DNA of 64,000 bases from Claveliimonas bilis (GTDB lineage: Bacteria > Bacillota > Clostridia > Lachnospirales > Lachnospiraceae): positions 2,604,001 to 2,668,000 of the forward strand of contig NZ_AP024845.1 of the NCBI RefSeq assembly GCF_020892095.1. Reading direction: 5' to 3'. Below are positions 1-64,000 of this stretch, one piece after another. A program made the translations under genes and the position numbers. Each line of letters opens with the position of its first letter. Within the stretch, counting starts at the first letter, position 1. Under the pieces are notes generated by a model. It made no database searches, was not told the DNA's origin, and worked only from the letters and a program-made list of their open reading frames with translations.

Positions 1-266
1 GAAGCGAGATCGAGCAGGTAAAGATCGGCTGCCTTGCAGCAGAAGGATTGGATTATATTGCGCTTGGAAAGCAGACAGGACAGATGGCGGCAAAGGTGCT
101 CAAAGGAGAGGCAGAGGCGTCAGAACTTCCTTATGAAACGATTACAGAGCCCGGATTTTACGTAAATACAAAGGTAGCGGAAAATCTTGGAATTACTGTA
201 CCGGAGGAGCTGGCAGGAACAGCAGTAGAAAGCTTTGATACGATCTCTGAGGCAGAGGCGGAATAA
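1..266 (+). CDS. ABC transporter substrate-binding protein, C-terminal fragment
   Basis: The window opens inside this gene, so only about 88 C-terminal residues are visible; the open frame runs in from base 3 and stops at 264-266. The visible part (SEIEQVKIGCLAAEGL, then GKQTGQMAAKVLKGE) is the typical end of a periplasmic-binding-protein type I lipoprotein of the TrpX/COG2984 kind, in which a second sugar-binding-like lobe closes with a conserved G-Q-M-A segment. The next two genes encode a matching permease and ATPase with short spacing, so it is the ligand-binding partner of that importer. Related systems import aromatic amino acids such as tryptophan or tyrosine; the ligand here cannot be read from this fragment. 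Confidence 0.8.
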   Translation, partial: SEIEQVKIGCLAAEGLDYIALGKQTGQMAAKVLKGEAEASELPYETITEPGFYVNTKVAENLGITVPEELAGTAVESFDTISEAEAE

Positions 267-311
267 AGAGACGTATCTGCAGAGGAAATAACAGAAGGTG
301 AGGCATGATTC

Positions 312-1211
312 ATGGATTTTGTTGTAACTATTTTTGAGCAGGGGTTGATATATGGCATACTTGCTCTTGGGGTTTATATCACATACAAGATACTGGATTT
401 TCCGGATCTTACGGTAGATGGAAGCTTTCCGCTTGGCGGAGCGGTGACCGCTCTTCTTATTATAAAGGGGATAAATCCTTATCTCTCTCTTTTAGCAGCC
501 TTTCTGGCAGGAGCTTTGGCAGGGGTCTGCACCGGGCTGATCCATGTGAAGGGGAAAGTAAGAGATTTGTTATCGGGAATTATTATGATGACGGCTCTTT
601 GGACTATCAATTTGTATATAGCGGGAACTTCCAATGTACCGTTGTTTTCCCAGGACAGTATCTTTAAAAATGACTGGATCCAGGGAATCATGCCGGAAGC
701 CCTGCAAAGCTATATAACGCTGATCCTGGCTCTTGTTCTGGCAGCGATCAGCAAGATCCTTCTGGATCTTTATTTGAAAACAAAGTCCGGCTATCTTCTT
801 CGGGCGGTGGGTGACAATGATGTGTTGGTAACTTCTCTGGCCAAGGATCAGGGCAATGTGAAAATCGTAGGCCTTGCCATCGCCAATGGCCTTGTAGCTC
901 TGGCGGGAAGCGCATTCTGCCAGGAGGAGAGAGTGTTTGAGATTTCAATGGGAACCGGGGCGATCGTGATCGGATTGGCGAGTGTTATTATCGGAACAAG
1001 TATCTTTAAAAAGCTTACTGTTATGAAGGCTACTACAGCTGTTTTGATCGGCTCTGTCATATATAAAGCCTGTGTGGCTGTCGCTATCCGCAACTTTGAA
1101 CCACAGGCAATGAAATTGATCACAGCAGTTTTATTCCTGGTAATTTTGATTATCAGTATGGAAAGAAGAAAGAAGGTGAAACCGGATGCTGGAACTCAAA
1201 GACATTCATAA
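312..1211 (+). CDS. ABC transporter permease (COG4120/TrpY-like)
   Basis: A 299-residue, strongly hydrophobic protein with about eight predicted membrane segments and a basic C-terminal tail rich in R, K and H. The N-terminal part (ILALGVYITYKILDFPDLTV) is characteristic of the branched-chain/COG4120 permease family found with TrpX-type binding proteins. An SD-like GAAGGTGAGG lies just upstream of the ATG. The 3' end overlaps the following ATPase gene by 26 bases, which suggests translational coupling. The role is the membrane channel of the importer whose binding protein ends at base 266. The substrate is unknown; aromatic amino acids are a family-based guess. Confidence 0.85.
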   Translation: MDFVVTIFEQGLIYGILALGVYITYKILDFPDLTVDGSFPLGGAVTALLIIKGINPYLSLLAAFLAGALAGVCTGLIHVKGKVRDLLSGIIMMTALWTINLYIAGTSNVPLFSQDSIFKNDWIQGIMPEALQSYITLILALVLAAISKILLDLYLKTKSGYLLRAVGDNDVLVTSLAKDQGNVKIVGLAIANGLVALAGSAFCQEERVFEISMGTGAIVIGLASVIIGTSIFKKLTVMKATTAVLIGSVIYKACVAVAIRNFEPQAMKLITAVLFLVILIISMERRKKVKPDAGTQRHS

Positions 1212-1959
1212 ATACTATAATCCCGGTACAGTCAATGAAATGTGTCTGTTCCACGGGTTTAACCTGTCCATAGAAGAAGGAGAATTTGTCTCCGTGATCG
1301 GGAGCAACGGTTCCGGAAAAACGTCTATGCTGAATATTATCTGCGGAAGCATTCCGGTAGAGGCCGGCCAGATTTTTATGAACGGCTCTGACATTACGAA
1401 AGAGAAAGAATACAAACGAAACCGAAGGATCGGAAGGGTGTATCAGAATCCGGCCATGGGGACCTGTCCTTCCATGACGATTCTGGAGAATATGGCATTG
1501 GCGGATAATAAAGGAAAGGTGTATGGATTCGGACGGGGGACCAATAAGGCGAGAATTTCCTATTATAAAGAACTTTTAAGCCAGCTGGGACTTGGTTTGG
1601 AGGATAAGCTGGATATTAAGGTGGGAGCGCTGTCCGGAGGCCAGAGACAGGCGATGGCTCTTTTGATGTCTACGATGACTCCTATAGAATTTCTTATTCT
1701 GGATGAACATACGGCGGCTCTGGATCCTAAGACGGCAGAGTTGATCATGGAGCTGACAGACAAAATCGTAAAAGAGAAGAAACTGACTACGATCATGGTA
1801 ACTCACAATCTCCGTTATGCGGTAGAGTATGGAGACCGTCTTTTGATGATGCATCAGGGCGAGGCTGTACTTGATCTGAAAGGTGAGGAAAAAAAGGCGA
1901 TGTCTGTAGATGAAATATTGAAGCAGTTTAACGAAATCAGCATAGAATGCGGCAACTAG
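1186..1959 (+). CDS. ABC transporter ATP-binding protein (COG1101/TrpZ-like)
   Basis: A 257-residue ABC ATPase. Walker A is GSNGSGKT near residue 40, the signature is LSGGQRQ near residue 148, Walker B and the catalytic Glu are in LILDEHTAALDP near residue 170, and the switch His is in VTHNL. The length and the MLELKDIHKYYNPGT start fit the COG1101 family that pairs with COG2984 binding proteins and COG4120 permeases. It is the last gene of the importer operon, followed 16 bases later by a hairpin terminator. It acts as a cytoplasmic dimer that powers uptake. Confidence 0.9.
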   Translation: MLELKDIHKYYNPGTVNEMCLFHGFNLSIEEGEFVSVIGSNGSGKTSMLNIICGSIPVEAGQIFMNGSDITKEKEYKRNRRIGRVYQNPAMGTCPSMTILENMALADNKGKVYGFGRGTNKARISYYKELLSQLGLGLEDKLDIKVGALSGGQRQAMALLMSTMTPIEFLILDEHTAALDPKTAELIMELTDKIVKEKKLTTIMVTHNLRYAVEYGDRLLMMHQGEAVLDLKGEEKKAMSVDEILKQFNEISIECGN

Positions 1960-1974
1960 AGAATCATCCAAAAT

Positions 1975-2000
1975 TAAGAACCCGTCAGGGTTCTTTTTTT
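1975..2000 (+). terminator. Rho-independent terminator of the ABC operon
   Basis: AGAACCC (1977-1983) pairs with GGGTTCT (1988-1994) across a four-base loop and is followed by an uninterrupted T run to base 2000. It lies directly after the ATPase stop codon. Confidence 0.9.
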
Positions 2001-2072
2001 GTGAAAAATTTCAGGCCGTATACCGTTGACGGAACATAGGACAGGTGATAAACTTAATAAAGCAAATTTATA

Positions 2073-2084
2073 CACTATATAGTG
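2073..2084. promoter_or_regulatory. Perfect 12-bp palindrome upstream of nrdD, possible operator
   Basis: CACTATATAGTG lies 62 bases before the chosen nrdD start. It resembles the core of an NrdR box (ACAC-N8-GTGT), but the spacing between the ACAC and GTG half sites is six rather than eight bases and no second box was seen. It could equally be part of a promoter -10 region. Confidence 0.35.
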
Positions 2085-2145
2085 AATAAAAAAGATGAAT
2101 GATACTAAATATAGAGAGCGACGAAGTGGAGGAGACTGGCATCAT

Positions 2146-4278
2146 ATGGTAAAAAAAGATGTAAAAGTAATCAAAAAAGACGGGACGAAGGAAGCGTTTA
2201 ATGTACAGAAGGTAGTGGTTGCAGTAAATAAGTCAGCCTATCGTGCCCTTATCAAATTTACAGATGAAGAACTGGGGTTTATCTGCAAATTTGTAGAAGA
2301 AAAAGTGGACGACATGGACATCACGGAAATTCCTATTGCGGAAATGCATAACGTGGTGGAGGGCGCGTTGGAGAAAGTGAACCCGGTGGTGGCAAAAAGC
2401 TATCGCGATTATCGTAACTACAAGCAGGATTTTGTGCAGATGCTGGATGATGTATATAAGAAAAGCCAGTCTATCATGTACATCGGAGACAAGGAAAACA
2501 GCAATACGGACAGCGCTCTTGTGTCCACCAAAAGAAGTCTGATCTTTAATGAACTGAACAAAGAACTTTATAAGAAATTTTTCCTGACAGTGGAGGAGAT
2601 TCAGGCGATCCGTGACGGATATATTTATATCCATGATATGTCTGCAAGAAGAGATACTATGAACTGCTGTCTTTTCGATGTGAAATCAGTGCTGACAGGA
2701 GGCTTTGAGATGGGAAATCTCTGGTATAATGAGCCTAAGACGTTGGACACTGCGTTTGATGTGATCGGCGATATTGTTCTAAGTGCGGCAAGCCAGCAGT
2801 ACGGCGGTTTTACTGTGCCGAGTGTAGATGAGATCCTGGAACCATTTGCAGAGAAATCCCACAAAAAGCTGATCCGAAAATACCGTGATCTGGGACTGGA
2901 TGAAGAAACTGTGCAGAAGGTAGCATGGGCAGATTTGGAAAAGGAGATGGAACAGGGATTCCAGGGATGGGAATACAAGTTTAATTCCGTTTCATCCAGC
3001 AGGGGAGACTATCCTTTTATCACAGTGACAGCCGGAACAGTACCGAGCAAATACGGCAAGCTGGTGACAATGAAAATGCTGGAAGTCAGGAAGAACGGAC
3101 AGGGGAAGGAAGGACATAAAAAGCCTGTCCTTTTCCCGAAGATCGTTTTCCTGTATGATGAGAATCTTCACGGACCGGGAGGCCCGATGGAAGATGTCTT
3201 TGAGGCGGGAATCGACTGTTCCGCTAAAACCATGTACCCGGATTGGCTAAGCCTCACCGGAGATGGGTATGTGGCGGGGATTTATAAGAAATATGGAAAG
3301 ATCATAAGTCCTATGGGATGCCGCGCATTTTTGTCTCCGTGGTATGAAAGAGGCGGAATGGAGCCGGCAGACGAAAACGATCAGCCGGTATTCGTGGGAC
3401 GGTTCAATATCGGAGCGATCAGCCTGCATCTGCCTATGATCTATGCAAAGGCAAAACAGGAGAGCAAAGACTTTTATCAGGTGCTGGACTATTATCTGAA
3501 TCTGATCCGCCAGCTTCACTTGAGAACCTATGATTATCTGGGCGAGATGAAAGCATCCACCAATCCTCTGGCTTACTGTGAAGGAGGATTTTACGGCGGA
3601 CATCTTGGACTTTACGATAAGATCAAACCTCTTTTGAAGTCTGCTACAGCATCCTTTGGGATTACGGCTCTGAATGAACTTCAGCAGCTTCATAATAAGA
3701 AGTCTCTGGTGGAGGACGGAGAGTTTGCCCTGGAGACACTTCGCTATATTAATGAGAAGATTGCAGAATTTAAAAAGGAAGATGGAAGGCTCTATGCCAT
3801 TTACGGAACTCCGGCAGAAAATCTGTGCGGCGTTCAGGTACAGCAGTTCCGTAAGAAGTATGGAATCATTGAAAATGTGTCGGACAGAGAGTATGTGAGC
3901 AACAGTTTCCATTGCCATGTCAGCGAGGATATTACTCCCATTCAGAAACAGGATCTGGAGGGAAGATTCTGGGATTTAAGCAACGGCGGAAAGATCCAGT
4001 ATGTGAAATATCCGGTTAATTATAATAAAGAAGCGATCAAATCCTTGGTGCGGCGCGCTATGGCAAAAGGATACTATGAAGGAGTCAACCTTTCCCTTGC
4101 TTACTGTGATGATTGCGGACATGAGGAGCTTTCTATGGATGTATGTCCGGTATGCGGCAGTAAAAATCTGACGAAGATCGACCGTATGAACGGTTACCTT
4201 TCCTATTCCAGAGTGAAGGGAGATACCAGACTGAATGAGGCGAAAATGGCCGAAATTGCAGAAAGGAAAAGTATGTAG
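2146..4278 (+). CDS. nrdD: Anaerobic (class III) ribonucleoside-triphosphate reductase
   Basis: Reduces NTPs to dNTPs with a glycyl radical in anaerobic cells. The N-terminus (KVIKKDGTKEAFN) is an ATP-cone that senses ATP/dATP. The C-terminus has the zinc site CDDC...CPVC followed by the radical motif RMNGY with the radical Gly at about residue 683. The reading frame is open from 2095, but ATG 2146 is preferred: GGAGGAG ends 11 bases before it, and the family begins just ahead of the ATP-cone; this gives 710 residues. The activase gene nrdG starts two bases after the stop, so the pair is one operon. Length and motifs are normal for an active enzyme. Confidence 0.95.
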   Translation: MVKKDVKVIKKDGTKEAFNVQKVVVAVNKSAYRALIKFTDEELGFICKFVEEKVDDMDITEIPIAEMHNVVEGALEKVNPVVAKSYRDYRNYKQDFVQMLDDVYKKSQSIMYIGDKENSNTDSALVSTKRSLIFNELNKELYKKFFLTVEEIQAIRDGYIYIHDMSARRDTMNCCLFDVKSVLTGGFEMGNLWYNEPKTLDTAFDVIGDIVLSAASQQYGGFTVPSVDEILEPFAEKSHKKLIRKYRDLGLDEETVQKVAWADLEKEMEQGFQGWEYKFNSVSSSRGDYPFITVTAGTVPSKYGKLVTMKMLEVRKNGQGKEGHKKPVLFPKIVFLYDENLHGPGGPMEDVFEAGIDCSAKTMYPDWLSLTGDGYVAGIYKKYGKIISPMGCRAFLSPWYERGGMEPADENDQPVFVGRFNIGAISLHLPMIYAKAKQESKDFYQVLDYYLNLIRQLHLRTYDYLGEMKASTNPLAYCEGGFYGGHLGLYDKIKPLLKSATASFGITALNELQQLHNKKSLVEDGEFALETLRYINEKIAEFKKEDGRLYAIYGTPAENLCGVQVQQFRKKYGIIENVSDREYVSNSFHCHVSEDITPIQKQDLEGRFWDLSNGGKIQYVKYPVNYNKEAIKSLVRRAMAKGYYEGVNLSLAYCDDCGHEELSMDVCPVCGSKNLTKIDRMNGYLSYSRVKGDTRLNEAKMAEIAERKSM

Positions 4279-4280
4279 GA

Positions 4281-4769
4281 ATGAGATATCATAATATTAC
4301 GAAAGACGATATGCTCAACGGGGACGGACTTAGGGTAGTATTATGGGTGGCAGGATGTGCTCATGGCTGTCCGGGCTGCCATAATCCCATTACATGGGAT
4401 CCGGAAGGAGGACTTCCTTTTGACGAGGAGGCAAAGCAGGAGATTTTCGATGAACTTGATAAGGACTATGTAAGCGGCATTACATTTTCCGGCGGAGATC
4501 CTCTTCATGAAGCGAATGTCCGGCAGGTCACTGCGCTGGCAAAAGAGATACGGGAAAAATATCCGAACAAAACAATCTGGCTTTATACAGGAAGTCTCTG
4601 GAAGGAAGTAAAGGATCTGGAGATTGCAAAGTATCTGGATGTTCTTGTAGATGGAGAATTTCAGGAAGAGAAAAAAGACAATACCCTTCACTGGAAAGGG
4701 AGCGCAAATCAGATGGTGATCGATGTGCCAAAAACACTGCAGATAGGAGAAATTGTTTTACATGATTAA
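4281..4769 (+). CDS. nrdG: Anaerobic ribonucleotide reductase activating protein
   Basis: A 162-residue radical SAM enzyme that generates the glycyl radical on NrdD. The cluster motif CX3CX2C is visible as CAHGCPGC (Cys 26, 30 and 33), and the SAM-binding GGD segment is in TFSGGDPLHE. It starts two bases after nrdD and its 3' end overlaps the dUTPase gene by eight bases, so the three genes are translated from one message. Size and motifs are typical of NrdG. Confidence 0.95.
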   Translation: MRYHNITKDDMLNGDGLRVVLWVAGCAHGCPGCHNPITWDPEGGLPFDEEAKQEIFDELDKDYVSGITFSGGDPLHEANVRQVTALAKEIREKYPNKTIWLYTGSLWKEVKDLEIAKYLDVLVDGEFQEEKKDNTLHWKGSANQMVIDVPKTLQIGEIVLHD

Positions 4770-5280
4770 GAGAATTGCTAAATTTCATAAAGTAAGTCTG
4801 GAACAGTTTACAGAAGGATGGAAGGATACGTTTGGTGAGACGGATAAGGAGAAGATCCGCGAAATATATGAGGAAATAAAGCTTCCGAAGAGGGCGACAT
4901 CAGGATCGGCGGGTTATGATTTTTTTGTACCCGTTTCTCTGACGATCGCACCGGGTGAAACTGTAAAGATTCCTACCGGGATCCGCGTGGAAATGGAAGA
5001 GAACTGGGTGCTGAAATGCTATCCGAGAAGCGGACTTGGTTTCAAATACCGGCTTCAGTTGAATAATACCGTTGGGATCATAGACAGTGATTATTTTTAC
5101 TCTGATAATGAAGGCCATATTTTTTCCAAGATCACAAATGATACAAACGAAGGGAAAACCATTGAAATAGCGGCCGGGACAGGATTTATGCAGGGGATTT
5201 TTGTAGAATACGGCATTACAGTCGACGATGACGCAGATGCGGTGCGAAACGGAGGGTTCGGCAGTACAACCGGGAAATAG
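4762..5280 (+). CDS. dUTP diphosphatase-like protein
   Basis: Hydrolyses dUTP to dUMP, keeping uracil out of DNA and supplying dTMP synthesis. Trimeric dUTPase motifs are seen in order: motif 1 SGSAGYDF, motif 2 PRSGLGFKY, the substrate-binding G-I-I-D-S-D segment with its aspartate and aromatic residue, and the C-terminal motif 5 (GGFGSTTG). The start is ATG 4762, overlapping nrdG by eight bases; a TTG at 4753 is also open. At 172 residues it is longer than the minimal enzyme because of about 45 extra N-terminal residues. Position in the nrdDG operon links dUTP removal to anaerobic dNTP synthesis. Confidence 0.88.
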   Translation: MIKRIAKFHKVSLEQFTEGWKDTFGETDKEKIREIYEEIKLPKRATSGSAGYDFFVPVSLTIAPGETVKIPTGIRVEMEENWVLKCYPRSGLGFKYRLQLNNTVGIIDSDYFYSDNEGHIFSKITNDTNEGKTIEIAAGTGFMQGIFVEYGITVDDDADAVRNGGFGSTTGK

Positions 5281-5292
5281 AAGTTAAAAGGA

Positions 5293-5322
5293 GGCAGGGT
5301 GAAAATTACCCTGTCTCTTTTT
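5293..5322 (+). terminator. Terminator of the nrdDG-dut operon
   Basis: GGCAGGGT (5293-5300) pairs with ACCCTGTC (5308-5315) with one G-T wobble, and is followed by a T-rich tract (TCTTTTTGC). It sits 13 bases after the dUTPase stop codon. Confidence 0.85.
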
Positions 5323-5386
5323 GCATATTTCCGGCAGATCAGGGCAAATTAAACATATCGTATAAGGATATGGAGGAAATAAGATT

Positions 5387-6748
5387 ATGCCGGATACAAG
5401 AATTGTGACTGCCTCAGTAAAGGAGAATGTCGCATATATGAATCAGATCCTGCCGATTCAGGACAGTTTTGATCTGATACAACGAGATCTTATGATTGGA
5501 GGAAGGGAAGCTGCCTTTTTCTTTATTGACGGATTTATGAAAGACGAGGCGATGCTGAAGATTATGGATTCCTTTCTTGGAGTGACGAAGGAGAATATGC
5601 CTGCAAGTGCCACAGGATTTGTAAAACAGCATGTGCCTTATGTAGAAGTTGATATCATAGGAGAATTTGATCAGGTGTTCCGAAATCTTCTGTCAGGAAC
5701 TACCTGTCTTTTTATTGACGGCTATGAAGCATGTATTGTGATCGACTGCAGAACTTACCCGGCCAGAAATGTGGGGGAACCGGAAAAGGATAAATCTCTT
5801 CGGGGATCCAGGGATGGCTTTGTAGAAACAATCGTATTTAATACAGCGCTGATGAGGAGGAGGATCCGGGATCCTCACCTTGTGATGCAGATGCTGGATA
5901 TCGGAGAAAGTTCCCGAACAGACGTGGCAGTCTGCTATATGACTGACCGGGTAGATAAGCAGCTTCTTTCACGCCTGATAGATGAGTTGAAAAATATTCA
6001 CACAAAAGATCTCCGTATGAACCAGCAGACACTGACAGAGCAGCTGTTCCGAGGAAAATTACTCAATCCGATGCCGAAATTTAAATATACAGAACGTCCG
6101 GATACAGCTGCCGCCTGTCTGCTGGAGGGGAAAATCGTTCTTTTGGTGGACAATTCACCTTCTGCCATGATCCTGCCAACGTCTGTTCTTGATATCATCG
6201 AAGAGGCAAATGATTACTATTTCCCGTTTATCACACAGCTTTACTTAAAAATCTCACGGGGGATCATCACGTTTCTGACTGTTTTTTTTACGCCGGTATT
6301 CCTTTTATTTATGCAGAATCTGAACTGGCTGCCGGATGTTTTTCATTTTGTAGCCCTGAGGGATACAGTCAATATCCCCCTTGTGTTTCAGCTTTTGATA
6401 TTAGAGGTTGCCATAGATGGGCTTCGTCTGGCAGCATTGAATACGCCCAGTATGTTAAGTACACCTCTAAGTGTCATTGCAGGTATTGTTATGGGAGAAT
6501 TTTCAGTACAGTCCGGATGGTTTAACTCGGAAGTTATGCTGTATATGGCATTCGTGGCGGTGGCTAACTATACCCAGCCTAATTTTGAGCTGGGCTATGC
6601 CCTGAAATTTATGCGCCTTATTCTGCTGGTTTTAACAGCTCTGTTTAACTGGGTCGGATTTGCTCTGGGAACGGTGATTATTCTTTGTATGATATGTTTT
6701 AACAAGACTTTTACAGGAAGAAATTTTCTTCGTGTGAAATTGAATTAG
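5387..6748 (+). CDS. Spore germination protein of the GerA/SpoVAF family
   Basis: A 453-residue protein of the GerA A-subunit family: a soluble N-terminal domain of about 285 residues (with the family segments FIDGFMKDEAM, VRNLLSG-like FRNLLSG and DGYEACIVID) followed by four or five membrane segments. The length, and the GLRLAALNTPSML and GIVMGEFSVQSGW segments, fit SpoVAF, which works with SpoVA channels in dipicolinate movement, better than a three-gene nutrient receptor, because no gerB or gerC partner is present. The gene stands alone between the nrd terminator and the degV promoter. It is direct evidence that the organism forms spores. Confidence 0.85.
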   Translation: MPDTRIVTASVKENVAYMNQILPIQDSFDLIQRDLMIGGREAAFFFIDGFMKDEAMLKIMDSFLGVTKENMPASATGFVKQHVPYVEVDIIGEFDQVFRNLLSGTTCLFIDGYEACIVIDCRTYPARNVGEPEKDKSLRGSRDGFVETIVFNTALMRRRIRDPHLVMQMLDIGESSRTDVAVCYMTDRVDKQLLSRLIDELKNIHTKDLRMNQQTLTEQLFRGKLLNPMPKFKYTERPDTAAACLLEGKIVLLVDNSPSAMILPTSVLDIIEEANDYYFPFITQLYLKISRGIITFLTVFFTPVFLLFMQNLNWLPDVFHFVALRDTVNIPLVFQLLILEVAIDGLRLAALNTPSMLSTPLSVIAGIVMGEFSVQSGWFNSEVMLYMAFVAVANYTQPNFELGYALKFMRLILLVLTALFNWVGFALGTVIILCMICFNKTFTGRNFLRVKLN

Positions 6749-6815
6749 AAAAAGGGACGCCAATATTCAAAAGGCACCGTGAAGGGATCTCCGAAACAGC
6801 ATTCCGAAAAAAATT

Positions 6816-6844
6816 TTGCCTAATAGTGGAAAAGGTGGTATGAT
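6816..6844 (+). promoter_or_regulatory. Sigma-A-type promoter for the degV gene
   Basis: TTGCCT (6816-6821) and TATGAT (6839-6844) are separated by 17 bases, 30 bases before the DegV start codon. Confidence 0.6.
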
Positions 6845-6874
6845 GATGAAAACGGGATTTAGGAGGTCGTAAGA

Positions 6875-7738
6875 ATGAGAGATTACGTGATCACAGTAAA
6901 CAGTACAGTAGATTTGCCGAAGGAATGGCTGGCAGAGAGAAATGTTCCGGTTGTTCCTCTTCGATATACAATAGACGGACAGACCTATGAGGATATGGAT
7001 GGACTTTCTTCAAAAGAGTTTTTTCAGAAACTCAGAGAAGGGAAAATGGCTGTTACTTCACAGGTGAATCCGGAGGAAGCAAAAGAGGCTCTGGAAGGCT
7101 TTGTAAAAGAAGGGAAGGATGTGCTCCACCTCGCCTTTTCCTCTGCTTTAAGCGGAACATGCAACAGCATGAAAATTGCGGCGGAAGAGCTGATGGAGGA
7201 ATATCCGGGATCAAAAGTTATTGTGATCGATACGCTCTGCGCTTGTCTGGGCGAAGCGCTTCTGCTTTATAAGACGCTAAAGCAGAAGGAAAGCGGAAAG
7301 ACATTGGAAGAAACTGCAAAGTGGGTAGAGGAAAATAAGCTCCATATCTGCCATAATGTAACAGTGGATGACCTGAATCATCTTCACAGAGGCGGAAGAG
7401 TTTCCAAAGCTACGGCAGTCCTTGGAACTATGGTGCAGATCAAGCCCATCATCCACATGGATAATAACGGCGCCCTTCAGGTTATCGGAAAAGAGAGAGG
7501 AAGAAAGAAAGCTCTCAATAAGATTGTGGATATGGCTGTGAAACAGGCAGAAGGATGGGATAATGATATTATCATGATCACCCATGGAGATTGTATCGAA
7601 GATGCAGAATACGTAGCTTCTTTGGTACGCCAGAAAATGGGAATAGACAATATTCTGATCAATAATATCGGAACTGTGATCGGAAGCCATACCGGTCCAG
7701 GCGTAGTGGCGGTATTCTGTATGGGAAACGAAAGATAA
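6875..7738 (+). CDS. DegV family fatty-acid-binding protein
   Basis: A 287-residue DegV/FakB-type protein. Family hallmarks are the N-terminal NSTVDLP, the TSQVNPEEA and AFSSALSGTCNS segments that line the fatty-acid pocket, VIDTLCACLGEALL, and LHRGGRVSKATAVLGT. FakB-like members present exogenous fatty acids to the kinase FakA; no fakA is nearby, so the partner is unknown. AGGAGGTCG precedes the ATG by 6-9 bases. The next gene follows after 12 bases, suggesting co-transcription from the promoter at 6816. Confidence 0.9.
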   Translation: MRDYVITVNSTVDLPKEWLAERNVPVVPLRYTIDGQTYEDMDGLSSKEFFQKLREGKMAVTSQVNPEEAKEALEGFVKEGKDVLHLAFSSALSGTCNSMKIAAEELMEEYPGSKVIVIDTLCACLGEALLLYKTLKQKESGKTLEETAKWVEENKLHICHNVTVDDLNHLHRGGRVSKATAVLGTMVQIKPIIHMDNNGALQVIGKERGRKKALNKIVDMAVKQAEGWDNDIIMITHGDCIEDAEYVASLVRQKMGIDNILINNIGTVIGSHTGPGVVAVFCMGNER

Positions 7739-7750
7739 GGGGTAGAACTC

Positions 7751-8419
7751 ATGAAAAAAAATCTGACCATTGACCCAAATATGAAAGAGAAATGGCCGGC
7801 AACAAAGGTTGGCTGTCTGCAGTACCATGTCAAAGTAGAAAAAAAGAATGAGCAGATGTGGGAATATCTTAAAAAGGATATTTTAAAAAAAGTAAAAGAT
7901 GAGATTTTTGATTATGGAATAAATGAGATTCCGGGTATCAAAGAATCCAGAGCGGCCTATAAAGCATTCGGAAAGGATCCAAGCCGATACAGAGTGTCGT
8001 CAGAAGCGCTGATCCGCCGGATCGGACAGGGAAAAGGGCTTTACGAGGTCAATACAGTGGTAGATGTGAATAATCTGATATCCATTGAATCCGGGTTTTC
8101 TGCAGGGTCCTATGATGCGGATAAAATAGGTGAGGAACTGACGTTTCGGATAGGACTTCCCGGAGAAACCTACAAGGGAATCGGGAAAAATGAAATAAAT
8201 ATAGAGGCGCTTCCTGTTTTGGCAGATGAAGAAGGGGCGATCGGAAGCTCTACCAGTGATTCCGAGAGAGCAATGATCACAGAGGAAGCGCAGGAAGTAT
8301 TGACTTTGGTCTATTGCTTTTCCGAGAACGGAGATCTTAAAAAGGTGTTGGAGAAGGGAAAAGAGTATCTGGAAAAATATGCCGGCGCGGAAGAGATAGA
8401 ATCCTGGATCGTGGAATAG
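7751..8419 (+). CDS. B3/B4 tRNA-binding domain protein (COG3382)
   Basis: A 222-residue protein carrying the B3/B4 fold otherwise found in the phenylalanyl-tRNA synthetase beta chain, seen in RAAYKAFGKDPSRYRVSSEAL and VNTVVDVNNLISIESGFSAG. Stand-alone members are thought to edit or bind tRNA or amino acids, but the function of this bacterial family is not established. It is co-directional with degV and ends 19 bases before a long perfect terminator stem. Membership is clear; the role is not. Confidence 0.82.
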   Translation: MKKNLTIDPNMKEKWPATKVGCLQYHVKVEKKNEQMWEYLKKDILKKVKDEIFDYGINEIPGIKESRAAYKAFGKDPSRYRVSSEALIRRIGQGKGLYEVNTVVDVNNLISIESGFSAGSYDADKIGEELTFRIGLPGETYKGIGKNEINIEALPVLADEEGAIGSSTSDSERAMITEEAQEVLTLVYCFSENGDLKKVLEKGKEYLEKYAGAEEIESWIVE

Positions 8420-8438
8420 AAAAAATAATAAAATAGAG

Positions 8439-8500
8439 AACCGTCTGCGGATAGAGGCTGTTTTATCAGCCTGTCATATCCATACCGCAGACGGTTTTTT
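8439..8500. terminator. Strong terminator with a 12-bp perfect stem
   Basis: AACCGTCTGCGG (8439-8450) is perfectly complementary to CCGCAGACGGTT (8485-8496), followed by a T run to 8500. An inner short hairpin (AGGCTG/CAGCCT) fills the loop. It separates the plus-strand degV pair from the convergent ybaK gene. Confidence 0.85.
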
Positions 8501-8502
8501 GT

Positions 8503-8544
8503 CTACCCTTCGCCGACCGTGCTGCCCCTTGTAGATTGACGCTA
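8503..8544. repeat. Degenerate copy of a palindromic repeat also present at 12151
   Basis: ACCGTGCTGCCCCTTGTA at 8516-8533 matches 17 of 18 bases of the centre and right arm of the perfect palindrome at 12151-12199, and the flanks GTCTAC and TTGACGCT echo its outer arms. Here the left arm no longer pairs. Its right edge overlaps the ybaK stop codon, so the last ybaK codons may come from this element. Confidence 0.55.
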
Positions 8545-9006
8545 TTCTTTGCAGACATCTACCCAGGCTTCAAAACCGGAATATTTTTCCAGATCCGGGA
8601 TAGTCAGTTCAATGGCGCTGTTGGCGCTGCCGCAGGCAGGAAATACTGTCTCAAAACGCTTTAGCGATACATCCAGGTAGACGCTGACCCCGTCTTTAAT
8701 CCCAAAAGGACATACGCCGCCGACCGGGTGGCCGATCAGATCAAGCACCTGATCGGGTTTTAACATAGATGCCTTTTTGTGAAAAGTGCTTTTGTATTTC
8801 TTGTTGTCAACACGGGCATCTCCGGCAGTGACGATAAGAATCGGATGCTCATCTACCATGAAGGAAAGAGTTTTTGCAATTCGCTGCTCATCTGTATGCA
8901 GGGCCAGGGCTGCCTCTGTGACAGTGGCGCTGGATACGGAAAATTCCAGGACATGGTTTTCCATATCCCATTTCCTGAAATGTGCTTTTACGTTTTCTAT
9001 AGACAT
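8542..9006 (-). CDS. YbaK/EbsC family aminoacyl-tRNA deacylase
   Basis: A 154-residue YbaK-domain protein, a class that hydrolyses mischarged tRNA such as Cys-tRNA(Pro). The fold is recognised from EQRIAKTLSF, the invariant Lys in NKKYKSTFHKK, the GHPVGGVCPFG loop and the conserved DVSLKRFE and ACGSANSAIELT segments. It lies 33 bases downstream of the symporter gene on the same strand and is probably the second gene of that unit. The 3' end runs into a degenerate palindromic repeat. Confidence 0.88.
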   Translation of the reverse strand: MSIENVKAHFRKWDMENHVLEFSVSSATVTEAALALHTDEQRIAKTLSFMVDEHPILIVTAGDARVDNKKYKSTFHKKASMLKPDQVLDLIGHPVGGVCPFGIKDGVSVYLDVSLKRFETVFPACGSANSAIELTIPDLEKYSGFEAWVDVCKE

Positions 9007-9039
9007 GTGGTCATACCGCCTTTCCGTGATATGGATGAA

Positions 9040-10395
9040 TTAAAGTTTAAACCATCCCATTGCATTGGCAACAGAGCTTCCAAGGATCAATATCAAAAAT
9101 ACAGGGGTGATCCATTTGATCATCACGGTAAACAATTTTTCCCCTACAAATTTTCCATTCGTTACGCGCACTTCATCTGAAATACTCTTCGGCTTGATAA
9201 TGAAACCGACAAAGATTGCAGTGAAAAAGGCAACGATCGGCATAAGCACACTGTTGCTGACAAAATCCATAATGTCAAGAATTGTCATATTTGCCCAGCT
9301 GATAAAGGAGAGAGGACCAAATCCAAGAGAGGACGGCGCTCCAAGTACAATGCTCATTACAGTCACAAAGATACAGGAACTTTTTCTGGTCCAGTGAAAT
9401 TTATCCTGGAAAATGGATACGATTGTTTCCATCAAAGAGATGGAAGAAGTCAGGGCTGCAAAAATGACAAGAAGGAAAAATGCAGCTCCAACAACTCCGC
9501 CGAAGGACATGCTCTCAAAAACCTTAGGCAGAATGACAAACATCAGGCTGGGACCGCTCTGCAGGATTTTCGGATCTCCGCCGGAGAAAACAAATACGGC
9601 CGGAATGATCATAAGGCCTGCCAGGAAAGCAATCACAGTATCAAATATTTCAATCTGGCGTACAGAACTTTCAAGGTTCGTATCTTTACGCATATAAGAA
9701 CCGTAAGTTACCATGATACCCATAGCAAGAGACATGGAATAGAAAAGCTGTCCCATAGCGGCAAGTACAGTCTTGACAGAGAAATCAGACATGTGAGGCT
9801 GCACGTAGTATGCCAGACCATCCATAGCCCCGTCTAAGGTGAGACAGTAAATGGAAATACCAATGGCAAGCACTACCAAAATCGGCATCATAAATTTACT
9901 TACTTTTTCAATTCCTTTTTCTACGCCAAGCAGAACAATGACTGCAGTAGCGCCAAGGAAGAGCAGGAACCATCCTAAAGGCTGGAAAACACTGCCTACA
10001 AAACCGGTAAAGTAATCATCGGCTGCAGTAGCGGCGCCTCCTCCGGTCAGAAATACGGCAAAATATTTAATGACCCATCCGCCGATCACAGAATAATACG
10101 GAAGGATAATAATTGGAACAAGGGAAGCTAAAAGTCCCAGGAATCCAAAACGGGAGTCCAGAGCTTTAAAAGCACCGATCGCACTCAACCCGGTTTTACG
10201 TCCGATTGCCACTTCGGCGATCATCAGTGAAAAACCAAAGGTAACTGCTATAATAAGGTAGACAAGGAGAAAAGTCCCTCCTCCATACTGTGCGGCCAGA
10301 TAAGGGAAACGCCATATATTTCCCAACCCGACTGCCGAACCGGCAGCAGCCAGTACAAATCCCAGCTTGCCGGAAAAACTGCTTCTGTTATTCAT
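9040..10395 (-). CDS. Sodium-dependent transporter of the SNF (LeuT-like) family
   Basis: A 451-residue membrane protein with about eleven or twelve hydrophobic segments. The first helix carries the family signature AAAGSAVGLGNIWRFPYL, which forms the sodium and substrate sites in LeuT-like carriers. Such proteins couple sodium entry to uptake of amino acids or related small molecules; the substrate is not predictable. An AGGAGG box precedes the ATG, and a clear promoter lies about 75 bases upstream (10468-10496). ybaK follows on the same strand. Confidence 0.92.
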   Translation of the reverse strand: MNNRSSFSGKLGFVLAAAGSAVGLGNIWRFPYLAAQYGGGTFLLVYLIIAVTFGFSLMIAEVAIGRKTGLSAIGAFKALDSRFGFLGLLASLVPIIILPYYSVIGGWVIKYFAVFLTGGGAATAADDYFTGFVGSVFQPLGWFLLFLGATAVIVLLGVEKGIEKVSKFMMPILVVLAIGISIYCLTLDGAMDGLAYYVQPHMSDFSVKTVLAAMGQLFYSMSLAMGIMVTYGSYMRKDTNLESSVRQIEIFDTVIAFLAGLMIIPAVFVFSGGDPKILQSGPSLMFVILPKVFESMSFGGVVGAAFFLLVIFAALTSSISLMETIVSIFQDKFHWTRKSSCIFVTVMSIVLGAPSSLGFGPLSFISWANMTILDIMDFVSNSVLMPIVAFFTAIFVGFIIKPKSISDEVRVTNGKFVGEKLFTVMIKWITPVFLILILGSSVANAMGWFKL

Positions 10396-10467
10396 TTGTA
10401 AAAAACCTCCTCATAAGATATCGTTTTCTCATTTTTTTATTTTTCCTTTCAAATGTGTGCAGGTTAT

Positions 10468-10496
10468 ATTATAATGAATAAGACAGTATTTAGCAA
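10468..10496 (-). promoter_or_regulatory. Minus-strand promoter of the SNF transporter gene
   Basis: Read on the minus strand, TTGCTA (10496-10491) and a perfect TATAAT (10473-10468) are 17 bases apart, with an AT-rich leader and AGGAGG before the ATG at 10395. Confidence 0.7.
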
Positions 10497-10528
10497 GTAA
10501 AACCCGACATTTCAGGCAGAAAAAAGTG

Positions 10529-10557
10529 TTGACATGAAAAAAGAAATGTGATAATAT
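10529..10557 (+). promoter_or_regulatory. Promoter of the infC-rpmI-rplT operon
   Basis: A consensus TTGACA (10529-10534) and TAATAT (10552-10557) are separated by exactly 17 bases. Transcription would begin near 10565 and give a leader of about 160 nucleotides before infC. Confidence 0.8.
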
Positions 10558-10562
10558 TGACA

Positions 10563-10708
10563 ATGCGTAAAGCAAAAAACAAAGCAGAGTATCCACTCTC
10601 ACCATAGCACGATCGGGTGACTATCGGTTTGATATTGACAGTCTTACATGAGTGAGCATGTTATGTGATATAAGTGGGTAGTCTGAGCTATTCACTTATT
10701 TTTTATTT
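10563..10708 (+). promoter_or_regulatory. Structured infC leader (L20-leader-like) with attenuator
   Basis: The 150-base untranslated leader contains several pairing segments and ends in a terminator: ATAAGTG (10670-10676) pairs with CACTTAT (10693-10699), followed by TTTTTTATTTTA, just ahead of the infC ribosome binding site. In Firmicutes the infC-rpmI-rplT operon is controlled by binding of ribosomal protein L20 to such a leader, causing premature termination. The position and terminator are seen here; L20 control is inferred. Confidence 0.7.
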
Positions 10709-10728
10709 TATGATGGAGGTGCACTACA

Positions 10729-11235
10729 ATTAGCGATTTAATGATTAATGAACAGATCAGAGACAGAGAAGTACGTGTAATCAGCGAAGATGGAGAACAG
10801 CTGGGTATCATGTCGGCAAGAGAAGCAATGAAGCTGGCAGAACAGGCGGAACTTGATCTGGTAAAAATTGCTCCTAAGGCTCAGCCGCCGGTATGTAAGA
10901 TCATTGACTACGGTAAGTACAAATATGAGCTGGCAAGAAAAGAAAAAGAAGCCAAGAAAAAACAGAAAACGGTTGAAGTGAAGGAAGTGCGTCTTTCACC
11001 GAACATTGACACAAATGACTTGAATACAAAAGTCAACAATGCCAGAAAATTTATCAGTAAAGGCAACAAGGTCAAAGTTACTCTGCGTTTCCGGGGAAGA
11101 GAAATGGCCCACGTACAGCAGAGCAAGCATATTCTGGATGATTTTGCAGAACTGCTTGCAGATACAGCGGTGGTGGAGAAGCCGGCGAAACTGGAAGGAA
11201 GAAACATGAGCATGGTTTTAACTGAAAAACGTTAA
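10729..11235 (+). CDS. infC: Translation initiation factor IF-3, starting at ATT
   Basis: IF-3 binds the 30S subunit, blocks 50S joining and discriminates against non-standard start codons. The protein has the usual two domains: N-terminal [13 protein letters not shown] and a C-terminal part beginning [15 protein letters not shown] with [15 protein letters not shown]. The best start is ATT at 10729: the GGAGG at 10715-10719 is nine bases upstream of it but 21 bases from the first ATG (10741), and the extra residues (M)SDL match IF-3 homologues. Rare start codons on infC are a known self-regulation device, since IF-3 represses initiation from them. This gives 168 residues. It is followed by rpmI and rplT. 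Confidence 0.93.
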
Positions 11236-11267
11236 AAATATTTAATTATCTTAAGGAGGAAAATATC

Positions 11268-11465
11268 ATGCCAAAAATTAAAACAAATAGAGCGGCTGCA
11301 AAGCGCTTCAAAAAAACAGGTACAGGAAAGCTGAAAAGAAACAAAGCTTATAAGAGCCATATCTTAACCAAGAAGTCTACAAAGAGAAAAAGAAATCTTA
11401 GACAGGCTACAATTACAGACGCAACAAATGTAAAGAATATGAAGAAAGTATTACCATATCTGTAA
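11268..11465 (+). CDS. rpmI: Ribosomal protein bL35
   Basis: A 65-residue, highly basic protein with the bL35 pattern [17 protein letters not shown], a central RNKAYKSH segment and a C-terminus ending VLPYL. It is preceded by AAGGAGG at the proper distance and lies between infC and rplT, as in nearly all bacteria. It is part of the 50S subunit. Confidence 0.97.
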
Positions 11466-11496
11466 GATTGGCGAAAGATTGAAGGAGGAATAAGAC

Positions 11497-11853
11497 ATGG
11501 CAAGAATTAAAGGCGGAATGAACGCTAAGAAGAAACACAATAGAACTTTAAAGCTGGCGAAAGGATACAGAGGAGCACGTTCCAAACAGTACAGAGTTGC
11601 AAAACAGTCTGTTATGAGAGCGCTGACTTCCGCATACGCAGGAAGAAAACAGCGTAAACGCCAGATGCGTCAGCTCTGGATCGCACGTATCAACGCTGCT
11701 GCAAGAATGAACGGACTTTCCTACAGCAAATTTATGCACGGATTAAAGGTTGCAAACGTAGATATGAACAGAAAGATGCTGGCAGAGATGGCTGTAAATG
11801 ATAAAGAAGGTTTTACAGCACTGGCAGAGCTTGCAAAGAAGAGTATTGCTTAA
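11497..11853 (+). CDS. rplT: Ribosomal protein bL20
   Basis: A 118-residue protein with the bL20 start [13 protein letters not shown], the long basic N-terminal helix ([14 protein letters not shown]) and the globular part [15 protein letters not shown]-like ([20 protein letters not shown]). It is needed for early 50S assembly and is the likely repressor acting on the leader upstream of infC. AGGAGG precedes its ATG. A terminator hairpin follows at 11883. Confidence 0.97.
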
Positions 11854-11882
11854 TAAGAGGCAAGAAAGGAAGTTCCTGAAGG

Positions 11883-11908
11883 TTTCCGCCTGACAGGGCG
11901 GAAATTTT
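11883..11908 (+). terminator. Terminator after rplT
   Basis: TTTCCGCC (11883-11890) pairs with GGCGGAAA (11897-11904), followed by four more T residues. The T run is short but the position, 29 bases past the rplT stop, fits. Confidence 0.7.
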
Positions 11909-11966
11909 CAAAGGATTTCTGAAAATATATATATTATATGAAATATAAAAAATTTAATAAAAACTG

Positions 11967-11995
11967 TTGACATTCGAAGAGTGATGTAGTATTAT
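11967..11995 (+). promoter_or_regulatory. Promoter of the tRNA-Leu gene
   Basis: TTGACA (11967-11972) and TATTAT (11990-11995) have 17-base spacing; an overlapping TATAAT at 11993 has 20-base spacing. The tRNA begins 24 bases after the -10 element. Confidence 0.7.
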
Positions 11996-12018
11996 AATTT
12001 TCGGACAGCAGATGTCAT

Positions 12019-12103
12019 GCGGAAGTGTCGGAACTGGCAGACGAGCAAGACTAAGGATCTTGTGATCAATGCGATCGTGTGGGTTCAAGTCCCATCTTCC
12101 GCA
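12019..12103 (+). tRNA. tRNA-Leu(AAG)
   Basis: The acceptor stem GCGGAAG/CTTCCGC with discriminator A (12103), a D arm, an anticodon stem CAAGA/TCTTG closing the loop CTAAGGA (anticodon AAG, read as leucine), a long class II variable arm and a T arm with GGTTCAAGTCC are all visible. The 85-base length fits a leucine tRNA. CCA is not encoded. Confidence 0.93.
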
Positions 12104-12106
12104 TTA

Positions 12107-12137
12107 GAAATCCCTTTAAATAAAGGGATTTTTTTTA
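12107..12137 (+). terminator. Terminator of the tRNA-Leu transcript
   Basis: AAATCCCTTTA (12108-12118) pairs with TAAAGGGATTT (12121-12131) and is followed by a run of T residues. Confidence 0.9.
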
Positions 12138-12150
12138 TTTCATAAAAAAG

Positions 12151-12199
12151 TAGCGTCGGTGTACAAGGGGACCGTGTTGCCCCTTGTACACCGACGCTA
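12151..12199. repeat. Perfect 20-bp inverted repeat with 9-base loop
   Basis: The left arm 12151-12170 (TAGCGTCGGTGTACAAGGGG) is an exact reverse complement of 12180-12199, with loop ACCGTGTTG. It has no T run, follows a complete terminator and is not needed by either neighbour. A degenerate relative is at 8503-8544, so it is probably a dispersed palindromic element of this genome. Confidence 0.75.
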
Positions 12200-12249
12200 A
12201 CCATTCAGGTAACCAAAAAGAGACGTAATTGTAATTGCATATATGACAT

Positions 12250-12267
12250 CGCCTTCGGGCGTTTTTT
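12250..12267 (+). terminator. Short TTCG-loop hairpin with T run
   Basis: CGCC-TTCG-GGCG (12250-12261) followed by TTTTTT. No gene ends just before it, so it may act as an attenuator or as a remnant. The rest of 12200-12448 holds the Fur-box-like sites and no recognisable gene. Confidence 0.5.
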
Positions 12268-12332
12268 ATATATAACGATGCTGTATTATAAGGATATCCT
12301 CCTGCGGTCAAGCGGAATTCGAGAGCATATAA

Positions 12333-12351
12333 GATAATGAGAAGATTTATC
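12333..12351. promoter_or_regulatory. Fur-box-like operator upstream of the P1B ATPase module
   Basis: GATAATGAGAAGATTTATC matches 15 of 19 positions of the classical Fur consensus (GATAATGATAATCATTATC). A second partial site (GATAATGGCGATTATG) begins at 12352. They precede the 26-residue peptide gene by about 100 bases. A Fur-family gene lies 3 kb downstream. Regulation by Fur is inferred from the motif and neighbours. Confidence 0.5.
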
Positions 12352-12448
12352 GATAATGGCGATTATGTTTGACTAGACCGAAAAAGTATTGCTATGCTGA
12401 TACTATACCTTTAAGGTGATTCAGCAGAGGAGAAGGAAGTGATGGCAA

Positions 12449-12529
12449 GTGAAACAGCATAAATTCTGGGCGTGGGCTGCAGTATTCTGTTTTATAATGG
12501 TATTTTATACCGGATACAGACATAAGTGA
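12449..12529 (+). CDS. 26-residue single-span membrane peptide (DUF6219-like)
   Basis: A GTG-initiated frame of 26 codons. The peptide starts MKQHKFWAW, has a hydrophobic stretch (AAVFCFIMVFYTGY) long enough to cross the membrane, and ends RHK, so it is a small transmembrane peptide with positive charges on both sides. GGAGAAGGAAG lies about nine bases upstream. It sits directly ahead of the DUF6110-like gene and the P1B ATPase, an arrangement I associate with DUF6219-type peptides in Lachnospiraceae; that label is from memory. It may be an accessory subunit of the pump. An ATG at 12442 in another frame would give only six codons. Confidence 0.6.
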   Translation: MKQHKFWAWAAVFCFIMVFYTGYRHK

Positions 12530-12578
12530 TCAGACGATAGTCAGTCAGTATAAAAATCTTATCAGGAGGTAGAATTTT

Positions 12579-12878
12579 ATGTTTAGTGAATCATTAATGA
12601 AGAAGATTGGATTATTTGCAGGAGGTGTCCTCTTCGGAACGGCAGGGGTAAAGATTTTATCCAGCAGGGATGCAAAGAAGGTATATACAGAGTGTACGGC
12701 GGCTGCTCTGCGCGCGAAGGACTGCGTGATGAAAACAGTTACCACAGTCCAGGAAAACGCAGAGGATATCCTTGCGGAAGCACAGCAGATCAATGAGGAA
12801 AGGACAGCGCAGGAGGCTGCGGCAGTGCAGGAAACAGAAGAAGACGGTGCGGATCCTTCAGATGAAGGAAAGATATAG
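12579..12878 (+). CDS. DUF6110-like membrane-anchored small protein
   Basis: A 99-residue protein. An N-terminal hydrophobic segment (KKIGLFAGGVLFGTAGVKIL) is followed by SSRDAKKVYTECTAAALRAKDCVM and a helical, acidic C-terminal half rich in Glu and Ala that may form a coiled coil. AGGAGG precedes the ATG. Genes of this kind commonly stand just before heavy-metal P-type ATPases in Clostridia, as here, with only six bases to the ATPase start. Its molecular role is not known; two Cys residues in the middle could bind metal, but this is speculative. Confidence 0.75.
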   Translation: MFSESLMKKIGLFAGGVLFGTAGVKILSSRDAKKVYTECTAAALRAKDCVMKTVTTVQENAEDILAEAQQINEERTAQEAAAVQETEEDGADPSDEGKI

Positions 12879-12884
12879 CCGTCT

Positions 12885-14972
12885 ATGAAATATATCATAA
12901 AGCATGAGATCAGAGGCCGTCTTCGCATTCATGTCATTCAGAAAAAAATGACATGTGCGGAGGCGGATACTCTTTTCTGGTATCTGGACAGACAGAAAAA
13001 TATAACAGATGTCAAAGTGTATGAACGCACCGCAGACGCTGTCATCTGTTATAGCGGGGATCGGACCGCGCTGATCCGGCTGCTGAGAAGTTTCCGGTAT
13101 GAAAATGTAACTGTGCCGGAAACAGTTGTTCGTAATTCCGGGAGGACGCTGAACACAGCATATAAGGAGAAGCTTATTGCGAAAATACTGCTGCATTACG
13201 GTGGGAGACTTCTGATGCCCTCTCCGCTGCGGGCGGGGGTTGTGGTGTTCCACTCTCTGAAATATCTTGCCGCGGGACTGTGCTGTATCCGGAAAGGGAA
13301 GATTGAAGTCCCGCTTCTGGACGCGGCAGCGATCGGCGTCTCTGTCATACGCAAAGACTTTAATACCGCCGGTTCGGTTATGTTTCTCCTGGGAGTCGGA
13401 GAACTTCTGGAAGAGTGGACCCATAAAAAATCAGTGGGAGACCTGGCGCGGAGTATGTCCCTGAACATTAAAAAGGTCTGGCTTAAAAGAGACGGACAGG
13501 AAATCCTTGTGAAGGCAGACCAGATCCGGAAGGGAGATGTCGTGACCGTACATATGGGAAATGTGATTCCTTTTGACGGAGAAGTTTCCGGCGGGGAAGG
13601 GATGGTAAACCAGGTTTCTCTGACCGGGGAGGCCATGCCTGTACGCAGAGTACAGGGCCAGTCTGTCTATGCGGGAACTGTAGTCGAGGAGGGAGAACTG
13701 GACGTTCTGGTAAAGGCGGTTTCAGGATCTACCAGATTTGAAAAGATTGTGGCAATGATCGAAGATTCTGAGAAATTGAAGTCTTCCATGGAGAGCAGGG
13801 CGGAGCACCTTGCTGACAGGCTTGTGCCGTATACTTTATTCGGAACAGCAGGCGTATGGTTCTTGACCCGGAATGTAACCAAAGCGTTATCTGTGCTCAT
13901 GGTAGACTTTTCCTGTGCCCTAAAGCTTGCTATGCCGCTGACCGTACTGTCAGCGATCCGGGAAGCAGGCGGATACGGAATTACAGTAAAGGGCGGGAAG
14001 TTTTTAGAGGCAATAGCAGAAGCGGACACAGTGGTCTTTGATAAGACGGGGACGCTCACAAAGGCGAAGCCGACTGTGAAAGTGGTACTTCCTTTTGGAG
14101 ATTATCCGGAGGAAGAATGTCTGCGGATTGCGGCGTGCCTGGAGGAACATTTTCCCCATTCCATGGCAAAAGCCGTGGTGGATGCGGCAAAGAAGCGGCA
14201 GCTCGCCCATGAGGAAATGCATTCTAAAGTAGAATATATCGTAGCTCATGGGATTTCTTCCTATATCGATGGGAAAAAAGTGGTGATCGGCAGCAGACAT
14301 TTTGTTTTTGAGGATGAGAGCTGTGCGGTCCGCCCGGAATACCAAGAAAGGTTTGAGACGCTGCCGGAAGAATATTCCCACTTGTATCTTGCCGTCGAGC
14401 AGGAGCTGATAGCAGTCATCTGTATCGAAGATCCATTAAGGAAAGAAGCGGCAGATATGATTCGGGCGCTGCGGGCAGAAGGAATAAAGAAAACAGTTAT
14501 GATGACTGGAGACAGTGAGAAGACTGCCGCCTCTGTCGCACGTCAGGTTGGTGTAGATGAGTATTATGCGGAGGTGCTGCCGGAAGAAAAGGCCGGATTT
14601 GTGGAACGGGAGAAAGCACTGGGGCATAAGGTTATTATGATTGGGGACGGAATCAATGATTCCCCTGCTCTGTCTGCTGCTGATGCCGGCATCGCAATCA
14701 GCGATGGCGCAGAGATCGCAAGAGAGATTGCCGATATTACCATCGCAGCGGAAGACCTGGGAGAGCTTGTTACATTGAAACGCCTCACAAACGGAATGAT
14801 GAAGCGGATCAGGAAAAATTATCACCAGATTATCGGGATCAATGCAGGGCTGATCCTGCTGGGAGGCGTTGGAATGATCAGGCCTACCTCCTCCGCTTTG
14901 CTCCACAATACATCGACCCTGCTGATCAGCTTAAGGAGCATGAGAAATCTTTTGACAGACGGAAATAAATAA
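12885..14972 (+). CDS. P1B-type metal-translocating ATPase
   Basis: A 695-residue P-type ATPase. An N-terminal HMA-like domain without a CxxC pair (residues 1-75) is followed by the actuator domain (TGEAMP), the phosphorylation motif DKTGTLT (Asp 386), the HP motif and VAHG in the nucleotide domain, MMTGDS and GDGINDSPAL. The membrane metal motif before the phosphorylation site is DFSCALK, i.e. Ser-Cys rather than Cys-Pro-Cys, and the last helices carry HNTSTLL. These features point away from copper and toward a Mn, Fe or Zn class such as CtpC-like pumps; the metal is an inference. It forms an operon with the two small upstream genes, preceded by Fur-box-like sites. Confidence 0.88.
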   Translation: MKYIIKHEIRGRLRIHVIQKKMTCAEADTLFWYLDRQKNITDVKVYERTADAVICYSGDRTALIRLLRSFRYENVTVPETVVRNSGRTLNTAYKEKLIAKILLHYGGRLLMPSPLRAGVVVFHSLKYLAAGLCCIRKGKIEVPLLDAAAIGVSVIRKDFNTAGSVMFLLGVGELLEEWTHKKSVGDLARSMSLNIKKVWLKRDGQEILVKADQIRKGDVVTVHMGNVIPFDGEVSGGEGMVNQVSLTGEAMPVRRVQGQSVYAGTVVEEGELDVLVKAVSGSTRFEKIVAMIEDSEKLKSSMESRAEHLADRLVPYTLFGTAGVWFLTRNVTKALSVLMVDFSCALKLAMPLTVLSAIREAGGYGITVKGGKFLEAIAEADTVVFDKTGTLTKAKPTVKVVLPFGDYPEEECLRIAACLEEHFPHSMAKAVVDAAKKRQLAHEEMHSKVEYIVAHGISSYIDGKKVVIGSRHFVFEDESCAVRPEYQERFETLPEEYSHLYLAVEQELIAVICIEDPLRKEAADMIRALRAEGIKKTVMMTGDSEKTAASVARQVGVDEYYAEVLPEEKAGFVEREKALGHKVIMIGDGINDSPALSAADAGIAISDGAEIAREIADITIAAEDLGELVTLKRLTNGMMKRIRKNYHQIIGINAGLILLGGVGMIRPTSSALLHNTSTLLISLRSMRNLLTDGNK

Positions 14973-14984
14973 GAATGATGCGAA

Positions 14985-15016
14985 GAGGGGGACTCACAAT
15001 ATGTGCAGTCTCCCTC
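14985..15016. other. Stable hairpin after the P1B ATPase gene
   Basis: GAGGGGGACT (14985-14994) pairs with AGTCTCCCTC (15007-15016) with one wobble, extended inward by CACA/TGTG. There is no T run, so it may stabilise or process the 3' end of the message instead of acting as an intrinsic terminator. Confidence 0.5.
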
Positions 15017-15117
15017 AGTTGTCGGTCCGGCTTAGGTCAACGTAATATATCCCTGTGTGTGGGAGACGCTTGATTAAAATAAAAAATCCTGAAAAATGTA
15101 TAAGATAGTTATTGAAA

Positions 15118-15133
15118 TCTAACTAAAGTTAGA
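15118..15133. promoter_or_regulatory. Palindrome TCTAACT-AA-AGTTAGA, possible operator
   Basis: A perfect 7-bp inverted repeat with a two-base centre lies 168 bases upstream of the Fur-family gene in an AT-rich, promoter-like stretch. The TAACT/AGTTA core recalls sites of iron- and manganese-responsive repressors. No gene was recognised between 14973 and 15300; the rest of that interval is unexplained leader sequence. Confidence 0.4.
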
Positions 15134-15300
15134 ATATACTAATTCAAGGTAGGAATAATCCTGTTTCAAAACGTATTCGTTGATGCGGTATCTCTTACAC
15201 TGAAAAGATCAGGCAAACGTTTTAACGGTGAGGGTGCATAGAGCGGCGGAGCAGGATTTGAAGTCATCAGTATTTCACAAACGTAAGGCGGGGCGAGTGA

Positions 15301-15711
15301 GTGAACGGAAAAGATGAGATTATTCAAAGGCTAAAAGAAAACGGGTGCCGGATCACAAAGCAGAGAAAGATCCTGATTGATATTATTTTAGAAAATGACT
15401 GTACAAGCTGTAAAGAAATCTATTACAAGGCATCACAGGAAGATAAAAGGATCGGCTTGGCAACTGTATACCGTATGATCAATGCACTGGAAGAAATCGG
15501 TGCAATCAACAGAAAGAATATGTATAGAGTAGAATGCGGGGAGACAGGTAATAATGATGACGGATGTGAAATTGTTCTGGAGGATGATACGGTTCTGCGA
15601 ATGCCGAAAGAAAAGCTGGATCGGATTGTTCAGGAAGGTGTCAGACAAAGCGGATATCTGAATTCGGGGAAGAAAATATCAAAGATTATTTATCATAGCG
15701 GGCAGATATAA
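15301..15711 (+). CDS. Fur-family transcriptional regulator, atypical
   Basis: A 136-residue protein. The N-terminal winged helix has the Fur hallmarks: ENGCRITKQRKILIDIIL, then EIYYKAS and the recognition helix GLATVYRMINALEEIGAI. The C-terminal half departs from the family: the His-rich metal site (HHH/D-H) and the paired CxxC zinc motifs are missing; only single Cys residues (CGE, DGCE) remain, and it ends GKKISKIIYHSGQI. The start is GTG at 15301 after a GGCGGGGCGA stretch. Position downstream of the metal pump suggests it senses metal or redox state and controls that module, but the sensing residues are not those of a standard Fur. Confidence 0.78.
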   Translation: MNGKDEIIQRLKENGCRITKQRKILIDIILENDCTSCKEIYYKASQEDKRIGLATVYRMINALEEIGAINRKNMYRVECGETGNNDDGCEIVLEDDTVLRMPKEKLDRIVQEGVRQSGYLNSGKKISKIIYHSGQI

Positions 15712-15796
15712 CAGACGTATCGCCGCTATAACTAATAAACTGCATAAAAGACGGATAGGCAGTAAATATGAAGGTTAACCCAGTAAATATATGCGG

Positions 15797-15846
15797 GAAA
15801 AGACCGCCGGATCAGGAATGTTGCACCCGATCCGGCGGTCTTTTTT
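15797..15846. terminator. Bidirectional terminator between the fur-like gene and baiF
   Basis: GACCGCCGGATC (15802-15813) is perfectly complementary to GATCCGGCGGTC (15829-15840). It is flanked by TTTTTT on the right and AAAA on the left, so it can stop transcription from both sides. The genes on its two sides converge. Confidence 0.9.
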
Positions 15847-15883
15847 CGGAGGTTAATCAATATTTCATGAGTAGCAGCTGCTA

Positions 15884-17254
15884 CTATTTCTTTGTTTTCT
15901 TTTTCGGCGGATATTCCAGTCCGATCCGTTTTGCCTGACGTTCCGGATCCCAGAAGAATCCCCATTCTACGAATAATTTCCGTTTTGCTGTCTCGGCAGG
16001 AGTCCATGTTACAATGTCTTTATTTTTGTAGAGTTTGTCGATCTCCTCGTCGGTATAGCCAAAGTACTGAAGAACTTCCCTGTTGTGCTCGCCGAAGCAG
16101 GGAGCGGAAGCAACGATCTGAGAAGGATTCTTCTTGAAGATATTGGTAATGCCGATGCCTTTCATGCGGCCGAAGCACTGATCTTCCCATTCCACCAGGT
16201 TCTCACGTGCTTCATACTGCGGATCTTTTTCGATATCAGCAGGTCCGTAAGCTCTCTGGCAGGGGATACCTGCCTTGTTGAAGATTTCTTCCAGCTCGTC
16301 GCAGGTGTGGGAAGCACAGAACTCGGTAAGGAGTTTGTCGGCTTTCTGTCCCCTTGGGTCAAAGAGAGGGAATCCGGTACAGTCTTTTGGAATATCTTTT
16401 GCCACGCCCGGTTTTCCCATACCGATGATCGGATATCCGCGGGTAACAGGACCCTGTCCTGTGATAGCGACAAAGATAGTATTGCCGTCCTTTGTATCGT
16501 AGAAGGAGAAGCATGCCGCCATGTCGCTCTTGTTTCCTGTACGCTCCGGAACAGGCTCGCCCTGCTTCGGATAGCCGTTGTTGAACCACCTTGCCGGATA
16601 GTTGTCCAGCAGACGGAACATTGTGTCATACTGTGCCACGTCACAGGAATCTCCCTCGCCGGTGCGCTGTGCGTTGATATAGCCGGAGAGAGCGACGATG
16701 CAGGCATTGTATGCGGTCACATAGTCTGACAGGTACGGATTTACTTTCAGAGGGCTGGAAGTGGGCGAAGGTCCGTTCAGGTACATATATCCGCCCATTG
16801 CCTGTCCGGACACATCGTAGGACGGTTTGTCCTTAGATGGCCCAAACTGTCCGTATCCTGATACATGGACAATTGTAAGGGCTTTATTGTGTTCCCAGCA
16901 GGATTTATCTGTAATACCGCGTTTTGCGTAAGAGCCCGGTTTACCGGCCTCGATCCAGATATCTGCCCATTCGACACATTTATAGAAGATTTTACGTCCG
17001 GAAGCCTTTGCTGTATTGATCGTAATGGAATATTCGTTGCGGTGGTTCTGAGACCACGACAGTGTACCTCTTGTCTGGCAGGCGATGGAAGGAGATTCGG
17101 CCTGAAGGACCTGTGCTCCCATTTCAGCCATGAGGCATCCGGCAAATGGTCCGGCGATGTTGGTACCGGTTACAAATACCTTAACGCCCTGAAGAACACC
17201 AAACTGCGGATATTCATCAAATTTTTGAGTTAATTTGTTGTCGATTTGTTTCAT
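15884..17254 (-). CDS. baiF: BaiF-like family III CoA-transferase
   Basis: A 456-residue class III CoA-transferase (CaiB/BaiF family). In the bile acid pathway BaiF moves CoA from the dehydroxylated product to a new primary bile acid, saving ATP. Visible features: VFVTGTNIAGPFAGCLMAEMGA near the N-terminus, QNHRNEYSI, VHVSGYGQFGP, and SYDVSGQAMGGYM, which contains the expected catalytic Asp (about residue 147). The NPYLSDYV, VDVAQY-like (DVAQYD) and RTGNKS segments match what I remember of Clostridium scindens BaiF. It is the last gene of the minus-strand unit and has a Lys-rich tail ending PPKKKTKK. A carnitine-type CaiB function is the main alternative; the neighbours favour BaiF. Confidence 0.8.
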   Translation of the reverse strand: MKQIDNKLTQKFDEYPQFGVLQGVKVFVTGTNIAGPFAGCLMAEMGAQVLQAESPSIACQTRGTLSWSQNHRNEYSITINTAKASGRKIFYKCVEWADIWIEAGKPGSYAKRGITDKSCWEHNKALTIVHVSGYGQFGPSKDKPSYDVSGQAMGGYMYLNGPSPTSSPLKVNPYLSDYVTAYNACIVALSGYINAQRTGEGDSCDVAQYDTMFRLLDNYPARWFNNGYPKQGEPVPERTGNKSDMAACFSFYDTKDGNTIFVAITGQGPVTRGYPIIGMGKPGVAKDIPKDCTGFPLFDPRGQKADKLLTEFCASHTCDELEEIFNKAGIPCQRAYGPADIEKDPQYEARENLVEWEDQCFGRMKGIGITNIFKKNPSQIVASAPCFGEHNREVLQYFGYTDEEIDKLYKNKDIVTWTPAETAKRKLFVEWGFFWDPERQAKRIGLEYPPKKKTKK

Positions 17255-17317
17255 GAATAGTTCCCCTTTCTTAAAAAGTAGTATAGTAAATAAATATTAA
17301 CGTAAAATAGCTGCTGT

Positions 17318-18592
17318 TTAATCACCCTGCGGATATTTTGCCTGAAGCTTCTCACTTCCGCTGATGGCGCCGGATACAAAGAAGAACATCAAAACAGCTA
17401 CGATCATGTAGAAGATCCAGGTCATTCCATAACCTGCAATCCCCTGGATAATAGAGGTCAGCACAGCGCCGAAAGCAGATCCGATCAAGAAGAAGAGATT
17501 AGCAGTAGCATAAATTCCGGCATAATCTTTTGTTCCGAATACTTTGGACATCAAAACTGCCGGCAGAACTTTCGGAAGGAACATAGCCAGTGCGAAGAAT
17601 GCATATCCAAATACGACCACTGTAATTCCGGTTACAGAGTAAGCCACCAGACTTGCCAGCCCGACGATAACCAGTACAGCTGCACAAAGAACGGTCTTGC
17701 GGATGCCGAGTTTGTCCATCAACACGCCGCCGCCCAGCATACCAAAAATGGAAACAACGGAATAAACGGACAATACTGTTCCCTGAAGAGTTCCGCCGTC
17801 CTGCGCGATGGATGTGACAAAGTTCGGAACATGAGTTGTAACTCCTGCAGCCAGTATACCGACACAGATCACAACGCCAAGGACGCAGTACCATGCGCTG
17901 GATTTTGTGGCAACTTTTTTAGATACGCCGATCCACTCGGCTGCCTTTTCCTGACGGCTGTCCTTCTGGTCTGTTTTGTTTCCGGTGCGGTATGGTTCTG
18001 TGCCATACTCTGCAGGAGAACGTTTTACCAGGAAGAGGGCAGTAAGGACGGTGATGACGCCGACTGTAACAGCTGCAAACAGCATTGCGGTTTTCCATCC
18101 GTCAGTTCCGGAAGAAATAAATTTTGTAAGAACAGGCGACCATACTGTACCGCCAAGGCCGCCTCCGGCATAAGCGATCGACATCATGGTTGCGCGCCGG
18201 TCTTCAAACCATGCAGTGACAAGCATGGAAATCGGAAGCTGTGTCAGACCGGCCATAAAAATATTTGACAGGCCGAATATCAGGTAGAACTGCCAGATAG
18301 CAGTACAAAAGGTTGCAACTACCCAGCATAGACTTGTTCCGATCGTTACGATCATCATGATGAGTTTCATATTTTTCTTCTGGTACATTCCTGCAATGAT
18401 CATAGCTCCGATCGCACTTGCAAAAGAGGAGATCAGACTTACCATTGACCAGCTTGTTGTACTGAAGCCGAGATCAGCACAAACCGGCGCCATGAACAGG
18501 GAAAAGCAGTTGCTCATAATGGCTGTGGGTATAAATGACAGGATGAACGCTGCAACGAGTACTCCCCAGCCTTTAAATTTTTTAGTCTCCAT
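17318..18592 (-). CDS. MFS transporter, OxlT/monocarboxylate type
   Basis: A 424-residue, 12-span major facilitator protein with a long cytoplasmic loop near residues 200-235 (GNKTDQKDSRQEKAAEW). Motifs such as FMAPVCADLGFSTTSWSMV and AYAGGGLGGTVWSPVL are typical of OxlT/MCT-like carriers. Known BaiG, the bile acid importer, is a different MFS branch with more spans, so this is a replacement transporter and not a BaiG orthologue. The start chosen is the second ATG (18592), which has GGAGA eight bases upstream; the first (18607) has no ribosome binding site and overlaps baiB. Location between baiB and baiF suggests it carries the pathway substrate or product. Confidence 0.82.
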   Translation of the reverse strand: METKKFKGWGVLVAAFILSFIPTAIMSNCFSLFMAPVCADLGFSTTSWSMVSLISSFASAIGAMIIAGMYQKKNMKLIMMIVTIGTSLCWVVATFCTAIWQFYLIFGLSNIFMAGLTQLPISMLVTAWFEDRRATMMSIAYAGGGLGGTVWSPVLTKFISSGTDGWKTAMLFAAVTVGVITVLTALFLVKRSPAEYGTEPYRTGNKTDQKDSRQEKAAEWIGVSKKVATKSSAWYCVLGVVICVGILAAGVTTHVPNFVTSIAQDGGTLQGTVLSVYSVVSIFGMLGGGVLMDKLGIRKTVLCAAVLVIVGLASLVAYSVTGITVVVFGYAFFALAMFLPKVLPAVLMSKVFGTKDYAGIYATANLFFLIGSAFGAVLTSIIQGIAGYGMTWIFYMIVAVLMFFFVSGAISGSEKLQAKYPQGD

Positions 18593-18596
18593 AGTT

Positions 18597-20132
18597 TTAG
18601 TCTCCATTTGAATCTGAATTGTTTTTAATATACTGCTCTACAAGCGTACTGCGTACGACTTTACCGTTTGCGTTTCGTGGAATTTCATCCACAAATTCAA
18701 AAGATTTTGGAATCTTATAAGGGGGCAGATAATCAAGGGCAAGCCGTATCAGACTTTTATCGCTTACAGGCTCCTTGGTCTCAACGATAGCGTGGATGCG
18801 ATGCCCCCATTCCTTGTCGGGAATACCGACAACAACCACATCTAAAACTTTTTTTGATTTTTTTAATACAGTTTCTACCTCATTGGCAAATACATTCTCT
18901 CCTCCGGTTACGATCATATCGCTGCGCCTGTCGACAAAATACAGATAACCATCGTTATCGATATATCCGATGTCGCCCACACTCCGAAAACCGTCTTTGG
19001 AGATTTCCGGCGGAGGAGAATTTAAAAATCCGATTTCCGGTGCATTTTCTGTCCAGGACATATAGATATTACCGGCCTGACCGACAGGAAGATCCTGCCC
19101 GTTGTCGTCACGGATCGCAATACTTCCGCAAGGCATTTTTCCAACGCTGCCTTCATGGATCAGCCATTCATCCCCGCGGATAGAGGTGATCCCCACACAT
19201 TCTGTCATGGAATAGATTTCATATATTTTCTCCGGTGAAAGAATGCGGAACCATTCCTTCTTAAGATCTGGAGAACAGACTCCTCCGGTATGGCATAAAA
19301 CTTTCAGGCTGCCAAGATCCTCCGGATTAAAATCCGGCATCTTGATAATGCGCTGCATAAGCGTTGGAACCAACTGTACGTACTCGATCTGGTGTTTTTT
19401 GATTAAAGCTACGATTGCTCTCTGGTCGAAACAGGAGGGCATATACAATGTATTTCCGCAAAAAAGCCCATTAAAGGCGACAGAGTGAGGGGCACCGTGA
19501 AAGAGCGGCCCAGCCAGAAGCTGACGCATTTCAAATCTCATGCCGGTCATGGCAAACCATGCCCGAAGCCCTTCATCACTTCCTCCGGCGGGCATATTTT
19601 GAAGGACAACCTTGGTTTTTCCTGACGTTCCGCCGGTACAGTTTGCAAGATTGGGTACAGCAAGAGTATCGGGCGGCATTTCAGCCGGATATTCCTGGCA
19701 TACTTCTTTTAATTTGGTTGAACTCAGACTGAAATATTTGCTTGGCTTCCAGCGGTTAGTCACAACAAGAGACGGTGAGACACATCCGCATATTTCAAGA
19801 AGATTCCTTCTGGGAAGCCTGTCGGATACAGGAACATAGCATGCACCTGCTTTCCAAATGCCAAATGCAAGAGCAATATGTGTGGGAATGTTAGGGAGCG
19901 CTACAACTACACTTTTACCTGATCGGATTCCCTGATCCATAAGATACCATGCAATTCGATTGGATAATTCCTCCAGAGCCCGCCAGGTCATGACGGACTC
20001 TGTATTCTTAGGGGAAATGTATACGATCGCAGGATCATCTGGTTTTGCTTTTGCGATATTAGCCAACTGAGTTCCAGGAGTAAAAAAACTATTGTTGCTA
20101 TGATTAAAAATATTGAAGCGTGATGTACACAC
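18597..20132 (-). CDS. baiB: BaiB-like bile acid:CoA ligase
   Basis: A 511-residue AMP-forming acyl-CoA synthetase. The AMP-binding P-loop is CTGGTSGKTK, followed by LLAGPLFHGAPHS, LCHTGGVCSP, EIYSMTECVG, the hinge region VDRRSDMIVTGGENVF and the C-terminal catalytic Lys segment NANGK. The HGAPHS, HTGGVCSP and IRGDEW segments are features I recall from BaiB of C. scindens, which activates bile acids with CoA as the first step of 7-dehydroxylation. The start is GTG at 20132 with GAGAGG upstream. It lies between the SDR gene and the MFS gene in one unit. Confidence 0.83.
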   Translation of the reverse strand: MCTSRFNIFNHSNNSFFTPGTQLANIAKAKPDDPAIVYISPKNTESVMTWRALEELSNRIAWYLMDQGIRSGKSVVVALPNIPTHIALAFGIWKAGACYVPVSDRLPRRNLLEICGCVSPSLVVTNRWKPSKYFSLSSTKLKEVCQEYPAEMPPDTLAVPNLANCTGGTSGKTKVVLQNMPAGGSDEGLRAWFAMTGMRFEMRQLLAGPLFHGAPHSVAFNGLFCGNTLYMPSCFDQRAIVALIKKHQIEYVQLVPTLMQRIIKMPDFNPEDLGSLKVLCHTGGVCSPDLKKEWFRILSPEKIYEIYSMTECVGITSIRGDEWLIHEGSVGKMPCGSIAIRDDNGQDLPVGQAGNIYMSWTENAPEIGFLNSPPPEISKDGFRSVGDIGYIDNDGYLYFVDRRSDMIVTGGENVFANEVETVLKKSKKVLDVVVVGIPDKEWGHRIHAIVETKEPVSDKSLIRLALDYLPPYKIPKSFEFVDEIPRNANGKVVRSTLVEQYIKNNSDSNGD

Positions 20133-20188
20133 AGCATTTAACCTCTCATTTCTCTCCCAGATTCGAGTTTTTTCTATATGTATATCGC

Positions 20189-20956
20189 TTAATTAGCGAC
20201 ATTTGCCGGTCTGTATCCGCCGTCTACAGGCAGGGTAACGCCTGTGATATAGGAAGCGGCGCTGGAAGACAGGAAAAGAATCGCATCAGCGATAACCTGA
20301 GGTTCGCCGATATGGCGAAGCGGGATGCCCTGCGCAAGGCTTTTCTTAGCAAATGGCGGAACCGTGTCAAGAAGTTTCGTGTTGATGACGCCAGGTGCAA
20401 CAGCGTTGCAGCGGATTCCGGCATAAGCCTGCTCCCACGCCATGGACTGTGTGAAAGCGATAACACCGCCTTTGGATACCGGATAAGGGCATCCGCATCC
20501 GGAACCGTAAATACCTGCTACGGAAGCGGTATTTACGATACAGCCTTTTGTCTTTTTCAGCAGTTTGATGGCGTATTTTGTCATGTTGAACATACTTTTA
20601 ATGTTGGTATCCATAACATAATCCCACTGTGCCTGTTTCATTTTGTGGATCGGGAGACTGCTGTCAACGCCGGCGTTGTTTACTAAAATATCCAGTTTTC
20701 CCCACATTTCTTCAATTTCAGCATACAGTTCCTGCGCAGCTTTGTAATCGCACAGGTTGATTGCTTTGTGTTTAAATTCATAATTTGGATTGATGGATTT
20801 GAGTTCCTCAAGCTGTGCGCTTACATCTTCTCCTTCTTTGCCGAGGAAATAAACTTTTGCTCCTGCTTTCAGATAAGATTTTACAGTGGCATATCCAATG
20901 CCTGTGGTACCGCCAGTAACCAGTACAACTTTTCCTTCAAATTCGTTTTCAAACAT
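20189..20956 (-). CDS. BaiA-type short-chain dehydrogenase/reductase
   Basis: A 255-residue classical SDR. The nucleotide loop is TGGTTGIG (residues 14-21), the stability motif is NNAG (93-96) and the catalytic triad is Ser 145, Tyr 158 and Lys 162 (YPVSK). It ends GGYRPANVAN, close to the C-terminus of BaiA enzymes, which oxidise the 3-alpha-hydroxyl of bile acyl-CoA. Start 20956 is chosen because AAAGGGGA precedes it by eight bases; an upstream ATG at 21025 would add 23 unlikely residues. It is the first gene of the SDR-baiB-MFS-baiF unit, so 3-hydroxysteroid dehydrogenase activity is likely, but another stereospecificity (BaiL or 12-alpha type) cannot be excluded. Confidence 0.75.
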   Translation of the reverse strand: MFENEFEGKVVLVTGGTTGIGYATVKSYLKAGAKVYFLGKEGEDVSAQLEELKSINPNYEFKHKAINLCDYKAAQELYAEIEEMWGKLDILVNNAGVDSSLPIHKMKQAQWDYVMDTNIKSMFNMTKYAIKLLKKTKGCIVNTASVAGIYGSGCGCPYPVSKGGVIAFTQSMAWEQAYAGIRCNAVAPGVINTKLLDTVPPFAKKSLAQGIPLRHIGEPQVIADAILFLSSSAASYITGVTLPVDGGYRPANVAN

Positions 20957-21202
20957 TGTTTGATCCCCTTTCCTGAATGTAAATATGTGTGAATTTCTTT
21001 TTTGTTTTCGAAGCTTTCCCGTCACCTCGAAAGTCCATCACCAATGTGTCATCCAATGACTGTCGATATTTTAACATATTTTTGATCATACAACGGTTGG
21101 AAAGTTGTGGCTTTATGCTAAAACAAAGAGACAAAAAGTAAGAATTTATAGTCAATTTGACAGACGTATAGAACTTGAAGAAGGGGAAACCGGTGAAAAT
21201 GC

Positions 21203-21246
21203 AAAAGAGTCATTGTTAAAAATATATTTTTAACAATGACTCTTTT
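21203..21246. terminator. 44-bp perfect palindromic bidirectional terminator
   Basis: Two 22-base arms (21203-21224 and 21225-21246) are exact reverse complements with no loop base between them. The outer ends are A and T runs. It lies between the cupin-only regulator gene and the SDR gene, ending the regulator transcript. Confidence 0.85.
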
Positions 21247-21289
21247 TACAATTTTCCTCTGATAGCGCCTCTGCTTTGTACCCTTTATA

Positions 21290-21889
21290 TTATTTTTCTG
21301 AAGGAGACAGATAACCTTTGGGAATACAGTCAGTGATCAGGCCAAAAAAGTCCATAATATAACAGAAACAAAAATGGATACTGTCTTTGGAATGATTTTC
21401 AGTCTCGCTTAAGAGAGCATCCATGGAATCATTGGCGATCTGGGCCGACAGTCCTTCAAGAGAGGCGATCGGCGGCTGCGATGGAACAACCATATGCTCA
21501 TATTTCAGATATGGATTCGCGATCATATATACGTAGGTACTGCTGTTGATGCGCGCCTCTGCAATGGTAAGTTCCTCCTGGCTGGAGGGAAGCAGGCGGT
21601 AGCGGTGAAAGGGACTTAAATAAATTAAAGTGTTCGGCTTCAGTTTGTACCCCATTCCGTTTACATATATCGTTCCTGTTCCCGAACGGACCAGAAGAAA
21701 AGTTTGCTCCTGATTGTTAATGTAAGATGTCGGAGCTTTAATATGCCGTGTGCGCGCATGAATATCCTGTGGAAGCACGTTGTTGGAAAAATAATCATGT
21801 GCACCGGAAAACGTAGAATTATTTCTGGGGGAAGATTTTTGTTTATTCTGTGTACTTTTTGATGTGGAATCCTTTTGCATAGTCATCAT
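21290..21889 (-). CDS. Cupin sensor-domain protein lacking a DNA-binding domain
   Basis: A 199-residue protein. Residues of about 55-150 form an AraC-type N-terminal cupin (TFLLVRSGTGTIYVNGMGYKL-type pattern, PNTLIYLSPFHRYRLLPSS), followed by a helical segment usually used for dimerisation. The AraC helix-turn-helix pair is missing: the gene ends IPKGYLSPSEK and no HTH coding lies in the 40 bases before the terminator. The Ser/Lys/Gln-rich N-terminus looks disordered. It overlaps the upstream AraC gene (ATGA), so both are made together. It may bind the inducer and form mixed dimers with its neighbour. Two AraC-type genes, barA and barB, are known upstream of the C. scindens bai operon; this could be a shortened relative. 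Confidence 0.7.
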   Translation of the reverse strand: MMTMQKDSTSKSTQNKQKSSPRNNSTFSGAHDYFSNNVLPQDIHARTRHIKAPTSYINNQEQTFLLVRSGTGTIYVNGMGYKLKPNTLIYLSPFHRYRLLPSSQEELTIAEARINSSTYVYMIANPYLKYEHMVVPSQPPIASLEGLSAQIANDSMDALLSETENHSKDSIHFCFCYIMDFFGLITDCIPKGYLSPSEK

Positions 21890-23163
21890 CTGCTTTCTTT
21901 TATGGTTTTAGGCGGGATGCTTTTTTCGTCCTGTTCCCCCCGACGCTGCCGTTTTCTGAATTCGCCAGGGGAAAGGCCGTTAATATTGAAAAATACCCGC
22001 GTCATCGTGCGGTCGGAACCAAAACCGGATTCAATAGCAATATCCAGAATGGGCAGGTTAGTAGTAGCCAGCAAAGATTCTGCATAGCGCACCCGGAACT
22101 GAAGCAGAATGTCTTTGTAGCTGGCATTCAGTTTTTCTTTAAACTGACTGCGCAGGATATTTTTTGTAGTGTAAAGATCCCGGGTCATAATATTTGCATC
22201 AATAGGTTCAGTCATATTGTCATATAGATAAGTGATGGCAGACAGAAGAGGTTCACTGATTATCGTTCCCCGATAGATCCGTCCGTCTTTACCGTTGCTT
22301 AGCATCTGTTCCCGGTAAGCCAGGGGCGTCATATCTGTTATGGCTTTGAAATGACGGAAAAATGAAATCTCTTTATTAAAACCGGAAATCGAAGATATGT
22401 AGTTAAAAGGCAGATTATCATAAAGAAAATATGCCATTGCATGCGCCAGCCGCATCCGGTTCAGATACTGGCCGAAATTCAGCCCGGTAACGACAAGAAG
22501 CGTATGATTAAGAGACGCTTCACTTGAAGAAGGGCATACATTATCGACTACGTCCGATACAGTCAGGGGCGCATTACTGTGGGTAGCGATATACAGGCTG
22601 ATCTTCCGGCTCAAGGGGAAAGACTCAAACTGGTAGCTCGCCTTTGCGCTCTGTGCCACACGGTTATAGAGTAGTTCGATCTTACGGAGAAAAGAGCTGC
22701 GCAGGATAGCTGATCCGTAAGATTTCTTCTTACCTAGTTTCTGGAACTGATCGAATAAGTGGATGATCTGTTCCACCTCGGAGCCAGCCGGACCGATTAC
22801 AGGAAGACTGTTGACAATTTCCTGTTCTTCATTAAAAGATATTCTGCTGAAAGAATAATAGTTTAAAAGCTGATAATCATAAGAACAGACCCATAGCTGA
22901 AGTTGTTCATTAAAATCCGGACAGATTGTAAGAACTTGCGAGCATTGGATCCATGATATGCAGCCGGGCTCCACTGCAAATTTTTCCCCATTTATAATAA
23001 AAATGCCACGCCCCTTTTTTACAAGAATAAAATAGCTGTCAAACTCCATGATCGGACACATTTCAGTACTGACGGTATATTCCTGAAGTTTCAGATACTT
23101 GTCAGGACCGCAGAATATGCCGTTTCTTGGTGGTTCGCATAAGGGATAGATCTTTTTGTTCAC
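21886..23163 (-). CDS. AraC-family regulator with two tandem HTH domains
   Basis: A 425-residue protein. Residues 1-125 are an AraC-type cupin sensor (FDSYFILVKKGRG, PGCISWI). Two complete-looking AraC DNA-binding regions follow: about 186-286 (LNFGQYLNRMRLAHAM ... ISSISGFNKEISFFRHFK ... MTPLAYREQ) and about 304-406 (SYKDILLQFRVRYAESLL ... ILDIAIESGFGSDRTMTRVF ... LSPGEFRKRQ). A normal AraC protein has one such region and is about 280-300 residues. The start is GTG 23163 with GAGGTGA upstream. It is the probable bile-acid-responsive activator of the surrounding genes, by position and by analogy with BarA/BarB; neither inducer nor target is shown by sequence. Confidence 0.78.
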   Translation of the reverse strand: MNKKIYPLCEPPRNGIFCGPDKYLKLQEYTVSTEMCPIMEFDSYFILVKKGRGIFIINGEKFAVEPGCISWIQCSQVLTICPDFNEQLQLWVCSYDYQLLNYYSFSRISFNEEQEIVNSLPVIGPAGSEVEQIIHLFDQFQKLGKKKSYGSAILRSSFLRKIELLYNRVAQSAKASYQFESFPLSRKISLYIATHSNAPLTVSDVVDNVCPSSSEASLNHTLLVVTGLNFGQYLNRMRLAHAMAYFLYDNLPFNYISSISGFNKEISFFRHFKAITDMTPLAYREQMLSNGKDGRIYRGTIISEPLLSAITYLYDNMTEPIDANIMTRDLYTTKNILRSQFKEKLNASYKDILLQFRVRYAESLLATTNLPILDIAIESGFGSDRTMTRVFFNINGLSPGEFRKRQRRGEQDEKSIPPKTIKESR

Positions 23164-23315
23164 AATAATACGTCACCTCTCTGATTTCTGTGGCAAATGT
23201 CGAAATATGACACTCCAAGTATGCGAAAAGGATAGCATATTGAAAAAGAAAAATCAATGAGGCACATAAATTTTTTGGATTTTCAGATTTTGAAACGAAG
23301 AAAGGTAAAAATAGA

Positions 23316-23351
23316 AAAAACTGCAGATACTACATGGCATCTGCAGTTTTT
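23316..23351. terminator. Bidirectional terminator between baiH and the AraC gene
   Basis: AAAAACTGCAGAT (23316-23328) pairs perfectly with ATCTGCAGTTTTT (23339-23351). On the minus strand it stops the baiH transcript before the AraC gene, making baiH its own unit. Confidence 0.88.
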
Positions 23352-23385
23352 CCAGGAGTAGAATGTCTTTTACAGTCTATATTAT

Positions 23386-25377
23386 TTACAATTTGTAAGC
23401 GGCCTCAAAACCTTCCCACATAGCGAAGCTTGCCTGGCGGGCTCTCACCGCGTCGCCGATTGCATATACTTCAGGAATAAATGTCTTCAGTTCTTCGGAA
23501 AGCGGATCGTAATTTCGGGAACCGAGGCCGAAAAGTACATAATCAAATCCGCGGAGCCATTCCTCCGTGCCGTCTGCTCTTTGTACTTTTACGTCGTGAT
23601 CTGTTACTTCCAGGATTTTGGAATTTACGTTAATATCCACACCTTTGCTCTTGAGCTTCCGTACCATTGGAGTACGGTTCGGCGCGCAGACATTGGTGAG
23701 AAGCTGGGGCAGCATCTCCACCATTGTGACTTCCACATCACCGATGCTGGCTTCAAATCCCCTGGTAAAGGAATTAGGACGTGCATTTTCGAGAAGAACT
23801 TCTGCAGTCTCACAGGCAACGGCGCCGCCTCCCAATACGCAGACACGTCCTCGCGGAATGACAATCTTGCCGCGTAAGAAATCGTGAGCTGTACGGACCG
23901 GATAATCCTGTGTTCCTTTGATCGGCGGGATCAAAGGTCTTGCGCCGGTAGCTACGATCACGGCGTCAGGAGCAAATTCCCGAACTGCTTCTACAGTGCC
24001 CGTTTTGCCAAACTCAAAAGTTACACCGGCTTTTTTAGCGCGATAGTTTAAGTGCACCATCCATTTGGTCATTTCCTGTTTGCCGGGGGCAACAACAGCC
24101 AGATTCAGCTGTCCGCCGATTTTTTTATCAGCTTCCCAGACAGTAACCTGGTGTCCTCTTTCTGCAGCTGTGACAGCAGCCATCATACCTCCGGGACCGG
24201 CGCCCACCACCAGTACCTTCTTGGATTTTTCAGCCGGAACTTCCGGAAAATCATATTCTCTTCCGACTCTCGGATTGATATGGCATCTGCACTGTGGACT
24301 TGCCTCGCTGCGGGTGATACAGCTTCCGCCGCAGCTTGCGCATGGCGTGATATCATCAAACCGGTTTTCATAGGCTTTTTTGCACAGATCAGGATCTGCA
24401 AGAAGCGGACGTCCCATAGATACACCGTCTACTAGACCGCGCTCTACAATATCTGCTGCATAGCGGATATCATTGATCTTTCCAACAACAAAAACAGGGA
24501 TATTTACTACTTTTTTGATTTCAGATGCTTCATATACATTTACACCGATGCTCTTGTTCTGGCAGGGGATGATATGCTCCAGTCCTTCATACTGGGTACC
24601 GCCGGAAACTTCAAGCATATCGACTCCGGCCGCTTCAAATTTGGGAGCCAGGTACAACATATCTTCGAGAGAGTTGCCTCCGATCATACGTTCGTCGCCG
24701 GAAATACGCAGGAAGATCGGAAAATCCCGGCTTACATTTTTCCGGACTTCTTCAATGACTTCCAGAATAAATCTTGCGCGGTTGTCCAGACCTCCGCCGT
24801 ATTCATCCATTCGTTTGTTGCGGAGAGGAGACAGGAAAGAACCGGGAAGCATATAGGCGTGAGCGCAGTGAAGACTGACGCCGCCGCATCCGGCTTCTTC
24901 CGCCCGGCGTGCAGCCTGACCGTACTGTTTTACGATCTTTTGGATTTCTTTTACCGTAACAGGACGGCTGACATGACAGTTGGCGTTTACATTGGCAGAA
25001 GGTCCGAGAGGTGCGATCTTACGGTATCCGCAAATAGATTCGGGACCTGCATGGATGATTTGAGGAATCAGAACACTGCCTGCCTCCCTGACGCGTTCTG
25101 CAAACTGTTTAAACTGTGGAACAAGACTGTCTTTATCCAGAGATGTCGTGTTTCCCATATAAGGATATTTGCTGTCGACAGTTACAGCGTCGATTACAAT
25201 ATAGCCGGTGCCGCCCTCGGCGCGCCGTACAAAAATATCCGCCAGCTTTTTCGGGACGGATCCGTCTGCTGCTTCATAATCCATACTCATAGGAGCCATT
25301 GCCACTCTGTTCTTCAGAGTGGTTCTTCCAATCTGAATAGGACTGAAAAGCTTTGAATTTTTCATATCTGTTATCAT
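23386..25377 (-). CDS. baiH: BaiH-like NADH:flavin oxidoreductase (old yellow enzyme with FeS/FAD)
   Basis: A 663-residue member of the 2,4-dienoyl-CoA reductase branch of old yellow enzymes. An FMN TIM barrel (residues 1-340, with LKNRVAMAPMSMDYEAADGS and SLHCAHAYMLPGSFLSP) is followed by a 4Fe-4S site CASCGGSC plus a fourth Cys, and a Rossmann FAD/NAD part (VVGAGPGGMMAAVTAAERGH, CVLGGGAVACE). Long segments match my memory of C. scindens BaiH almost residue for residue, making this the best conserved bai gene here. BaiH oxidises the steroid A ring at C4-C5, classically of 7-beta-hydroxy substrates. AGGAGG precedes ATG 25377. It is transcribed divergently from baiCD. Confidence 0.9.
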   Translation of the reverse strand: MITDMKNSKLFSPIQIGRTTLKNRVAMAPMSMDYEAADGSVPKKLADIFVRRAEGGTGYIVIDAVTVDSKYPYMGNTTSLDKDSLVPQFKQFAERVREAGSVLIPQIIHAGPESICGYRKIAPLGPSANVNANCHVSRPVTVKEIQKIVKQYGQAARRAEEAGCGGVSLHCAHAYMLPGSFLSPLRNKRMDEYGGGLDNRARFILEVIEEVRKNVSRDFPIFLRISGDERMIGGNSLEDMLYLAPKFEAAGVDMLEVSGGTQYEGLEHIIPCQNKSIGVNVYEASEIKKVVNIPVFVVGKINDIRYAADIVERGLVDGVSMGRPLLADPDLCKKAYENRFDDITPCASCGGSCITRSEASPQCRCHINPRVGREYDFPEVPAEKSKKVLVVGAGPGGMMAAVTAAERGHQVTVWEADKKIGGQLNLAVVAPGKQEMTKWMVHLNYRAKKAGVTFEFGKTGTVEAVREFAPDAVIVATGARPLIPPIKGTQDYPVRTAHDFLRGKIVIPRGRVCVLGGGAVACETAEVLLENARPNSFTRGFEASIGDVEVTMVEMLPQLLTNVCAPNRTPMVRKLKSKGVDINVNSKILEVTDHDVKVQRADGTEEWLRGFDYVLFGLGSRNYDPLSEELKTFIPEVYAIGDAVRARQASFAMWEGFEAAYKL

Positions 25378-25776
25378 AAAACTTCCTCCTGAACGTTTGT
25401 TTTAATAAAATAATAAACGAACTGAAAGAGGGAGAATGCACATTTTTTTGTCAATCAAGCTACATTTTCAAAAAAAATCGTGAGAAAGTATTTCTGTAAA
25501 ACAGGACATTTATTTAAAAATCACTACAAAATTCAGAGAGAACTCTTGGCAATTAGACAATAGTGATATTAAAAATCGAAATTTTGTACATTGTTTGTAT
25601 ATAATAATCAAATTTTTGCTCCTGCAGGAATGTAAAGATAGTGTTAAAATTTAAACAACTTTTAAGGATTACAGCTATGTAATCTGTTCATCACCATTAT
25701 AAAACTAAATACTGAAATGAAATACTATGAATTATATTCAAACATTTTCTGACAGGTAATTCCCGTATCTGCCAGA
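25378..25776. promoter_or_regulatory. AT-rich divergent promoter region between baiH and baiCD
   Basis: About 400 non-coding bases separate the two divergent start regions. They are much richer in A and T than the genes. TATAATAAT near 25600 and several TTGACA/TTGTAC-like hexamers occur, but no -35/-10 pair with proper spacing stands out for either strand, as expected for activator-dependent promoters. No gene was found in it. Confidence 0.55.
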
Positions 25777-25806
25777 AGGAGGATACAGATGAAAGATCTG
25801 TATTAA
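25777..25806 (+). promoter_or_regulatory. Leader mini-ORF with strong SD and overlapping hairpin before baiCD
   Basis: AAGGAGG (25777-25783) is followed six bases later by ATG (25789) opening a five-codon frame, MKDLY-stop. ATACAGAT (25783-25790) and ATCTGTAT (25796-25803) form a perfect 8-bp hairpin across its start codon. The real baiCD start is 41 bases further on with a weaker ribosome site. This could be a translated leader that tunes baiCD translation; function is inferred. Confidence 0.45.
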
Positions 25807-25829
25807 GAAAAGAGAGGATGGTTTGGAAA

Positions 25830-27752
25830 ATGAGTTATGACGCATTGTTTTCACCGATTAAACTGAGAGGACTGGAGCTGAAAAACAGAGTAGTTCTCCC
25901 GGGGATGAATACAAAGATGGCCAAAAACAAACATGATGTAGCGGAAGACCTGACAGGATATCATGGAGCGATCGCAGCAGGAGGCTGCGGACTGAATATT
26001 GTGGAGATTGCTACAATCTGTCCGGAATGTCACGCCTATCTGTATCTTGGCCTTTATAATGAGCACCACAGAGATGAGCTGAAGAAGATTGTAGATGCGA
26101 TCCATGAAAACGGTGGAAAGGCTGCTGTGCAGATCTGGCATGGAGGATTTGTTCCCCAGGAGTTTTTTGATAAAACGAATAAGCTGGAAACACCGGACAA
26201 TCTTACAGTAGAGCGTATTCATGAAATTATCAAACAGTACGGGCAGGCGGCAAAATTTGCCGTGGAAGCCGGATTTGATGCGCTGGAATTTCACGGAGCG
26301 CACACTTATCTGCCTCATGAATTTATGAATCCTTCTTTGAATCAGAGAACAGATGAGTACGGCAATCAGAGCCTGGAAAACCGCTGCCGCTTCAGTCTGG
26401 AGGTAATCCGGGAAATGCGTGCAAATATGCCGGATGATATGCCTTTGATCATGCGTATCGACGCCATTGATGAGATGCTTCCAAAGGTTACAACAGTAGA
26501 AGAAACCATCCAGTTTATCAACTGGGCAGAAGAAGCCGGCGTGGATGCCATGGATCTTTCCAGAGGGAATGCCCGCAGTCTTGCAACTGTTTATGAGGTT
26601 CCTCCTTATAATTTGGAGCCGGGATTTAATATGGATAATATTGCAGCAATAAAAAAAGGTATTCACATTCCTGTTATCGGAGTGGGACGTGTCAATATGC
26701 CGGGACTTGCAGATGAACTGATCCGCGAAGGAAAGATCGATATGATCGCGGTTGGAAGAGGACAGCTGGCTGATCCACAGTGGTGCAATAAGGCAAAAGA
26801 AGGCCGCGAGGAGGATATCCGCCGCTGTATCGGATGTACAGAAGGATGTTATGACAAGGTTATCGATCCGAATGCGAAACATATTACCTGTACGAGAAAT
26901 CCTATGCTTTGTCTGGAATACAAAGGACTTCCAAAAGCTGAAACGCCAAAGAATGTTATGGTGATCGGCGGAGGTATCGGCGGTCTGGTTACAGCAGAAT
27001 TTCTGAAAGCGCGGGGACACAATCCAACGATCTACGAAGCGGCGGAAAATCCGGGAGGAAGATTTGTGCTGGCAGGAAAAGCACCTAAGAAGCAAGAATT
27101 TGCTGCCGCTGTAGAATGGGAAATTGAGCAGTGCAGGAAGAAAGGTATTGAGATCAAGACTGGTACAAAAGTAACACCGGAGCTGATTGAAGAAGTAAAG
27201 CCGGATCATGTCATCATAGCAACCGGCTCTGAATATGTAAAACCGGATATTCCGGGAATTGATGGAGCAGACGTTGTTTCTGCAGAAGATATTCTGACAG
27301 ATAAAGCAGAGGCCAAAGGAGAAGTGCTGATCCTGGGCGGTGGTCTGATCGGCTGTGAGACAGCCCAGTATCTGATCAACAAAGGCGTGAAGGATGTCCG
27401 TATTATGGATAAAAAGCGTGTCGGAAACAAGATGGGTATGCTGCGTACGATGTTCCTTGATATCGAGTATCCGGGCAAGACGATCCAGAAGAGCAACCGA
27501 AGCAATATCACAAGCATCGGCGACCATGAGATTACATATAAGTTTACAGATAAATTCAAAAAGACAAGCGAGAAAACCCGCCATTTTGACACTCTTGTAA
27601 TTTCTGTAGGAACGACATCCCGGAAGACAGAGGATCTGAAAGCAAAATGTGAAGAATTGGGAATCGCTTATGATGTAATTGGTGACGCGAAGAAAGTAGG
27701 AATGGGTATTGATGCGACAGCCGACGCATACGCAGTTGGAATGAGCGTATAA
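25830..27752 (+). CDS. baiCD: BaiCD-like 3-oxo-delta4-steroid oxidoreductase
   Basis: A 640-residue old yellow enzyme paralogue of baiH. The FMN barrel carries LELKNRVVLPGMNTKMAKN and LEFHGAHTYLPHEFMNPSLN; the 4Fe-4S site is CIGCTEGC with a later Cys in ITCTRNP; two Rossmann loops follow (VIGGGIGGLVTAEFL and ILGGGLIGCETAQYL). The start SYDALFSPIKLRGLELKNR and the NTKMAKNKHD segment are what I recall of C. scindens BaiCD, which forms the C4-C5 double bond of 3-oxo-7-alpha-hydroxy bile acyl-CoA. ATG 25830 fits the family start; ATG 25818 would add MVWK and sits too close to GAGAGG. It is followed by baiE after 23 bases. Confidence 0.88.
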   Translation: MSYDALFSPIKLRGLELKNRVVLPGMNTKMAKNKHDVAEDLTGYHGAIAAGGCGLNIVEIATICPECHAYLYLGLYNEHHRDELKKIVDAIHENGGKAAVQIWHGGFVPQEFFDKTNKLETPDNLTVERIHEIIKQYGQAAKFAVEAGFDALEFHGAHTYLPHEFMNPSLNQRTDEYGNQSLENRCRFSLEVIREMRANMPDDMPLIMRIDAIDEMLPKVTTVEETIQFINWAEEAGVDAMDLSRGNARSLATVYEVPPYNLEPGFNMDNIAAIKKGIHIPVIGVGRVNMPGLADELIREGKIDMIAVGRGQLADPQWCNKAKEGREEDIRRCIGCTEGCYDKVIDPNAKHITCTRNPMLCLEYKGLPKAETPKNVMVIGGGIGGLVTAEFLKARGHNPTIYEAAENPGGRFVLAGKAPKKQEFAAAVEWEIEQCRKKGIEIKTGTKVTPELIEEVKPDHVIIATGSEYVKPDIPGIDGADVVSAEDILTDKAEAKGEVLILGGGLIGCETAQYLINKGVKDVRIMDKKRVGNKMGMLRTMFLDIEYPGKTIQKSNRSNITSIGDHEITYKFTDKFKKTSEKTRHFDTLVISVGTTSRKTEDLKAKCEELGIAYDVIGDAKKVGMGIDATADAYAVGMSV

Positions 27753-27775
27753 TACTAAGGAAAGGACAGGATATT

Positions 27776-28324
27776 ATGACAATTGAAGAACGTCTTGAGG
27801 CATTGGAAAAAGAAGTGCAGCAGCTGAAGGATGTACAGGCAATTAAAGAACTGAAGAGCAGATATTTCTGCGCAATGGATACAAAGGACTGGGAAGCGAT
27901 GGAAGCCACTATGGCACCGGATATTGAGACATCATACTCTGATGGTAAACTGGTATTCCACGGTCCGAAAGAGATTACAAATTATCTGGCAGAAACGATG
28001 CCGAAAACAGAAATCACTCTGCATCAGGGACATAATCCGCAGATCTGGTTTGAGAGCGATACAGTTGCCTATGGAAAATGGTATCTGCAGGATGATCTGC
28101 TTTTTGATAAGGGTGATACTTATGAAGGTCTGGAGATCAGGGGGTCTGCTATTTACACGGATAAATATGTAAAGATTGACGGACAGTGGCTGATCCAGGA
28201 TACCGGATATCTCCGCATTTTTGAGGAGTCATCCCAAAGAGATGCGACACACCGTGTTCGTATCAGTATGTTCCGCCCTGCTACAAAGAAAAAGAAAATC
28301 GCAAAAAGAAAAACAACAAAATAA
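27776..28324 (+). CDS. baiE: BaiE-like bile acid 7-alpha-dehydratase
   Basis: A 182-residue NTF2/SnoaL-fold protein. BaiE catalyses loss of the 7-alpha-hydroxyl, the committing step of 7-dehydroxylation. The start TIEERLEALEKEV and the segment SYSDGKLVFHGPKE correspond to BaiE. The residues I recall as catalytic in C. scindens BaiE (Tyr30, Asp35, His83, Asp106, Arg146) are present as Tyr30, Asp35, His83, Asp106 and Arg147, the shift being due to a one-residue insertion near position 115. The protein is about 16 residues longer than usual because of a Lys-rich tail (TKKKKIAKRKTTK). AAGGAAAGGACAGG precedes the ATG. It is co-transcribed with baiCD. Confidence 0.88.
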   Translation: MTIEERLEALEKEVQQLKDVQAIKELKSRYFCAMDTKDWEAMEATMAPDIETSYSDGKLVFHGPKEITNYLAETMPKTEITLHQGHNPQIWFESDTVAYGKWYLQDDLLFDKGDTYEGLEIRGSAIYTDKYVKIDGQWLIQDTGYLRIFEESSQRDATHRVRISMFRPATKKKKIAKRKTTK

Positions 28325-28336
28325 GAAAGAAAAACA

Positions 28337-28380
28337 GCAAATATGCCGCTGTGCCTGTTTTGGTATAGCGGTATATTTGC
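28337..28380. other. Long intercistronic stem-loop after baiE
   Basis: GCAAATATGCCGCT (28337-28350) pairs with AGCGGTATATTTGC (28367-28380) with a single G-T wobble and a 16-base loop. There is no T run on the plus strand, so it is a weak terminator at best; it may separate or protect the baiCD-baiE message from the following glycan genes. Confidence 0.6.
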
Positions 28381-28429
28381 AAAAACGGCGATTTGAACAG
28401 ACAAGACGGGAAGAGAAGAGGTGGGAAAG

Positions 28430-29545
28430 ATGCTGCGGGAATATCGCAGAAAAATTTACAAAAAAATCCGTTTTGAGACATGGTACCGCAAAGGTAATTA
28501 TTATTGGCGCAAACGGGATAAGATGGATGAGATCATTGAGAAGTACAAAGGCCCGGAAGCCTTTGAGGACCGTCGGTATCTTCGCAGGCTGAAGAGGGAT
28601 ATGATCCGGAGTCTTTTTAAATATGGTTCTTACTACAGCGAATACTTTCTCTATGATTATGAAGGGAAAGATCCGGAATACCGGGCGTCTTTCATTACAG
28701 AAGGAATACGAATGAGTTTTTATCCCCGGATGAATAAACGAAAAAACACCGACATTTTGGAAAATAAATACAGGACGTATAAGAAATTTGAGAATATGTA
28801 CAAGCGGGAAGTCATCCGCATCAGAAAAAATGAAGATCCGACCCAGGAAAATTTGAAAAAGCTGCAGGAATTTGCCGGCCGTCATGGTGAGTATGTAGTG
28901 AAACCGGTATATGCAGCATTTGGGAAGGCAGTGAGAATTGAAAATATCGCCATGTACGATTCGGTAGAAGACGCCCACGAGCATTACCGGAAATATGGCG
29001 CTGTTATAGAAGAAAAAATCGAACAGGGATGGGAGATGGCCCGCATACACGAAGGGTCCGTCAATACACTCCGCATTCCTACTGTTATTATCCGAAACGA
29101 AAAAAACGAGCCGGAGATCAGGTTGTTTCATCCTTCTCTTAGAATGGGAAGGGAGGGCAGCTTTGTAGATAATTTCAGCGCCGGCGGGATCAGCGCACTG
29201 ATCGATCCGGACAGCGGAGTGATCTATACGGACGGCGCTGATAAAAAAGGCCACAGTTATGAGTGCCACCCGGACAGTAAAGTGAAGTTTAAGGGGTTCG
29301 GGATTCCCCGGTGGGAGGAAGCTGTAGCAATGGTAAAGGAAGCAGCGATGATGATCCCGGACAACCATTACTGCGGATGGGATCTGGCTTTTGCCAGGGA
29401 CAGAGGCTGGTGCATGGTTGAAGCAAACTGTACGGCGCAGATGGGAGCTATGCAGATGGTGGAAAAAAAAGGACGCAGGCATGAGCTGGAGGATCTGATC
29501 ACACAGATGCAGGAGAAGAGGGATTGTGATGAAGCAGTTAGATGA
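28430..29545 (+). CDS. Sugar-transfer-type ATP-grasp protein 1
   Basis: A 371-residue ATP-grasp enzyme of the sugar-transfer-associated kind (ATPgrasp_ST). The basic N-terminal 100 residues precede the fold: YVVKPVYAAFGKAVRI binds the nucleotide, IEEKIEQG, VNTLRIPTV, VDNFSAGGISALIDPDSG, HPDSKVKFKGFGIPRW and the metal site GWDLAFARDRGWCMVEAN follow in the usual order. ATP-grasp enzymes join a carboxylate to an amine or similar group through an acyl phosphate; in glycan loci they are thought to attach amino acids. ATG 28430 is chosen over GTG 28421 for its AAGAGG. It overlaps the next gene by 17 bases. Confidence 0.82.
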   Translation: MLREYRRKIYKKIRFETWYRKGNYYWRKRDKMDEIIEKYKGPEAFEDRRYLRRLKRDMIRSLFKYGSYYSEYFLYDYEGKDPEYRASFITEGIRMSFYPRMNKRKNTDILENKYRTYKKFENMYKREVIRIRKNEDPTQENLKKLQEFAGRHGEYVVKPVYAAFGKAVRIENIAMYDSVEDAHEHYRKYGAVIEEKIEQGWEMARIHEGSVNTLRIPTVIIRNEKNEPEIRLFHPSLRMGREGSFVDNFSAGGISALIDPDSGVIYTDGADKKGHSYECHPDSKVKFKGFGIPRWEEAVAMVKEAAMMIPDNHYCGWDLAFARDRGWCMVEANCTAQMGAMQMVEKKGRRHELEDLITQMQEKRDCDEAVR

Positions 29546-30584
29546 AGTCAAAAGATATCTGAACGCAAGGAAGCATATACGGCAATTTGCAGGTGAGTAT
29601 GCAGAAAAATCCGGAGAGGATCCAAAAGATGTGGAGCGGGATATCCTGCAGGCTAAGAAGAGGAACCACATTTCATTTGCAGAATATGAATGGACGGGGT
29701 ATTATCACCTGACTCCGGAACAGAAGAAGACAATCTCTACGCTTTGGACACGGATGGAATTTCGGAAGCAATTTACAGACAGACGTTATATCGGAATGCT
29801 TATGAATAAGTATATCTTTTCAAAAGTGTTTGGGGATTTTTATGGCCGATGGTGCATGCGTGCGTCTGAAGCAGATGCCAAAAGCTTAAGAGAAATGGCA
29901 AAAGAGAGCGGCCGTGTTGTTTACAAACCTAATTGCAAAGGAATGGGGCAGGGAATCCGCGTTCTTTCTGCCAGGACAGAGGAAGAGGCAAAGGAAGCTC
30001 TGCAATATATTCAAAAAAGCGGCGGCGGGATTGTGGAGGAGTATATCTGCCAGGATGATCTGTTAACCTCGCTGAATCCCAATGCCGTCAGTGTGATCCG
30101 GTTTTATTCTGCCAGTTCTCCGGAAGGCGAATTTCTCTTTGCTCCGGTGCTTACAGTGGCGCATAAGAATAAAATTTCCAACGGCTGCAAGGATGCACTG
30201 ACTGCAATGGTGGATATCCGGACGGGAGAAGTGCTGACTGATGCAGTAGACCAGAACAGTGGGGAGATCTATCAGGCACATCCGTCCACCGGAATGGCAT
30301 TCAAGGGATTGAAGCTGAATAATTGGGATAAGACGATCCAAATGATGCGACGGGCGCTGCCTCTTGGAAGAAAAATATCCAACATCGGATGGGATGTGGC
30401 TCTTACAAAAGAAGGACCGATTCTGGTGGAGGCCAATACAATACCGGGTTTTATGACGGCACAGTATGCAGGATTCGGATGGATCACAGACGGATACGGT
30501 TACCAGCCTCTCTTTGATGCGGTGCATGGCAAGTCCTTTGAAGACGACGGACGTTATGAGAGAGTGGTCCTGAAGCTGGAATAG
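29529..30584 (+). CDS. Sugar-transfer-type ATP-grasp protein 2
   Basis: A 351-residue paralogue of the preceding gene. Nucleotide-binding VVYKPNCKGMGQGIRVLSA, VEEYICQDD, NAVSVIRFYSA, an AMVDIRTG segment, HPSTGMAFKGLKLNNW and the metal-binding GWDVALTKEGPILVEAN mark the ATPgrasp_ST fold. The FSAGG loop of the other copies reads SNGCKDAL here, so the substrate pocket probably differs. Translation is coupled to the upstream gene by overlap. It likely adds a different residue or acts at a different position of the same glycan. Confidence 0.8.
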   Translation: MKQLDEVKRYLNARKHIRQFAGEYAEKSGEDPKDVERDILQAKKRNHISFAEYEWTGYYHLTPEQKKTISTLWTRMEFRKQFTDRRYIGMLMNKYIFSKVFGDFYGRWCMRASEADAKSLREMAKESGRVVYKPNCKGMGQGIRVLSARTEEEAKEALQYIQKSGGGIVEEYICQDDLLTSLNPNAVSVIRFYSASSPEGEFLFAPVLTVAHKNKISNGCKDALTAMVDIRTGEVLTDAVDQNSGEIYQAHPSTGMAFKGLKLNNWDKTIQMMRRALPLGRKISNIGWDVALTKEGPILVEANTIPGFMTAQYAGFGWITDGYGYQPLFDAVHGKSFEDDGRYERVVLKLE

Positions 30585-30630
30585 TGCAAAGGAGGTGGGA
30601 TATCGCCGAATACAAAGAGGAGTATGCAAG

Positions 30631-31464
30631 ATGGCAGATAAGATCAGGGTATATTACAGTAAAATTCACAATATGGGAGATCTGCTGAATAAACTGATCA
30701 TTGAGAAGTGCTTTGGCTATGAGACGGTACGCTGTTCTTTTCTGGAGGGAGAGATGTGTGCCATCGGAAGCTGCCTTGGAATGTATACCTTGCACGGTAC
30801 TGTGCCTATGCGGATACAGCAAAGGATCAACGGGATCCAAAAGCCCCATGTGTCCATCTGGGGAACTGGTTTTATCAATTATACAGACTGTGAAGGCAGC
30901 TTTTTTAAAAGAGATATGAATTTCTGCGCGGTTCGGGGAGAACTTACAAGAAAAGCAGTGGAAAAGATGAGGAAGAAAAGGCTGGATATTCCCACGGCAG
31001 ACGCCGGGATTTTGGCGGCAGAAGTGCTGGAGAGCCTTCCACGAAAACGCTATGACGTAGGTGTCATCCCCCATCTTTGTGATCTTCAGGATCCCAGGGC
31101 GGCAAATCTTCATCAGGAGTATGAAAATGCCCGCTTCATCAGTGTGAAGGAGGAGCCGCTGGAGGTGATCCGGCAGATTGCAGAATGCCGCTTTATTCTT
31201 TCCAGCAGTCTTCACGGGCTTATTATAGCAGACAGTATGGGGATTCCCAATCTGCACGTGGAATTTGGAGACAGACTGTTGGGGGATGGATACAAATTCG
31301 ACGATTATTATTCCGCTTACGGGTTGACACATAAGCCCTATGATATGCGCACAGAGCCCCTTCCGGAGCTTGCCTGGATCCAAGAACAGTACAGGATCCG
31401 TCCGGAAGCGGTGGAAACAAAAAAGAAAGCTTTACGGGAAGTATTTCCTTTTCCGGTAAAGTAA
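30631..31464 (+). CDS. Polysaccharide pyruvyl transferase family protein
   Basis: A 277-residue protein of the PF04230 family, which adds pyruvate ketals to sugars or transfers related groups. Hallmarks are the N-terminal NMGDLLNKLIIEK, VSIWGTGFINY, FCAVRGELTRKAV and the signature SSSLHGLIIADSMGIPN near residue 190. ATG 30631 follows GAGGAG at nine bases; a GTG at 30595 is also open but less likely. It is the only non-ATP-grasp modifying enzyme in the cluster and suggests an acidic group on the finished glycan. Confidence 0.85.
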   Translation: MADKIRVYYSKIHNMGDLLNKLIIEKCFGYETVRCSFLEGEMCAIGSCLGMYTLHGTVPMRIQQRINGIQKPHVSIWGTGFINYTDCEGSFFKRDMNFCAVRGELTRKAVEKMRKKRLDIPTADAGILAAEVLESLPRKRYDVGVIPHLCDLQDPRAANLHQEYENARFISVKEEPLEVIRQIAECRFILSSSLHGLIIADSMGIPNLHVEFGDRLLGDGYKFDDYYSAYGLTHKPYDMRTEPLPELAWIQEQYRIRPEAVETKKKALREVFPFPVK

Positions 31465-31475
31465 GGAGTTGCCTT

Positions 31476-32354
31476 ATGGAGAAAAAACTGATCACAGTGA
31501 TCATTCCGACTTATAATAGGAAGAAAAAGCTTCTGGAATGCATCAGCAGCATCCTTGAGCAGACTTACGAACATATTGAAGTGCTGGTAGTGGATGATGC
31601 TTCTACGGACGGAACAGAAGAAATTTTTCAGAGAAAAACAGATCCCCGTCTCCGATACATACGTTATGAAACCAACAGAGGAGCCTGTTACGCCAGAAAC
31701 TGCGGAGCTGCCCTGGCAAAAGGGGAATTGCTGGCCTTTCAGGACAGTGACGATCTGTGGCATCCTAAGAAGCTGGAGAAACAGTATGCATGGCTTCTTT
31801 CCAACAAAGCCGATCTGTGTTTCTGCGGGATGAACCGGATATCAGAGAAAGGTAGCCGGTTCTATTTTCCGGTACATCCTTTCAGGGCCGGCCATGAATT
31901 GGAGGCCTTTCTTGCAGAAAACAGAGCGGGAACACAGACTATGCTGATGTACAGGCATGTGTGGGAAAGGCTGCAGTTTGATGAGACGATAAAACGCTAC
32001 CAGGACTGGGACTTTGGCATTCGCGCGGCAAAGCAGTTTGTACTTTGCTATCTGCCGGAAGCCCTGGTGGAATCTAAGGTGGGAGAAGACAGTATATCTG
32101 CCAGAGTGACTTCCTATCCCCATCTGCGAAGGCTGTACGATAAGCATGCGCTTTTGTACCGCCAGTATCCGGCCAGCGATGCAGTGATGAACCGGCGGCT
32201 GGGGAAGAGAGTGCATGCTGCAGATCCTGCTTTGGCAGCGGAGCATTTCAGAAAAAGTTTTGCCCTAAGCCATAGCTTCTATGATCTGGGCTATTGGACG
32301 GCAGATCGGATAAGGTCAGCAATGAAGGAAAGAGGGAGGAAGAGGGAAGGATGA
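31476..32354 (+). CDS. Family 2 glycosyltransferase A
   Basis: A 292-residue GT-A fold glycosyltransferase. The start ITVIIPTYNRKKKLLECI, the nucleotide Asp pair in VVDDASTDGT, the ARNCGAALAKGE segment and the metal-binding LAFQDSDDLW are standard GT2 features; RYQDWDFGIRAAK contains the likely catalytic acid region. It has no clear membrane segment, so it acts on the cytoplasmic face, building the repeat unit. It overlaps the following gene by four bases (ATGA). Confidence 0.9.
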   Translation: MEKKLITVIIPTYNRKKKLLECISSILEQTYEHIEVLVVDDASTDGTEEIFQRKTDPRLRYIRYETNRGACYARNCGAALAKGELLAFQDSDDLWHPKKLEKQYAWLLSNKADLCFCGMNRISEKGSRFYFPVHPFRAGHELEAFLAENRAGTQTMLMYRHVWERLQFDETIKRYQDWDFGIRAAKQFVLCYLPEALVESKVGEDSISARVTSYPHLRRLYDKHALLYRQYPASDAVMNRRLGKRVHAADPALAAEHFRKSFALSHSFYDLGYWTADRIRSAMKERGRKREG

Positions 32355-33232
32355 CAGCATTTGTAATACTGCATTACCGCGCGGTGGAGATGACAAGGAC
32401 ATGTGTGGAACGGATCCAGGCGCTGGATGGCAGCAAACATATTGTGATCGTGGATAATGCGTCTCCCAACGGGACAGGGCGTATCCTTAAGGAGGAATAT
32501 GCCGGACAGGATAACGTTACCGTTCTTCTGAATGAAGAGAATGCCGGGTTTGCAAGAGGAAATAACCTTGGGATACGATGGGTGTGCACCCATCTTCCGG
32601 CACAGTTTACCGTTGTGCTCAATAACGATGTAGAAATCCGGCAGAAAGATTTTATTGTCAGGACAGAGGAAATTTATAAAGAGGATCCCTTTGATATCCT
32701 GGGACCGGATATTGTGTCGGTATTTTCCGGTATTCATCAAAATCCCAAGAGTCTGAAAGGATGTACACTGGATTCGGTGAGGAAAAAGCGGGCAAATGTA
32801 AAACGGAGCACGCATCCTATCCTGCTTCTTTTAAGCAGTGGAGAGAAAAACAGTCCTCTGCTCTGGAAACATGTACAGCGGCGCCGAAGAGCGAAACAGT
32901 GTATTGATGTATCGGTTCCGGCAAAAAACGTAGTTTTGCATGGTTCCTGTGTGATTTTTTCCGAGCGTTACCTGAAATCGCATCCGGAACCTTTCTATCC
33001 CAAAACATATATGTATTATGAAATGGAAATTTTGGAATGGATGTGCAGGCGGGAAGGAAGCGTTGTGCGATATGATCCGTCCATTTGCGCATTGCATTAT
33101 CAGCATGAGGCGTCCAGGCAGGAACTGAAGTCTATTATCAGAAGATCGAAATTTGTGATGGACTGCCTTCTGGATTCGCTGACGGCAGCAGAGGAGCTGA
33201 TCCTTGAGACAGGCGGGGAGGAAAGGGTATGA
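32351..33232 (+). CDS. Family 2 glycosyltransferase B (rhamnosyltransferase-like)
   Basis: A 293-residue GT2 protein. FVILHYRAVEMTRTCVE, IVIVDNASPNGTG, NEENAGFARGNNLGI and VVLNNDVEI are the classic motifs of rhamnosyltransferase-like family 2 enzymes; SCVIFSERYL and YYEMEILEW fall in the acceptor region. ATG 32351 overlaps the preceding stop (ATGA), and its own stop overlaps the next start in the same way, so the three genes are translationally coupled. Confidence 0.88.
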   Translation: MTAFVILHYRAVEMTRTCVERIQALDGSKHIVIVDNASPNGTGRILKEEYAGQDNVTVLLNEENAGFARGNNLGIRWVCTHLPAQFTVVLNNDVEIRQKDFIVRTEEIYKEDPFDILGPDIVSVFSGIHQNPKSLKGCTLDSVRKKRANVKRSTHPILLLLSSGEKNSPLLWKHVQRRRRAKQCIDVSVPAKNVVLHGSCVIFSERYLKSHPEPFYPKTYMYYEMEILEWMCRREGSVVRYDPSICALHYQHEASRQELKSIIRRSKFVMDCLLDSLTAAEELILETGGEERV

Positions 33233-34104
33233 AGAAAAAAAAGATCAGCAAAGCGGAGAGAAATTTTTTTGCGTTACTTTCTTTTTTCTCCCCGCGTATC
33301 AATACAGAACTGTTGTTTTTTAAGAAATTCGGACGTTTGCCGGATCTTAAAAACCCTGTCACGCTCAATGAAAAACTGCTGAAATTAAAGCTGGAAGAAT
33401 ACAGAGACAGTGAACTTGTCAGAAAATGCGCGGATAAATACCGGGTGCGGGAATATGTCCGGGAGAGAGGACTTGAAAGCTGCCTGAATGCTATTGAGGC
33501 GGTTTATGACAGGGCAGAGGATATTGACTGGGATGCGCTTCCCCACAGTTTTGCAATGAAATGGAACTTTGGATGCAGTTATAATATTATCTGCCGTTCC
33601 AAGGATCAATTGGATAAAAAAGCAGCCAAAAGGCAGATGGAAAAGTGGGGGAGAGAGCCTTTTTGGGCATATTATTCAGAACTCCAGTACAGAGGTGTTG
33701 ACAAGAAGATCATTGTAGAAGAATATATCGGAAGCCCGGAAGGGCTGCCTCCGGAGGATTATAAATTTTACTGTTTTCATGGACATGCCCACTGTGTTAT
33801 GGTGTGTGCCGGAAGAGAGGAAGGATGGCCCAGATTCTACTTTTTTGACAGGAAATTTCAGCTTATGCGCATCAACCACGACGGGAAAGAAGCGCCGGAT
33901 GATTTTTCTCTTCCCAAACCCCAGAGGGTTGAGGAGGCTTTTGAGATAGCGGACCGATTAAGCTGGGGGTTCCCTTTTGTGCGGGTGGATCTGTATTTGA
34001 CAGAGCGGGGCGTACGCTTTGGCGAGATGACATTTACGCCGTCCGCTGCCTTGGATAATAAACGCCTTCCGGAGACAGATCTGCTCTTTGGAAGTATGGT
34101 GTAG
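33229..34104 (+). CDS. TupA-like ATP-grasp protein
   Basis: A 291-residue protein of the TupA-type ATP-grasp family, named for teichuronopeptide synthesis, in which a polyglutamate chain is attached to a wall polysaccharide. The family pattern is clear: LKNPVTLNEKLLKLKL, CADKYRVREYVRERG, MKWNFGCSYNIIC, IVEEYIGSP, DYKFYCFHGHA and VRVDLYLTERGVRFGEMTF with the metal ligands at the C-terminal end. Its coupling to the two glycosyltransferases supports a role in putting amino acids on their product. Confidence 0.85.
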   Translation: MKKKKISKAERNFFALLSFFSPRINTELLFFKKFGRLPDLKNPVTLNEKLLKLKLEEYRDSELVRKCADKYRVREYVRERGLESCLNAIEAVYDRAEDIDWDALPHSFAMKWNFGCSYNIICRSKDQLDKKAAKRQMEKWGREPFWAYYSELQYRGVDKKIIVEEYIGSPEGLPPEDYKFYCFHGHAHCVMVCAGREEGWPRFYFFDRKFQLMRINHDGKEAPDDFSLPKPQRVEEAFEIADRLSWGFPFVRVDLYLTERGVRFGEMTFTPSAALDNKRLPETDLLFGSMV

Positions 34105-34115
34105 GAGGAGCAGCT

Positions 34116-35099
34116 ATGTCGCGATGGAATACCGGGAAAAAAACTTATCAGATGGCAAAAAGCCTGCGCCGGCAAAGAGGCGGTTTTACGGCGGTCTACC
34201 TTATGGATGCCTTAAGATGCGGATACCGCCATCAGGCTTCGCCGGAGAATTATTTTGTGCTCCGTTTCTATGAACTGGATGAAAGGGAGAGGGGGACTTA
34301 CCTGACTTCCGGGCGGTCCTCTATGGCAGATCGCAGATTGAATCGGTTTATGACAAAAAAGAACAATCAGATACTGGCCAGCAAACATTTGTTTTACCGG
34401 CATTTTTCTGATTTTGTACGGCGGGAAAGTCTGTATGTGCCGGAGGTTTCTCTGACAGAATTTCTGAACTTTCTTGAGGCTCACGAAACTGTTGTGCTGA
34501 AACCGGACCGGGGGCTTATGGGGCATGGGATTGAGAAAGTACAGACAAAGGAAATAGAGGATAAAAAAGAACTCTATGAGAGATGTCGGGACGGCGGACT
34601 TTTGATAGAAGAAAAAATCCGACAGCATGAAGAACTGGAGAAGATCAGTCCCTGTGTAAATTCCATTCGTATTAACGCCGCCAGAGACAGTAAAGGAAAG
34701 ATCCGGCTGATCGGAGCCTGTCTGAAATGCGGGGCAGAAGAGGCGGCCGCAGACAACTTTCATTCAGGCGGTATCGCTTATCCTTTGGATCTTAAGACAG
34801 GCACTGTCGCAGGGCCGGGGAGGAATAACAAAGAAATCCGGGACTATGAGCGGCATCCGGGATCCCTGGTCTATATGCCCGGATTTACAGTGCCCTGCTG
34901 GGATGCTGTCATTGCATGTGTCACACAGGCTATGGAACATATGCCCAAGGTCGGGTATATAGGATGGGACATTGCAGTTACTCCGGAAGGACCGGAGATG
35001 ATCGAAGGAAACTGCCATTGGCCGGGTGGAAATATCATTCAGCTGGATGGGATAGGAAAGTATCCTCTGATACAAGAATGCTTGGAAGGAGTAGAGTGA
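34116..35099 (+). CDS. Sugar-transfer-type ATP-grasp protein 3
   Basis: A 327-residue ATPgrasp_ST protein. VVLKPDRGLMGHGIEKV, LIEEKIRQHEEL, VNSIRINAARDSKG, ADNFHSGGIAYPLDLKTG, HPGSLVYMPGFTVPCW and GWDIAVTPEGPEMIEGN appear in the family order, so the ATP and magnesium sites look intact. The basic N-terminal 80 residues are shared in outline with copies 1 and 4. It follows the TupA-like gene after 11 bases with an AGGAG ribosome site. Confidence 0.82.
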   Translation: MSRWNTGKKTYQMAKSLRRQRGGFTAVYLMDALRCGYRHQASPENYFVLRFYELDERERGTYLTSGRSSMADRRLNRFMTKKNNQILASKHLFYRHFSDFVRRESLYVPEVSLTEFLNFLEAHETVVLKPDRGLMGHGIEKVQTKEIEDKKELYERCRDGGLLIEEKIRQHEELEKISPCVNSIRINAARDSKGKIRLIGACLKCGAEEAAADNFHSGGIAYPLDLKTGTVAGPGRNNKEIRDYERHPGSLVYMPGFTVPCWDAVIACVTQAMEHMPKVGYIGWDIAVTPEGPEMIEGNCHWPGGNIIQLDGIGKYPLIQECLEGVE

Positions 35100-35101
35100 A
35101 A

Positions 35102-36169
35102 ATGAGTATTTTGACAGAAAACTATATTGTAAAAAACGTAAGGGCCTATCCGGTCCTGCGGGAAAAATTTATGGCTTACATGAAGGGAGTGAAAAATCTT
35201 CCGGAAGGGTTTCGTGAAAACAAGTTGTTTCACGACTATCTGAAAGTCAGAAGAAATAATCCGGAAAAGAGAGTATCCCAGAGCGAGTATATGATATTCG
35301 GATTTTATAATTTAAGTACAGGCGAGCAGAAAAAGTACCTTACGGATGTGGAGGCCACTCGTCTGATGCGGCCTTATAATAATGATTCAGAACCGTATCT
35401 GAAAAGCAAAGCCACGTTTCTGAAAAATTTTACACGCTTTATTCACCGGGGATGGCTTTATGTGCCAAAGGCAAGTTATGAAGAATTTTGTGATTTTCTC
35501 CATAAATATCGTACTATTGCCCTTAAGCCGCAGTATTCCAGCTGGGGAATCGGTTTTTTCAAACTGACGGAGGAAGAGTTCGCTTCAAAAGAGGATCCGA
35601 AAGAATTTTATCAGAAATTATGCGAGGGAAGATATCTTGCGGAAGAATTTGTACAATCCTGCAAGGAGCTGGCGGCATTTCATCCGTCGTCTTTGAATAC
35701 GCTGCGTGTGATCACTTTCAGGAACGGGGACCGTTTTGAAGTCTTCGGCGGCGGTCTGCGAGTGGGAAATAACGGCCTTTGCGTAGACAATGCCCATGGA
35801 GGAGGAATTTTCTGCGAGATCGATCCGGAAAGCGGGAAGATCATCACCGATGGACTGGATGAATATTCCAACAGCTATGTTACCCATCCTATGACCGGAG
35901 TGCCTTTCAAAGGGATGCAGATCCCCCGCTGGAAGGAAGTGGTAGAGCTGTGCAAGGAGGCCTCCAAAGAGCTTCCCTGTCTTCGTGTGGTCGGCTGGGA
36001 TGTGGCGATTCTGGAGGATGGTACTTTGGAACTGATCGAGGGAAATCACAGCCCGGGAATGAATATTGTGCAGGCACCTGCAAAGCATGGCGTCTATGAA
36101 AGGTTTTCTTCCATGCTCCTTGATTATTATGGTGAACCGGATCAATATGTGACAAAGCAATCTGCATAG
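35102..36169 (+). CDS. Sugar-transfer-type ATP-grasp protein 4
   Basis: A 355-residue ATPgrasp_ST protein. IALKPQYSSWGIGFFKL, LAEEFVQSCKEL, LNTLRVITFRNG, VDNAHGGGIFCEIDPESG, HPMTGVPFKGMQIPRW and GWDVAILEDGTLELIEGN mark an intact fold. ATG 35102 has AAGGAG 15 bases upstream and lies two bases after the previous stop; the open frame reaches back to 34916 but that part overlaps copy 3 and is spurious. It is the last gene of the glycan cluster, followed by a hairpin. Confidence 0.82.
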   Translation: MSILTENYIVKNVRAYPVLREKFMAYMKGVKNLPEGFRENKLFHDYLKVRRNNPEKRVSQSEYMIFGFYNLSTGEQKKYLTDVEATRLMRPYNNDSEPYLKSKATFLKNFTRFIHRGWLYVPKASYEEFCDFLHKYRTIALKPQYSSWGIGFFKLTEEEFASKEDPKEFYQKLCEGRYLAEEFVQSCKELAAFHPSSLNTLRVITFRNGDRFEVFGGGLRVGNNGLCVDNAHGGGIFCEIDPESGKIITDGLDEYSNSYVTHPMTGVPFKGMQIPRWKEVVELCKEASKELPCLRVVGWDVAILEDGTLELIEGNHSPGMNIVQAPAKHGVYERFSSMLLDYYGEPDQYVTKQSA

Positions 36170-36205
36170 ATAACAGCCAGGTCTATTGAAAGGCCTGGCT
36201 GTTAT
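36170..36205. terminator. 12-bp hairpin ending the glycan cluster
   Basis: ATAACAGCCAGG (36170-36181) pairs perfectly with CCTGGCTGTTAT (36194-36205). The T run is poor (TTATTGTTG), but the convergent position between copy 4 and the minus-strand SnoaL gene supports a shared terminator. Confidence 0.65.
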
Positions 36206-36216
36206 TGTTGGGGAAA

Positions 36217-36747
36217 TTAAAGGTTTTCGATCTGCTCAAATACTTTATAGGATACATCCTTGCGGTTGTTCCGTTCCGTATTATAATTTTCAAAATCATG
36301 GTTTGGCACAAGACTCATAGTATTGTCTCCGGCTACCGTCCGTTCTACGATCAGCCATTTGCCGTCACGGCATTCCCAGAGATCAACGTCCCTGCATCTT
36401 GCCTCTACCGTAAAGCTGCCTTTGGAACCGTCCTTGTTTTTCTTTGGAAATTTACATGCCGCATACATATATGTTTCGCTGGCAGCTTTATTTCCGTTTA
36501 CTTTGATGAGAATATTTGTCATCATATGGTGGGTTGAGATCATATGGCGGTGCTGCTTCAGCATATTGTCGATAAACTGGCGCCCGGTTCCGGATGGAAA
36601 AGTGGGGCCGTAATTTACTTTACTGTCTTCCGCAAATACGCTGTAGCCAAGTTCATTGTCGATACGATCCAGAGCGCGGCAGTATGTATAGATCTGGTCC
36701 CGGATCGCCTCCTTTGCAAGTAATACTTCCAATGCCTTATCGTCCAT
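36217..36747 (-). CDS. SnoaL/NTF2-like dehydratase or isomerase, distant BaiE relative
   Basis: A 176-residue single-domain protein. The start is ATG 36747, which has a perfect AGGAGG seven bases upstream; the frame extends to 37011 but that part is low-complexity and lacks a ribosome site. The N-terminal pattern KEAIRDQIYTYCRALDRID places Tyr22 and Asp27 five residues apart, as in BaiE (Tyr30/Asp35), and ISTHHMMTN supplies His residues where BaiE has His83. The equivalent of BaiE Asp106 seems to be missing. Such proteins dehydrate or isomerise ring alcohols or ketones; a BaiI-like role on bile acids is possible because the bai locus is 8 kb away, but not demonstrated. Confidence 0.72.
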   Translation of the reverse strand: MDDKALEVLLAKEAIRDQIYTYCRALDRIDNELGYSVFAEDSKVNYGPTFPSGTGRQFIDNMLKQHRHMISTHHMMTNILIKVNGNKAASETYMYAACKFPKKNKDGSKGSFTVEARCRDVDLWECRDGKWLIVERTVAGDNTMSLVPNHDFENYNTERNNRKDVSYKVFEQIENL

Positions 36748-36933
36748 AACTGTTCCTCCTCTTAGATATTTATGATTGAAAATTATACCTCGTTCTCCGT
36801 GAAAATCCAAGAATATTGACTGAATAGTTTGGAAATGTAGTGGAATGTTTGACAATTTCCGGAAAAATGTAGGTGAAAATAAACTTTTTGGCTTGTTGTT
36901 AAAAAGCAGAAGGGAAAATATCAGAAAAATATA

Positions 36934-36993
36934 GGGGGGGGGTGAAAGAAAAATGAAAAAATATTTTGATGTTGGCGAAAATTGTAGTATAAT
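36934..36993 (+). promoter_or_regulatory. 9-G tract and promoter ahead of the EAL gene
   Basis: A run of nine G residues (36934-36942) lies 23 bases upstream of a candidate promoter, TTGATG (36966-36971) and TATAAT (36988-36993), 16 bases apart. A homopolymer of this length next to a promoter can change length by slippage, so phase-variable expression is possible. Confidence 0.5.
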
Positions 36994-37024
36994 AGATATA
37001 AGTGGGTGCAATTGAACGGAAATT

Positions 37025-40000
37025 ATGGAAAGAAAGGAAGAGGATATTGTGCTGGTGAAATATGAGGGACTTCAGCATGGATCGGAAAATATTCCATCAG
37101 AGCTGCTTTTACAGCATGTGGAGGGCGGAGTCACTCTTTTGGAAATCGGGGAAAAAATCAGGATAATTTATGCAAATCCGGGGTTGTATCGTATTCTGGG
37201 AATAGAAAAGGACAGTTGGCTTTTTCCCTGTACTCTGAAGGAGATCGGCCTGCAGCTGGATTATGAGGCGGATTACGGTATGTCTTTAAGACATGCGGCA
37301 GAAGGGAAAGCGGCAGCAGAAAATATCCACCGGATTTCGGCGGACGGGAAGAGGTGGCGCTGGATCCATGTGCGGGCAGTCAAAGTAGGACATACAGAGA
37401 ATGGGAATCCCGTTATGCTGGAATTTTCTACAGATATTACAGAACTTATGGAAAAAGGGGAAAAGCTCAAAGAATGCAGCGAACGTCTCAAGGTGGCTTA
37501 TGGACAGACGCCCCAGGTTCTGTGGGAAGTAAATATTGAACGAAAAGAATACGGTATTTATGATATCAGCACGCAATCTGTGCGGAAAGATACATGTATT
37601 TCCAATTTTCCGGAATCTATGATCGAAGATGGGGTTGTGCATCCGGATTCCTTCCGCCAGTTCCGCGAATTTGCAAAGGGGATTTTAGGCGGAAATGAAG
37701 CCGGATCGGGGAATTTTATCCTGAAAGATCCAAAGATGGGATGTTACGGATGGTTTACTTTATCCTACAGGATGATTTATGATACAGATGGATTCCCGGT
37801 AAAGGCTGTAGGCGTGCAGGAAAAATTCCCGGATATTTTCGGCTATAATACAGAATTCGAGAGGCGTCCGCTTCCGGAAGTGCTGCGTCACCATCTTGTG
37901 GCCAGGATCCGGGTAAATCTTACAACGGACCAGGTGGAAGAGGTATGGCTGAAAGGAATTGATCAGACTTCAGCTCACAAGGGGAGATCTTATTCGGAAA
38001 TGATAGAGGGGGATGATCTTCTTCCTTTTATAAAAGGGGAGGGGCGGGAGTTCCAGGAAAGGTTCAGCCGGAAAAACCTGTTGAAAGCATATGAGAACAG
38101 TCAGCTATGGTCTTCCAGGGAATATCACAGAGTGGCAAACGGGGGACAGATCCGCTGGATGACGGACATGGTAAATCTCGTCCGCGACAAGAGAACAGAT
38201 GAAATTTACATGTTTGCCTGTTTCAGCGACATTCAGCAGAGATATGAGTGGGAACAGCAGCTGGAACAGGATATAGAGCATGACATAGAAAATGGATTTT
38301 ATAATATGAAGACAGCCCGCCTTTTGGCAGAAATGCTGATAAAGGAGAGAAAAAAGGCAGTCTGCGCCATGGCTTTGATCCAGATTAACGGCAGTTCCGG
38401 CGGAAACCAGGAGGAAGTGAAAAAACAGGAAGAACGGGAGAGGCATTTCATTTTTGTTGTTCTGTCACTGGCGATCGGAACCGACTGTATCATTGGGCAG
38501 TATAATCAAGACTCTATCCTTGTATTTTATCCGGACGTCGGGTCCAGGTATGAGATTAAAACGCGGCTGGAGGACGCTTTTGCTTATATCCGGGCAGCTA
38601 TGAGCAGCATAAGCGGAATAGACGCCATGCGTTTGGTGGCGGGAGTCGTCACGGAAACAACAGAACAGGCGGATTACGACGTAATGGTCCTTCATGCCCA
38701 GTATCTGTGCGAAATGTGGAAAAACTCAGCGATAGATACAGTGGCTTTGCCTACAGGAGCAGAAAACTGGTCCTGGGTGGGAGGAAATGGAAAAGAAGAG
38801 GAAGAATTTCAGACAGAAGAGGCAGAAGAGGAATTGTCCGTCAAAGAGCAGAAGGCGGCTCTGCGCTGTTATACTTCCATGCTGCGGGCGGATTCGCTGG
38901 AGCAGTCTGTCAAAAGCTCCATGAGCTGTATTGGCGATTACTACCGGGCAGCCAGAGTTTATATCCTTGCACTGGCGGAAGACAGGCAGACGGTAACGAT
39001 CCAGTATGAGTGGAAGAAGCCCGGGAAGCCCAGTATCCGTCATGTGATGTCAGGGGTTCAGGTAGAGAAGATCCCCCTGCTCAGGAAATGTCTTGAGGAA
39101 AACCGGCCGGTATTCTCAAAGCATAAGCTCTCGCTGAGTAAAGAAAGGGACGAAGAGGACTCCTGGAATTTTATCGTATTCCCTACAGAAGAAAGACAAA
39201 AAATAACAGGCTTCCTTTGTGTGGAGAATCCCAAGAGACATTCGCGCCAGTCCTCCTTACTGAAAGAAGTGGTGCCGTATCTGAAAAAAGAGGAAAGCCG
39301 GTTCCGGTTCCGTCCACAGATCAGAAGCGGGGCAGTACAGGATATGGTTTCAGGTCTTCCTAATCTTCGGGCCTGCAAAGAGATGATCAACAGTATTGAT
39401 TCTGCAAATTACAGCTCCATGGGGGCTCTGGCAATCGATATCCCGAATATATCTGATATAAACAACAGTCTGGGATTCCATTACGGAAGGGAGATGCTGG
39501 CCTATATCGTGGAGGCTTTGATAGGCGTATTCGGGCAGTGTTTTATCTTTCGTACCTGGGATGCAGAGTTTGTTATCCTGTATCCCAATACGATCCTGGA
39601 AGTTTTTGTGGGAAGATGCAGCAGGCTTAGATCCCGTGTCCAGCGGCGCTATCCGGGCGAGATCCGTATCGGATATACCTGGTCAGACGGGGCTTTTACA
39701 GCAAAAAATCTGGTGCGCGAGGCACGGTCCATCATGAGATGCGAAACGGTTGAGAATGCAGGGGGAGACGGAAGAGATTTCTTTGGGGAGCAGGAAGAGC
39801 GGACCGGTGAGATGCAAAGAAGATATATCCCCTATTTCCAGCCGAAAATCGATATGAGAAACGGAAAACTGGCCGGCGCCGAGGCACTGGTGCGCGGAGT
39901 GGATGCAGAAGGAAACATTATTGCTCCGGGGCAGTTTATTGAGGAGCTGGAAAATAGCGGAAAGATCCGGGATCTGGATCTGTTTATGCTGGAAAGTGTC

Positions 40001-40543
40001 CTTCACCAGATGAGCGAATGGAAGAAGAAGGGGCTGGAGCCTGTCCGTGTCTCGGTGAATATGTCCCGCGTTACGCTGTTTAACCCCACGATACTTGCTT
40101 CCGTACTTGCGATACAGAGTCATTATCCGGAAATTGCAGCAGATCAGATCGAGCTGGAAATTACAGAAACGGCAGGCGATGTGGAAACGGCGCCCCTGTC
40201 CGGCATCGTAAATAATTTCGGAGAATACGGTATCCGGTTCGAATTGGATGATTTTGGATCGCATTATGCCAATATGACCGTTTTCAGCAATATTAAATTT
40301 GATACGGTGAAGCTGGACCGGAGTCTGGTAGCTGATCTGCCGGACAATGAGATCAGCTGTATGTTGGTGGAAAATATCATCAAAATCTGCCGGAATGTAG
40401 GGATGCGCTGTGTGGCGGAAGGAGTGGAAACGCATCGGCAGGAAGAGGCATTGTTAAAAGCGGGATGTGTTTACGGACAGGGCTATTACTATAACAAACC
40501 GTTGCCGCCTCAAAAATTTGAAGAGATTTATTTAAGTCAGTAA
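37025..40543 (+). CDS. PAS-GAF-degenerate GGDEF-EAL signalling protein
   Basis: A 1172-residue cytoplasmic protein that probably degrades c-di-GMP. PAS-type segments occupy roughly residues 20-430 (IRIIYANPGLYRILGIE, ADGKRWRWIHVRAVK, ANGGQIRWMTDMVNL). A middle GAF-like region spans about 620-770. The GGDEF-like domain (about 800-930) has WDAEF in place of GGDEF, so it should not make c-di-GMP. The EAL domain (about 940-1165) keeps AEALVRG, VNMSR, EITET, DDFGS, KLDRS, EGVET and QGYYY, so it looks active. ATG 37025 lacks a good ribosome site; GTG 37049 with GGAAGAGG is an alternative. It is 19 bases ahead of the CheB-CheR gene. Confidence 0.85.
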   Translation: MERKEEDIVLVKYEGLQHGSENIPSELLLQHVEGGVTLLEIGEKIRIIYANPGLYRILGIEKDSWLFPCTLKEIGLQLDYEADYGMSLRHAAEGKAAAENIHRISADGKRWRWIHVRAVKVGHTENGNPVMLEFSTDITELMEKGEKLKECSERLKVAYGQTPQVLWEVNIERKEYGIYDISTQSVRKDTCISNFPESMIEDGVVHPDSFRQFREFAKGILGGNEAGSGNFILKDPKMGCYGWFTLSYRMIYDTDGFPVKAVGVQEKFPDIFGYNTEFERRPLPEVLRHHLVARIRVNLTTDQVEEVWLKGIDQTSAHKGRSYSEMIEGDDLLPFIKGEGREFQERFSRKNLLKAYENSQLWSSREYHRVANGGQIRWMTDMVNLVRDKRTDEIYMFACFSDIQQRYEWEQQLEQDIEHDIENGFYNMKTARLLAEMLIKERKKAVCAMALIQINGSSGGNQEEVKKQEERERHFIFVVLSLAIGTDCIIGQYNQDSILVFYPDVGSRYEIKTRLEDAFAYIRAAMSSISGIDAMRLVAGVVTETTEQADYDVMVLHAQYLCEMWKNSAIDTVALPTGAENWSWVGGNGKEEEEFQTEEAEEELSVKEQKAALRCYTSMLRADSLEQSVKSSMSCIGDYYRAARVYILALAEDRQTVTIQYEWKKPGKPSIRHVMSGVQVEKIPLLRKCLEENRPVFSKHKLSLSKERDEEDSWNFIVFPTEERQKITGFLCVENPKRHSRQSSLLKEVVPYLKKEESRFRFRPQIRSGAVQDMVSGLPNLRACKEMINSIDSANYSSMGALAIDIPNISDINNSLGFHYGREMLAYIVEALIGVFGQCFIFRTWDAEFVILYPNTILEVFVGRCSRLRSRVQRRYPGEIRIGYTWSDGAFTAKNLVREARSIMRCETVENAGGDGRDFFGEQEERTGEMQRRYIPYFQPKIDMRNGKLAGAEALVRGVDAEGNIIAPGQFIEELENSGKIRDLDLFMLESVLHQMSEWKKKGLEPVRVSVNMSRVTLFNPTILASVLAIQSHYPEIAADQIELEITETAGDVETAPLSGIVNNFGEYGIRFELDDFGSHYANMTVFSNIKFDTVKLDRSLVADLPDNEISCMLVENIIKICRNVGMRCVAEGVETHRQEEALLKAGCVYGQGYYYNKPLPPQKFEEIYLSQ

Positions 40544-40562
40544 CAGATGGAGGAAACCTAAG

Positions 40563-43082
40563 ATGGCAAAGAAAAGAAGTATGGATACCATACAGAAGAA
40601 AGATGCGAAAGCTTCATTCATAGTTGGCCTGGGGGCATCGGCAGGAGGGCTGGAAGCCCTGCAGCAGTTTTTTCAGCAGATGCCTGCCAACAGCGGTCTG
40701 AGCTTTGTTGTGATCCAGCATCTTTCTCCTGATTATAAAAGCCTGATGGCAGATATTCTGGGGAAATATACGGAGATGGACGTCAGACAGGCAGAAAATG
40801 AAATGGCAGTTGAGCCGAACACAGTTTATCTGATCCCTCCCAAGAAGAATCTGACACTGAAAAACGGAAAGCTGATGTTGACAGAATATATACATGGGAC
40901 ACTGAATCATCCGATCGATGTGTTCTTTGCTTCTCTGGCGGAAGAAAAGGGAGGAAAGGCGATTGCAGTCGTGCTTTCAGGCACCGGTTCAGACGGGACA
41001 AGCGGTATAAAGACAGTGAAAGAACATGGAGGATTGGTGATCGTACAGTCTCCGGGAACGGCGAAGTTTGACGGAATGCCCCGCAGCGTGATAAATACGG
41101 GACTTGCGGATTTTATTCTTTCACCGGATGAGATTGTGGATGAGATCCTGAATTTTTCCAATTATCCCGATCTGATCCGGTTTGAAGACCATGAGGTATT
41201 TCTTTCGGATGAGGAGACATTCTCTCAGATTTATGCGATTTTAAAAAAGGCCAGCGGCATTGATTTTACTAATTATAAACGGACAACTGTTATGCGCCGT
41301 ATTGAAAGAAGAATGGTCATTACCCACAGGGTCAGCCTGTCGGATTATGTAAAAATGCTGGGCGAAAACCTGGAGGAAGGCAATATACTGGCGAAGGAGA
41401 TTTTGATCGGTGTTACAAATTTTTTCCGGGACGCTGCCTTTTTTGAAAAGCTGAAATATCATGTCATATATGATATTGTAGAGAGAGCCGATATAAATGA
41501 GCCGATCCGGGTGTGGAGCGCCGGTTGTTCTACCGGGGAGGAAGCCTATTCTATTGCTATTTTGTTCCGGGAAGTGCTGGAAGAGATGAATATTCAAAGG
41601 GATGTGAAGATTTTCGCCACAGATGTGGATGTCAAGGCAATCGAACAGGCTGGAAAAGGAGTTTTCACAGAGAGTATATTGGAAGATGTGTCAGGGGAAC
41701 GTCTTGCGAAATATTTTACAAAGAAAAATGACCAGTATGTGATCTCAAAGGAAATCCGAAGGATGATCATTTTTGCACCGCACAATATGCTTTCTGACCC
41801 GCCCTTTGGGAAACTGGATCTGATAAGCTGCAGAAATGTAATGATCTACTTCCAGCCGGTACTGCAGAAGTCTCTGTTTTCCATTTTTCATTCCGCGCTG
41901 AAAAGCGGAGGGTATCTTTTCCTTGGAAAGAGCGAGACGGCAGGCGAATACAGCAGTGTGTTCAAACCTGTGTGCGGGGCGGAGAAAATCTATCTGCATA
42001 AAGGAGAAGGAAAGGTGGATGAATTTACGCCTCCGTCTTTTAATATCCCTAATGTGAATACGATTTCTCCCCGGATTGCCAGCTCTGTAGACAGGGAGGG
42101 AGCAGAATATGCTTTTGAAAATACGTATATTCATTTTATGGAAAACTTCCTTCCGGCTTCTGTCATTTTGAATGAAGCAAATAATGTGATCCATTTCTTT
42201 GGAAATTATCAGGATTATATGTCCATTGCACCGGGAAAAGCCACTTTCAATTTTTTCAGCATGATCAATGAAGACCTAAGTCTTGTGGCTTCTACGGCTT
42301 TAAATCGCTGCAGATCAGAAAAAATTGCAGTTACTTATACCGGAATCACAGTAGACTGTGTAAATGGAAGGGAGAATATTAATCTGACTGTCAGCCCGAT
42401 TTACGGGAAGAATAAGGCAGATACCGGACTGATCGCAATCCTTTTTATGAAGGATGAAAAGATAGAAATGGAAGGCGTGACAGAAAAGTACGATGTGGAT
42501 AAGACGGCAGCCCGCCGGATTGCAGATCTGGAACAGGAACTTCACGAATCCCAAAATGACCTGAAATCTACGATCGGAGAACTGGAAACGGTCAATGAAG
42601 AATTGCAGGCGGCTAATGAGGAGCTTTTGACAGCGAATGAAGAGCTGCAAAGTTCTAATGAGGAACTGCAGTCCGTCAATGAGGAACTCTATACTGTAAA
42701 CACGGAATACCAGCAGAAACTGGATGAGCTGACAATGCTTACGAATGACCTGTCCAATTTCCTTTCTTCCACTATGATAGGAATCCTTTTTGTGGACAGC
42801 AATTTGAATATCCGTAAATTTACGGAATATGTAGGCCGGGAGTTTCAGCTGATGGATCACGATGTAGGACGCTCCCTCCAGATTTTTGCACACAGTTTCC
42901 CGGCGGAAGATATCATCAAGGATGCCGGGGAGGTCTTGAAAAACCTGGTGCCTATAGACCGTGAGGTGACAGGAATGAACGGGCGGTTCTATACCTTGAG
43001 GATCGCACCTTACCGGACAACGGAGAACAATATCCGCGGTCTCGTTATTACAATTATTGACAGTCTGGGAGCACAAAAATAG
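40563..43082 (+). CDS. CheB-CheR-PAS fusion protein
   Basis: An 839-residue hybrid. The CheB methylesterase domain (1-200) has the catalytic triad Ser26 (GASAGG), His53 (QHLS) and Asp144 (GSDGT). The CheR methyltransferase domain (about 225-480) shows [11 protein letters not shown] and the SAM loop [15 protein letters not shown] coiled coil (about 640-720) built of repeated N-E-E-L-Q units leads to a C-terminal PAS domain (about 725-839). No chemoreceptors or other chemotaxis genes are nearby, so it likely belongs to a non-motility signalling system together with the EAL protein upstream. Both catalytic halves look intact. Confidence 0.9.
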
Positions 43083-43096
43083 CAGAAGAAATCGAG

Positions 43097-43149
43097 AAAA
43101 AATCTGAGGAAGGGGTATTTTTCCATGCCCCGCCACAGATTTTTTCTTT
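43097..43149 (+). terminator. Terminator after the CheB-CheR gene
   Basis: AAAAAATCTG (43097-43106) pairs with CAGATTTTTT (43136-43145), with an inner GGGG/CCCC pairing, and is followed by CTTTTTG. A TATAAT at 43195-43200 beyond it is the probable -10 box of the next gene. Confidence 0.8.
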
Positions 43150-43239
43150 TTGCTCTTTTTTGCAGAAAAGTGCAATAAATTCTGAAAAATATTGTATAAT
43201 AGAAGAAAAAATCGAGAAAATTGAAGGGAGGGTCCGCTT

Positions 43240-44766
43240 ATGCTCGAAAAACTGGATTTGTCAAAGAAGATGGAAAAAGAAATTTACAGATCAGAAATGG
43301 AAAAACTGATTCCAAGACTGGGAAAGCTTCAGAGAAAATGTAAAGATTTGAATATTCCGGTGATGATCGCCTTCGAGGGATATGGAGCTGCCGGAAAGGG
43401 AGTTCAGATCAGTAAACTGATACAGGCGCTCGATCCGAGAGGGTTTCAGGTATATGCCGTAAAAGGCGAGACGGAAGAGGAGAAAATGCATCCCTTTTTG
43501 TGGCGTTTTTGGACAAAGCTCCCTCCCAAGGGAAGAATTGCGATTTATGATACCAGCTGGTACAGAAGAGTGCTGATCGATCGTTTTGATAAAAAGATAA
43601 AAAAATCAGAACTTTTTGATGCATATGAAGCCATCCGTTCTTTTGAAAAACAGCTGACAGATGACGGCATGGTAATCATTAAGATTTTTCTTGCCATTGA
43701 CAAAAAAGAACAGAAAAAGCGGTTTGATAAGCTTCTGTCTTCTAAAGATACAGCATGGAGAGTGAGTGAAGGCGACAGAAAGAGAAATGAAAAGTTTGAA
43801 AAGTACGAGGCAATGAATGAGGAGATGCTCTCCCGCACAGACAGTGAAAATGCGCCATGGCACATCGTGGAGGCAGTAGACCGCCGGTTCGCTACAGTAA
43901 AGATCTATTCCATTGCAGCAGAGACCCTGGAGAGACAGATAGAGGCAGTGGAGAAAAAGAGTGAGCACAGCCGGGATAGGGCAGAAGAGGAGAAGGAACC
44001 AAAAGACAACGGTAAAGAGGAGATGAAGCTGACAGAGTCTATTTTGGCAAAGGCGGATCTCTCTCTTTCCTATACGAAGGAAGAGTATGAAAAGAAGCTG
44101 AAGAAACTTCAGAAAAGGATCGAAGAGCTTCACGGAGAGCTGTACAGAAAGAGGATTCCTGTCGTGCTGGCCTTTGAGGGGTGGGATGCCGGCGGAAAAG
44201 GAGGAGCCATTAAGCGCCTGACAGCAAAAATGGATCCCAGAGGTTATGTGGTCCATCCTACAGCATCACCAAACGCGGTGGAGAGGCAGTACCATTATCT
44301 GTGGCGGTTTTGGCGCTCCATGCCCAAGGCGGGCCATATCGCTGTCTTTGACAGAACATGGTACGGAAGGGTTATGGTAGAGCGGATCGAGGGATTCTGC
44401 ACCGAAGAGGAATGGCGGCGGGCATATAAAGAAATCAATGACATGGAGAGAAATCTGACGAAGGAGGGTGTGCTGATCCTGAAATTCTGGATGCAGATTG
44501 ATAAGGATGAACAGGAAAGACGCTTCCGGCAGCGTCAGGAAAATCCGGAAAAGCAGTGGAAAATTACGGATGAGGACTGGCGGAACCGGGAAAAATGGGA
44601 CCAGTATGAAACGGCAGTGAACGAGATGCTTGTACGTACTTCTACTGCAGAGGCACCTTGGATCGTGGTAGAGGGGAATGATAAATACTATGCAAGGATC
44701 AAAGTACTGGAAACTGTTGTAAAGGCCATAGAAGAACGGATGGAAACAGGGGGCGGGAAAGCATGA
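43240..44766 (+). CDS. Tandem-domain PPK2 (polyphosphate:AMP phosphotransferase type)
   Basis: A 508-residue protein with two PPK2 domains (about 20-235 and 280-500) joined by a charged linker. Each has a Walker A (EGYGAAGKG near residue 46; EGWDAGGKG near 310), an LWRFW segment and a lid/Walker B motif (YDTSWYRR; FDRTWYGR). Two-domain PPK2 enzymes use polyphosphate to phosphorylate AMP to ADP, the second domain carrying activity. Here too domain 2 is closer to the consensus. AAGGGAGGG precedes the ATG, and the 3' end overlaps the dGTPase start (ATGATG), linking phosphate and dNTP metabolism. Confidence 0.88.
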   Translation: MLEKLDLSKKMEKEIYRSEMEKLIPRLGKLQRKCKDLNIPVMIAFEGYGAAGKGVQISKLIQALDPRGFQVYAVKGETEEEKMHPFLWRFWTKLPPKGRIAIYDTSWYRRVLIDRFDKKIKKSELFDAYEAIRSFEKQLTDDGMVIIKIFLAIDKKEQKKRFDKLLSSKDTAWRVSEGDRKRNEKFEKYEAMNEEMLSRTDSENAPWHIVEAVDRRFATVKIYSIAAETLERQIEAVEKKSEHSRDRAEEEKEPKDNGKEEMKLTESILAKADLSLSYTKEEYEKKLKKLQKRIEELHGELYRKRIPVVLAFEGWDAGGKGGAIKRLTAKMDPRGYVVHPTASPNAVERQYHYLWRFWRSMPKAGHIAVFDRTWYGRVMVERIEGFCTEEEWRRAYKEINDMERNLTKEGVLILKFWMQIDKDEQERRFRQRQENPEKQWKITDEDWRNREKWDQYETAVNEMLVRTSTAEAPWIVVEGNDKYYARIKVLETVVKAIEERMETGGGKA

Positions 44767-45773
44767 TGAATATCAGGGAAGAGCTGGAAGAGCGGGAAAA
44801 GGAATATTTAAGTCCCTATGCATCTTTAAGCCGGAAATCAAAGGGGAGGAAAAGACCGGAACCGGAGTGCGATATCCGGCCGGTATTCCAGAGAGACCGG
44901 GATCGGATCCTTCACTGCAAGTCCTTTCGGAGACTGAAACAAAAAACGCAGGTTTTTCTTCTGCCGAAGGGGGATCATTACCGGACAAGAATGACGCATA
45001 CGCTGGAAGTATCTCAGAATGCCAGGACGATCGCAAAAGCGCTCCGGCTCAATGAGGAACTGGTAGAAGCCATTGCCCTGGGACATGATCTGGGTCATAC
45101 TCCTTTTGGTCATGCAGGAGAGCGGGCGCTCAATCAGATGTGCCCGGATGGATTCCGGCATAATGAGCAGAGTGTCCGCGTAGTGGAAATCCTGGAAAAG
45201 CAGGGGAGAGGACTGAACCTTACCTGGGAAGTAGTGGATGGTATTTTGAACCATAAGTCCAGCGGAACGCCTCATACACTGGAAGGGGAGATCGTGAGAC
45301 TCTCCGATAAGATCGCCTATATCAATCACGATATTGATGATGCGGTACGAGGCGGAATTTTGAAGGAAGAGGATCTTCCGGCAGAATATACGGATGTGTT
45401 GGGGCATACGACCAGAATGCGTCTGAATACCATGATCCATGATGTGGTGAGCCACAGTATGGGACAGCCGCGGATCGTCATGTCTGATGAAATACGGGAG
45501 GCGACGATGGGCCTTCGAAAGTTCCTGTTTGAACATGTTTATCAGAATCCGGCGGCAAAAGGGGAAGAGACAAAGGCGGTCAATATGATTATTAATCTGT
45601 ACGGATATTATATGGATCATATTGAACTTCTCCCGGAACAGTACCTGGTAATGATAACAGAAAAAGGGGAAACAAAGGAGAGAGTTGTATGTGATTATAT
45701 AGCGGGAATGACCGATTCCTATGCGGTAAAAAAATTTCAGGAATATTTTATTCCGGAATCTTGGAAAAATTAA
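44763..45773 (+). CDS. dgt: Deoxyguanosinetriphosphate triphosphohydrolase-like protein
   Basis: A 336-residue HD-domain enzyme of the dGTPase family, which cleaves dGTP to deoxyguanosine and triphosphate. The metal site residues are in RTRMTHTLEVSQ and LGHDLGHTPFGHAGE, with the later Asp in KIAYINHDIDDA. YSRKSKGRKR-like N-terminal residues and DRDRILHCKSFRRLKQKTQVF are typical of the short Gram-positive form. Start 44763 overlaps the previous gene by four bases. It lies upstream of dnaG, as in many Clostridia. Confidence 0.92.
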   Translation: MMNIREELEEREKEYLSPYASLSRKSKGRKRPEPECDIRPVFQRDRDRILHCKSFRRLKQKTQVFLLPKGDHYRTRMTHTLEVSQNARTIAKALRLNEELVEAIALGHDLGHTPFGHAGERALNQMCPDGFRHNEQSVRVVEILEKQGRGLNLTWEVVDGILNHKSSGTPHTLEGEIVRLSDKIAYINHDIDDAVRGGILKEEDLPAEYTDVLGHTTRMRLNTMIHDVVSHSMGQPRIVMSDEIREATMGLRKFLFEHVYQNPAAKGEETKAVNMIINLYGYYMDHIELLPEQYLVMITEKGETKERVVCDYIAGMTDSYAVKKFQEYFIPESWKN

Positions 45774-45858
45774 AGGAAATAAAGAAGTTTTGTCGAATAT
45801 TAATAATGAGGGCTTTTTTCCCTCTGGATTTATGTATAGAAAAGGATGATGTCAGCAC

Positions 45859-47631
45859 ATGTATTATCCGGATGAAGTGGTAGAAGAGGTTAGACTGAAA
45901 AATGATATTGTAGATGTGGTCTCCGGGTATGTAAAACTTCAGAAAAAGGGAAGCTCTTATTTCGGGCTTTGCCCTTTCCATAACGAAAAGTCCCCTTCTT
46001 TTTCCGTCAGCAGAGATAAGCAGATGTACTATTGTTTTGGCTGCGGAGCGGGAGGAAATGTCTTTACGTTCATTATGGAATACGAGAACTATTCTTTTGT
46101 GGAAGCTCTGAAATTTCTGGCGGAACGTGCCGGAGTGGAACTGCCGGAGCAGGAGTACTCCAAAGAAGCCAAAAGGCGGGCAGATGAGAAAGCTGTCCTG
46201 CTTGAGATCAATAAGCTGGCGGCAAAATATTATTATGCGCAGCTTAAGGCTCCCCAGGGGAAAACGGCTTACGAGTATCTGAAGGGAAGGCAGCTGGGAG
46301 ATGATACCATCACCGCATTTGGACTAGGGTATTCCAACAAGTACAGCGACGATCTGTACCGGTATCTGAAAACGAAAGGGTATACAGACGACATTCTTTT
46401 TAAAGCAGGACTGATTTCTTTTGACGAAAGACATGGACCCTATGATAAATTCTGGAACCGTGTTATGTTTCCCATTATGGACGCCAATAACCGGGTGATC
46501 GGATTCGGCGGACGGGTGATGGGGGATGCGAAGCCAAAGTATCTCAATTCGCCGGAGACGCCTGTTTTTGATAAGAGTCGTAATCTGTATGGACTTCACA
46601 GGGCACGTACATCCAGAAAACCCTATTTTCTTCTGTGTGAGGGATATATGGATGTGATCTCGCTCCACCAGGCAGGATTTACCAGCGCGGTAGCGTCTCT
46701 TGGAACAGCGCTTACGCCGGGACATGCTTCCTTGATCAAGCGGTATGTCAATGAAGTATATCTTACTTATGACAGCGATGAGGCGGGAACCAAGGCCGCT
46801 CTTCGGGCAGTTCCCATTCTGAAGGAGGCAGGGATCACCGCCAGAGTGATCCGCATGGACCCTTATAAGGATCCCGATGAATTTATTAAGAATCTGGGAG
46901 CGGAGGCCTTTGAGGAAAGGATTCATAAAGCCCGGAACGGTTTTATGTTCAGCCTGGAGATGGCGGAGAAAAACTATGATATGGGATCGCCGGAAGGGAA
47001 GACAGATTTTCTGAAGGAGGCAGCGAAGAAACTGACTCTTTTTGAGGAAGAAATTGAGCGCAGCAATTACATAGAGGCGGTGGCAAAGACTTACGGGGTG
47101 AATGCAGACGACTTGAGAAAGCTGGTGACAAAGACAGCGATCCGGGACGGGCTTGCTAAGCCGGCGGAAAAACCGCGTTCCACAAGAAAGCAGGAAGAAA
47201 AGGAGGATGGCCATCTGAAATCCCAGAGGATCCTTCTTACCTGGATGCTGGAGGGAGAGGAAATTTTCCGGCAGATCAGGAAGTATGTGTCACCGGAGGA
47301 TTTTACGGAAGAGCTGTATCGTCAGGTGGCAGAGCTTTTATACCGGCAGTATGACGAAGGAGCCGTAAATCCTGCCCAGATCATGAATCATTTTACAGAC
47401 GAGGAAGAGCACCGTCAGGTGGCAGCCCTGTTTCATACAAGGATACGGGAACTTTCCACAGTAAGAGAACAGGAGAAGGCTCTAAAGGAAACGATCCTGC
47501 GGGTGAAAGAATACAGCATCGAGAAAGCGGCCCGCAATCTGGACCCCGCAGATATGGCGGGACTTCAGAAGCTGATGGAGGAGAAGCGGATGCTTCAGAC
47601 ACCTGAAAAACTGCATATTTCTATTAATTAA
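45859..47631 (+). CDS. dnaG: DNA primase
   Basis: A 590-residue primase that makes RNA primers at the replication fork. The CHC2 zinc finger is Cys38, His41, Cys59 and Cys62 (CPFHNEKSPSF ... YYCFGCGAGG). The catalytic core has YSNKYSDDLYRYL, FGGRVMGDAKPKYLNSPET and the Toprim acidic motifs in LLCEGYMDV and TYDSDEAGTKA. The C-terminal helicase-binding part is present. It begins the classical dnaG-rpoD order and is followed by rpoD after 39 bases. Confidence 0.97.
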   Translation: MYYPDEVVEEVRLKNDIVDVVSGYVKLQKKGSSYFGLCPFHNEKSPSFSVSRDKQMYYCFGCGAGGNVFTFIMEYENYSFVEALKFLAERAGVELPEQEYSKEAKRRADEKAVLLEINKLAAKYYYAQLKAPQGKTAYEYLKGRQLGDDTITAFGLGYSNKYSDDLYRYLKTKGYTDDILFKAGLISFDERHGPYDKFWNRVMFPIMDANNRVIGFGGRVMGDAKPKYLNSPETPVFDKSRNLYGLHRARTSRKPYFLLCEGYMDVISLHQAGFTSAVASLGTALTPGHASLIKRYVNEVYLTYDSDEAGTKAALRAVPILKEAGITARVIRMDPYKDPDEFIKNLGAEAFEERIHKARNGFMFSLEMAEKNYDMGSPEGKTDFLKEAAKKLTLFEEEIERSNYIEAVAKTYGVNADDLRKLVTKTAIRDGLAKPAEKPRSTRKQEEKEDGHLKSQRILLTWMLEGEEIFRQIRKYVSPEDFTEELYRQVAELLYRQYDEGAVNPAQIMNHFTDEEEHRQVAALFHTRIRELSTVREQEKALKETILRVKEYSIEKAARNLDPADMAGLQKLMEEKRMLQTPEKLHISIN

Positions 47632-47670
47632 GGATAAAATATAAACAAGCAATGAGAGGATGGACACTGC

Positions 47671-48783
47671 ATGGAAGAGAACATTGTAAAATTTGAGGAA
47701 AAGCTGAAGGATCTTCTTGCCCTTGGAAAGAAGAAAAAGAGTATTCTGGAAATCCAGGAGATCAATGATTTTTTCTCAGATATGGAGCTCAACTCTGAGC
47801 AGATGGAGAAGGTATTTGATTATTTGGAAGCAAACAATATTGATGTGCTCCGGATCAGTGCAGACGATGATGCGGACGATGATGTGGAGATCATGCTTTC
47901 GGACGAGGACGAGGTAGATATTGAAAAGATCGATCTGTCTGTTCCGGACGGAATCAGTATTGAAGATCCTGTGCGTATGTACTTAAAGGAAATCGGAAAG
48001 GTGCCGCTTCTTTCAGCAGAGGAAGAAGTGGAGCTTGCAAAGCGCATGGCAGAAGGAGACGAGGATGCGAAGAAGCGTCTTGCAGAAGCTAACTTAAGGC
48101 TGGTAGTCAGCATTGCGAAACGTTATGTGGGAAGAGGGATGCTTTTCCTGGATCTGATTCAGGAAGGCAACTTAGGACTGATCAAGGCCGTAGAAAAATT
48201 TGATTATGAGAAGGGCTTTAAATTCAGCACCTATGCTACATGGTGGATCCGCCAGGCGATTACAAGGGCTATTGCCGACCAGGCAAGAACGATCCGTATT
48301 CCGGTTCATATGGTAGAGACCATCAATAAATTGATCCGTGTGTCCAGACAATTGCTGCAGGAACTGGGGCGTGAACCCACGCCGGAGGAAATTGCCGAAG
48401 AGTTGGACATGCCGGTGGAGCGTGTGCGGGAAATTCTGAAGATTTCCCAGGAGCCGGTGTCTTTGGAGACTCCGATCGGAGAAGAAGAGGACAGCCATCT
48501 TGGCGACTTCATACAGGACGACAATGTGCCGGTTCCGGCAGAGGCAGCAGCGGCAACGCTTCTGAAAGAACAGCTGGATGAGGTGCTTGACACCCTGACA
48601 GAGAGGGAGCAGAAGGTATTGAGGCTCCGGTTCGGTATGAACGATGGCCGTGCCCGCACTCTGGAGGAGGTAGGCAAAGAATTTGATGTTACAAGAGAGC
48701 GTATCCGCCAGATTGAGGCTAAAGCGCTCAGAAAGCTGCGCCATCCAAGCCGCAGCAGAAAATTAAGAGATTATCTGGATTAA
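47671..48783 (+). CDS. rpoD: Primary RNA polymerase sigma factor (sigma-A)
   Basis: A 370-residue sigma-70 factor. Region 1.1-like acidic N-terminus (1-95), region 1.2 ([21 protein letters not shown]), region 2 ([32 protein letters not shown]), region 3 ([13 protein letters not shown]) and region 4 ([34 protein letters not shown]) are all intact. It ends RKLRDYLD as in other sigma-A proteins. It directs housekeeping transcription from the TTGACA/TATAAT promoters seen in this window. Confidence 0.98.
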
Positions 48784-48796
48784 GGAAGAGGCGCCT

Positions 48797-49495
48797 ATGG
48801 AACTATCAAAAAGACTGTCTGCCGTGGCAGGTCTTGTGACAGAGGGCGCCTCTGTTGCAGATATTGGCACGGATCACGGTTATATTCCGATCTACCTGGC
48901 CCGGAAATGCAAAGAGGGAAAATGGATCGCCATGGATATCAATTCCGGTCCTCTCCAGCGGGCAAAGGAGCATATCCGGGAATATGGCCTGGAGGAAAAG
49001 ATTGAGACAAGGCTTTCAGACGGACTTTCAGCATTAAAGCCGGGAGAAGTACATACAATGATCGCAGCGGGAATGGGAGGAGGTCTTGTCATACACATTA
49101 TGGAAAAGGATCCTTCCGTGACTGCTAAGATCCGGGAGTTTATTTTGCAGCCGCAGTCAGAAATCTCAAAAGTCCGGTTTTATCTGGAGGAGAGCGGCTA
49201 CCGGATTGTTTGTGAGGATATGGTGGAAGAGGACGGAAAATATTATCCCATGATGAAAGCGGTTCATGGGAAGGAAGAGAAACCCTATGAAGAAGAGGAA
49301 CTTCTTTATGGAAGGGAACTTTTGAAAAGAAAGCATCCGGTTCTTAAGAAGTATCTCTTTCGTGAGAGACAGATCCGGGAAGGGATCCTTGGGGAGTTAA
49401 AGAAAGTGGAAAATGAGAGGGCGAGGATCCGGGAGAAAGAGCTGGAACATGAGCTGAAAATAATAGAAAGAGCACTGCAAAGATACGAAAAGTAA
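48797..49495 (+). CDS. trmK: tRNA (adenine(22)-N1)-methyltransferase
   Basis: A 232-residue SAM-dependent methyltransferase of the TrmK/YqfN family, which makes m1A22 in tRNA. The start KRLSAVAGLVTEGASVADIGTDHG contains the SAM-binding ADIGTDHG loop; MDINSGPLQRAKEHI, GMGGGLVIHIME and LQPQSEISKVRFYLEE are characteristic. The C-terminal 60 residues form a charged coiled coil, as in the family. It lies 13 bases after rpoD and 15 bases before the Nif3-like gene, the same order as in many Firmicutes. Confidence 0.93.
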   Translation: MELSKRLSAVAGLVTEGASVADIGTDHGYIPIYLARKCKEGKWIAMDINSGPLQRAKEHIREYGLEEKIETRLSDGLSALKPGEVHTMIAAGMGGGLVIHIMEKDPSVTAKIREFILQPQSEISKVRFYLEESGYRIVCEDMVEEDGKYYPMMKAVHGKEEKPYEEEELLYGRELLKRKHPVLKKYLFRERQIREGILGELKKVENERARIREKELEHELKIIERALQRYEK

Positions 49496-49510
49496 AGGAG
49501 CTGGGAAAAG

Positions 49511-50290
49511 ATGTTGTGCAAAGAAGTTATCGATGTGATTGAAGCGGCTTATCCGCGAAGCTATGCAATGGACTGGGATAATGTGGGATTGCTTGTGGGA
49601 AGAGATGACAAGGAAGTGCGGCGCATTTATGTGGCGCTGGATGCTACAGATGATGTGATCGAACAGGCAGCAGACTGGAGAGCGGATATGCTTATCACTC
49701 ACCATCCCATGATCTTTACAGGATTAAAAAGGATCAATAATCTTGACTTTGTCGGAGCCAGAATTTTAAAATTGATCCAGAATGATATCTCCTATTATGC
49801 TATGCACACAAACTATGATGTGCTTGGAATGGCAGAGCTTTCCGGCAGGAAGATGGATTTCGGAGAGACAGAAGTCCTGGAAGTGACATCCCGGGAAGAA
49901 AGGGATGAAGGGATCGGAAGAGTAGCTGACCTGAAAACGCCCATGACTCTGAAAGAGCTTTGCTGGCTTGTAAAGGATAAATTCCATCTGGGTGCCGTGA
50001 AGGTGTTCGGGGACATGGATCAAAAGATCAAAAGGCCGGCCATCTCCCCCGGAGCCGGGAAGAGTATGATAAAAGCGGCTCTTGATAAAAAGGCAGATGT
50101 GCTGATCACCGGTGATATCGACCATCATACAGGAATTGATGCGGTTGCCCAGGGGCTTGCTGTCATTGATGCAGGACATTATGGAATCGAACATATTTTT
50201 ATTGAGGATGTCAGAATATATCTGGAGGAAAAGCTGCCTGGCATAGAGGCAGCAGCCGCTCCGGTCTGCCATCCCTTCCAGATTGTATAG
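49511..50290 (+). CDS. Nif3-like dinuclear metal-center protein
   Basis: A 259-residue Nif3/YqfO-family protein. The metal ligands are visible in MLITHHPMIFTGLKRI and near the C-terminus in AGHYGIEH; the start PRSYAMDWDNVGLLVGR and DATDDVIEQA are family segments. Members have been called GTP cyclohydrolase I type 2, but the true reaction is uncertain. The central insert of longer relatives is absent, giving the short form. It is part of the dnaG-rpoD-trmK-nif3 unit. Confidence 0.92.
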   Translation: MLCKEVIDVIEAAYPRSYAMDWDNVGLLVGRDDKEVRRIYVALDATDDVIEQAADWRADMLITHHPMIFTGLKRINNLDFVGARILKLIQNDISYYAMHTNYDVLGMAELSGRKMDFGETEVLEVTSREERDEGIGRVADLKTPMTLKELCWLVKDKFHLGAVKVFGDMDQKIKRPAISPGAGKSMIKAALDKKADVLITGDIDHHTGIDAVAQGLAVIDAGHYGIEHIFIEDVRIYLEEKLPGIEAAAAPVCHPFQIV

Positions 50291-50307
50291 AAGAGGGACT
50301 TAAATAT

Positions 50308-51975
50308 ATGGAAGAAAAAACATATCAGGTTAAGACATCGGGAAATTTAAGAGAATATCCGGCAGGAACAAGTTACGGAGAGATTGCCCGCGATTTTCAG
50401 AAAGATTATAAAAACGACATTGTCCTTGTGTTTGCCAATGGGAAGCTTCAGGAGCTGCATAAAACGCTGCAGTGCGATACAGAGATTAAATTTGTCACTA
50501 CCGGGGATGAGATCGGACATAAGACATACAAAAGAAGCATGTGTTTTATGCTTGTCAAGGCAATCTATGACGTGACAGAGCACCGTCTGGTAGACAAGGT
50601 GAGGATCCACTATTCAGTAAGCCAGGGATATTACTGTACCATTGAGGGGAAAGTGACTCTGGACAGAGAATTTTTGCAGCGTGTCACAGACCGGATGAAT
50701 GAGATGGTGGCAGAAGATATGCCCATTCGTAAACGGACGGTTCATACAGATGAAGCCATTGAGCTTTTCCGCAAGCACGGTATGTACGATAAAGAGAGGC
50801 TTTTTGCCTACCGCCGTGTGTCCAGGGTCAATATTTACAGTATGAATGAATTTGAAGACTACTATTATGGATATATGGTGCCAAGTGCGGGATATCTGAA
50901 ATATTTTGCGCTCTATCTTTACGATGAGGGATTTGTGATACAGATGCCTACGATGGAGTCGCCCAGAACACTGGAACCGTTTGTGCCTCAAAGTAAACTG
51001 TTTCATGTGCTGAAGGAGTCAACAGGCTGGGGAGATATGCTGGGTATAGAGACTGTTGGCGCACTGAATGACAAGATTACAAAAAGCGATATGAGAGAAG
51101 TGGTTCTTGTGCAGGAAGCCATGCAGGAGAAAAGGATCGCGGAAATTGCCGGTATGATCGCCAAAAAGCCGGAAAGAAAAATTGTATTGATCGCTGGCCC
51201 ATCCTCTTCAGGAAAGACAACATTTTCACACCGGCTGTCTATTCAGCTTCGGGCAATAGGCATGACGCCCCATCCCATTGCAGTAGATAATTATTTCGTG
51301 GAGAGGGAAGATACGCCAAAGGACGCCAAGGGTGAGTATGATTTTGAATGTCTGGAAGCAGTAGATACCGCCCTGTTCAACGCCCAGATGGAAGATCTTT
51401 TGAAAGGGAGAGAGGTTGTGCTTCCGGTCTTTAATTTTAAAACAGGGCATAAAGACTTCTCCGGTCCGCCGAAAAGACTGGGCCCAAGCGATGTGCTGGT
51501 GATAGAAGGGATTCACTGTCTGAATCCTCGTCTGACACAGTCTCTTCCGGATAAGAATAAATTTAAAATCTATATCAGCGCACTGACGCAGCTGAATATT
51601 GATGAACACAACCGTATTCCGACAACAGACGGACGTCTCATACGCAGGATTGTCCGGGATGCAAGAACCAGGGGAGCCTCGGCCAGAAGAACGATCTCTA
51701 TGTGGCCTTCTGTACGGAAAGGGGAGGAGAAAAATATCTTTCCTTATCAGGAGGAAGCAGATATTATGTTCAATTCTGCCCTGATTTATGAGCTGGCTGT
51801 CCTGAAACAGTATATAGAGCCCCTGTTGTTTGGTATTGAGCGGGACTGCAGAGAATATCAGGAGGCCAAAAGACTTCTGAAATTTCTGGATTATTTTGTG
51901 GGAATCGGGAGCGAGATTGTTCCGGCTAATTCCCTTCTTAGGGAATTTATCGGGGGAGGATGCTTTAAAGTATAG
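50308..51975 (+). CDS. TGS-domain nucleoside (uridine) kinase-like protein
   Basis: A 555-residue protein. The N-terminal TGS-like domain (residues 1-65, YPAGTSYGEIARDF), a middle threonyl-tRNA-synthetase-like second additional domain (HYSVSQGYYCTIEG, KHGMYDKERLFAYRR) and a C-terminal P-loop kinase domain (LIAGPSSSGKTTFSHRLS, VDNYFVERED, LVIEGIHCLNP, RRIVRDARTRG) are in this order. The kinase part belongs to the uridine kinase/phosphoribulokinase family; the combination is a common but uncharacterised Firmicute protein. It is the last gene before a strong terminator. Confidence 0.88.
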   Translation: MEEKTYQVKTSGNLREYPAGTSYGEIARDFQKDYKNDIVLVFANGKLQELHKTLQCDTEIKFVTTGDEIGHKTYKRSMCFMLVKAIYDVTEHRLVDKVRIHYSVSQGYYCTIEGKVTLDREFLQRVTDRMNEMVAEDMPIRKRTVHTDEAIELFRKHGMYDKERLFAYRRVSRVNIYSMNEFEDYYYGYMVPSAGYLKYFALYLYDEGFVIQMPTMESPRTLEPFVPQSKLFHVLKESTGWGDMLGIETVGALNDKITKSDMREVVLVQEAMQEKRIAEIAGMIAKKPERKIVLIAGPSSSGKTTFSHRLSIQLRAIGMTPHPIAVDNYFVEREDTPKDAKGEYDFECLEAVDTALFNAQMEDLLKGREVVLPVFNFKTGHKDFSGPPKRLGPSDVLVIEGIHCLNPRLTQSLPDKNKFKIYISALTQLNIDEHNRIPTTDGRLIRRIVRDARTRGASARRTISMWPSVRKGEEKNIFPYQEEADIMFNSALIYELAVLKQYIEPLLFGIERDCREYQEAKRLLKFLDYFVGIGSEIVPANSLLREFIGGGCFKV

Positions 51976-52004
51976 AGAGCGCCGGTTTAAGGCCGGCGCT
52001 CTTT
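51976..52004. terminator. Convergent terminator overlapping the aroC stop
   Basis: AGAGCGCCGG (51976-51985) pairs with CCGGCGCTCT (51993-52002), followed by TT. The stem covers the end of aroC, whose stop codon lies at 51987-51989 in the hairpin, so the last aroC codons double as a terminator for the plus-strand operon. Confidence 0.8.
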
Positions 52005-53111
52005 GCTGTCTTTTGGATAATAAAATGCAGTAAAATTTTCCAGGCGGGAGGACATGTTGATCATGAGAAGATCAGCAAGTGCCAGGGCAGCCATGGCCTC
52101 CACAACAACGACGGCCCGGGGAACGATGACAGGATCGTGTCTTCCGTGTATGGAAAGTTCTATTTCTTTTCCATCTGAGGTTACGGTGTGCTGCGGGCGT
52201 GCAATAGATGGCGTGGGTTTGACGGCGGCGCGGAAGATCAGGGTGCTGCCGTCGCTTAAGCCGCCCAGGGTGCCGCCGGAGTGGTTGGTCCTTTTCCGGA
52301 TACGGGAACCATCAAAAGTAAAAGCATCATTGTTGTCACTGCCTTTTGCAAGGGCAGAGCGAAAACCGTCTCCGATCTCTACTCCCTTCACCGCGCCGAT
52401 GGACATGACTGCCTGTGCAAGAGCGGCGTCCAGTTTGTGAAAGACAGGTTCGCCGATTCCTGCCGGAATCCCTTCGATCTGACATTCGATGATTCCGCCG
52501 GAAGAATCCTGGTTTTTGATACAGGATTCCAGATAGGCGGAAGCTTCTTCGCTGAAAGATCTGGAAGGCATATACAGCGGATTTTCCGAAATTTGAGTGA
52601 AATCATATTCTCCGTCCGGAACAGAGATGGGCCCAATGGACTTTGTATATGCAGTTATGCGGATGCCCACGCTTTCGAGAAGACGGCAGGCAACTGCACC
52701 GGCGGCCACTCTTCCGATAGTTTCACGTCCGGAGGAGCGCCCTCCGCCTCTGTAGTCGCGGAAACCGTATTTTTGATCAAAGGTAAAATCAGCATGTCCG
52801 GGGCGAAAGCAGTTTTTCAGTGTATCGTAATCCCTGGAAATCTGATCGTTGTTTCTTATTATAATAGAAATGGGAGTTCCGGTTGTCCGGCCTTCAAATA
52901 CGCCGGATAAAATTTCGGCGGTATCCTTTTCGCGGCGGGCTGTAGTAAATTTTCCCTGACCGGGACGACGGCGGTCCAGATATTTTTGAATATCATTTTC
53001 GCAAAGAGAAAGTCCGGAAGGACATCCGTCTACTACAGCTCCCAGGGCAGGGCCGTGGGATTCTCCCCATGTTGTTACTGTAAATAAAGTGCCATAAGTA
53101 GAGCCAGCCAT
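51987..53111 (-). CDS. aroC: Chorismate synthase
   Basis: Converts EPSP to chorismate, the last common step of aromatic amino acid synthesis, with reduced FMN. GTLFTVTTWGESHGPALG at the N-terminus, RRRPGQGKFTTARREKD, RPGHADFTF, DYRGGGRSSGRETIGRVAAGA and the C-terminal RPQHTVTSDGKE are all signature segments. ATG 53111 (MAGSTYG) gives 374 residues and matches the family start; the frame also has ATG 53135, which would add eight residues and lacks a ribosome site. It is monocistronic and divergent from the L,D-transpeptidase gene. Confidence 0.96.
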   Translation of the reverse strand: MAGSTYGTLFTVTTWGESHGPALGAVVDGCPSGLSLCENDIQKYLDRRRPGQGKFTTARREKDTAEILSGVFEGRTTGTPISIIIRNNDQISRDYDTLKNCFRPGHADFTFDQKYGFRDYRGGGRSSGRETIGRVAAGAVACRLLESVGIRITAYTKSIGPISVPDGEYDFTQISENPLYMPSRSFSEEASAYLESCIKNQDSSGGIIECQIEGIPAGIGEPVFHKLDAALAQAVMSIGAVKGVEIGDGFRSALAKGSDNNDAFTFDGSRIRKRTNHSGGTLGGLSDGSTLIFRAAVKPTPSIARPQHTVTSDGKEIELSIHGRHDPVIVPRAVVVVEAMAALALADLLMINMSSRLENFTAFYYPKDSKERRP

Positions 53112-53190
53112 AGGTACAAAAATCTCCTTTGTCATATTTAAAATAAATGTTAAAAGTTATTAAGTTTTATTATAAAGGGCAGACGGCTTG

Positions 53191-53219
53191 TTGACAAGAG
53201 ATTGGCAGAACACTATAAT
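53191..53219 (+). promoter_or_regulatory. Consensus promoter of the L,D-transpeptidase gene
   Basis: Perfect TTGACA (53191-53196) and TATAAT (53214-53219) with 17-base spacing, 38 bases upstream of the start codon. This is the strongest promoter match in the window. Confidence 0.9.
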
Positions 53220-53257
53220 GACTACATATTGAGTTAAAAAAGAGGAGTAATTCATAA

Positions 53258-55060
53258 ATGAGTGACAAAGAAAAAAATGTAGACCCCATGGAGCGCTCTT
53301 CAGATGAAATTGTCCAGGAGACAATGAAGGAAATATATGATGAAATTAACAACTCCGATCTAAAGGAGGAAGTAAATAGTCATGATACAGATGAAGAGGC
53401 GCTGGAAGAACTTCAGGAAGAACTTCGGAAAGGAGAAATGGAGGAACCGGCTGCAGAAACAGAAGAAGAGACGGATGAGGAAGATGCGGAAGAAGCAGAA
53501 GAAAATCCGGAAGATTGGATGGATTATGACAGCGGCGTTATATCTTTCGATGAAAGTGATTTTAGAGACAGGGAAGAAGACGAAGAAAACTTAGAATCAG
53601 ATGCGGAAGAAACAGAACTTCCGGATGAGGAAGATGATTTCGAGGAAGATCCGCGTCTGGTACGTCATCGCCGCAAGAAACTTGCGGTGAGGATCATCCT
53701 GATCATTGTAGGGGTACTGATTCTTGCCTATCTTGGAGCGGCGCTGTTTTTTAACAGCCATTTCTATTTCTTTACGAAGATCAACGGGACGGAATTTTCA
53801 GCTAAAACCGTGGAGCAGGTTGAAAAATATATGGAAGGTCAGGTTGCAGACTATGAGCTGACGCTGGAGGAAATTGACGGCGGAACAGAAGTGATCGACG
53901 GCACCGATATTGATCTGGAATACGTAAAAGGTGATGAGCTGAATAAGCTTTTGAAGGAGCAAAATCCGCTGCTGTGGATCACTGCGCTCTGGGATCACCC
54001 GGAGATTACAGCACCGGTAGGGGTGGAGTTCGATGAAAGTAAACTGACAGAAGTATTGAATAACCTGACCTGTATGGATCCGGAAGAACAGGTGAAATCT
54101 GAGTCGGCCCGGCCGGTATTCGAAAATACAGAATTTGTGATTCAGCCGGAAGTGGTGGGATCAGAAATTGATACAGAGAAGTTTACGGAAGCTGTGAAAA
54201 CAGCAGTCGGAGGCTTTGTCAGCACACTTGATATGGAAGAGGCGGGATGCTATATTCTGCCGGCCTTTACATCGGAATCCGAGGAAGTGATCGCGGCGAA
54301 GGATAAAATGAACAGTTATCTTGGGGCCCACATTGCATATGACTTCAGCCCTTATACAGAGGTGGTGGATTCGTCTGTGATCTCACAGTGGGTTACAGTA
54401 GATGACAGCATGAATGTTACCTTTGATCAGGATGCAGTACGCGCTTATATTCAGGATCTTGCCAATAAATACGATACTTATGGGAAGACAAGGACAATTA
54501 CAACCGGTTCGGGAAATACCGCACAGGTGGAAGGCGGAAGCTATGGATGGCAGATTGACCAGGAGGCAGAGTATACTGCTTTGACGGCAAATATCGAAAA
54601 AGCGGAAACCGTTACAAGAGAGCCGCAGTATGCAAGACGGGCTGCTTCTCATGAGGGCAACGATTTTGGTACAAGTTATGTGGAGATTGATCTGACAAAC
54701 CAGCATGTGTGGGTATTTGTTAATGGTCAGTGTGTAGTGGAGACGGACTGTGTAACGGGAAATCCCAATCAGGGAAACGGAACTCCTCAGGGAACTTATT
54801 CTATTGCATATAAACAGCAGGATACGACCCTGCGGGGACCTAAGAAAGAGGACGGCACTTATGAATGGGAGTCGCCGGTATCCTACTGGATGCCGTTTAA
54901 TGGAGGGATCGGATTGCATGATGCAAGCTGGCAGCCAACTTTTGGCGGGGACTGGTATTTATCCCATGGTTCCCACGGCTGTGTAAACCTACCGCCTTCT
55001 GTAGCTCCGACGGTATATGCCAATATTGAGGCAGGCACTCCGGTTGTATGCCACTATTAA
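53258..55060 (+). CDS. Membrane-anchored L,D-transpeptidase (YkuD family)
   Basis: A 600-residue wall enzyme that makes 3-3 peptide cross-links. A very acidic, Glu-rich cytoplasmic N-terminus (1-140) precedes a single membrane helix (about 148-172, AVRIILIIVGVLILAYLGAA). Two peptidoglycan-binding (PG_4/VanW-like) segments span about 180-450 (GTEFSAKTVEQVEKYM). The YkuD domain (about 470-600) has VEIDLTNQHVWVFVNG, GIGLHDASW and the catalytic SHGSHGCVNLP with Cys 575. It is driven by a consensus promoter. The 100-residue acidic tail in the cytoplasm is longer than in most relatives and may be a regulatory contact. Confidence 0.92.
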   Translation: MSDKEKNVDPMERSSDEIVQETMKEIYDEINNSDLKEEVNSHDTDEEALEELQEELRKGEMEEPAAETEEETDEEDAEEAEENPEDWMDYDSGVISFDESDFRDREEDEENLESDAEETELPDEEDDFEEDPRLVRHRRKKLAVRIILIIVGVLILAYLGAALFFNSHFYFFTKINGTEFSAKTVEQVEKYMEGQVADYELTLEEIDGGTEVIDGTDIDLEYVKGDELNKLLKEQNPLLWITALWDHPEITAPVGVEFDESKLTEVLNNLTCMDPEEQVKSESARPVFENTEFVIQPEVVGSEIDTEKFTEAVKTAVGGFVSTLDMEEAGCYILPAFTSESEEVIAAKDKMNSYLGAHIAYDFSPYTEVVDSSVISQWVTVDDSMNVTFDQDAVRAYIQDLANKYDTYGKTRTITTGSGNTAQVEGGSYGWQIDQEAEYTALTANIEKAETVTREPQYARRAASHEGNDFGTSYVEIDLTNQHVWVFVNGQCVVETDCVTGNPNQGNGTPQGTYSIAYKQQDTTLRGPKKEDGTYEWESPVSYWMPFNGGIGLHDASWQPTFGGDWYLSHGSHGCVNLPPSVAPTVYANIEAGTPVVCHY

Positions 55061-55074
55061 AAGAGGATACGGAT

Positions 55075-56208
55075 ATGTATGAATTATTAAAGAAAGACGG
55101 AGAGGCCCGCAGGGGGCGGCTCCATACAGTACACGGGGTCATTGAGACCCCTGTATTTATGAATGTAGGTACTGTGGCAGCCATCAAGGGAGCTGTTTCT
55201 ACAGATGATCTAAGACAGATCGGAACACAGGTGGAGTTGTCTAATACCTATCATCTCCATGTGAGGCCGGGAGATAAGATTGTCAGACAGTTGGGCGGAC
55301 TTCACAAATTTATGTCCTGGGACAGGCCTATTTTGACAGATTCCGGAGGGTTTCAGGTATTTTCCCTTGCAGGTCTTAGAAAAATCAAAGAAGAAGGCGT
55401 ATATTTCCAGTCACATATTGACGGACACAAAATATTTATGGGTCCCGAGGAGAGTATGCAGATTCAATCGAATCTCGGGTCTACCATTGCTATGGCTTTT
55501 GACGAGTGCCCTTCCAGTGTGGCCAAAAAGGACTATATCGAGCAGTCTGTGGCAAGAACAACGAGATGGCTGGCAAGATGCAAAGAAGAGATGGAGAGGC
55601 TGAACAGCCTGTCGGATACGATCAATCCCCATCAGCTTCTCTTCGGTATCAACCAGGGAGGAATTTATGAGGATATCCGGATCCGCCATGCAGATGAGAT
55701 CCGGCAGATGGATCTTTCGGGCTATGCGATCGGAGGCCTTGCTGTTGGAGAGTCTCACGAGGATATGTATCGGATTCTGGACGCTGTCGTGCCTCATCTT
55801 CCACAGGACAAACCAATTTATCTGATGGGAGTCGGTACGCCGGCTAATATCCTGGAAGCGGTGGACAGAGGGGTAGACTTCTTTGATTGCGTTTACCCAA
55901 GCAGGAACGGACGTCATGGTCATGTTTATACAAAACAGGGCAAGAGAAATCTTTTTAATGCAAAATATGAGCTGGATGACCGTCCGATCGAGGAGGGATG
56001 CGGATGCCCTGCATGCAGATCTTATTCCCGCGCTTACATCCGTCATCTTCTGAAAGCGAAAGAAATGTTGGGAATGCGCCTGTGCGTGCTTCATAACCTC
56101 TATTTCTACAATCATCTGATGGAAGAGATTCGGGAGGCGATTGAACAGGGAACCTATAAGGAGTTTAAGAAAAGGACTCTGGAAGGCATGCTAAGTCAGG
56201 GGAAATAG
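55075..56208 (+). CDS. tgt: Queuine/preQ1 tRNA-guanine transglycosylase
   Basis: Exchanges guanine 34 for preQ1 in GU(N) tRNAs. 377 residues from ATG 55075, which has AAGAGG eight bases upstream; an ATG at 55048 inside the previous gene adds nine unlikely residues. MNVGTVAAIKG, ILTDSGGFQVFSL (with a catalytic Asp), the second Asp region GVDFFDCVYPSRNGRHG and the zinc site CGCPACRSYSRAYIRH are present. No queuosine synthesis genes are nearby. yajC follows after 91 bases, a common order. Confidence 0.96.
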   Translation: MYELLKKDGEARRGRLHTVHGVIETPVFMNVGTVAAIKGAVSTDDLRQIGTQVELSNTYHLHVRPGDKIVRQLGGLHKFMSWDRPILTDSGGFQVFSLAGLRKIKEEGVYFQSHIDGHKIFMGPEESMQIQSNLGSTIAMAFDECPSSVAKKDYIEQSVARTTRWLARCKEEMERLNSLSDTINPHQLLFGINQGGIYEDIRIRHADEIRQMDLSGYAIGGLAVGESHEDMYRILDAVVPHLPQDKPIYLMGVGTPANILEAVDRGVDFFDCVYPSRNGRHGHVYTKQGKRNLFNAKYELDDRPIEEGCGCPACRSYSRAYIRHLLKAKEMLGMRLCVLHNLYFYNHLMEEIREAIEQGTYKEFKKRTLEGMLSQGK

Positions 56209-56299
56209 AAAGATGACACAAAAAGTACTTGATGAAAACAGTATTATTGTGTATGATAATAACAGTGCATAAGATAGAAATGGTAGGAGGAATTTATTT

Positions 56300-56608
56300 A
56301 TGAATTATGCTTTAGCAGCCGGAAGCTTCCTGAATAGTCCCATCGGGATTATCCTTATATATGTTGTCATTATCGGTGGTTTCTGGTTTATTCTTATGAG
56401 ACCGCAGAAAAAGGAACAGAAAAGGCTCGCAGCTATGATCGCTGACATGGAGGTAGGAGATACAGTATTGACTACCAGCGGATTTTATGGCGTAGTGATC
56501 GACCTGACTGACGATGACGTAATTGTTGAGTTTGGAAGCAACAAAAATTGCCGTATTCCAATGCAAAAGGCAGCAATTGCACAGGTGGAAAAGGCAAATC
56601 AGGATTAA
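56300..56608 (+). CDS. yajC: Preprotein translocase subunit YajC
   Basis: A 102-residue protein with one N-terminal membrane helix (IILIYVVIIGGFWFILM) followed by the conserved RPQKKEQKRLAAMIADMEVGD and a small beta domain (TTSGFYGVV, FGSNKNCRIPMQKAAI). YajC associates with SecDF at the translocon. It lies downstream of tgt, as in most bacteria; secD and secF are not next to it. AGGAGG precedes the ATG and a terminator follows. Confidence 0.95.
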   Translation: MNYALAAGSFLNSPIGIILIYVVIIGGFWFILMRPQKKEQKRLAAMIADMEVGDTVLTTSGFYGVVIDLTDDDVIVEFGSNKNCRIPMQKAAIAQVEKANQD

Positions 56609-56643
56609 TCCATTTGTTTAGAATTAAAATTGTTTAAGAGATG

Positions 56644-56670
56644 AAAGAACCGGTATTTCCGGTTCTTTTC
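56644..56670 (+). terminator. Terminator after yajC
   Basis: AAAGAACCGG (56644-56653) pairs with CCGGTTCTTT (56659-56668), with a five-base loop and T-rich tail. Confidence 0.88.
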
Positions 56671-56769
56671 TGTTTACGGGACGTTTTGTTCTTTCTTGGA
56701 AAAGAAGAATATCATTTTTACATATAAAAAAGGAAAATGTGTAAATTTTATGGAGAAAATGTGAAAAAG

Positions 56770-56799
56770 TTGAAAAAATTATCGGAATTATGTTATGAT
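56770..56799 (+). promoter_or_regulatory. Promoter of the surface glucosaminidase gene
   Basis: TTGAAA (56770-56775) and TATGAT (56794-56799) are 18 bases apart in a very AT-rich stretch; about 110 bases of leader follow before AAGGAGG and the ATG. Apart from this and the yajC terminator, 56609-56912 holds nothing recognisable. Confidence 0.6.
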
Positions 56800-56912
56800 T
56801 TTTTTGTATCAGTGTGATGCCATTGTGCAAAGAAAATGTGGTCTGAAACACAAGATTCTTTAGAAATGGCTTTATATGAATAATTAATAAAGGGTAAGGA
56901 GGTAAAAGGTAA

Positions 56913-59069
56913 ATGAAAAAAGGAAAATTGCTGATACCAATGCTTTTCATGTGCATGGTTTTGACCGCAGTCCCTGCTATGAAAAGCAATGCGGAAGATG
57001 CCGAGGGGGAGCAGACATCTTCAGAGATTCAGGATGAAAATTCACAGAGTCAGGAATCCGTTACTGCTATGGATGAAAACGGAAATATTACAGAAGTCGG
57101 CGATTCAGATGGAGTGGTTGAAGACGAAGGAAGCAATGCCCGGGCAAGAAGCAGTTCGCCGATGATCGTCAATTTTAATACGAAAAGCAATGAGACAACC
57201 AGTTATACGGAAGACGGAACAGGGAAAGCCGGCTATGTTAACGGAGATTATGGCGCAGATGCGGCTTATCTTGGGACAAGCAATGGCAAAGTCAAATTTA
57301 TGATGTCGGGCGTTATTGGCTGGGTGGATGAATCGGAAGTACAGGTTATAAGCCTGGATGCGGTTGAAGTAGTCAGCGGATATGAAGTGGAAGACGGAAG
57401 GCTGCTTCACTGTATTGTGTATGATATGACTACACCTGGGTACAGAAGCCGTCTGGATAATGGAGAGGCTCCTTCTTACTTGACTTCCGGACAAAAATAT
57501 TACAGTTATGACGGTCATTATTTTTATACCGATTACGAAACTATGATCTCAGATTATCAGAATAATACACGCTCCCATTCTGTGAATCCGGATCAGCCGT
57601 ATTATAATTATTATCAATATCTTCCGCTGCGAAGCCAGACATTATACAGCGGAGACAGTTTAAACACCATGATTGCCGCAAAAGTGTCAGGCAGTTCCAA
57701 AATGAGCGGTACGGGAAGCGATTTTGTTAATGCACAGGAAGCTTACGGGGTAAATGCGCTTCTGATGGTGAGTATAGCAGGAAATGAAAGCGCCTGGGGA
57801 ACCAGTTCGATCGCATCCGGAAAAAACAATCTATTCGGGCTGAATGCCGTTGATGCTTCGCCGGGTGAGAGCGCAGATACATTCTCAAGTGTTCAGGCAT
57901 GTATTGAAGATTTTGCATGCGGATGGATGTCGCAGAGTTATCTTGATCCGTCCAGCTCTACATATTCAGGAGGATTCCTTGGTAATAAAGGAAGCGGGCT
58001 TAATGTAAAATATGCGTCGGATCCGTACTGGGGTGAAAAGGCTGCCAACATTGCCTACAATTTGGATCAGGCGGCAGGAAGTCAGGATTGCGGAAGCTAT
58101 ACCATCGGTATTAAAGATACGCTTGCATCCAGCCATAATACAGTAAATGTAAGACAGGAGAGCAATACAAGTTCAACAGTCCTTTATCAGACTGGAACCA
58201 GCGCAAATTATGCTGTTTTGATTTTGGACAGCAACAGCACAAATGGATTTTATCGCATTCAGAGTGACGCCGTGCTAAATGCGGACAGAACATCTGTTGC
58301 ATCAGCAGGAGAATATAGTTTTGATTCCATGTATGCTTATATTTCCGCAGACTATGTAACTGTTGTGAATACAGGAACGGTATCTGCAGAAGATCCTGTG
58401 ACAAAGACTCTCCAGTCTATTTATATTGCAGCAGCACCATCCAAGACAGAATACTCGGAAGGGGAAACTTTTGATCCTTCCGGAATCAGTGTAAGGGCAG
58501 TGTGGAGTGATGGAACCGAGACAGATGTATCGGGAGAGATTACCTACAGTCAGGAAGCATTGACAACAGCAGATACAGAAGTACAGCTTCAGTATACTTC
58601 CGGAGGAGTGACTGTATCAGCGGCACAAAGCATTACCGTTAAGGCGGCTGCCGACGATGAAACGGAGACAAACGATCCGGCAGATACCGACGAGGGAAGC
58701 GGAACAAATAATCCTGCAGACACGAATGACGGAAGCGGAACAAATGATCCGGCAGATACCAACGATGGAACTGAGACAAACGATCCAGCGGACACGAATG
58801 ACGGAAGCGGAACAAATGATCCGACGGATACCAACGATGGAAGCGTGACAAACGATCCAGCGGATATAACGGATTCGGCCGACAGTATTGAGCCAGGAAC
58901 AGATACGAAAACGACAGAAGCTGCCGATCAGGAAGAGCAGGATTCAAACGTCCGTCAGGCAGCACCAAGAACAGGAGATACTTCTTCTGTTGGAATTTGG
59001 ATAGCGTTGGCAGCGGCAGCAGTGATCATCATCATAGCCGCAGTTGTTATTAAAAAGCGAAAGAAATAA
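56913..59069 (+). CDS. Secreted, sortase-anchored glucosaminidase-type autolysin with SH3 and repeats
   Basis: A 718-residue surface protein. Signal peptide 1-27 (KKGKLLIPMLFMCMVLTAVPA); low-complexity acidic segment to about 80; SH3-like segment (about 85-150); glucosaminidase domain about 265-390 with the catalytic Glu in SIAGNESAWGTSSIASGKNN; a second SH3 (about 395-485, NTVNVRQESN); a bacterial Ig-like domain (about 510-580, YSEGETFDPSGISVRAVW); six 12-residue repeats of the T-N-D-P-A-D-T-N-D-G type (586-657); and a C-terminal anchor made of APRTGD, a hydrophobic helix and KKRKK. The anchor is an LPXTG variant common in Lachnospiraceae. It should cut glycan strands at the cell surface during growth or separation. 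Confidence 0.9.
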   Translation: MKKGKLLIPMLFMCMVLTAVPAMKSNAEDAEGEQTSSEIQDENSQSQESVTAMDENGNITEVGDSDGVVEDEGSNARARSSSPMIVNFNTKSNETTSYTEDGTGKAGYVNGDYGADAAYLGTSNGKVKFMMSGVIGWVDESEVQVISLDAVEVVSGYEVEDGRLLHCIVYDMTTPGYRSRLDNGEAPSYLTSGQKYYSYDGHYFYTDYETMISDYQNNTRSHSVNPDQPYYNYYQYLPLRSQTLYSGDSLNTMIAAKVSGSSKMSGTGSDFVNAQEAYGVNALLMVSIAGNESAWGTSSIASGKNNLFGLNAVDASPGESADTFSSVQACIEDFACGWMSQSYLDPSSSTYSGGFLGNKGSGLNVKYASDPYWGEKAANIAYNLDQAAGSQDCGSYTIGIKDTLASSHNTVNVRQESNTSSTVLYQTGTSANYAVLILDSNSTNGFYRIQSDAVLNADRTSVASAGEYSFDSMYAYISADYVTVVNTGTVSAEDPVTKTLQSIYIAAAPSKTEYSEGETFDPSGISVRAVWSDGTETDVSGEITYSQEALTTADTEVQLQYTSGGVTVSAAQSITVKAAADDETETNDPADTDEGSGTNNPADTNDGSGTNDPADTNDGTETNDPADTNDGSGTNDPTDTNDGSVTNDPADITDSADSIEPGTDTKTTEAADQEEQDSNVRQAAPRTGDTSSVGIWIALAAAAVIIIIAAVVIKKRKK
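58668..58883 (+). repeat. Six tandem 36-bp repeats in the autolysin gene
   Basis: Six in-frame 36-base units encode 12-residue repeats beginning TND/TNN and ending in Asp-Gly or Glu-Gly followed by Ser-Gly, Thr-Glu or Ser-Val; the last copy is diverged. Codons differ between copies at third positions, so the array is old or under selection. It forms a wall-spanning stalk between the Ig-like domain and the sortase signal. Confidence 0.88.
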
Positions 59070-59156
59070 ATAAAATCCATGCTGATAGAGCAAGTAGCTT
59101 ATGAATAAGTGGATGCAATCAAGAAAAGAAAGGGAAAAAACTGAATAGGAAAATCG

Positions 59157-59200
59157 AAAACTGCCGTTGAAGGAACACCTATTCCTACAACGGCAGTTTT
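59157..59200. terminator. Terminator after the autolysin gene
   Basis: AAAACTGCCGTTG (59157-59169) pairs perfectly with CAACGGCAGTTTT (59188-59200), ending in T residues and ATTTTA. Confidence 0.9.
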
Positions 59201-59263
59201 ATTTTATAAAATAATTAAAAACCGAGGACACTCTATTTTTTGTGTTAATTCACTGTGAAAGGG

Positions 59264-59292
59264 TTGAAACAAGTCATAAAATGAGATATTAT
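59264..59292 (+). promoter_or_regulatory. Promoter of leuB
   Basis: TTGAAA (59264-59269) and TATTAT (59287-59292) with 17-base spacing, 38 bases before the leuB start. No T-box specifier structure was seen in this short leader. Confidence 0.6.
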
Positions 59293-59330
59293 TAAAAAAT
59301 AATGAAATTTGTATAGAAAGGAAGAGGTGT

Positions 59331-60413
59331 ATGGATCTGAAGATTGGAGTGATCAAAGGCGATGGTATCGGGCCGGAGATTGTCACAGAGGCCATGAAGG
59401 TTTTAGATAAAGTTGGAAATGTATATGGACATACCTGCCATTATGAACAGCTTCTTTTGGGAGGCGCCTCTATTGATGTGCACGGAATCCCTCTGACCGA
59501 TGAGACAATAGAAAAAGCAAAAGCCTGCGATGCAGTATTAATGGGATCCATAGGGGGAGATGCAAAAACTTCACCCTGGTATCAGCTTGAGCCGGATAAA
59601 AGACCGGAGGCCGGACTTTTGAAAATAAGAAAGGCGCTGAATCTTTTTGCCAATCTGCGGCCTGCAGTTTTGTATGATGAATTGAAAGGAGCCTGTCCTT
59701 TGAAAGAAGACATTACGGAGGGCGGTTTTGATATGATGATCATGCGTGAGCTGACCGGAGGTCTGTATTTTGGAGAAAGGAAAACCGTAGAGGAAGATGG
59801 CGTTATGACAGCCTATGATTCTCTCACCTATAATGAAAATGAGATCAGAAGGATTGCAAAGCGTGCTTTTGACGTTGCGGAAAAGAGACGATGCAAAGTA
59901 ACAAGTGTGGATAAGGCGAATGTACTGGATTCTTCCAGACTTTGGAGAAAAGTTGTGGAAGACGTGGCAAAAGAGTATCCGAACGTTGAGTTGGAACATA
60001 TGCTGGTAGACAATTGTGCGATGCAGCTGGTAAAAGATCCGCGTCAGTTTGATGTGATCTTGACAGAGAATATGTTTGGCGACATTCTCTCTGACGAAGC
60101 CAGTATGGTGACCGGATCTATTGGAATGCTGGCAAGTGCCAGTCTGAATGAAACAAAATTCGGCCTGTATGAGCCAAGCGGAGGTTCCGCCCCGGATATT
60201 GCCGGAAAAGGAATAGCTAATCCGATCGCAACCATTTTATCCGCTGCTATGATGCTAAGATTCAGTTTTGACCTGGATCAGGAGGCAGACGCCATTGAAG
60301 CGGCAGTAGAGAAAGTCCTGAAAGACGGGTATCGTACGATAGATATTATGTCGGAGGGCAAGAAGCAGATTGGCACAAAAGAGATGGGAGATCGGATCGC
60401 AGCATATATTTAG
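59331..60413 (+). CDS. leuB: 3-isopropylmalate dehydrogenase
   Basis: Oxidises and decarboxylates 3-isopropylmalate in leucine synthesis. 360 residues with the start KIGVIKGDGIGPEIVTEAM, LLGGASIDVHGIPLTD, the Arg-rich substrate segment LRPAVLYDE and MMIMRELTGGLYFGERK, the catalytic Tyr/Lys region and the metal-binding GDILSDEASMVTGSIGMLASASL; the NAD specificity loop EPSGGSAPDIAGKGIANP is standard for LeuB. GGAAGAGG precedes the ATG. leuA, leuC and leuD are not in the window. Confidence 0.97.
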   Translation: MDLKIGVIKGDGIGPEIVTEAMKVLDKVGNVYGHTCHYEQLLLGGASIDVHGIPLTDETIEKAKACDAVLMGSIGGDAKTSPWYQLEPDKRPEAGLLKIRKALNLFANLRPAVLYDELKGACPLKEDITEGGFDMMIMRELTGGLYFGERKTVEEDGVMTAYDSLTYNENEIRRIAKRAFDVAEKRRCKVTSVDKANVLDSSRLWRKVVEDVAKEYPNVELEHMLVDNCAMQLVKDPRQFDVILTENMFGDILSDEASMVTGSIGMLASASLNETKFGLYEPSGGSAPDIAGKGIANPIATILSAAMMLRFSFDLDQEADAIEAAVEKVLKDGYRTIDIMSEGKKQIGTKEMGDRIAAYI

Positions 60414-60419
60414 ATACAA

Positions 60420-60504
60420 TTTTACACAGGGTATATTGCAGTTTTACACAGGGTATTTTCTAATTTGGGACGTAGTAAAGTTTAAAAGTGTTACGTCCCA
60501 AATT
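60420..60504. repeat. Direct and inverted repeats between leuB and ilvD
   Basis: TTTTACACAGGGTAT occurs twice (60420-60434 and 60442-60456), exactly 22 bases apart. It is followed by a perfect 13-base inverted repeat, AATTTGGGACGTA (60462-60474) and TACGTCCCAAATT (60492-60504), with a 17-base loop and no T run, ending six bases before the ilvD ribosome site. This may be a regulator-binding region or an mRNA structure controlling ilvD. Confidence 0.6.
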
Positions 60505-60521
60505 GCAACGGAGGATTGAAT

Positions 60522-62192
60522 ATGAGAAGTGATAATGTAAAAAAGGGCGTGCAGCAGGCACCCCACCGTTCGTTATTTAATGCGTTAGGATACACGAAAG
60601 AAGAGCTTGACCGTCCACTGATCGGTATTGTCAGCTCTTACAATGAGATTGTTCCAGGACACATGAATCTGGATAAGATCGTGAATGCAGTGAAGATGGG
60701 TGTGGCAATGGCAGGGGGAACCCCTATTGTATTTCCGGCCATTGCAGTGTGTGACGGAATCGCCATGGGACACATTGGTATGAAATATTCTCTTGTGACC
60801 CGTGATCTTATTGCAGATTCTACGGAAGCGATGGCAATGGCCCATCAGTTCGACGGACTTGTTATGGTTCCGAATTGTGATAAGAATGTGCCTGGGCTTC
60901 TGATGGCGGCAGCCCGGATCAATGTGCCGACAATTTTTGTCAGCGGCGGTCCAATGATGGCCGGACACGTACATGGCGAAAAAACAAGTCTTTCCAGTAT
61001 GTTTGAAGCAGTTGGCGCTCATGCGGCAGGAAAGATGGACGATGAAGGACTTCTGGAGATGGAAAACAAGGCATGTCCCACATGCGGATCCTGTTCCGGG
61101 ATGTATACAGCAAACAGCATGAACTGTCTGACAGAGGTTCTCGGAATGGGACTTGCAGGAAACGGAACGATTCCGGCAGTTTATTCCGAGCGTATCCGTC
61201 TTGCAAAACATGCCGGAATGCAGATCATGGAATTGGTAAGAAAAAATATCTGTCCAAGAGATATTATGACGAAGGAGGCAATCCTCAATGCCCTGACTGT
61301 AGATATGGCACTTGGATGCTCCACCAACAGTATGCTGCATCTGCCGGCGATCGCTCATGAGATCGGTATGGATTTCGAGATCGATTTCGCAAACGGAATC
61401 AGTGAGAAGACTCCGAATCTCTGCCACCTTGCACCAGCAGGCCATACTTATATTGAAGATCTCAATGAGGCGGGCGGCGTTTACGCTGTCATGTCTGAGC
61501 TGAATAAAAAAGGACTTCTCCATACGGAGTGTATGACTGTAACCGGAAAGACAGTTGGCGAAAACATCAAAGGAGCGGTGAACAAAAATCATAACGTCAT
61601 CCGGCCCATCGACAATCCATACAGCGAAACGGGCGGCCTTGCAGTTTTGAAAGGCAACCTGGCTCCTGACGGAAGCGTGGTAAAACGGTCTGCAGTTGTA
61701 GATGAAATGCTGGTTCACGAAGGGCCTGCAAGAGTCTTTGACTGTGAGGAAGATGCGATCGCAGCGATCAAAGGAGGAAAAATTGTAGAAGGTGATGTGG
61801 TTGTGATCCGCTATGTAGGGCCCAAGGGAGGTCCCGGAATGCCGGAAATGCTCAATCCAACCTCTGCTATTGCCGGAATGGGACTTGGATCCAGTGTAGC
61901 GCTGATCACAGACGGACGTTTCAGCGGTGCATCCAGAGGAGCGTCTATCGGACATGTTTCACCGGAAGCCGCAGTGGGCGGCCCCATTGCTTTTGTAGAA
62001 GAAGGAGATATAATCAAGATCGATATTCCCGGACTGAAAATCGAACTGGATGTTCCGGATGAAGTATTGGAAGAAAGGAAGAAAAACTGGCAGCCTCGTG
62101 AACCTAAGATTACAACAGGATATCTGGCAAGATATGCTTCCATGGTTACTTCGGGAAATCGCGGCGCTGTATTGGAAATTCCAAAAAAATAA
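60522..62192 (+). CDS. ilvD: Dihydroxy-acid dehydratase
   Basis: Dehydrates dihydroxy acids in valine, isoleucine and leucine synthesis, using an iron-sulfur cluster. 556 residues from ATG 60522 (GGAGG seven bases upstream; a TTG at 60516 is also open). Cluster ligands lie in [10 protein letters not shown] and [38 protein letters not shown] and the lysine region in [15 protein letters not shown] are present. It sits between leuB and ilvB, making a branched-chain amino acid block. Confidence 0.97.
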
Positions 62193-62217
62193 ATAAAAGT
62201 AGGAAAAGAGTGATGAA

Positions 62218-63885
62218 ATGCAGTTGACAGGTGCAGAAATTGTTATTGAATGTTTAAAAGAACAGGGTGTTGATACAGTATTCGGCTATCCGGGGGGAGC
62301 AATCCTGAATGTATATGATGAGCTGTATAAGCATAGTAATGAAATCAGACACATTCTTACATCCCATGAACAGGGAGCAGCCCATGCGGCGGACGGCTAT
62401 GCCAGAGCAACAGGGCGAGTAGGGGTATGCTTTGCCACCAGCGGGCCGGGCGCAACGAATCTTGTGACAGGAATTGCGACAGCATATATGGACTCTATTC
62501 CAATCGTTGCAATTACCTGTAATGTAGGAGTATCCTTACTTGGAAAAGACAGTTTCCAGGAAATTGATATTGCAGGTATTACCATGCCTATTACAAAGCA
62601 TAACTATATTGTGAAGGATGTAACAAAACTGGCAGATACCATCCGCAAAGCCTTCGTAATCGCAAAAAAGGGGCGTCCGGGGCCGGTTCTTATCGATATT
62701 CCGAAAGATATTACCAGCACAGTGACAGAATATGAGCCGGCAGTGATCGAGCCGGTAATGCCCTCTGAAGAAGTGTGCGAGGAAGATATCCAAACAGCTT
62801 TGGAAATGATCCGTCAGTCCAAAAAACCCTACGTCTTTGTAGGCGGCGGCGCGATTTTGTCTGGTGCTCATAAGGAATTGTATGAGTTTATAAAGAAAGT
62901 AGATGCTCCTGTGACAGACTCTCTTATGGGAAAAGGAGCATTTCCCGGAACAGATGAACTTTATACCGGGATGATAGGAATGCATGGAACAAAAACAGCA
63001 GATTACGGTGTGGATGAATGTGACCTTCTGATCGTAGCCGGCGCTCGTTTCAGCGACCGTGTTACCGGAAATGTGAAGGAGTTTGCAAAACATGCCAAAA
63101 TCCTTCAGTTTGATGTAGATGCAGCTGAGATGAACAAAAATGTGCTTATCACAGAAGGAGTGATCGGTGATCTGAAGGTGACTCTTAAAAGGATTAATGA
63201 GCTTTTGGAACAGCAGGATCACAGCGAGTGGAAAGAAAAGATTATGGCTTACAAGGAAAAATATCCTCTCGTTTATCCAAGTGAAGGGTTGACTGGTCCT
63301 TTTGTAGTGGAAGAAATCTACCGTCAGACAAAAGGAGAAGCGATCATTGTAACAGAGGTTGGTCAGCATCAGATGTGGGCGGCACAGTATTATAAGTACA
63401 CAAAACCGCGTACTTTGCTCACTTCCGGCGGACTCGGAACTATGGGATACGGGCTTGGCGCCGCGCTTGGGGCAAAGACCGGAATGCCGGATAAGACAGT
63501 AGTCAATATTGCCGGGGATGGATGTTTCCGTATGAACATGAATGAAATTGCCACAGCGGTAAGAAGCAATATTCCGGTGATTCAAGTAGTGATCAACAAT
63601 CATGTGCTGGGAATGGTACGTCAGTGGCAGGATTTGTTCTATGGAAAAAGATATTCCCAGACTGTTCTTAATGATGCAGTGGATTTTGTAAAGCTGGCAG
63701 AAGCGATGGGAGCAGAAGGCGTCCGGGTAACTACACGGGAAGAATTTCAGGAGGCCTTTGCAAGAGCGCTGACTCTCGGAAAACCTATTGTCATTGACTG
63801 TCAGATTGATAAAGACGAGAAAGTATGGCCGATGGTGGCGCCGGGAGCGCCGATTCGGGAAGCCTTTGACGAAGCGGATATGTAG
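62218..63885 (+). CDS. ilvB: Acetolactate synthase, large (catalytic) subunit
   Basis: 555-residue thiamine-diphosphate enzyme that forms acetolactate or acetohydroxybutyrate. GVDTVFGYPGGAILNVYDEL, the catalytic Glu in SHEQGAAHAADGYARATG, the FAD region and the ThDP motif GDGCFRMNMNEIATAVRSNIPV with NNHVLGMVRQWQ identify the biosynthetic (IlvB) rather than catabolic (AlsS) form. No small regulatory subunit gene (ilvN) follows: the next gene is serC. The stop of ilvD lies 26 bases upstream. Confidence 0.95.
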   Translation: MQLTGAEIVIECLKEQGVDTVFGYPGGAILNVYDELYKHSNEIRHILTSHEQGAAHAADGYARATGRVGVCFATSGPGATNLVTGIATAYMDSIPIVAITCNVGVSLLGKDSFQEIDIAGITMPITKHNYIVKDVTKLADTIRKAFVIAKKGRPGPVLIDIPKDITSTVTEYEPAVIEPVMPSEEVCEEDIQTALEMIRQSKKPYVFVGGGAILSGAHKELYEFIKKVDAPVTDSLMGKGAFPGTDELYTGMIGMHGTKTADYGVDECDLLIVAGARFSDRVTGNVKEFAKHAKILQFDVDAAEMNKNVLITEGVIGDLKVTLKRINELLEQQDHSEWKEKIMAYKEKYPLVYPSEGLTGPFVVEEIYRQTKGEAIIVTEVGQHQMWAAQYYKYTKPRTLLTSGGLGTMGYGLGAALGAKTGMPDKTVVNIAGDGCFRMNMNEIATAVRSNIPVIQVVINNHVLGMVRQWQDLFYGKRYSQTVLNDAVDFVKLAEAMGAEGVRVTTREEFQEAFARALTLGKPIVIDCQIDKDEKVWPMVAPGAPIREAFDEADM

Positions 63886-63915
63886 AAATAGAAAAGAAAA
63901 TGGAGGGAGAAGCTT

Positions 63916-64000
63916 ATGAGCAGAGTCTATAATTTTTCAGCAGGACCGGCCATGCTGCCGGAAGAAGTTCTGAAAGAGGCGGCGGAGGAAATGACAGATT
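63916..64000 (+). CDS. serC: Phosphoserine aminotransferase, N-terminal fragment
   Basis: The first 28 codons are visible before the window ends. They read SRVYNFSAGPAMLPEEVL, the invariant start of SerC, which makes phosphoserine in serine synthesis. AGGGAGAAG precedes the ATG. It is 30 bases past ilvB and could be co-transcribed. Confidence 0.93.
   Translation, partial: MSRVYNFSAGPAMLPEEVLKEAAEEMTD

Follow-up and report, generated by a model that had tools for sequence, protein, structure and literature searches.

Split layout of the bile acid 7-alpha-dehydroxylation genes in Claveliimonas bilis and a conserved gene cassette next to them

The bai locus of Claveliimonas bilis analyzed here is, with very little room for doubt, the bai gene set already published for Eubacterium sp. 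c-25, a strain that performs bile acid 7-alpha-dehydroxylation. We take Claveliimonas bilis to be the name for this strain. The split layout of the genes has almost certainly been in print since 2021, in this very genome; a first-pass annotation made from the sequence was correct in its observation and in its bile-acid reading, and the arrangement is not new. The layout matters for two reasons, both already known: the human gut's dominant group of uncultured bile-acid dehydroxylating bacteria has a similar one, and its function was demonstrated in c-25, the strain available in culture. Downstream of baiE lies a conserved cassette that might belong to the same system.

Locus layout and strain c-25

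Within the window, the whole 64,000-nucleotide stretch of DNA that was analyzed, all nine genes were confirmed at the positions given in the first-pass annotation (15884-28324; Table 1). Pfam, NCBIfam and PDB searches bore out its homologues of BaiF, BaiB, a BaiA-type SDR, BaiH, BaiCD and BaiE, and the coordinates and strands agree with its description of at least three split units in place of a single operon: baiA-B-MFS-F, barA-barB, baiH and baiCD-baiE are separate, with the regulator pair flanked by the baiA unit on one side and baiH on the other, all three on the minus strand. The two old yellow enzymes are indeed apart and face away from each other, as the divergent flavoenzyme genes baiH and baiCD leave a gap of 440 bases between them, and the terminator proposed for baiH was recovered as a terminator-like hairpin of 17 pairs followed by a T-rich stretch. 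The open frame of the SDR begins too early; the ATG conserved with three relatives is at 20956, giving a protein of 255 amino acids (alignment read by eye). Conserved blocks are present in the upstream regions aligned across four genomes. A sigma-70 scan for promoters of the units was uninformative (26 found versus a mean of 26.4 in shuffles), and an Rfam search over 15000-37500 gave no match.

Table 1. Features of the bai locus and the downstream cassette, in window positions (fractions of lineage loci are among the matches listed)
Feature	Position	Strand	Evidence
baiF-like CoA-transferase (family III)	15884..17254	-	PF02515; 43% identical to BaiF of Extibacter muris
MFS transporter, in baiG's place	17318..18607	-	best NCBIfam model: conjugated bile salt MFS transporter
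baiB, bile acid-CoA ligase	18597..20132	-	NF038344; best PDB match 4lgc (BaiB)
baiA-type SDR	20189..20956 (open frame to 21025)	-	best PDB match 4is2 (bile acid 3-alpha hydroxysteroid dehydrogenase)
barB-like protein	21290..21889	-	43-62% identical in 14/17 lineage loci
barA-like AraC-type regulator	21886..23163	-	PF12833, PF00165
Terminator-like hairpin 3' of baiH	23314..23353	-	17 pairs, T-rich tail
baiH	23386..25377	-	80-82% identical to BaiH of C. scindens-type loci; BaiH clade
baiCD	25818..27752	+	NF041087, just below cut-off; BaiCD clade
baiE, bile acid 7-alpha-dehydratase	27776..28324	+	52-56% identical to PDB 4l8p, 4leh, 4l8o
Stem-loop between baiE and AG1	28337..28380	+	-31.4 kcal/mol; not followed by a T-run on the plus strand; classed as terminator-like only on the minus strand
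AG1, sugar-transfer-associated ATP-grasp, first cassette gene	28421..29545	+	PF14397
AG2, ATP-grasp	29526..30584	+	PF14397; 16/17 lineage loci
Polysaccharide pyruvyl transferase-like	30595..31464	+	PF04230; 15/17 lineage loci
GT2a, glycosyltransferase family 2	31476..32354	+	PF00535; 15/17 lineage loci
GT2b, glycosyltransferase family 2	32294..33232	+	PF00535; 15/17 lineage loci
TupA-like ATP-grasp	33229..34104	+	PF14305; 14/17 lineage loci
AG3, ATP-grasp	34116..35099	+	PF14397; 10/17 lineage loci
AG4, ATP-grasp	34916..36169	+	PF14397; 9/17 lineage loci
snoaL2, third SnoaL-type gene	36217..36747	-	PF13577

For c-25, Song et al. 2021 (PMC8623032) described baiA2-B-MFS-F, barA/barB, a lone baiH, baiCD-E and a distant baiI. 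The gene set, order and orientation in that description are identical to ours, and no difference in the bai genes is visible. The tags given there for the bai genes, EUBC25_24880-24960, correspond to nine genes if tags step by ten, as we infer, and the window likewise has nine. On the same ten-step numbering, the baiI tag EUBC25_02220 fits a SnoaL gene at ~216 kb, some 0.6 Mb from the bai genes of the window if the chromosome is circular. The window has the multi-cluster arrangement of the c-25 type, with baiA2-B-MFS-F, the lone baiH, baiCD-E and barA/barB upstream of baiA2, and it falls outside the single operon of the C. scindens type: its genes are on both strands, its MFS protein is not called BaiG and baiI is distant. 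Song et al. found that c-25 forms deoxycholic acid and 7-oxo-deoxycholic acid from cholic acid and that cholic acid induced baiB 218.8-fold, baiCD 291.8-fold and baiH 13.9-fold (PMC8623032). This conversion and induction, demonstrated by others in c-25, support the earlier suggestion of a distinct lineage of secondary-bile-acid producer.

Related loci and the downstream cassette

A scan for BaiE loci gave at least 22 loci, 17 of the lineage and 5 of the C. scindens type, among the matches listed. The 17 lineage loci among these matches represent roughly seven distinct lineages, with near-copies in BaiE (L007/L008, L011-L013, L014/L016 and L015/L017/L018); G001 is not independent of L006, nor G004 of L004, as the contigs in each pair are equally long. 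An almost identical arrangement was reported for Sporofaciens musculi and for two Dorea sp. strains, AF36-15AT and AM58-8 (PMC8623032), and we also checked it here for S. musculi (L005, L067), in which baiI directly follows baiH instead of lying at ~216 kb as in c-25. Oscillospiraceae cluster 1 (Firmicutes CAG:103 / UBA11811; PMC9426597; L009) is described with the same split order and a divergent baiH versus baiCD-baiE. Its locus L009 also carries the downstream cassette, but its BaiH is only 73% identical to that of the window, and snoaL2 and baiI lie between AG1 and AG2.

The C. scindens-type loci (Extibacter, Dorea D27, CE91-St61, Proteocatella and Peptacetobacter) have the same enzyme set as the window, whereas their genes form a single co-directional run from baiB to baiH and those of the window form several units on both strands; BaiE of the window is 54-56% identical to theirs. 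A baiA between baiE and baiF was not detected with the window SDR in three of these five loci. P. sordellii ATCC 9714 likewise lacks a single operon and has two putative bai clusters (baiA-baiCD and baiH-baiE), but with another pairing, an IclR-type instead of an AraC-type regulator and an incomplete gene set, according to a review (PMC10382948).

That the bai genes are half of a larger unit, with the cassette serving the same system, for example through an envelope polymer that would shield the cell from deoxycholate, is a serious possibility that falls a little short of probable. AG1 has a match at E <= 1e-40 in 17 of the 17 lineage genomes versus none of the five genomes with C. scindens-type loci, among the matches listed, and in all 17 lineage loci among these matches it adjoins baiE or lies a few bai-type genes away. 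The cassette is colinear within the lineage, in Lachnospiraceae and Oscillospiraceae records, and bai-type genes separate AG1 from baiE or from AG2 in 7/17 lineage loci among the matches listed. However, a strong stem-loop stands between baiE and the gene that follows it, both in the window and in 16/17 lineage loci among the matches listed, so that co-transcription of baiE and the cassette is uncertain. The lineage loci also amount to roughly seven lineages rather than 17 and were picked by the BaiE scan, the gene families of the cassette are common, weaker AG1 matches (35-40%) occur in 3 of 391 class genomes where BaiE was not found, and L019 has AG1 and AG2 only, though its contig continues past them.

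A more specific proposal, which we doubt rather more than we trust, concerns this lineage, which takes in the cluster of Kim et al. through its CAG:103-type loci. In it, the cassette (ATP-grasp ligases, glycosyltransferases and a pyruvyl transferase, often with an opine dehydrogenase and a sodium-solute symporter) could be the other half of the system and produce, in connection with deoxycholate formation, either a peptide-sugar polymer or a conjugate of bile acids, with snoaL2 acting on bile acids. Among the matches listed, snoaL2 is matched in 12 of 17 lineage genomes and one of five of the C. scindens type, and it is often bai-linked, in several relatives. As to the purpose of the cassette product, our guess favors self-protection. 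Keyword searching of the main text of Song et al. 2021 (PMC8623032) and Kim et al. 2022 (PMC9426597) turned up no mention of the cassette, and this conserved neighboring block looks worth closer attention. If it belongs to the system, it would be a clue to how producers tolerate a toxic bile acid, or to overlooked products, and the link, if true, is testable in a cultured strain. The frame of AG4 overlaps AG3, so its true start is probably further in.

Protein identity, substrate and pathway

The identification of the locus as the c-25 bai gene set agrees with the homology, clade membership and retained residues established here. BaiB passes the curated model NF038344 (868.8 bits, cut-off 650), and BaiCD just misses NF041087 (805.4 bits, cut-off 825). 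The MFS protein scores below the cut-off of the conjugated bile salt MFS transporter model (181.5 bits, cut-off 400), as does BaiF with its best curated NCBIfam model, a carnitine CoA-transferase; the barB-like protein has no Pfam or NCBIfam match. BaiE, which resembles the crystallized BaiE structures, keeps Y30, D35, H83 and D106 in the alignment, and we take Tyr30, Asp35, His83 and Asp106 to be the catalytic residues of BaiE. BaiH is close to its counterpart in five of five C. scindens-type loci among the matches listed, and the BaiF-like protein is 79-90% identical in those lineage loci that were compared for it, with the CoA-transferase of L019 (25%) as the exception. Membership in the bai pathway is indicated by the BaiE residues, the BaiB score, the BaiH orthologue and the BaiA and BaiF homologues, with the BaiCD score on the other side.

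Gene trees of BaiE and BaiCD, a check proposed in the first-pass annotation, did not refute their placement in bile acid clades. In a quick tree of BaiCD and BaiH built from the window and rows from 13 of the at least 22 loci (L006, L008, L009, L011, L013, L015, L017, L018 and L019 were dropped as near-copies, partial or two-frame), BaiCD groups with the 13 other BaiCD rows with a support of 94, and the BaiH clade has a support of 100. How BaiH of the c-25 group, of the C. scindens type and of the Oscillospiraceae branch relative to one another is not resolved in this tree. In the SnoaL tree, the BaiE group requires two changes (L008 left out).

We consider it barely credible that the locus encodes a related pathway for a different steroid acid, merely resembling bai, as the first-pass annotation had offered in the alternative. 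The identity to C. scindens-type proteins of only 36-57%, BaiH excepted, and the BaiCD score narrowly below its cut-off would speak for it, but the BaiE residues are retained, c-25 is reported to produce deoxycholic acid from cholic acid with bai genes that respond to cholic acid (PMC8623032), and the enzymes BaiB and BaiA from a relative accept cholic acid and cholyl-CoA (PMC9426597). On the published culture data for c-25 we reject another steroid acid as the substrate, and that alternative is unneeded (PMC8623032). A chance gathering of unrelated homologues is likewise rejected; baiCD-baiE and most other genes recur in order in related loci.

Taking the locus as the bai gene set of c-25, we assigned roles following the order of steps in the bai pathway. 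The MFS protein would import the bile acid, BaiB would couple it to CoA, BaiA would oxidize the 3-hydroxyl and BaiCD would form the 4-ene. BaiE would then eliminate the 7-alpha-hydroxyl as water, BaiF would transfer CoA, and BaiH, BaiCD and BaiA would reduce the product to deoxycholic acid. Song et al. reported that the c-25 MFS protein is only 22% identical to BaiG and did not name it BaiG (PMC8623032). According to Kim et al. 2022 (PMC9426597), BaiB and BaiA of the cluster-1 relative UBA11811, from an uncultured lineage, are active in vitro, on cholic acid and cholyl-CoA.

The split bai locus and its published counterpart

The split arrangement of the bai genes is real and already known. All nine genes named in the first-pass annotation were found on the strands it had stated; a terminator-like hairpin lies 3' of the lone baiH, and the two flavoenzymes face apart, baiCD-baiE diverging from baiH across a 440-base gap. 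Excerpts of Song et al. 2021 (PMC8623032) describe for Eubacterium sp. c-25, taken here as the strain of the window, a layout of baiA2BGF, baiCDE, a lone baiH, barA and barB that is unlike that of C. scindens and forms one run of locus tags plus a distant baiI. The same excerpts report the conversion of cholic acid to deoxycholic and 7-oxo-deoxycholic acid, the induction of baiB (218.8-fold), baiCD (291.8-fold) and baiH (13.9-fold), and a nearly identical layout for two strains of Dorea and for S. musculi. The split arrangement and its bile-acid reading are therefore borne out by these published data and by the homologies found here.

Features of the bai region and of comparison loci (window coordinates unless a locus is named)
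Feature	Position	Strand
P-type ATPase gene (PF00122) and small Fur-like gene	12885-15711	
baiF-like CoA-transferase, MFS transporter, baiB and baiA-type SDR genes (one group)		-
barB-like small protein and AraC-type regulator genes, between SDR group and baiH		-
baiH, on its own	23386-25377	-
baiCD, baiE		+
Predicted stem-loop between baiE and next gene	28337-28380	
Eight-gene cassette	28421-36169	+
snoaL2	36217-36747	-
Distant baiI (SnoaL gene)	~216 kb of genome	
BaiCD-like gene and baiI	L056:11312-13899 (~216.3-218.9 kb of genome)	
Flavin reductase-like gene	L016:2619-4439	-
Split baiCD, CAG:103 contig	L009:8004-9954	
1154-aa protein, genus-mate	L053:4482-7946	

The homologies proposed earlier also hold. 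BaiB exceeded the cut-off of the NCBIfam BaiB model (868.8 bits vs 650) with 4lgc, BaiB, as its top solved-structure match, and BaiE matched three BaiE structures at 52-56% identity. BaiCD scored below its NCBIfam cut-off (805.4 bits vs 825) and clustered in a quick tree with BaiCD from 13 loci (support 94); BaiH fell inside the BaiH clade (support 100). The top structure match of the SDR was 4is2, a bile acid 3-alpha-HSDH, the CoA-transferase was 43% identical to Extibacter BaiF, and the MFS transporter scored below the cut-off of the NCBIfam bile-salt transporter model.

BaiH is nearer to its counterparts in the five C. scindens-type, single-operon loci (80-82% identity) than to Oscillospiraceae BaiH (70-75%), opposite to BaiCD and BaiE, which are nearer to the Oscillospiraceae loci. 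These differing affinities hint that the locus may be a mosaic, a question that the quick BaiH tree does not resolve. As separate observations, a P-type ATPase gene and a small gene, Fur-like by eye, adjoin baiF; a flavin reductase-like gene (FAD_binding_2 and FMN_bind) lies between barA and a baiA-type gene in one related locus; and baiCD of the CAG:103 contig is split over two overlapping frames, by a frameshift or an assembly error.

A sugar-transfer cassette beside the bai genes

Directly 3' of baiE lie eight plus-strand genes, encoding four sugar-transfer-associated ATP-grasp proteins (AG1-AG4), a TupA-like ATP-grasp protein, a pyruvyl transferase and two glycosyltransferases. Searching public genomes with BaiE as the query gave at least 22 loci; 17 of those listed belong to this lineage (BaiE identity 61-85%; L004-L019, L024) and five to the C. 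scindens type (54-56%). The order after baiE is common to the related loci listed: among the 17, AG1 occurs in all, AG2 in 16 (the exception, L008, meets a contig end), the pyruvyl transferase and the glycosyltransferase pair in 15, TupA in 14, AG3 in 10 and AG4 in nine, and missing genes mostly fall where the examined DNA stops. An opine-dehydrogenase-like gene and a sodium-solute symporter, each in 10/17, are absent from the cassette site of c-25. None of these genes was found in the examined stretches of the five C. scindens-type loci, nor AG1 in their whole genomes (0/5, E <= 1e-40). Insertions occur: snoaL2 and baiI between AG1 and AG2 (L007, L009), or an SDR between baiE and AG1 (L014, L015, L017, L018). 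The divergent Hespellia locus, L019, has two SDRs, a CoA-transferase and an MFS gene there; its genes all run one way, yet AG1 and AG2 are present, followed by 3.3 kb of DNA without the pyruvyl transferase or glycosyltransferases.

At E <= 1e-60, AG1 was found in 2/299 family genomes, that of the window and a second one from its species; BaiE was found in 3/299, these two and G110, which has a BaiE of 52% identity and lacks any AG1 match. Among 41 relatives, the carriers of AG1 and of BaiE were the same three, the window's own genome and two genus-mates. Three further class genomes (391 searched, E <= 1e-40) gave AG1 matches that are just 35-40% identical, and no match to BaiE at E <= 1e-20; one of the three, G635, has two AG1-like genes with no other cassette or bai gene seen around them (L055). 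Since distant matches to one cassette glycosyltransferase (32-40%) occur in 6/199 other family genomes, the cassette parts are ordinary; the recurring feature is their combination beside bai.

Our confidence that the cassette and snoaL2, the third SnoaL-type gene, are functionally tied to bile acid metabolism is modest; the cassette and bai genes may form a joint unit. Against such a unit, transfer of the whole block by descent would also yield linkage without shared function, and a long predicted stem-loop separates baiE from AG1. A stem-loop is also predicted 3' of baiE in 16 of the 17 lineage loci listed (exception L019), in most cases lacking a coding-strand T-run; its position is kept across related loci and its sequence varies. 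Three C. scindens-type loci examined have none, with gaps of 30-86 bases. Because the stem-loop might mark the end of the baiCD-baiE transcript or protect it, baiE and AG1 may or may not be co-transcribed.

The cassette and snoaL2 are the part of the locus that could still be news, the bai arrangement itself being known. The main texts of PMC8623032 and PMC9426597 contain no occurrence of ATP-grasp, glycosyl or polysaccharide, and PMC11748489 none of ATP-grasp or glycosyl. Nothing tying bai genes to ATP-grasp or glycosyltransferase genes, or bile acid to teichuronopeptide, was found in the text of open-access papers; such absence is weak evidence.

Three SnoaL-type genes

In a tree of SnoaL-type proteins, the window BaiE groups with three Lachnospiraceae loci (82/100), the Hespellia BaiE (61%) joins the C. 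scindens side (92/99), and BaiI (96/100) and snoaL2 (100/100) form separate groups. Tyr30, Asp35, His83 and Asp106 (window numbering), which we take to be the catalytic residues of BaiE, are kept in 25/25 BaiE and 9/9 BaiI sequences. Of these positions, SnoaL2 retains Tyr, Asp and His but not Asp106; its best solved-structure match is a putative scytalone dehydratase (E 0.0093).

The snoaL2 gene is present in the same 3/41 relatives as BaiE, in 12 of the 17 lineage genomes listed and in one of the five C. scindens-type genomes, Proteocatella. It directly follows baiF in the two genus-mates as well as in S. musculi and UBA1701, and in Limivicinus stands between baiB and an unlabelled frame, transporter-like by eye. 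Against a fixed bai linkage of snoaL2, the examined stretches of G708, G711, G713 and Proteocatella showed no close bai gene nearby, nor did the 5-kb contig of G712, which carries two copies.

Immediately upstream of the distant baiI lies a gene for a BaiCD-like flavoenzyme, 40% identical to BaiCD, of which the excerpts of PMC8623032 make no mention. In a genus-mate, an 1154-aa protein adjoining the cassette comprises a BaiCD-like flavoenzyme, 51% identical to the one beside baiI, and an extra C-terminal part that is NAD-dependent epimerase-like by eye.
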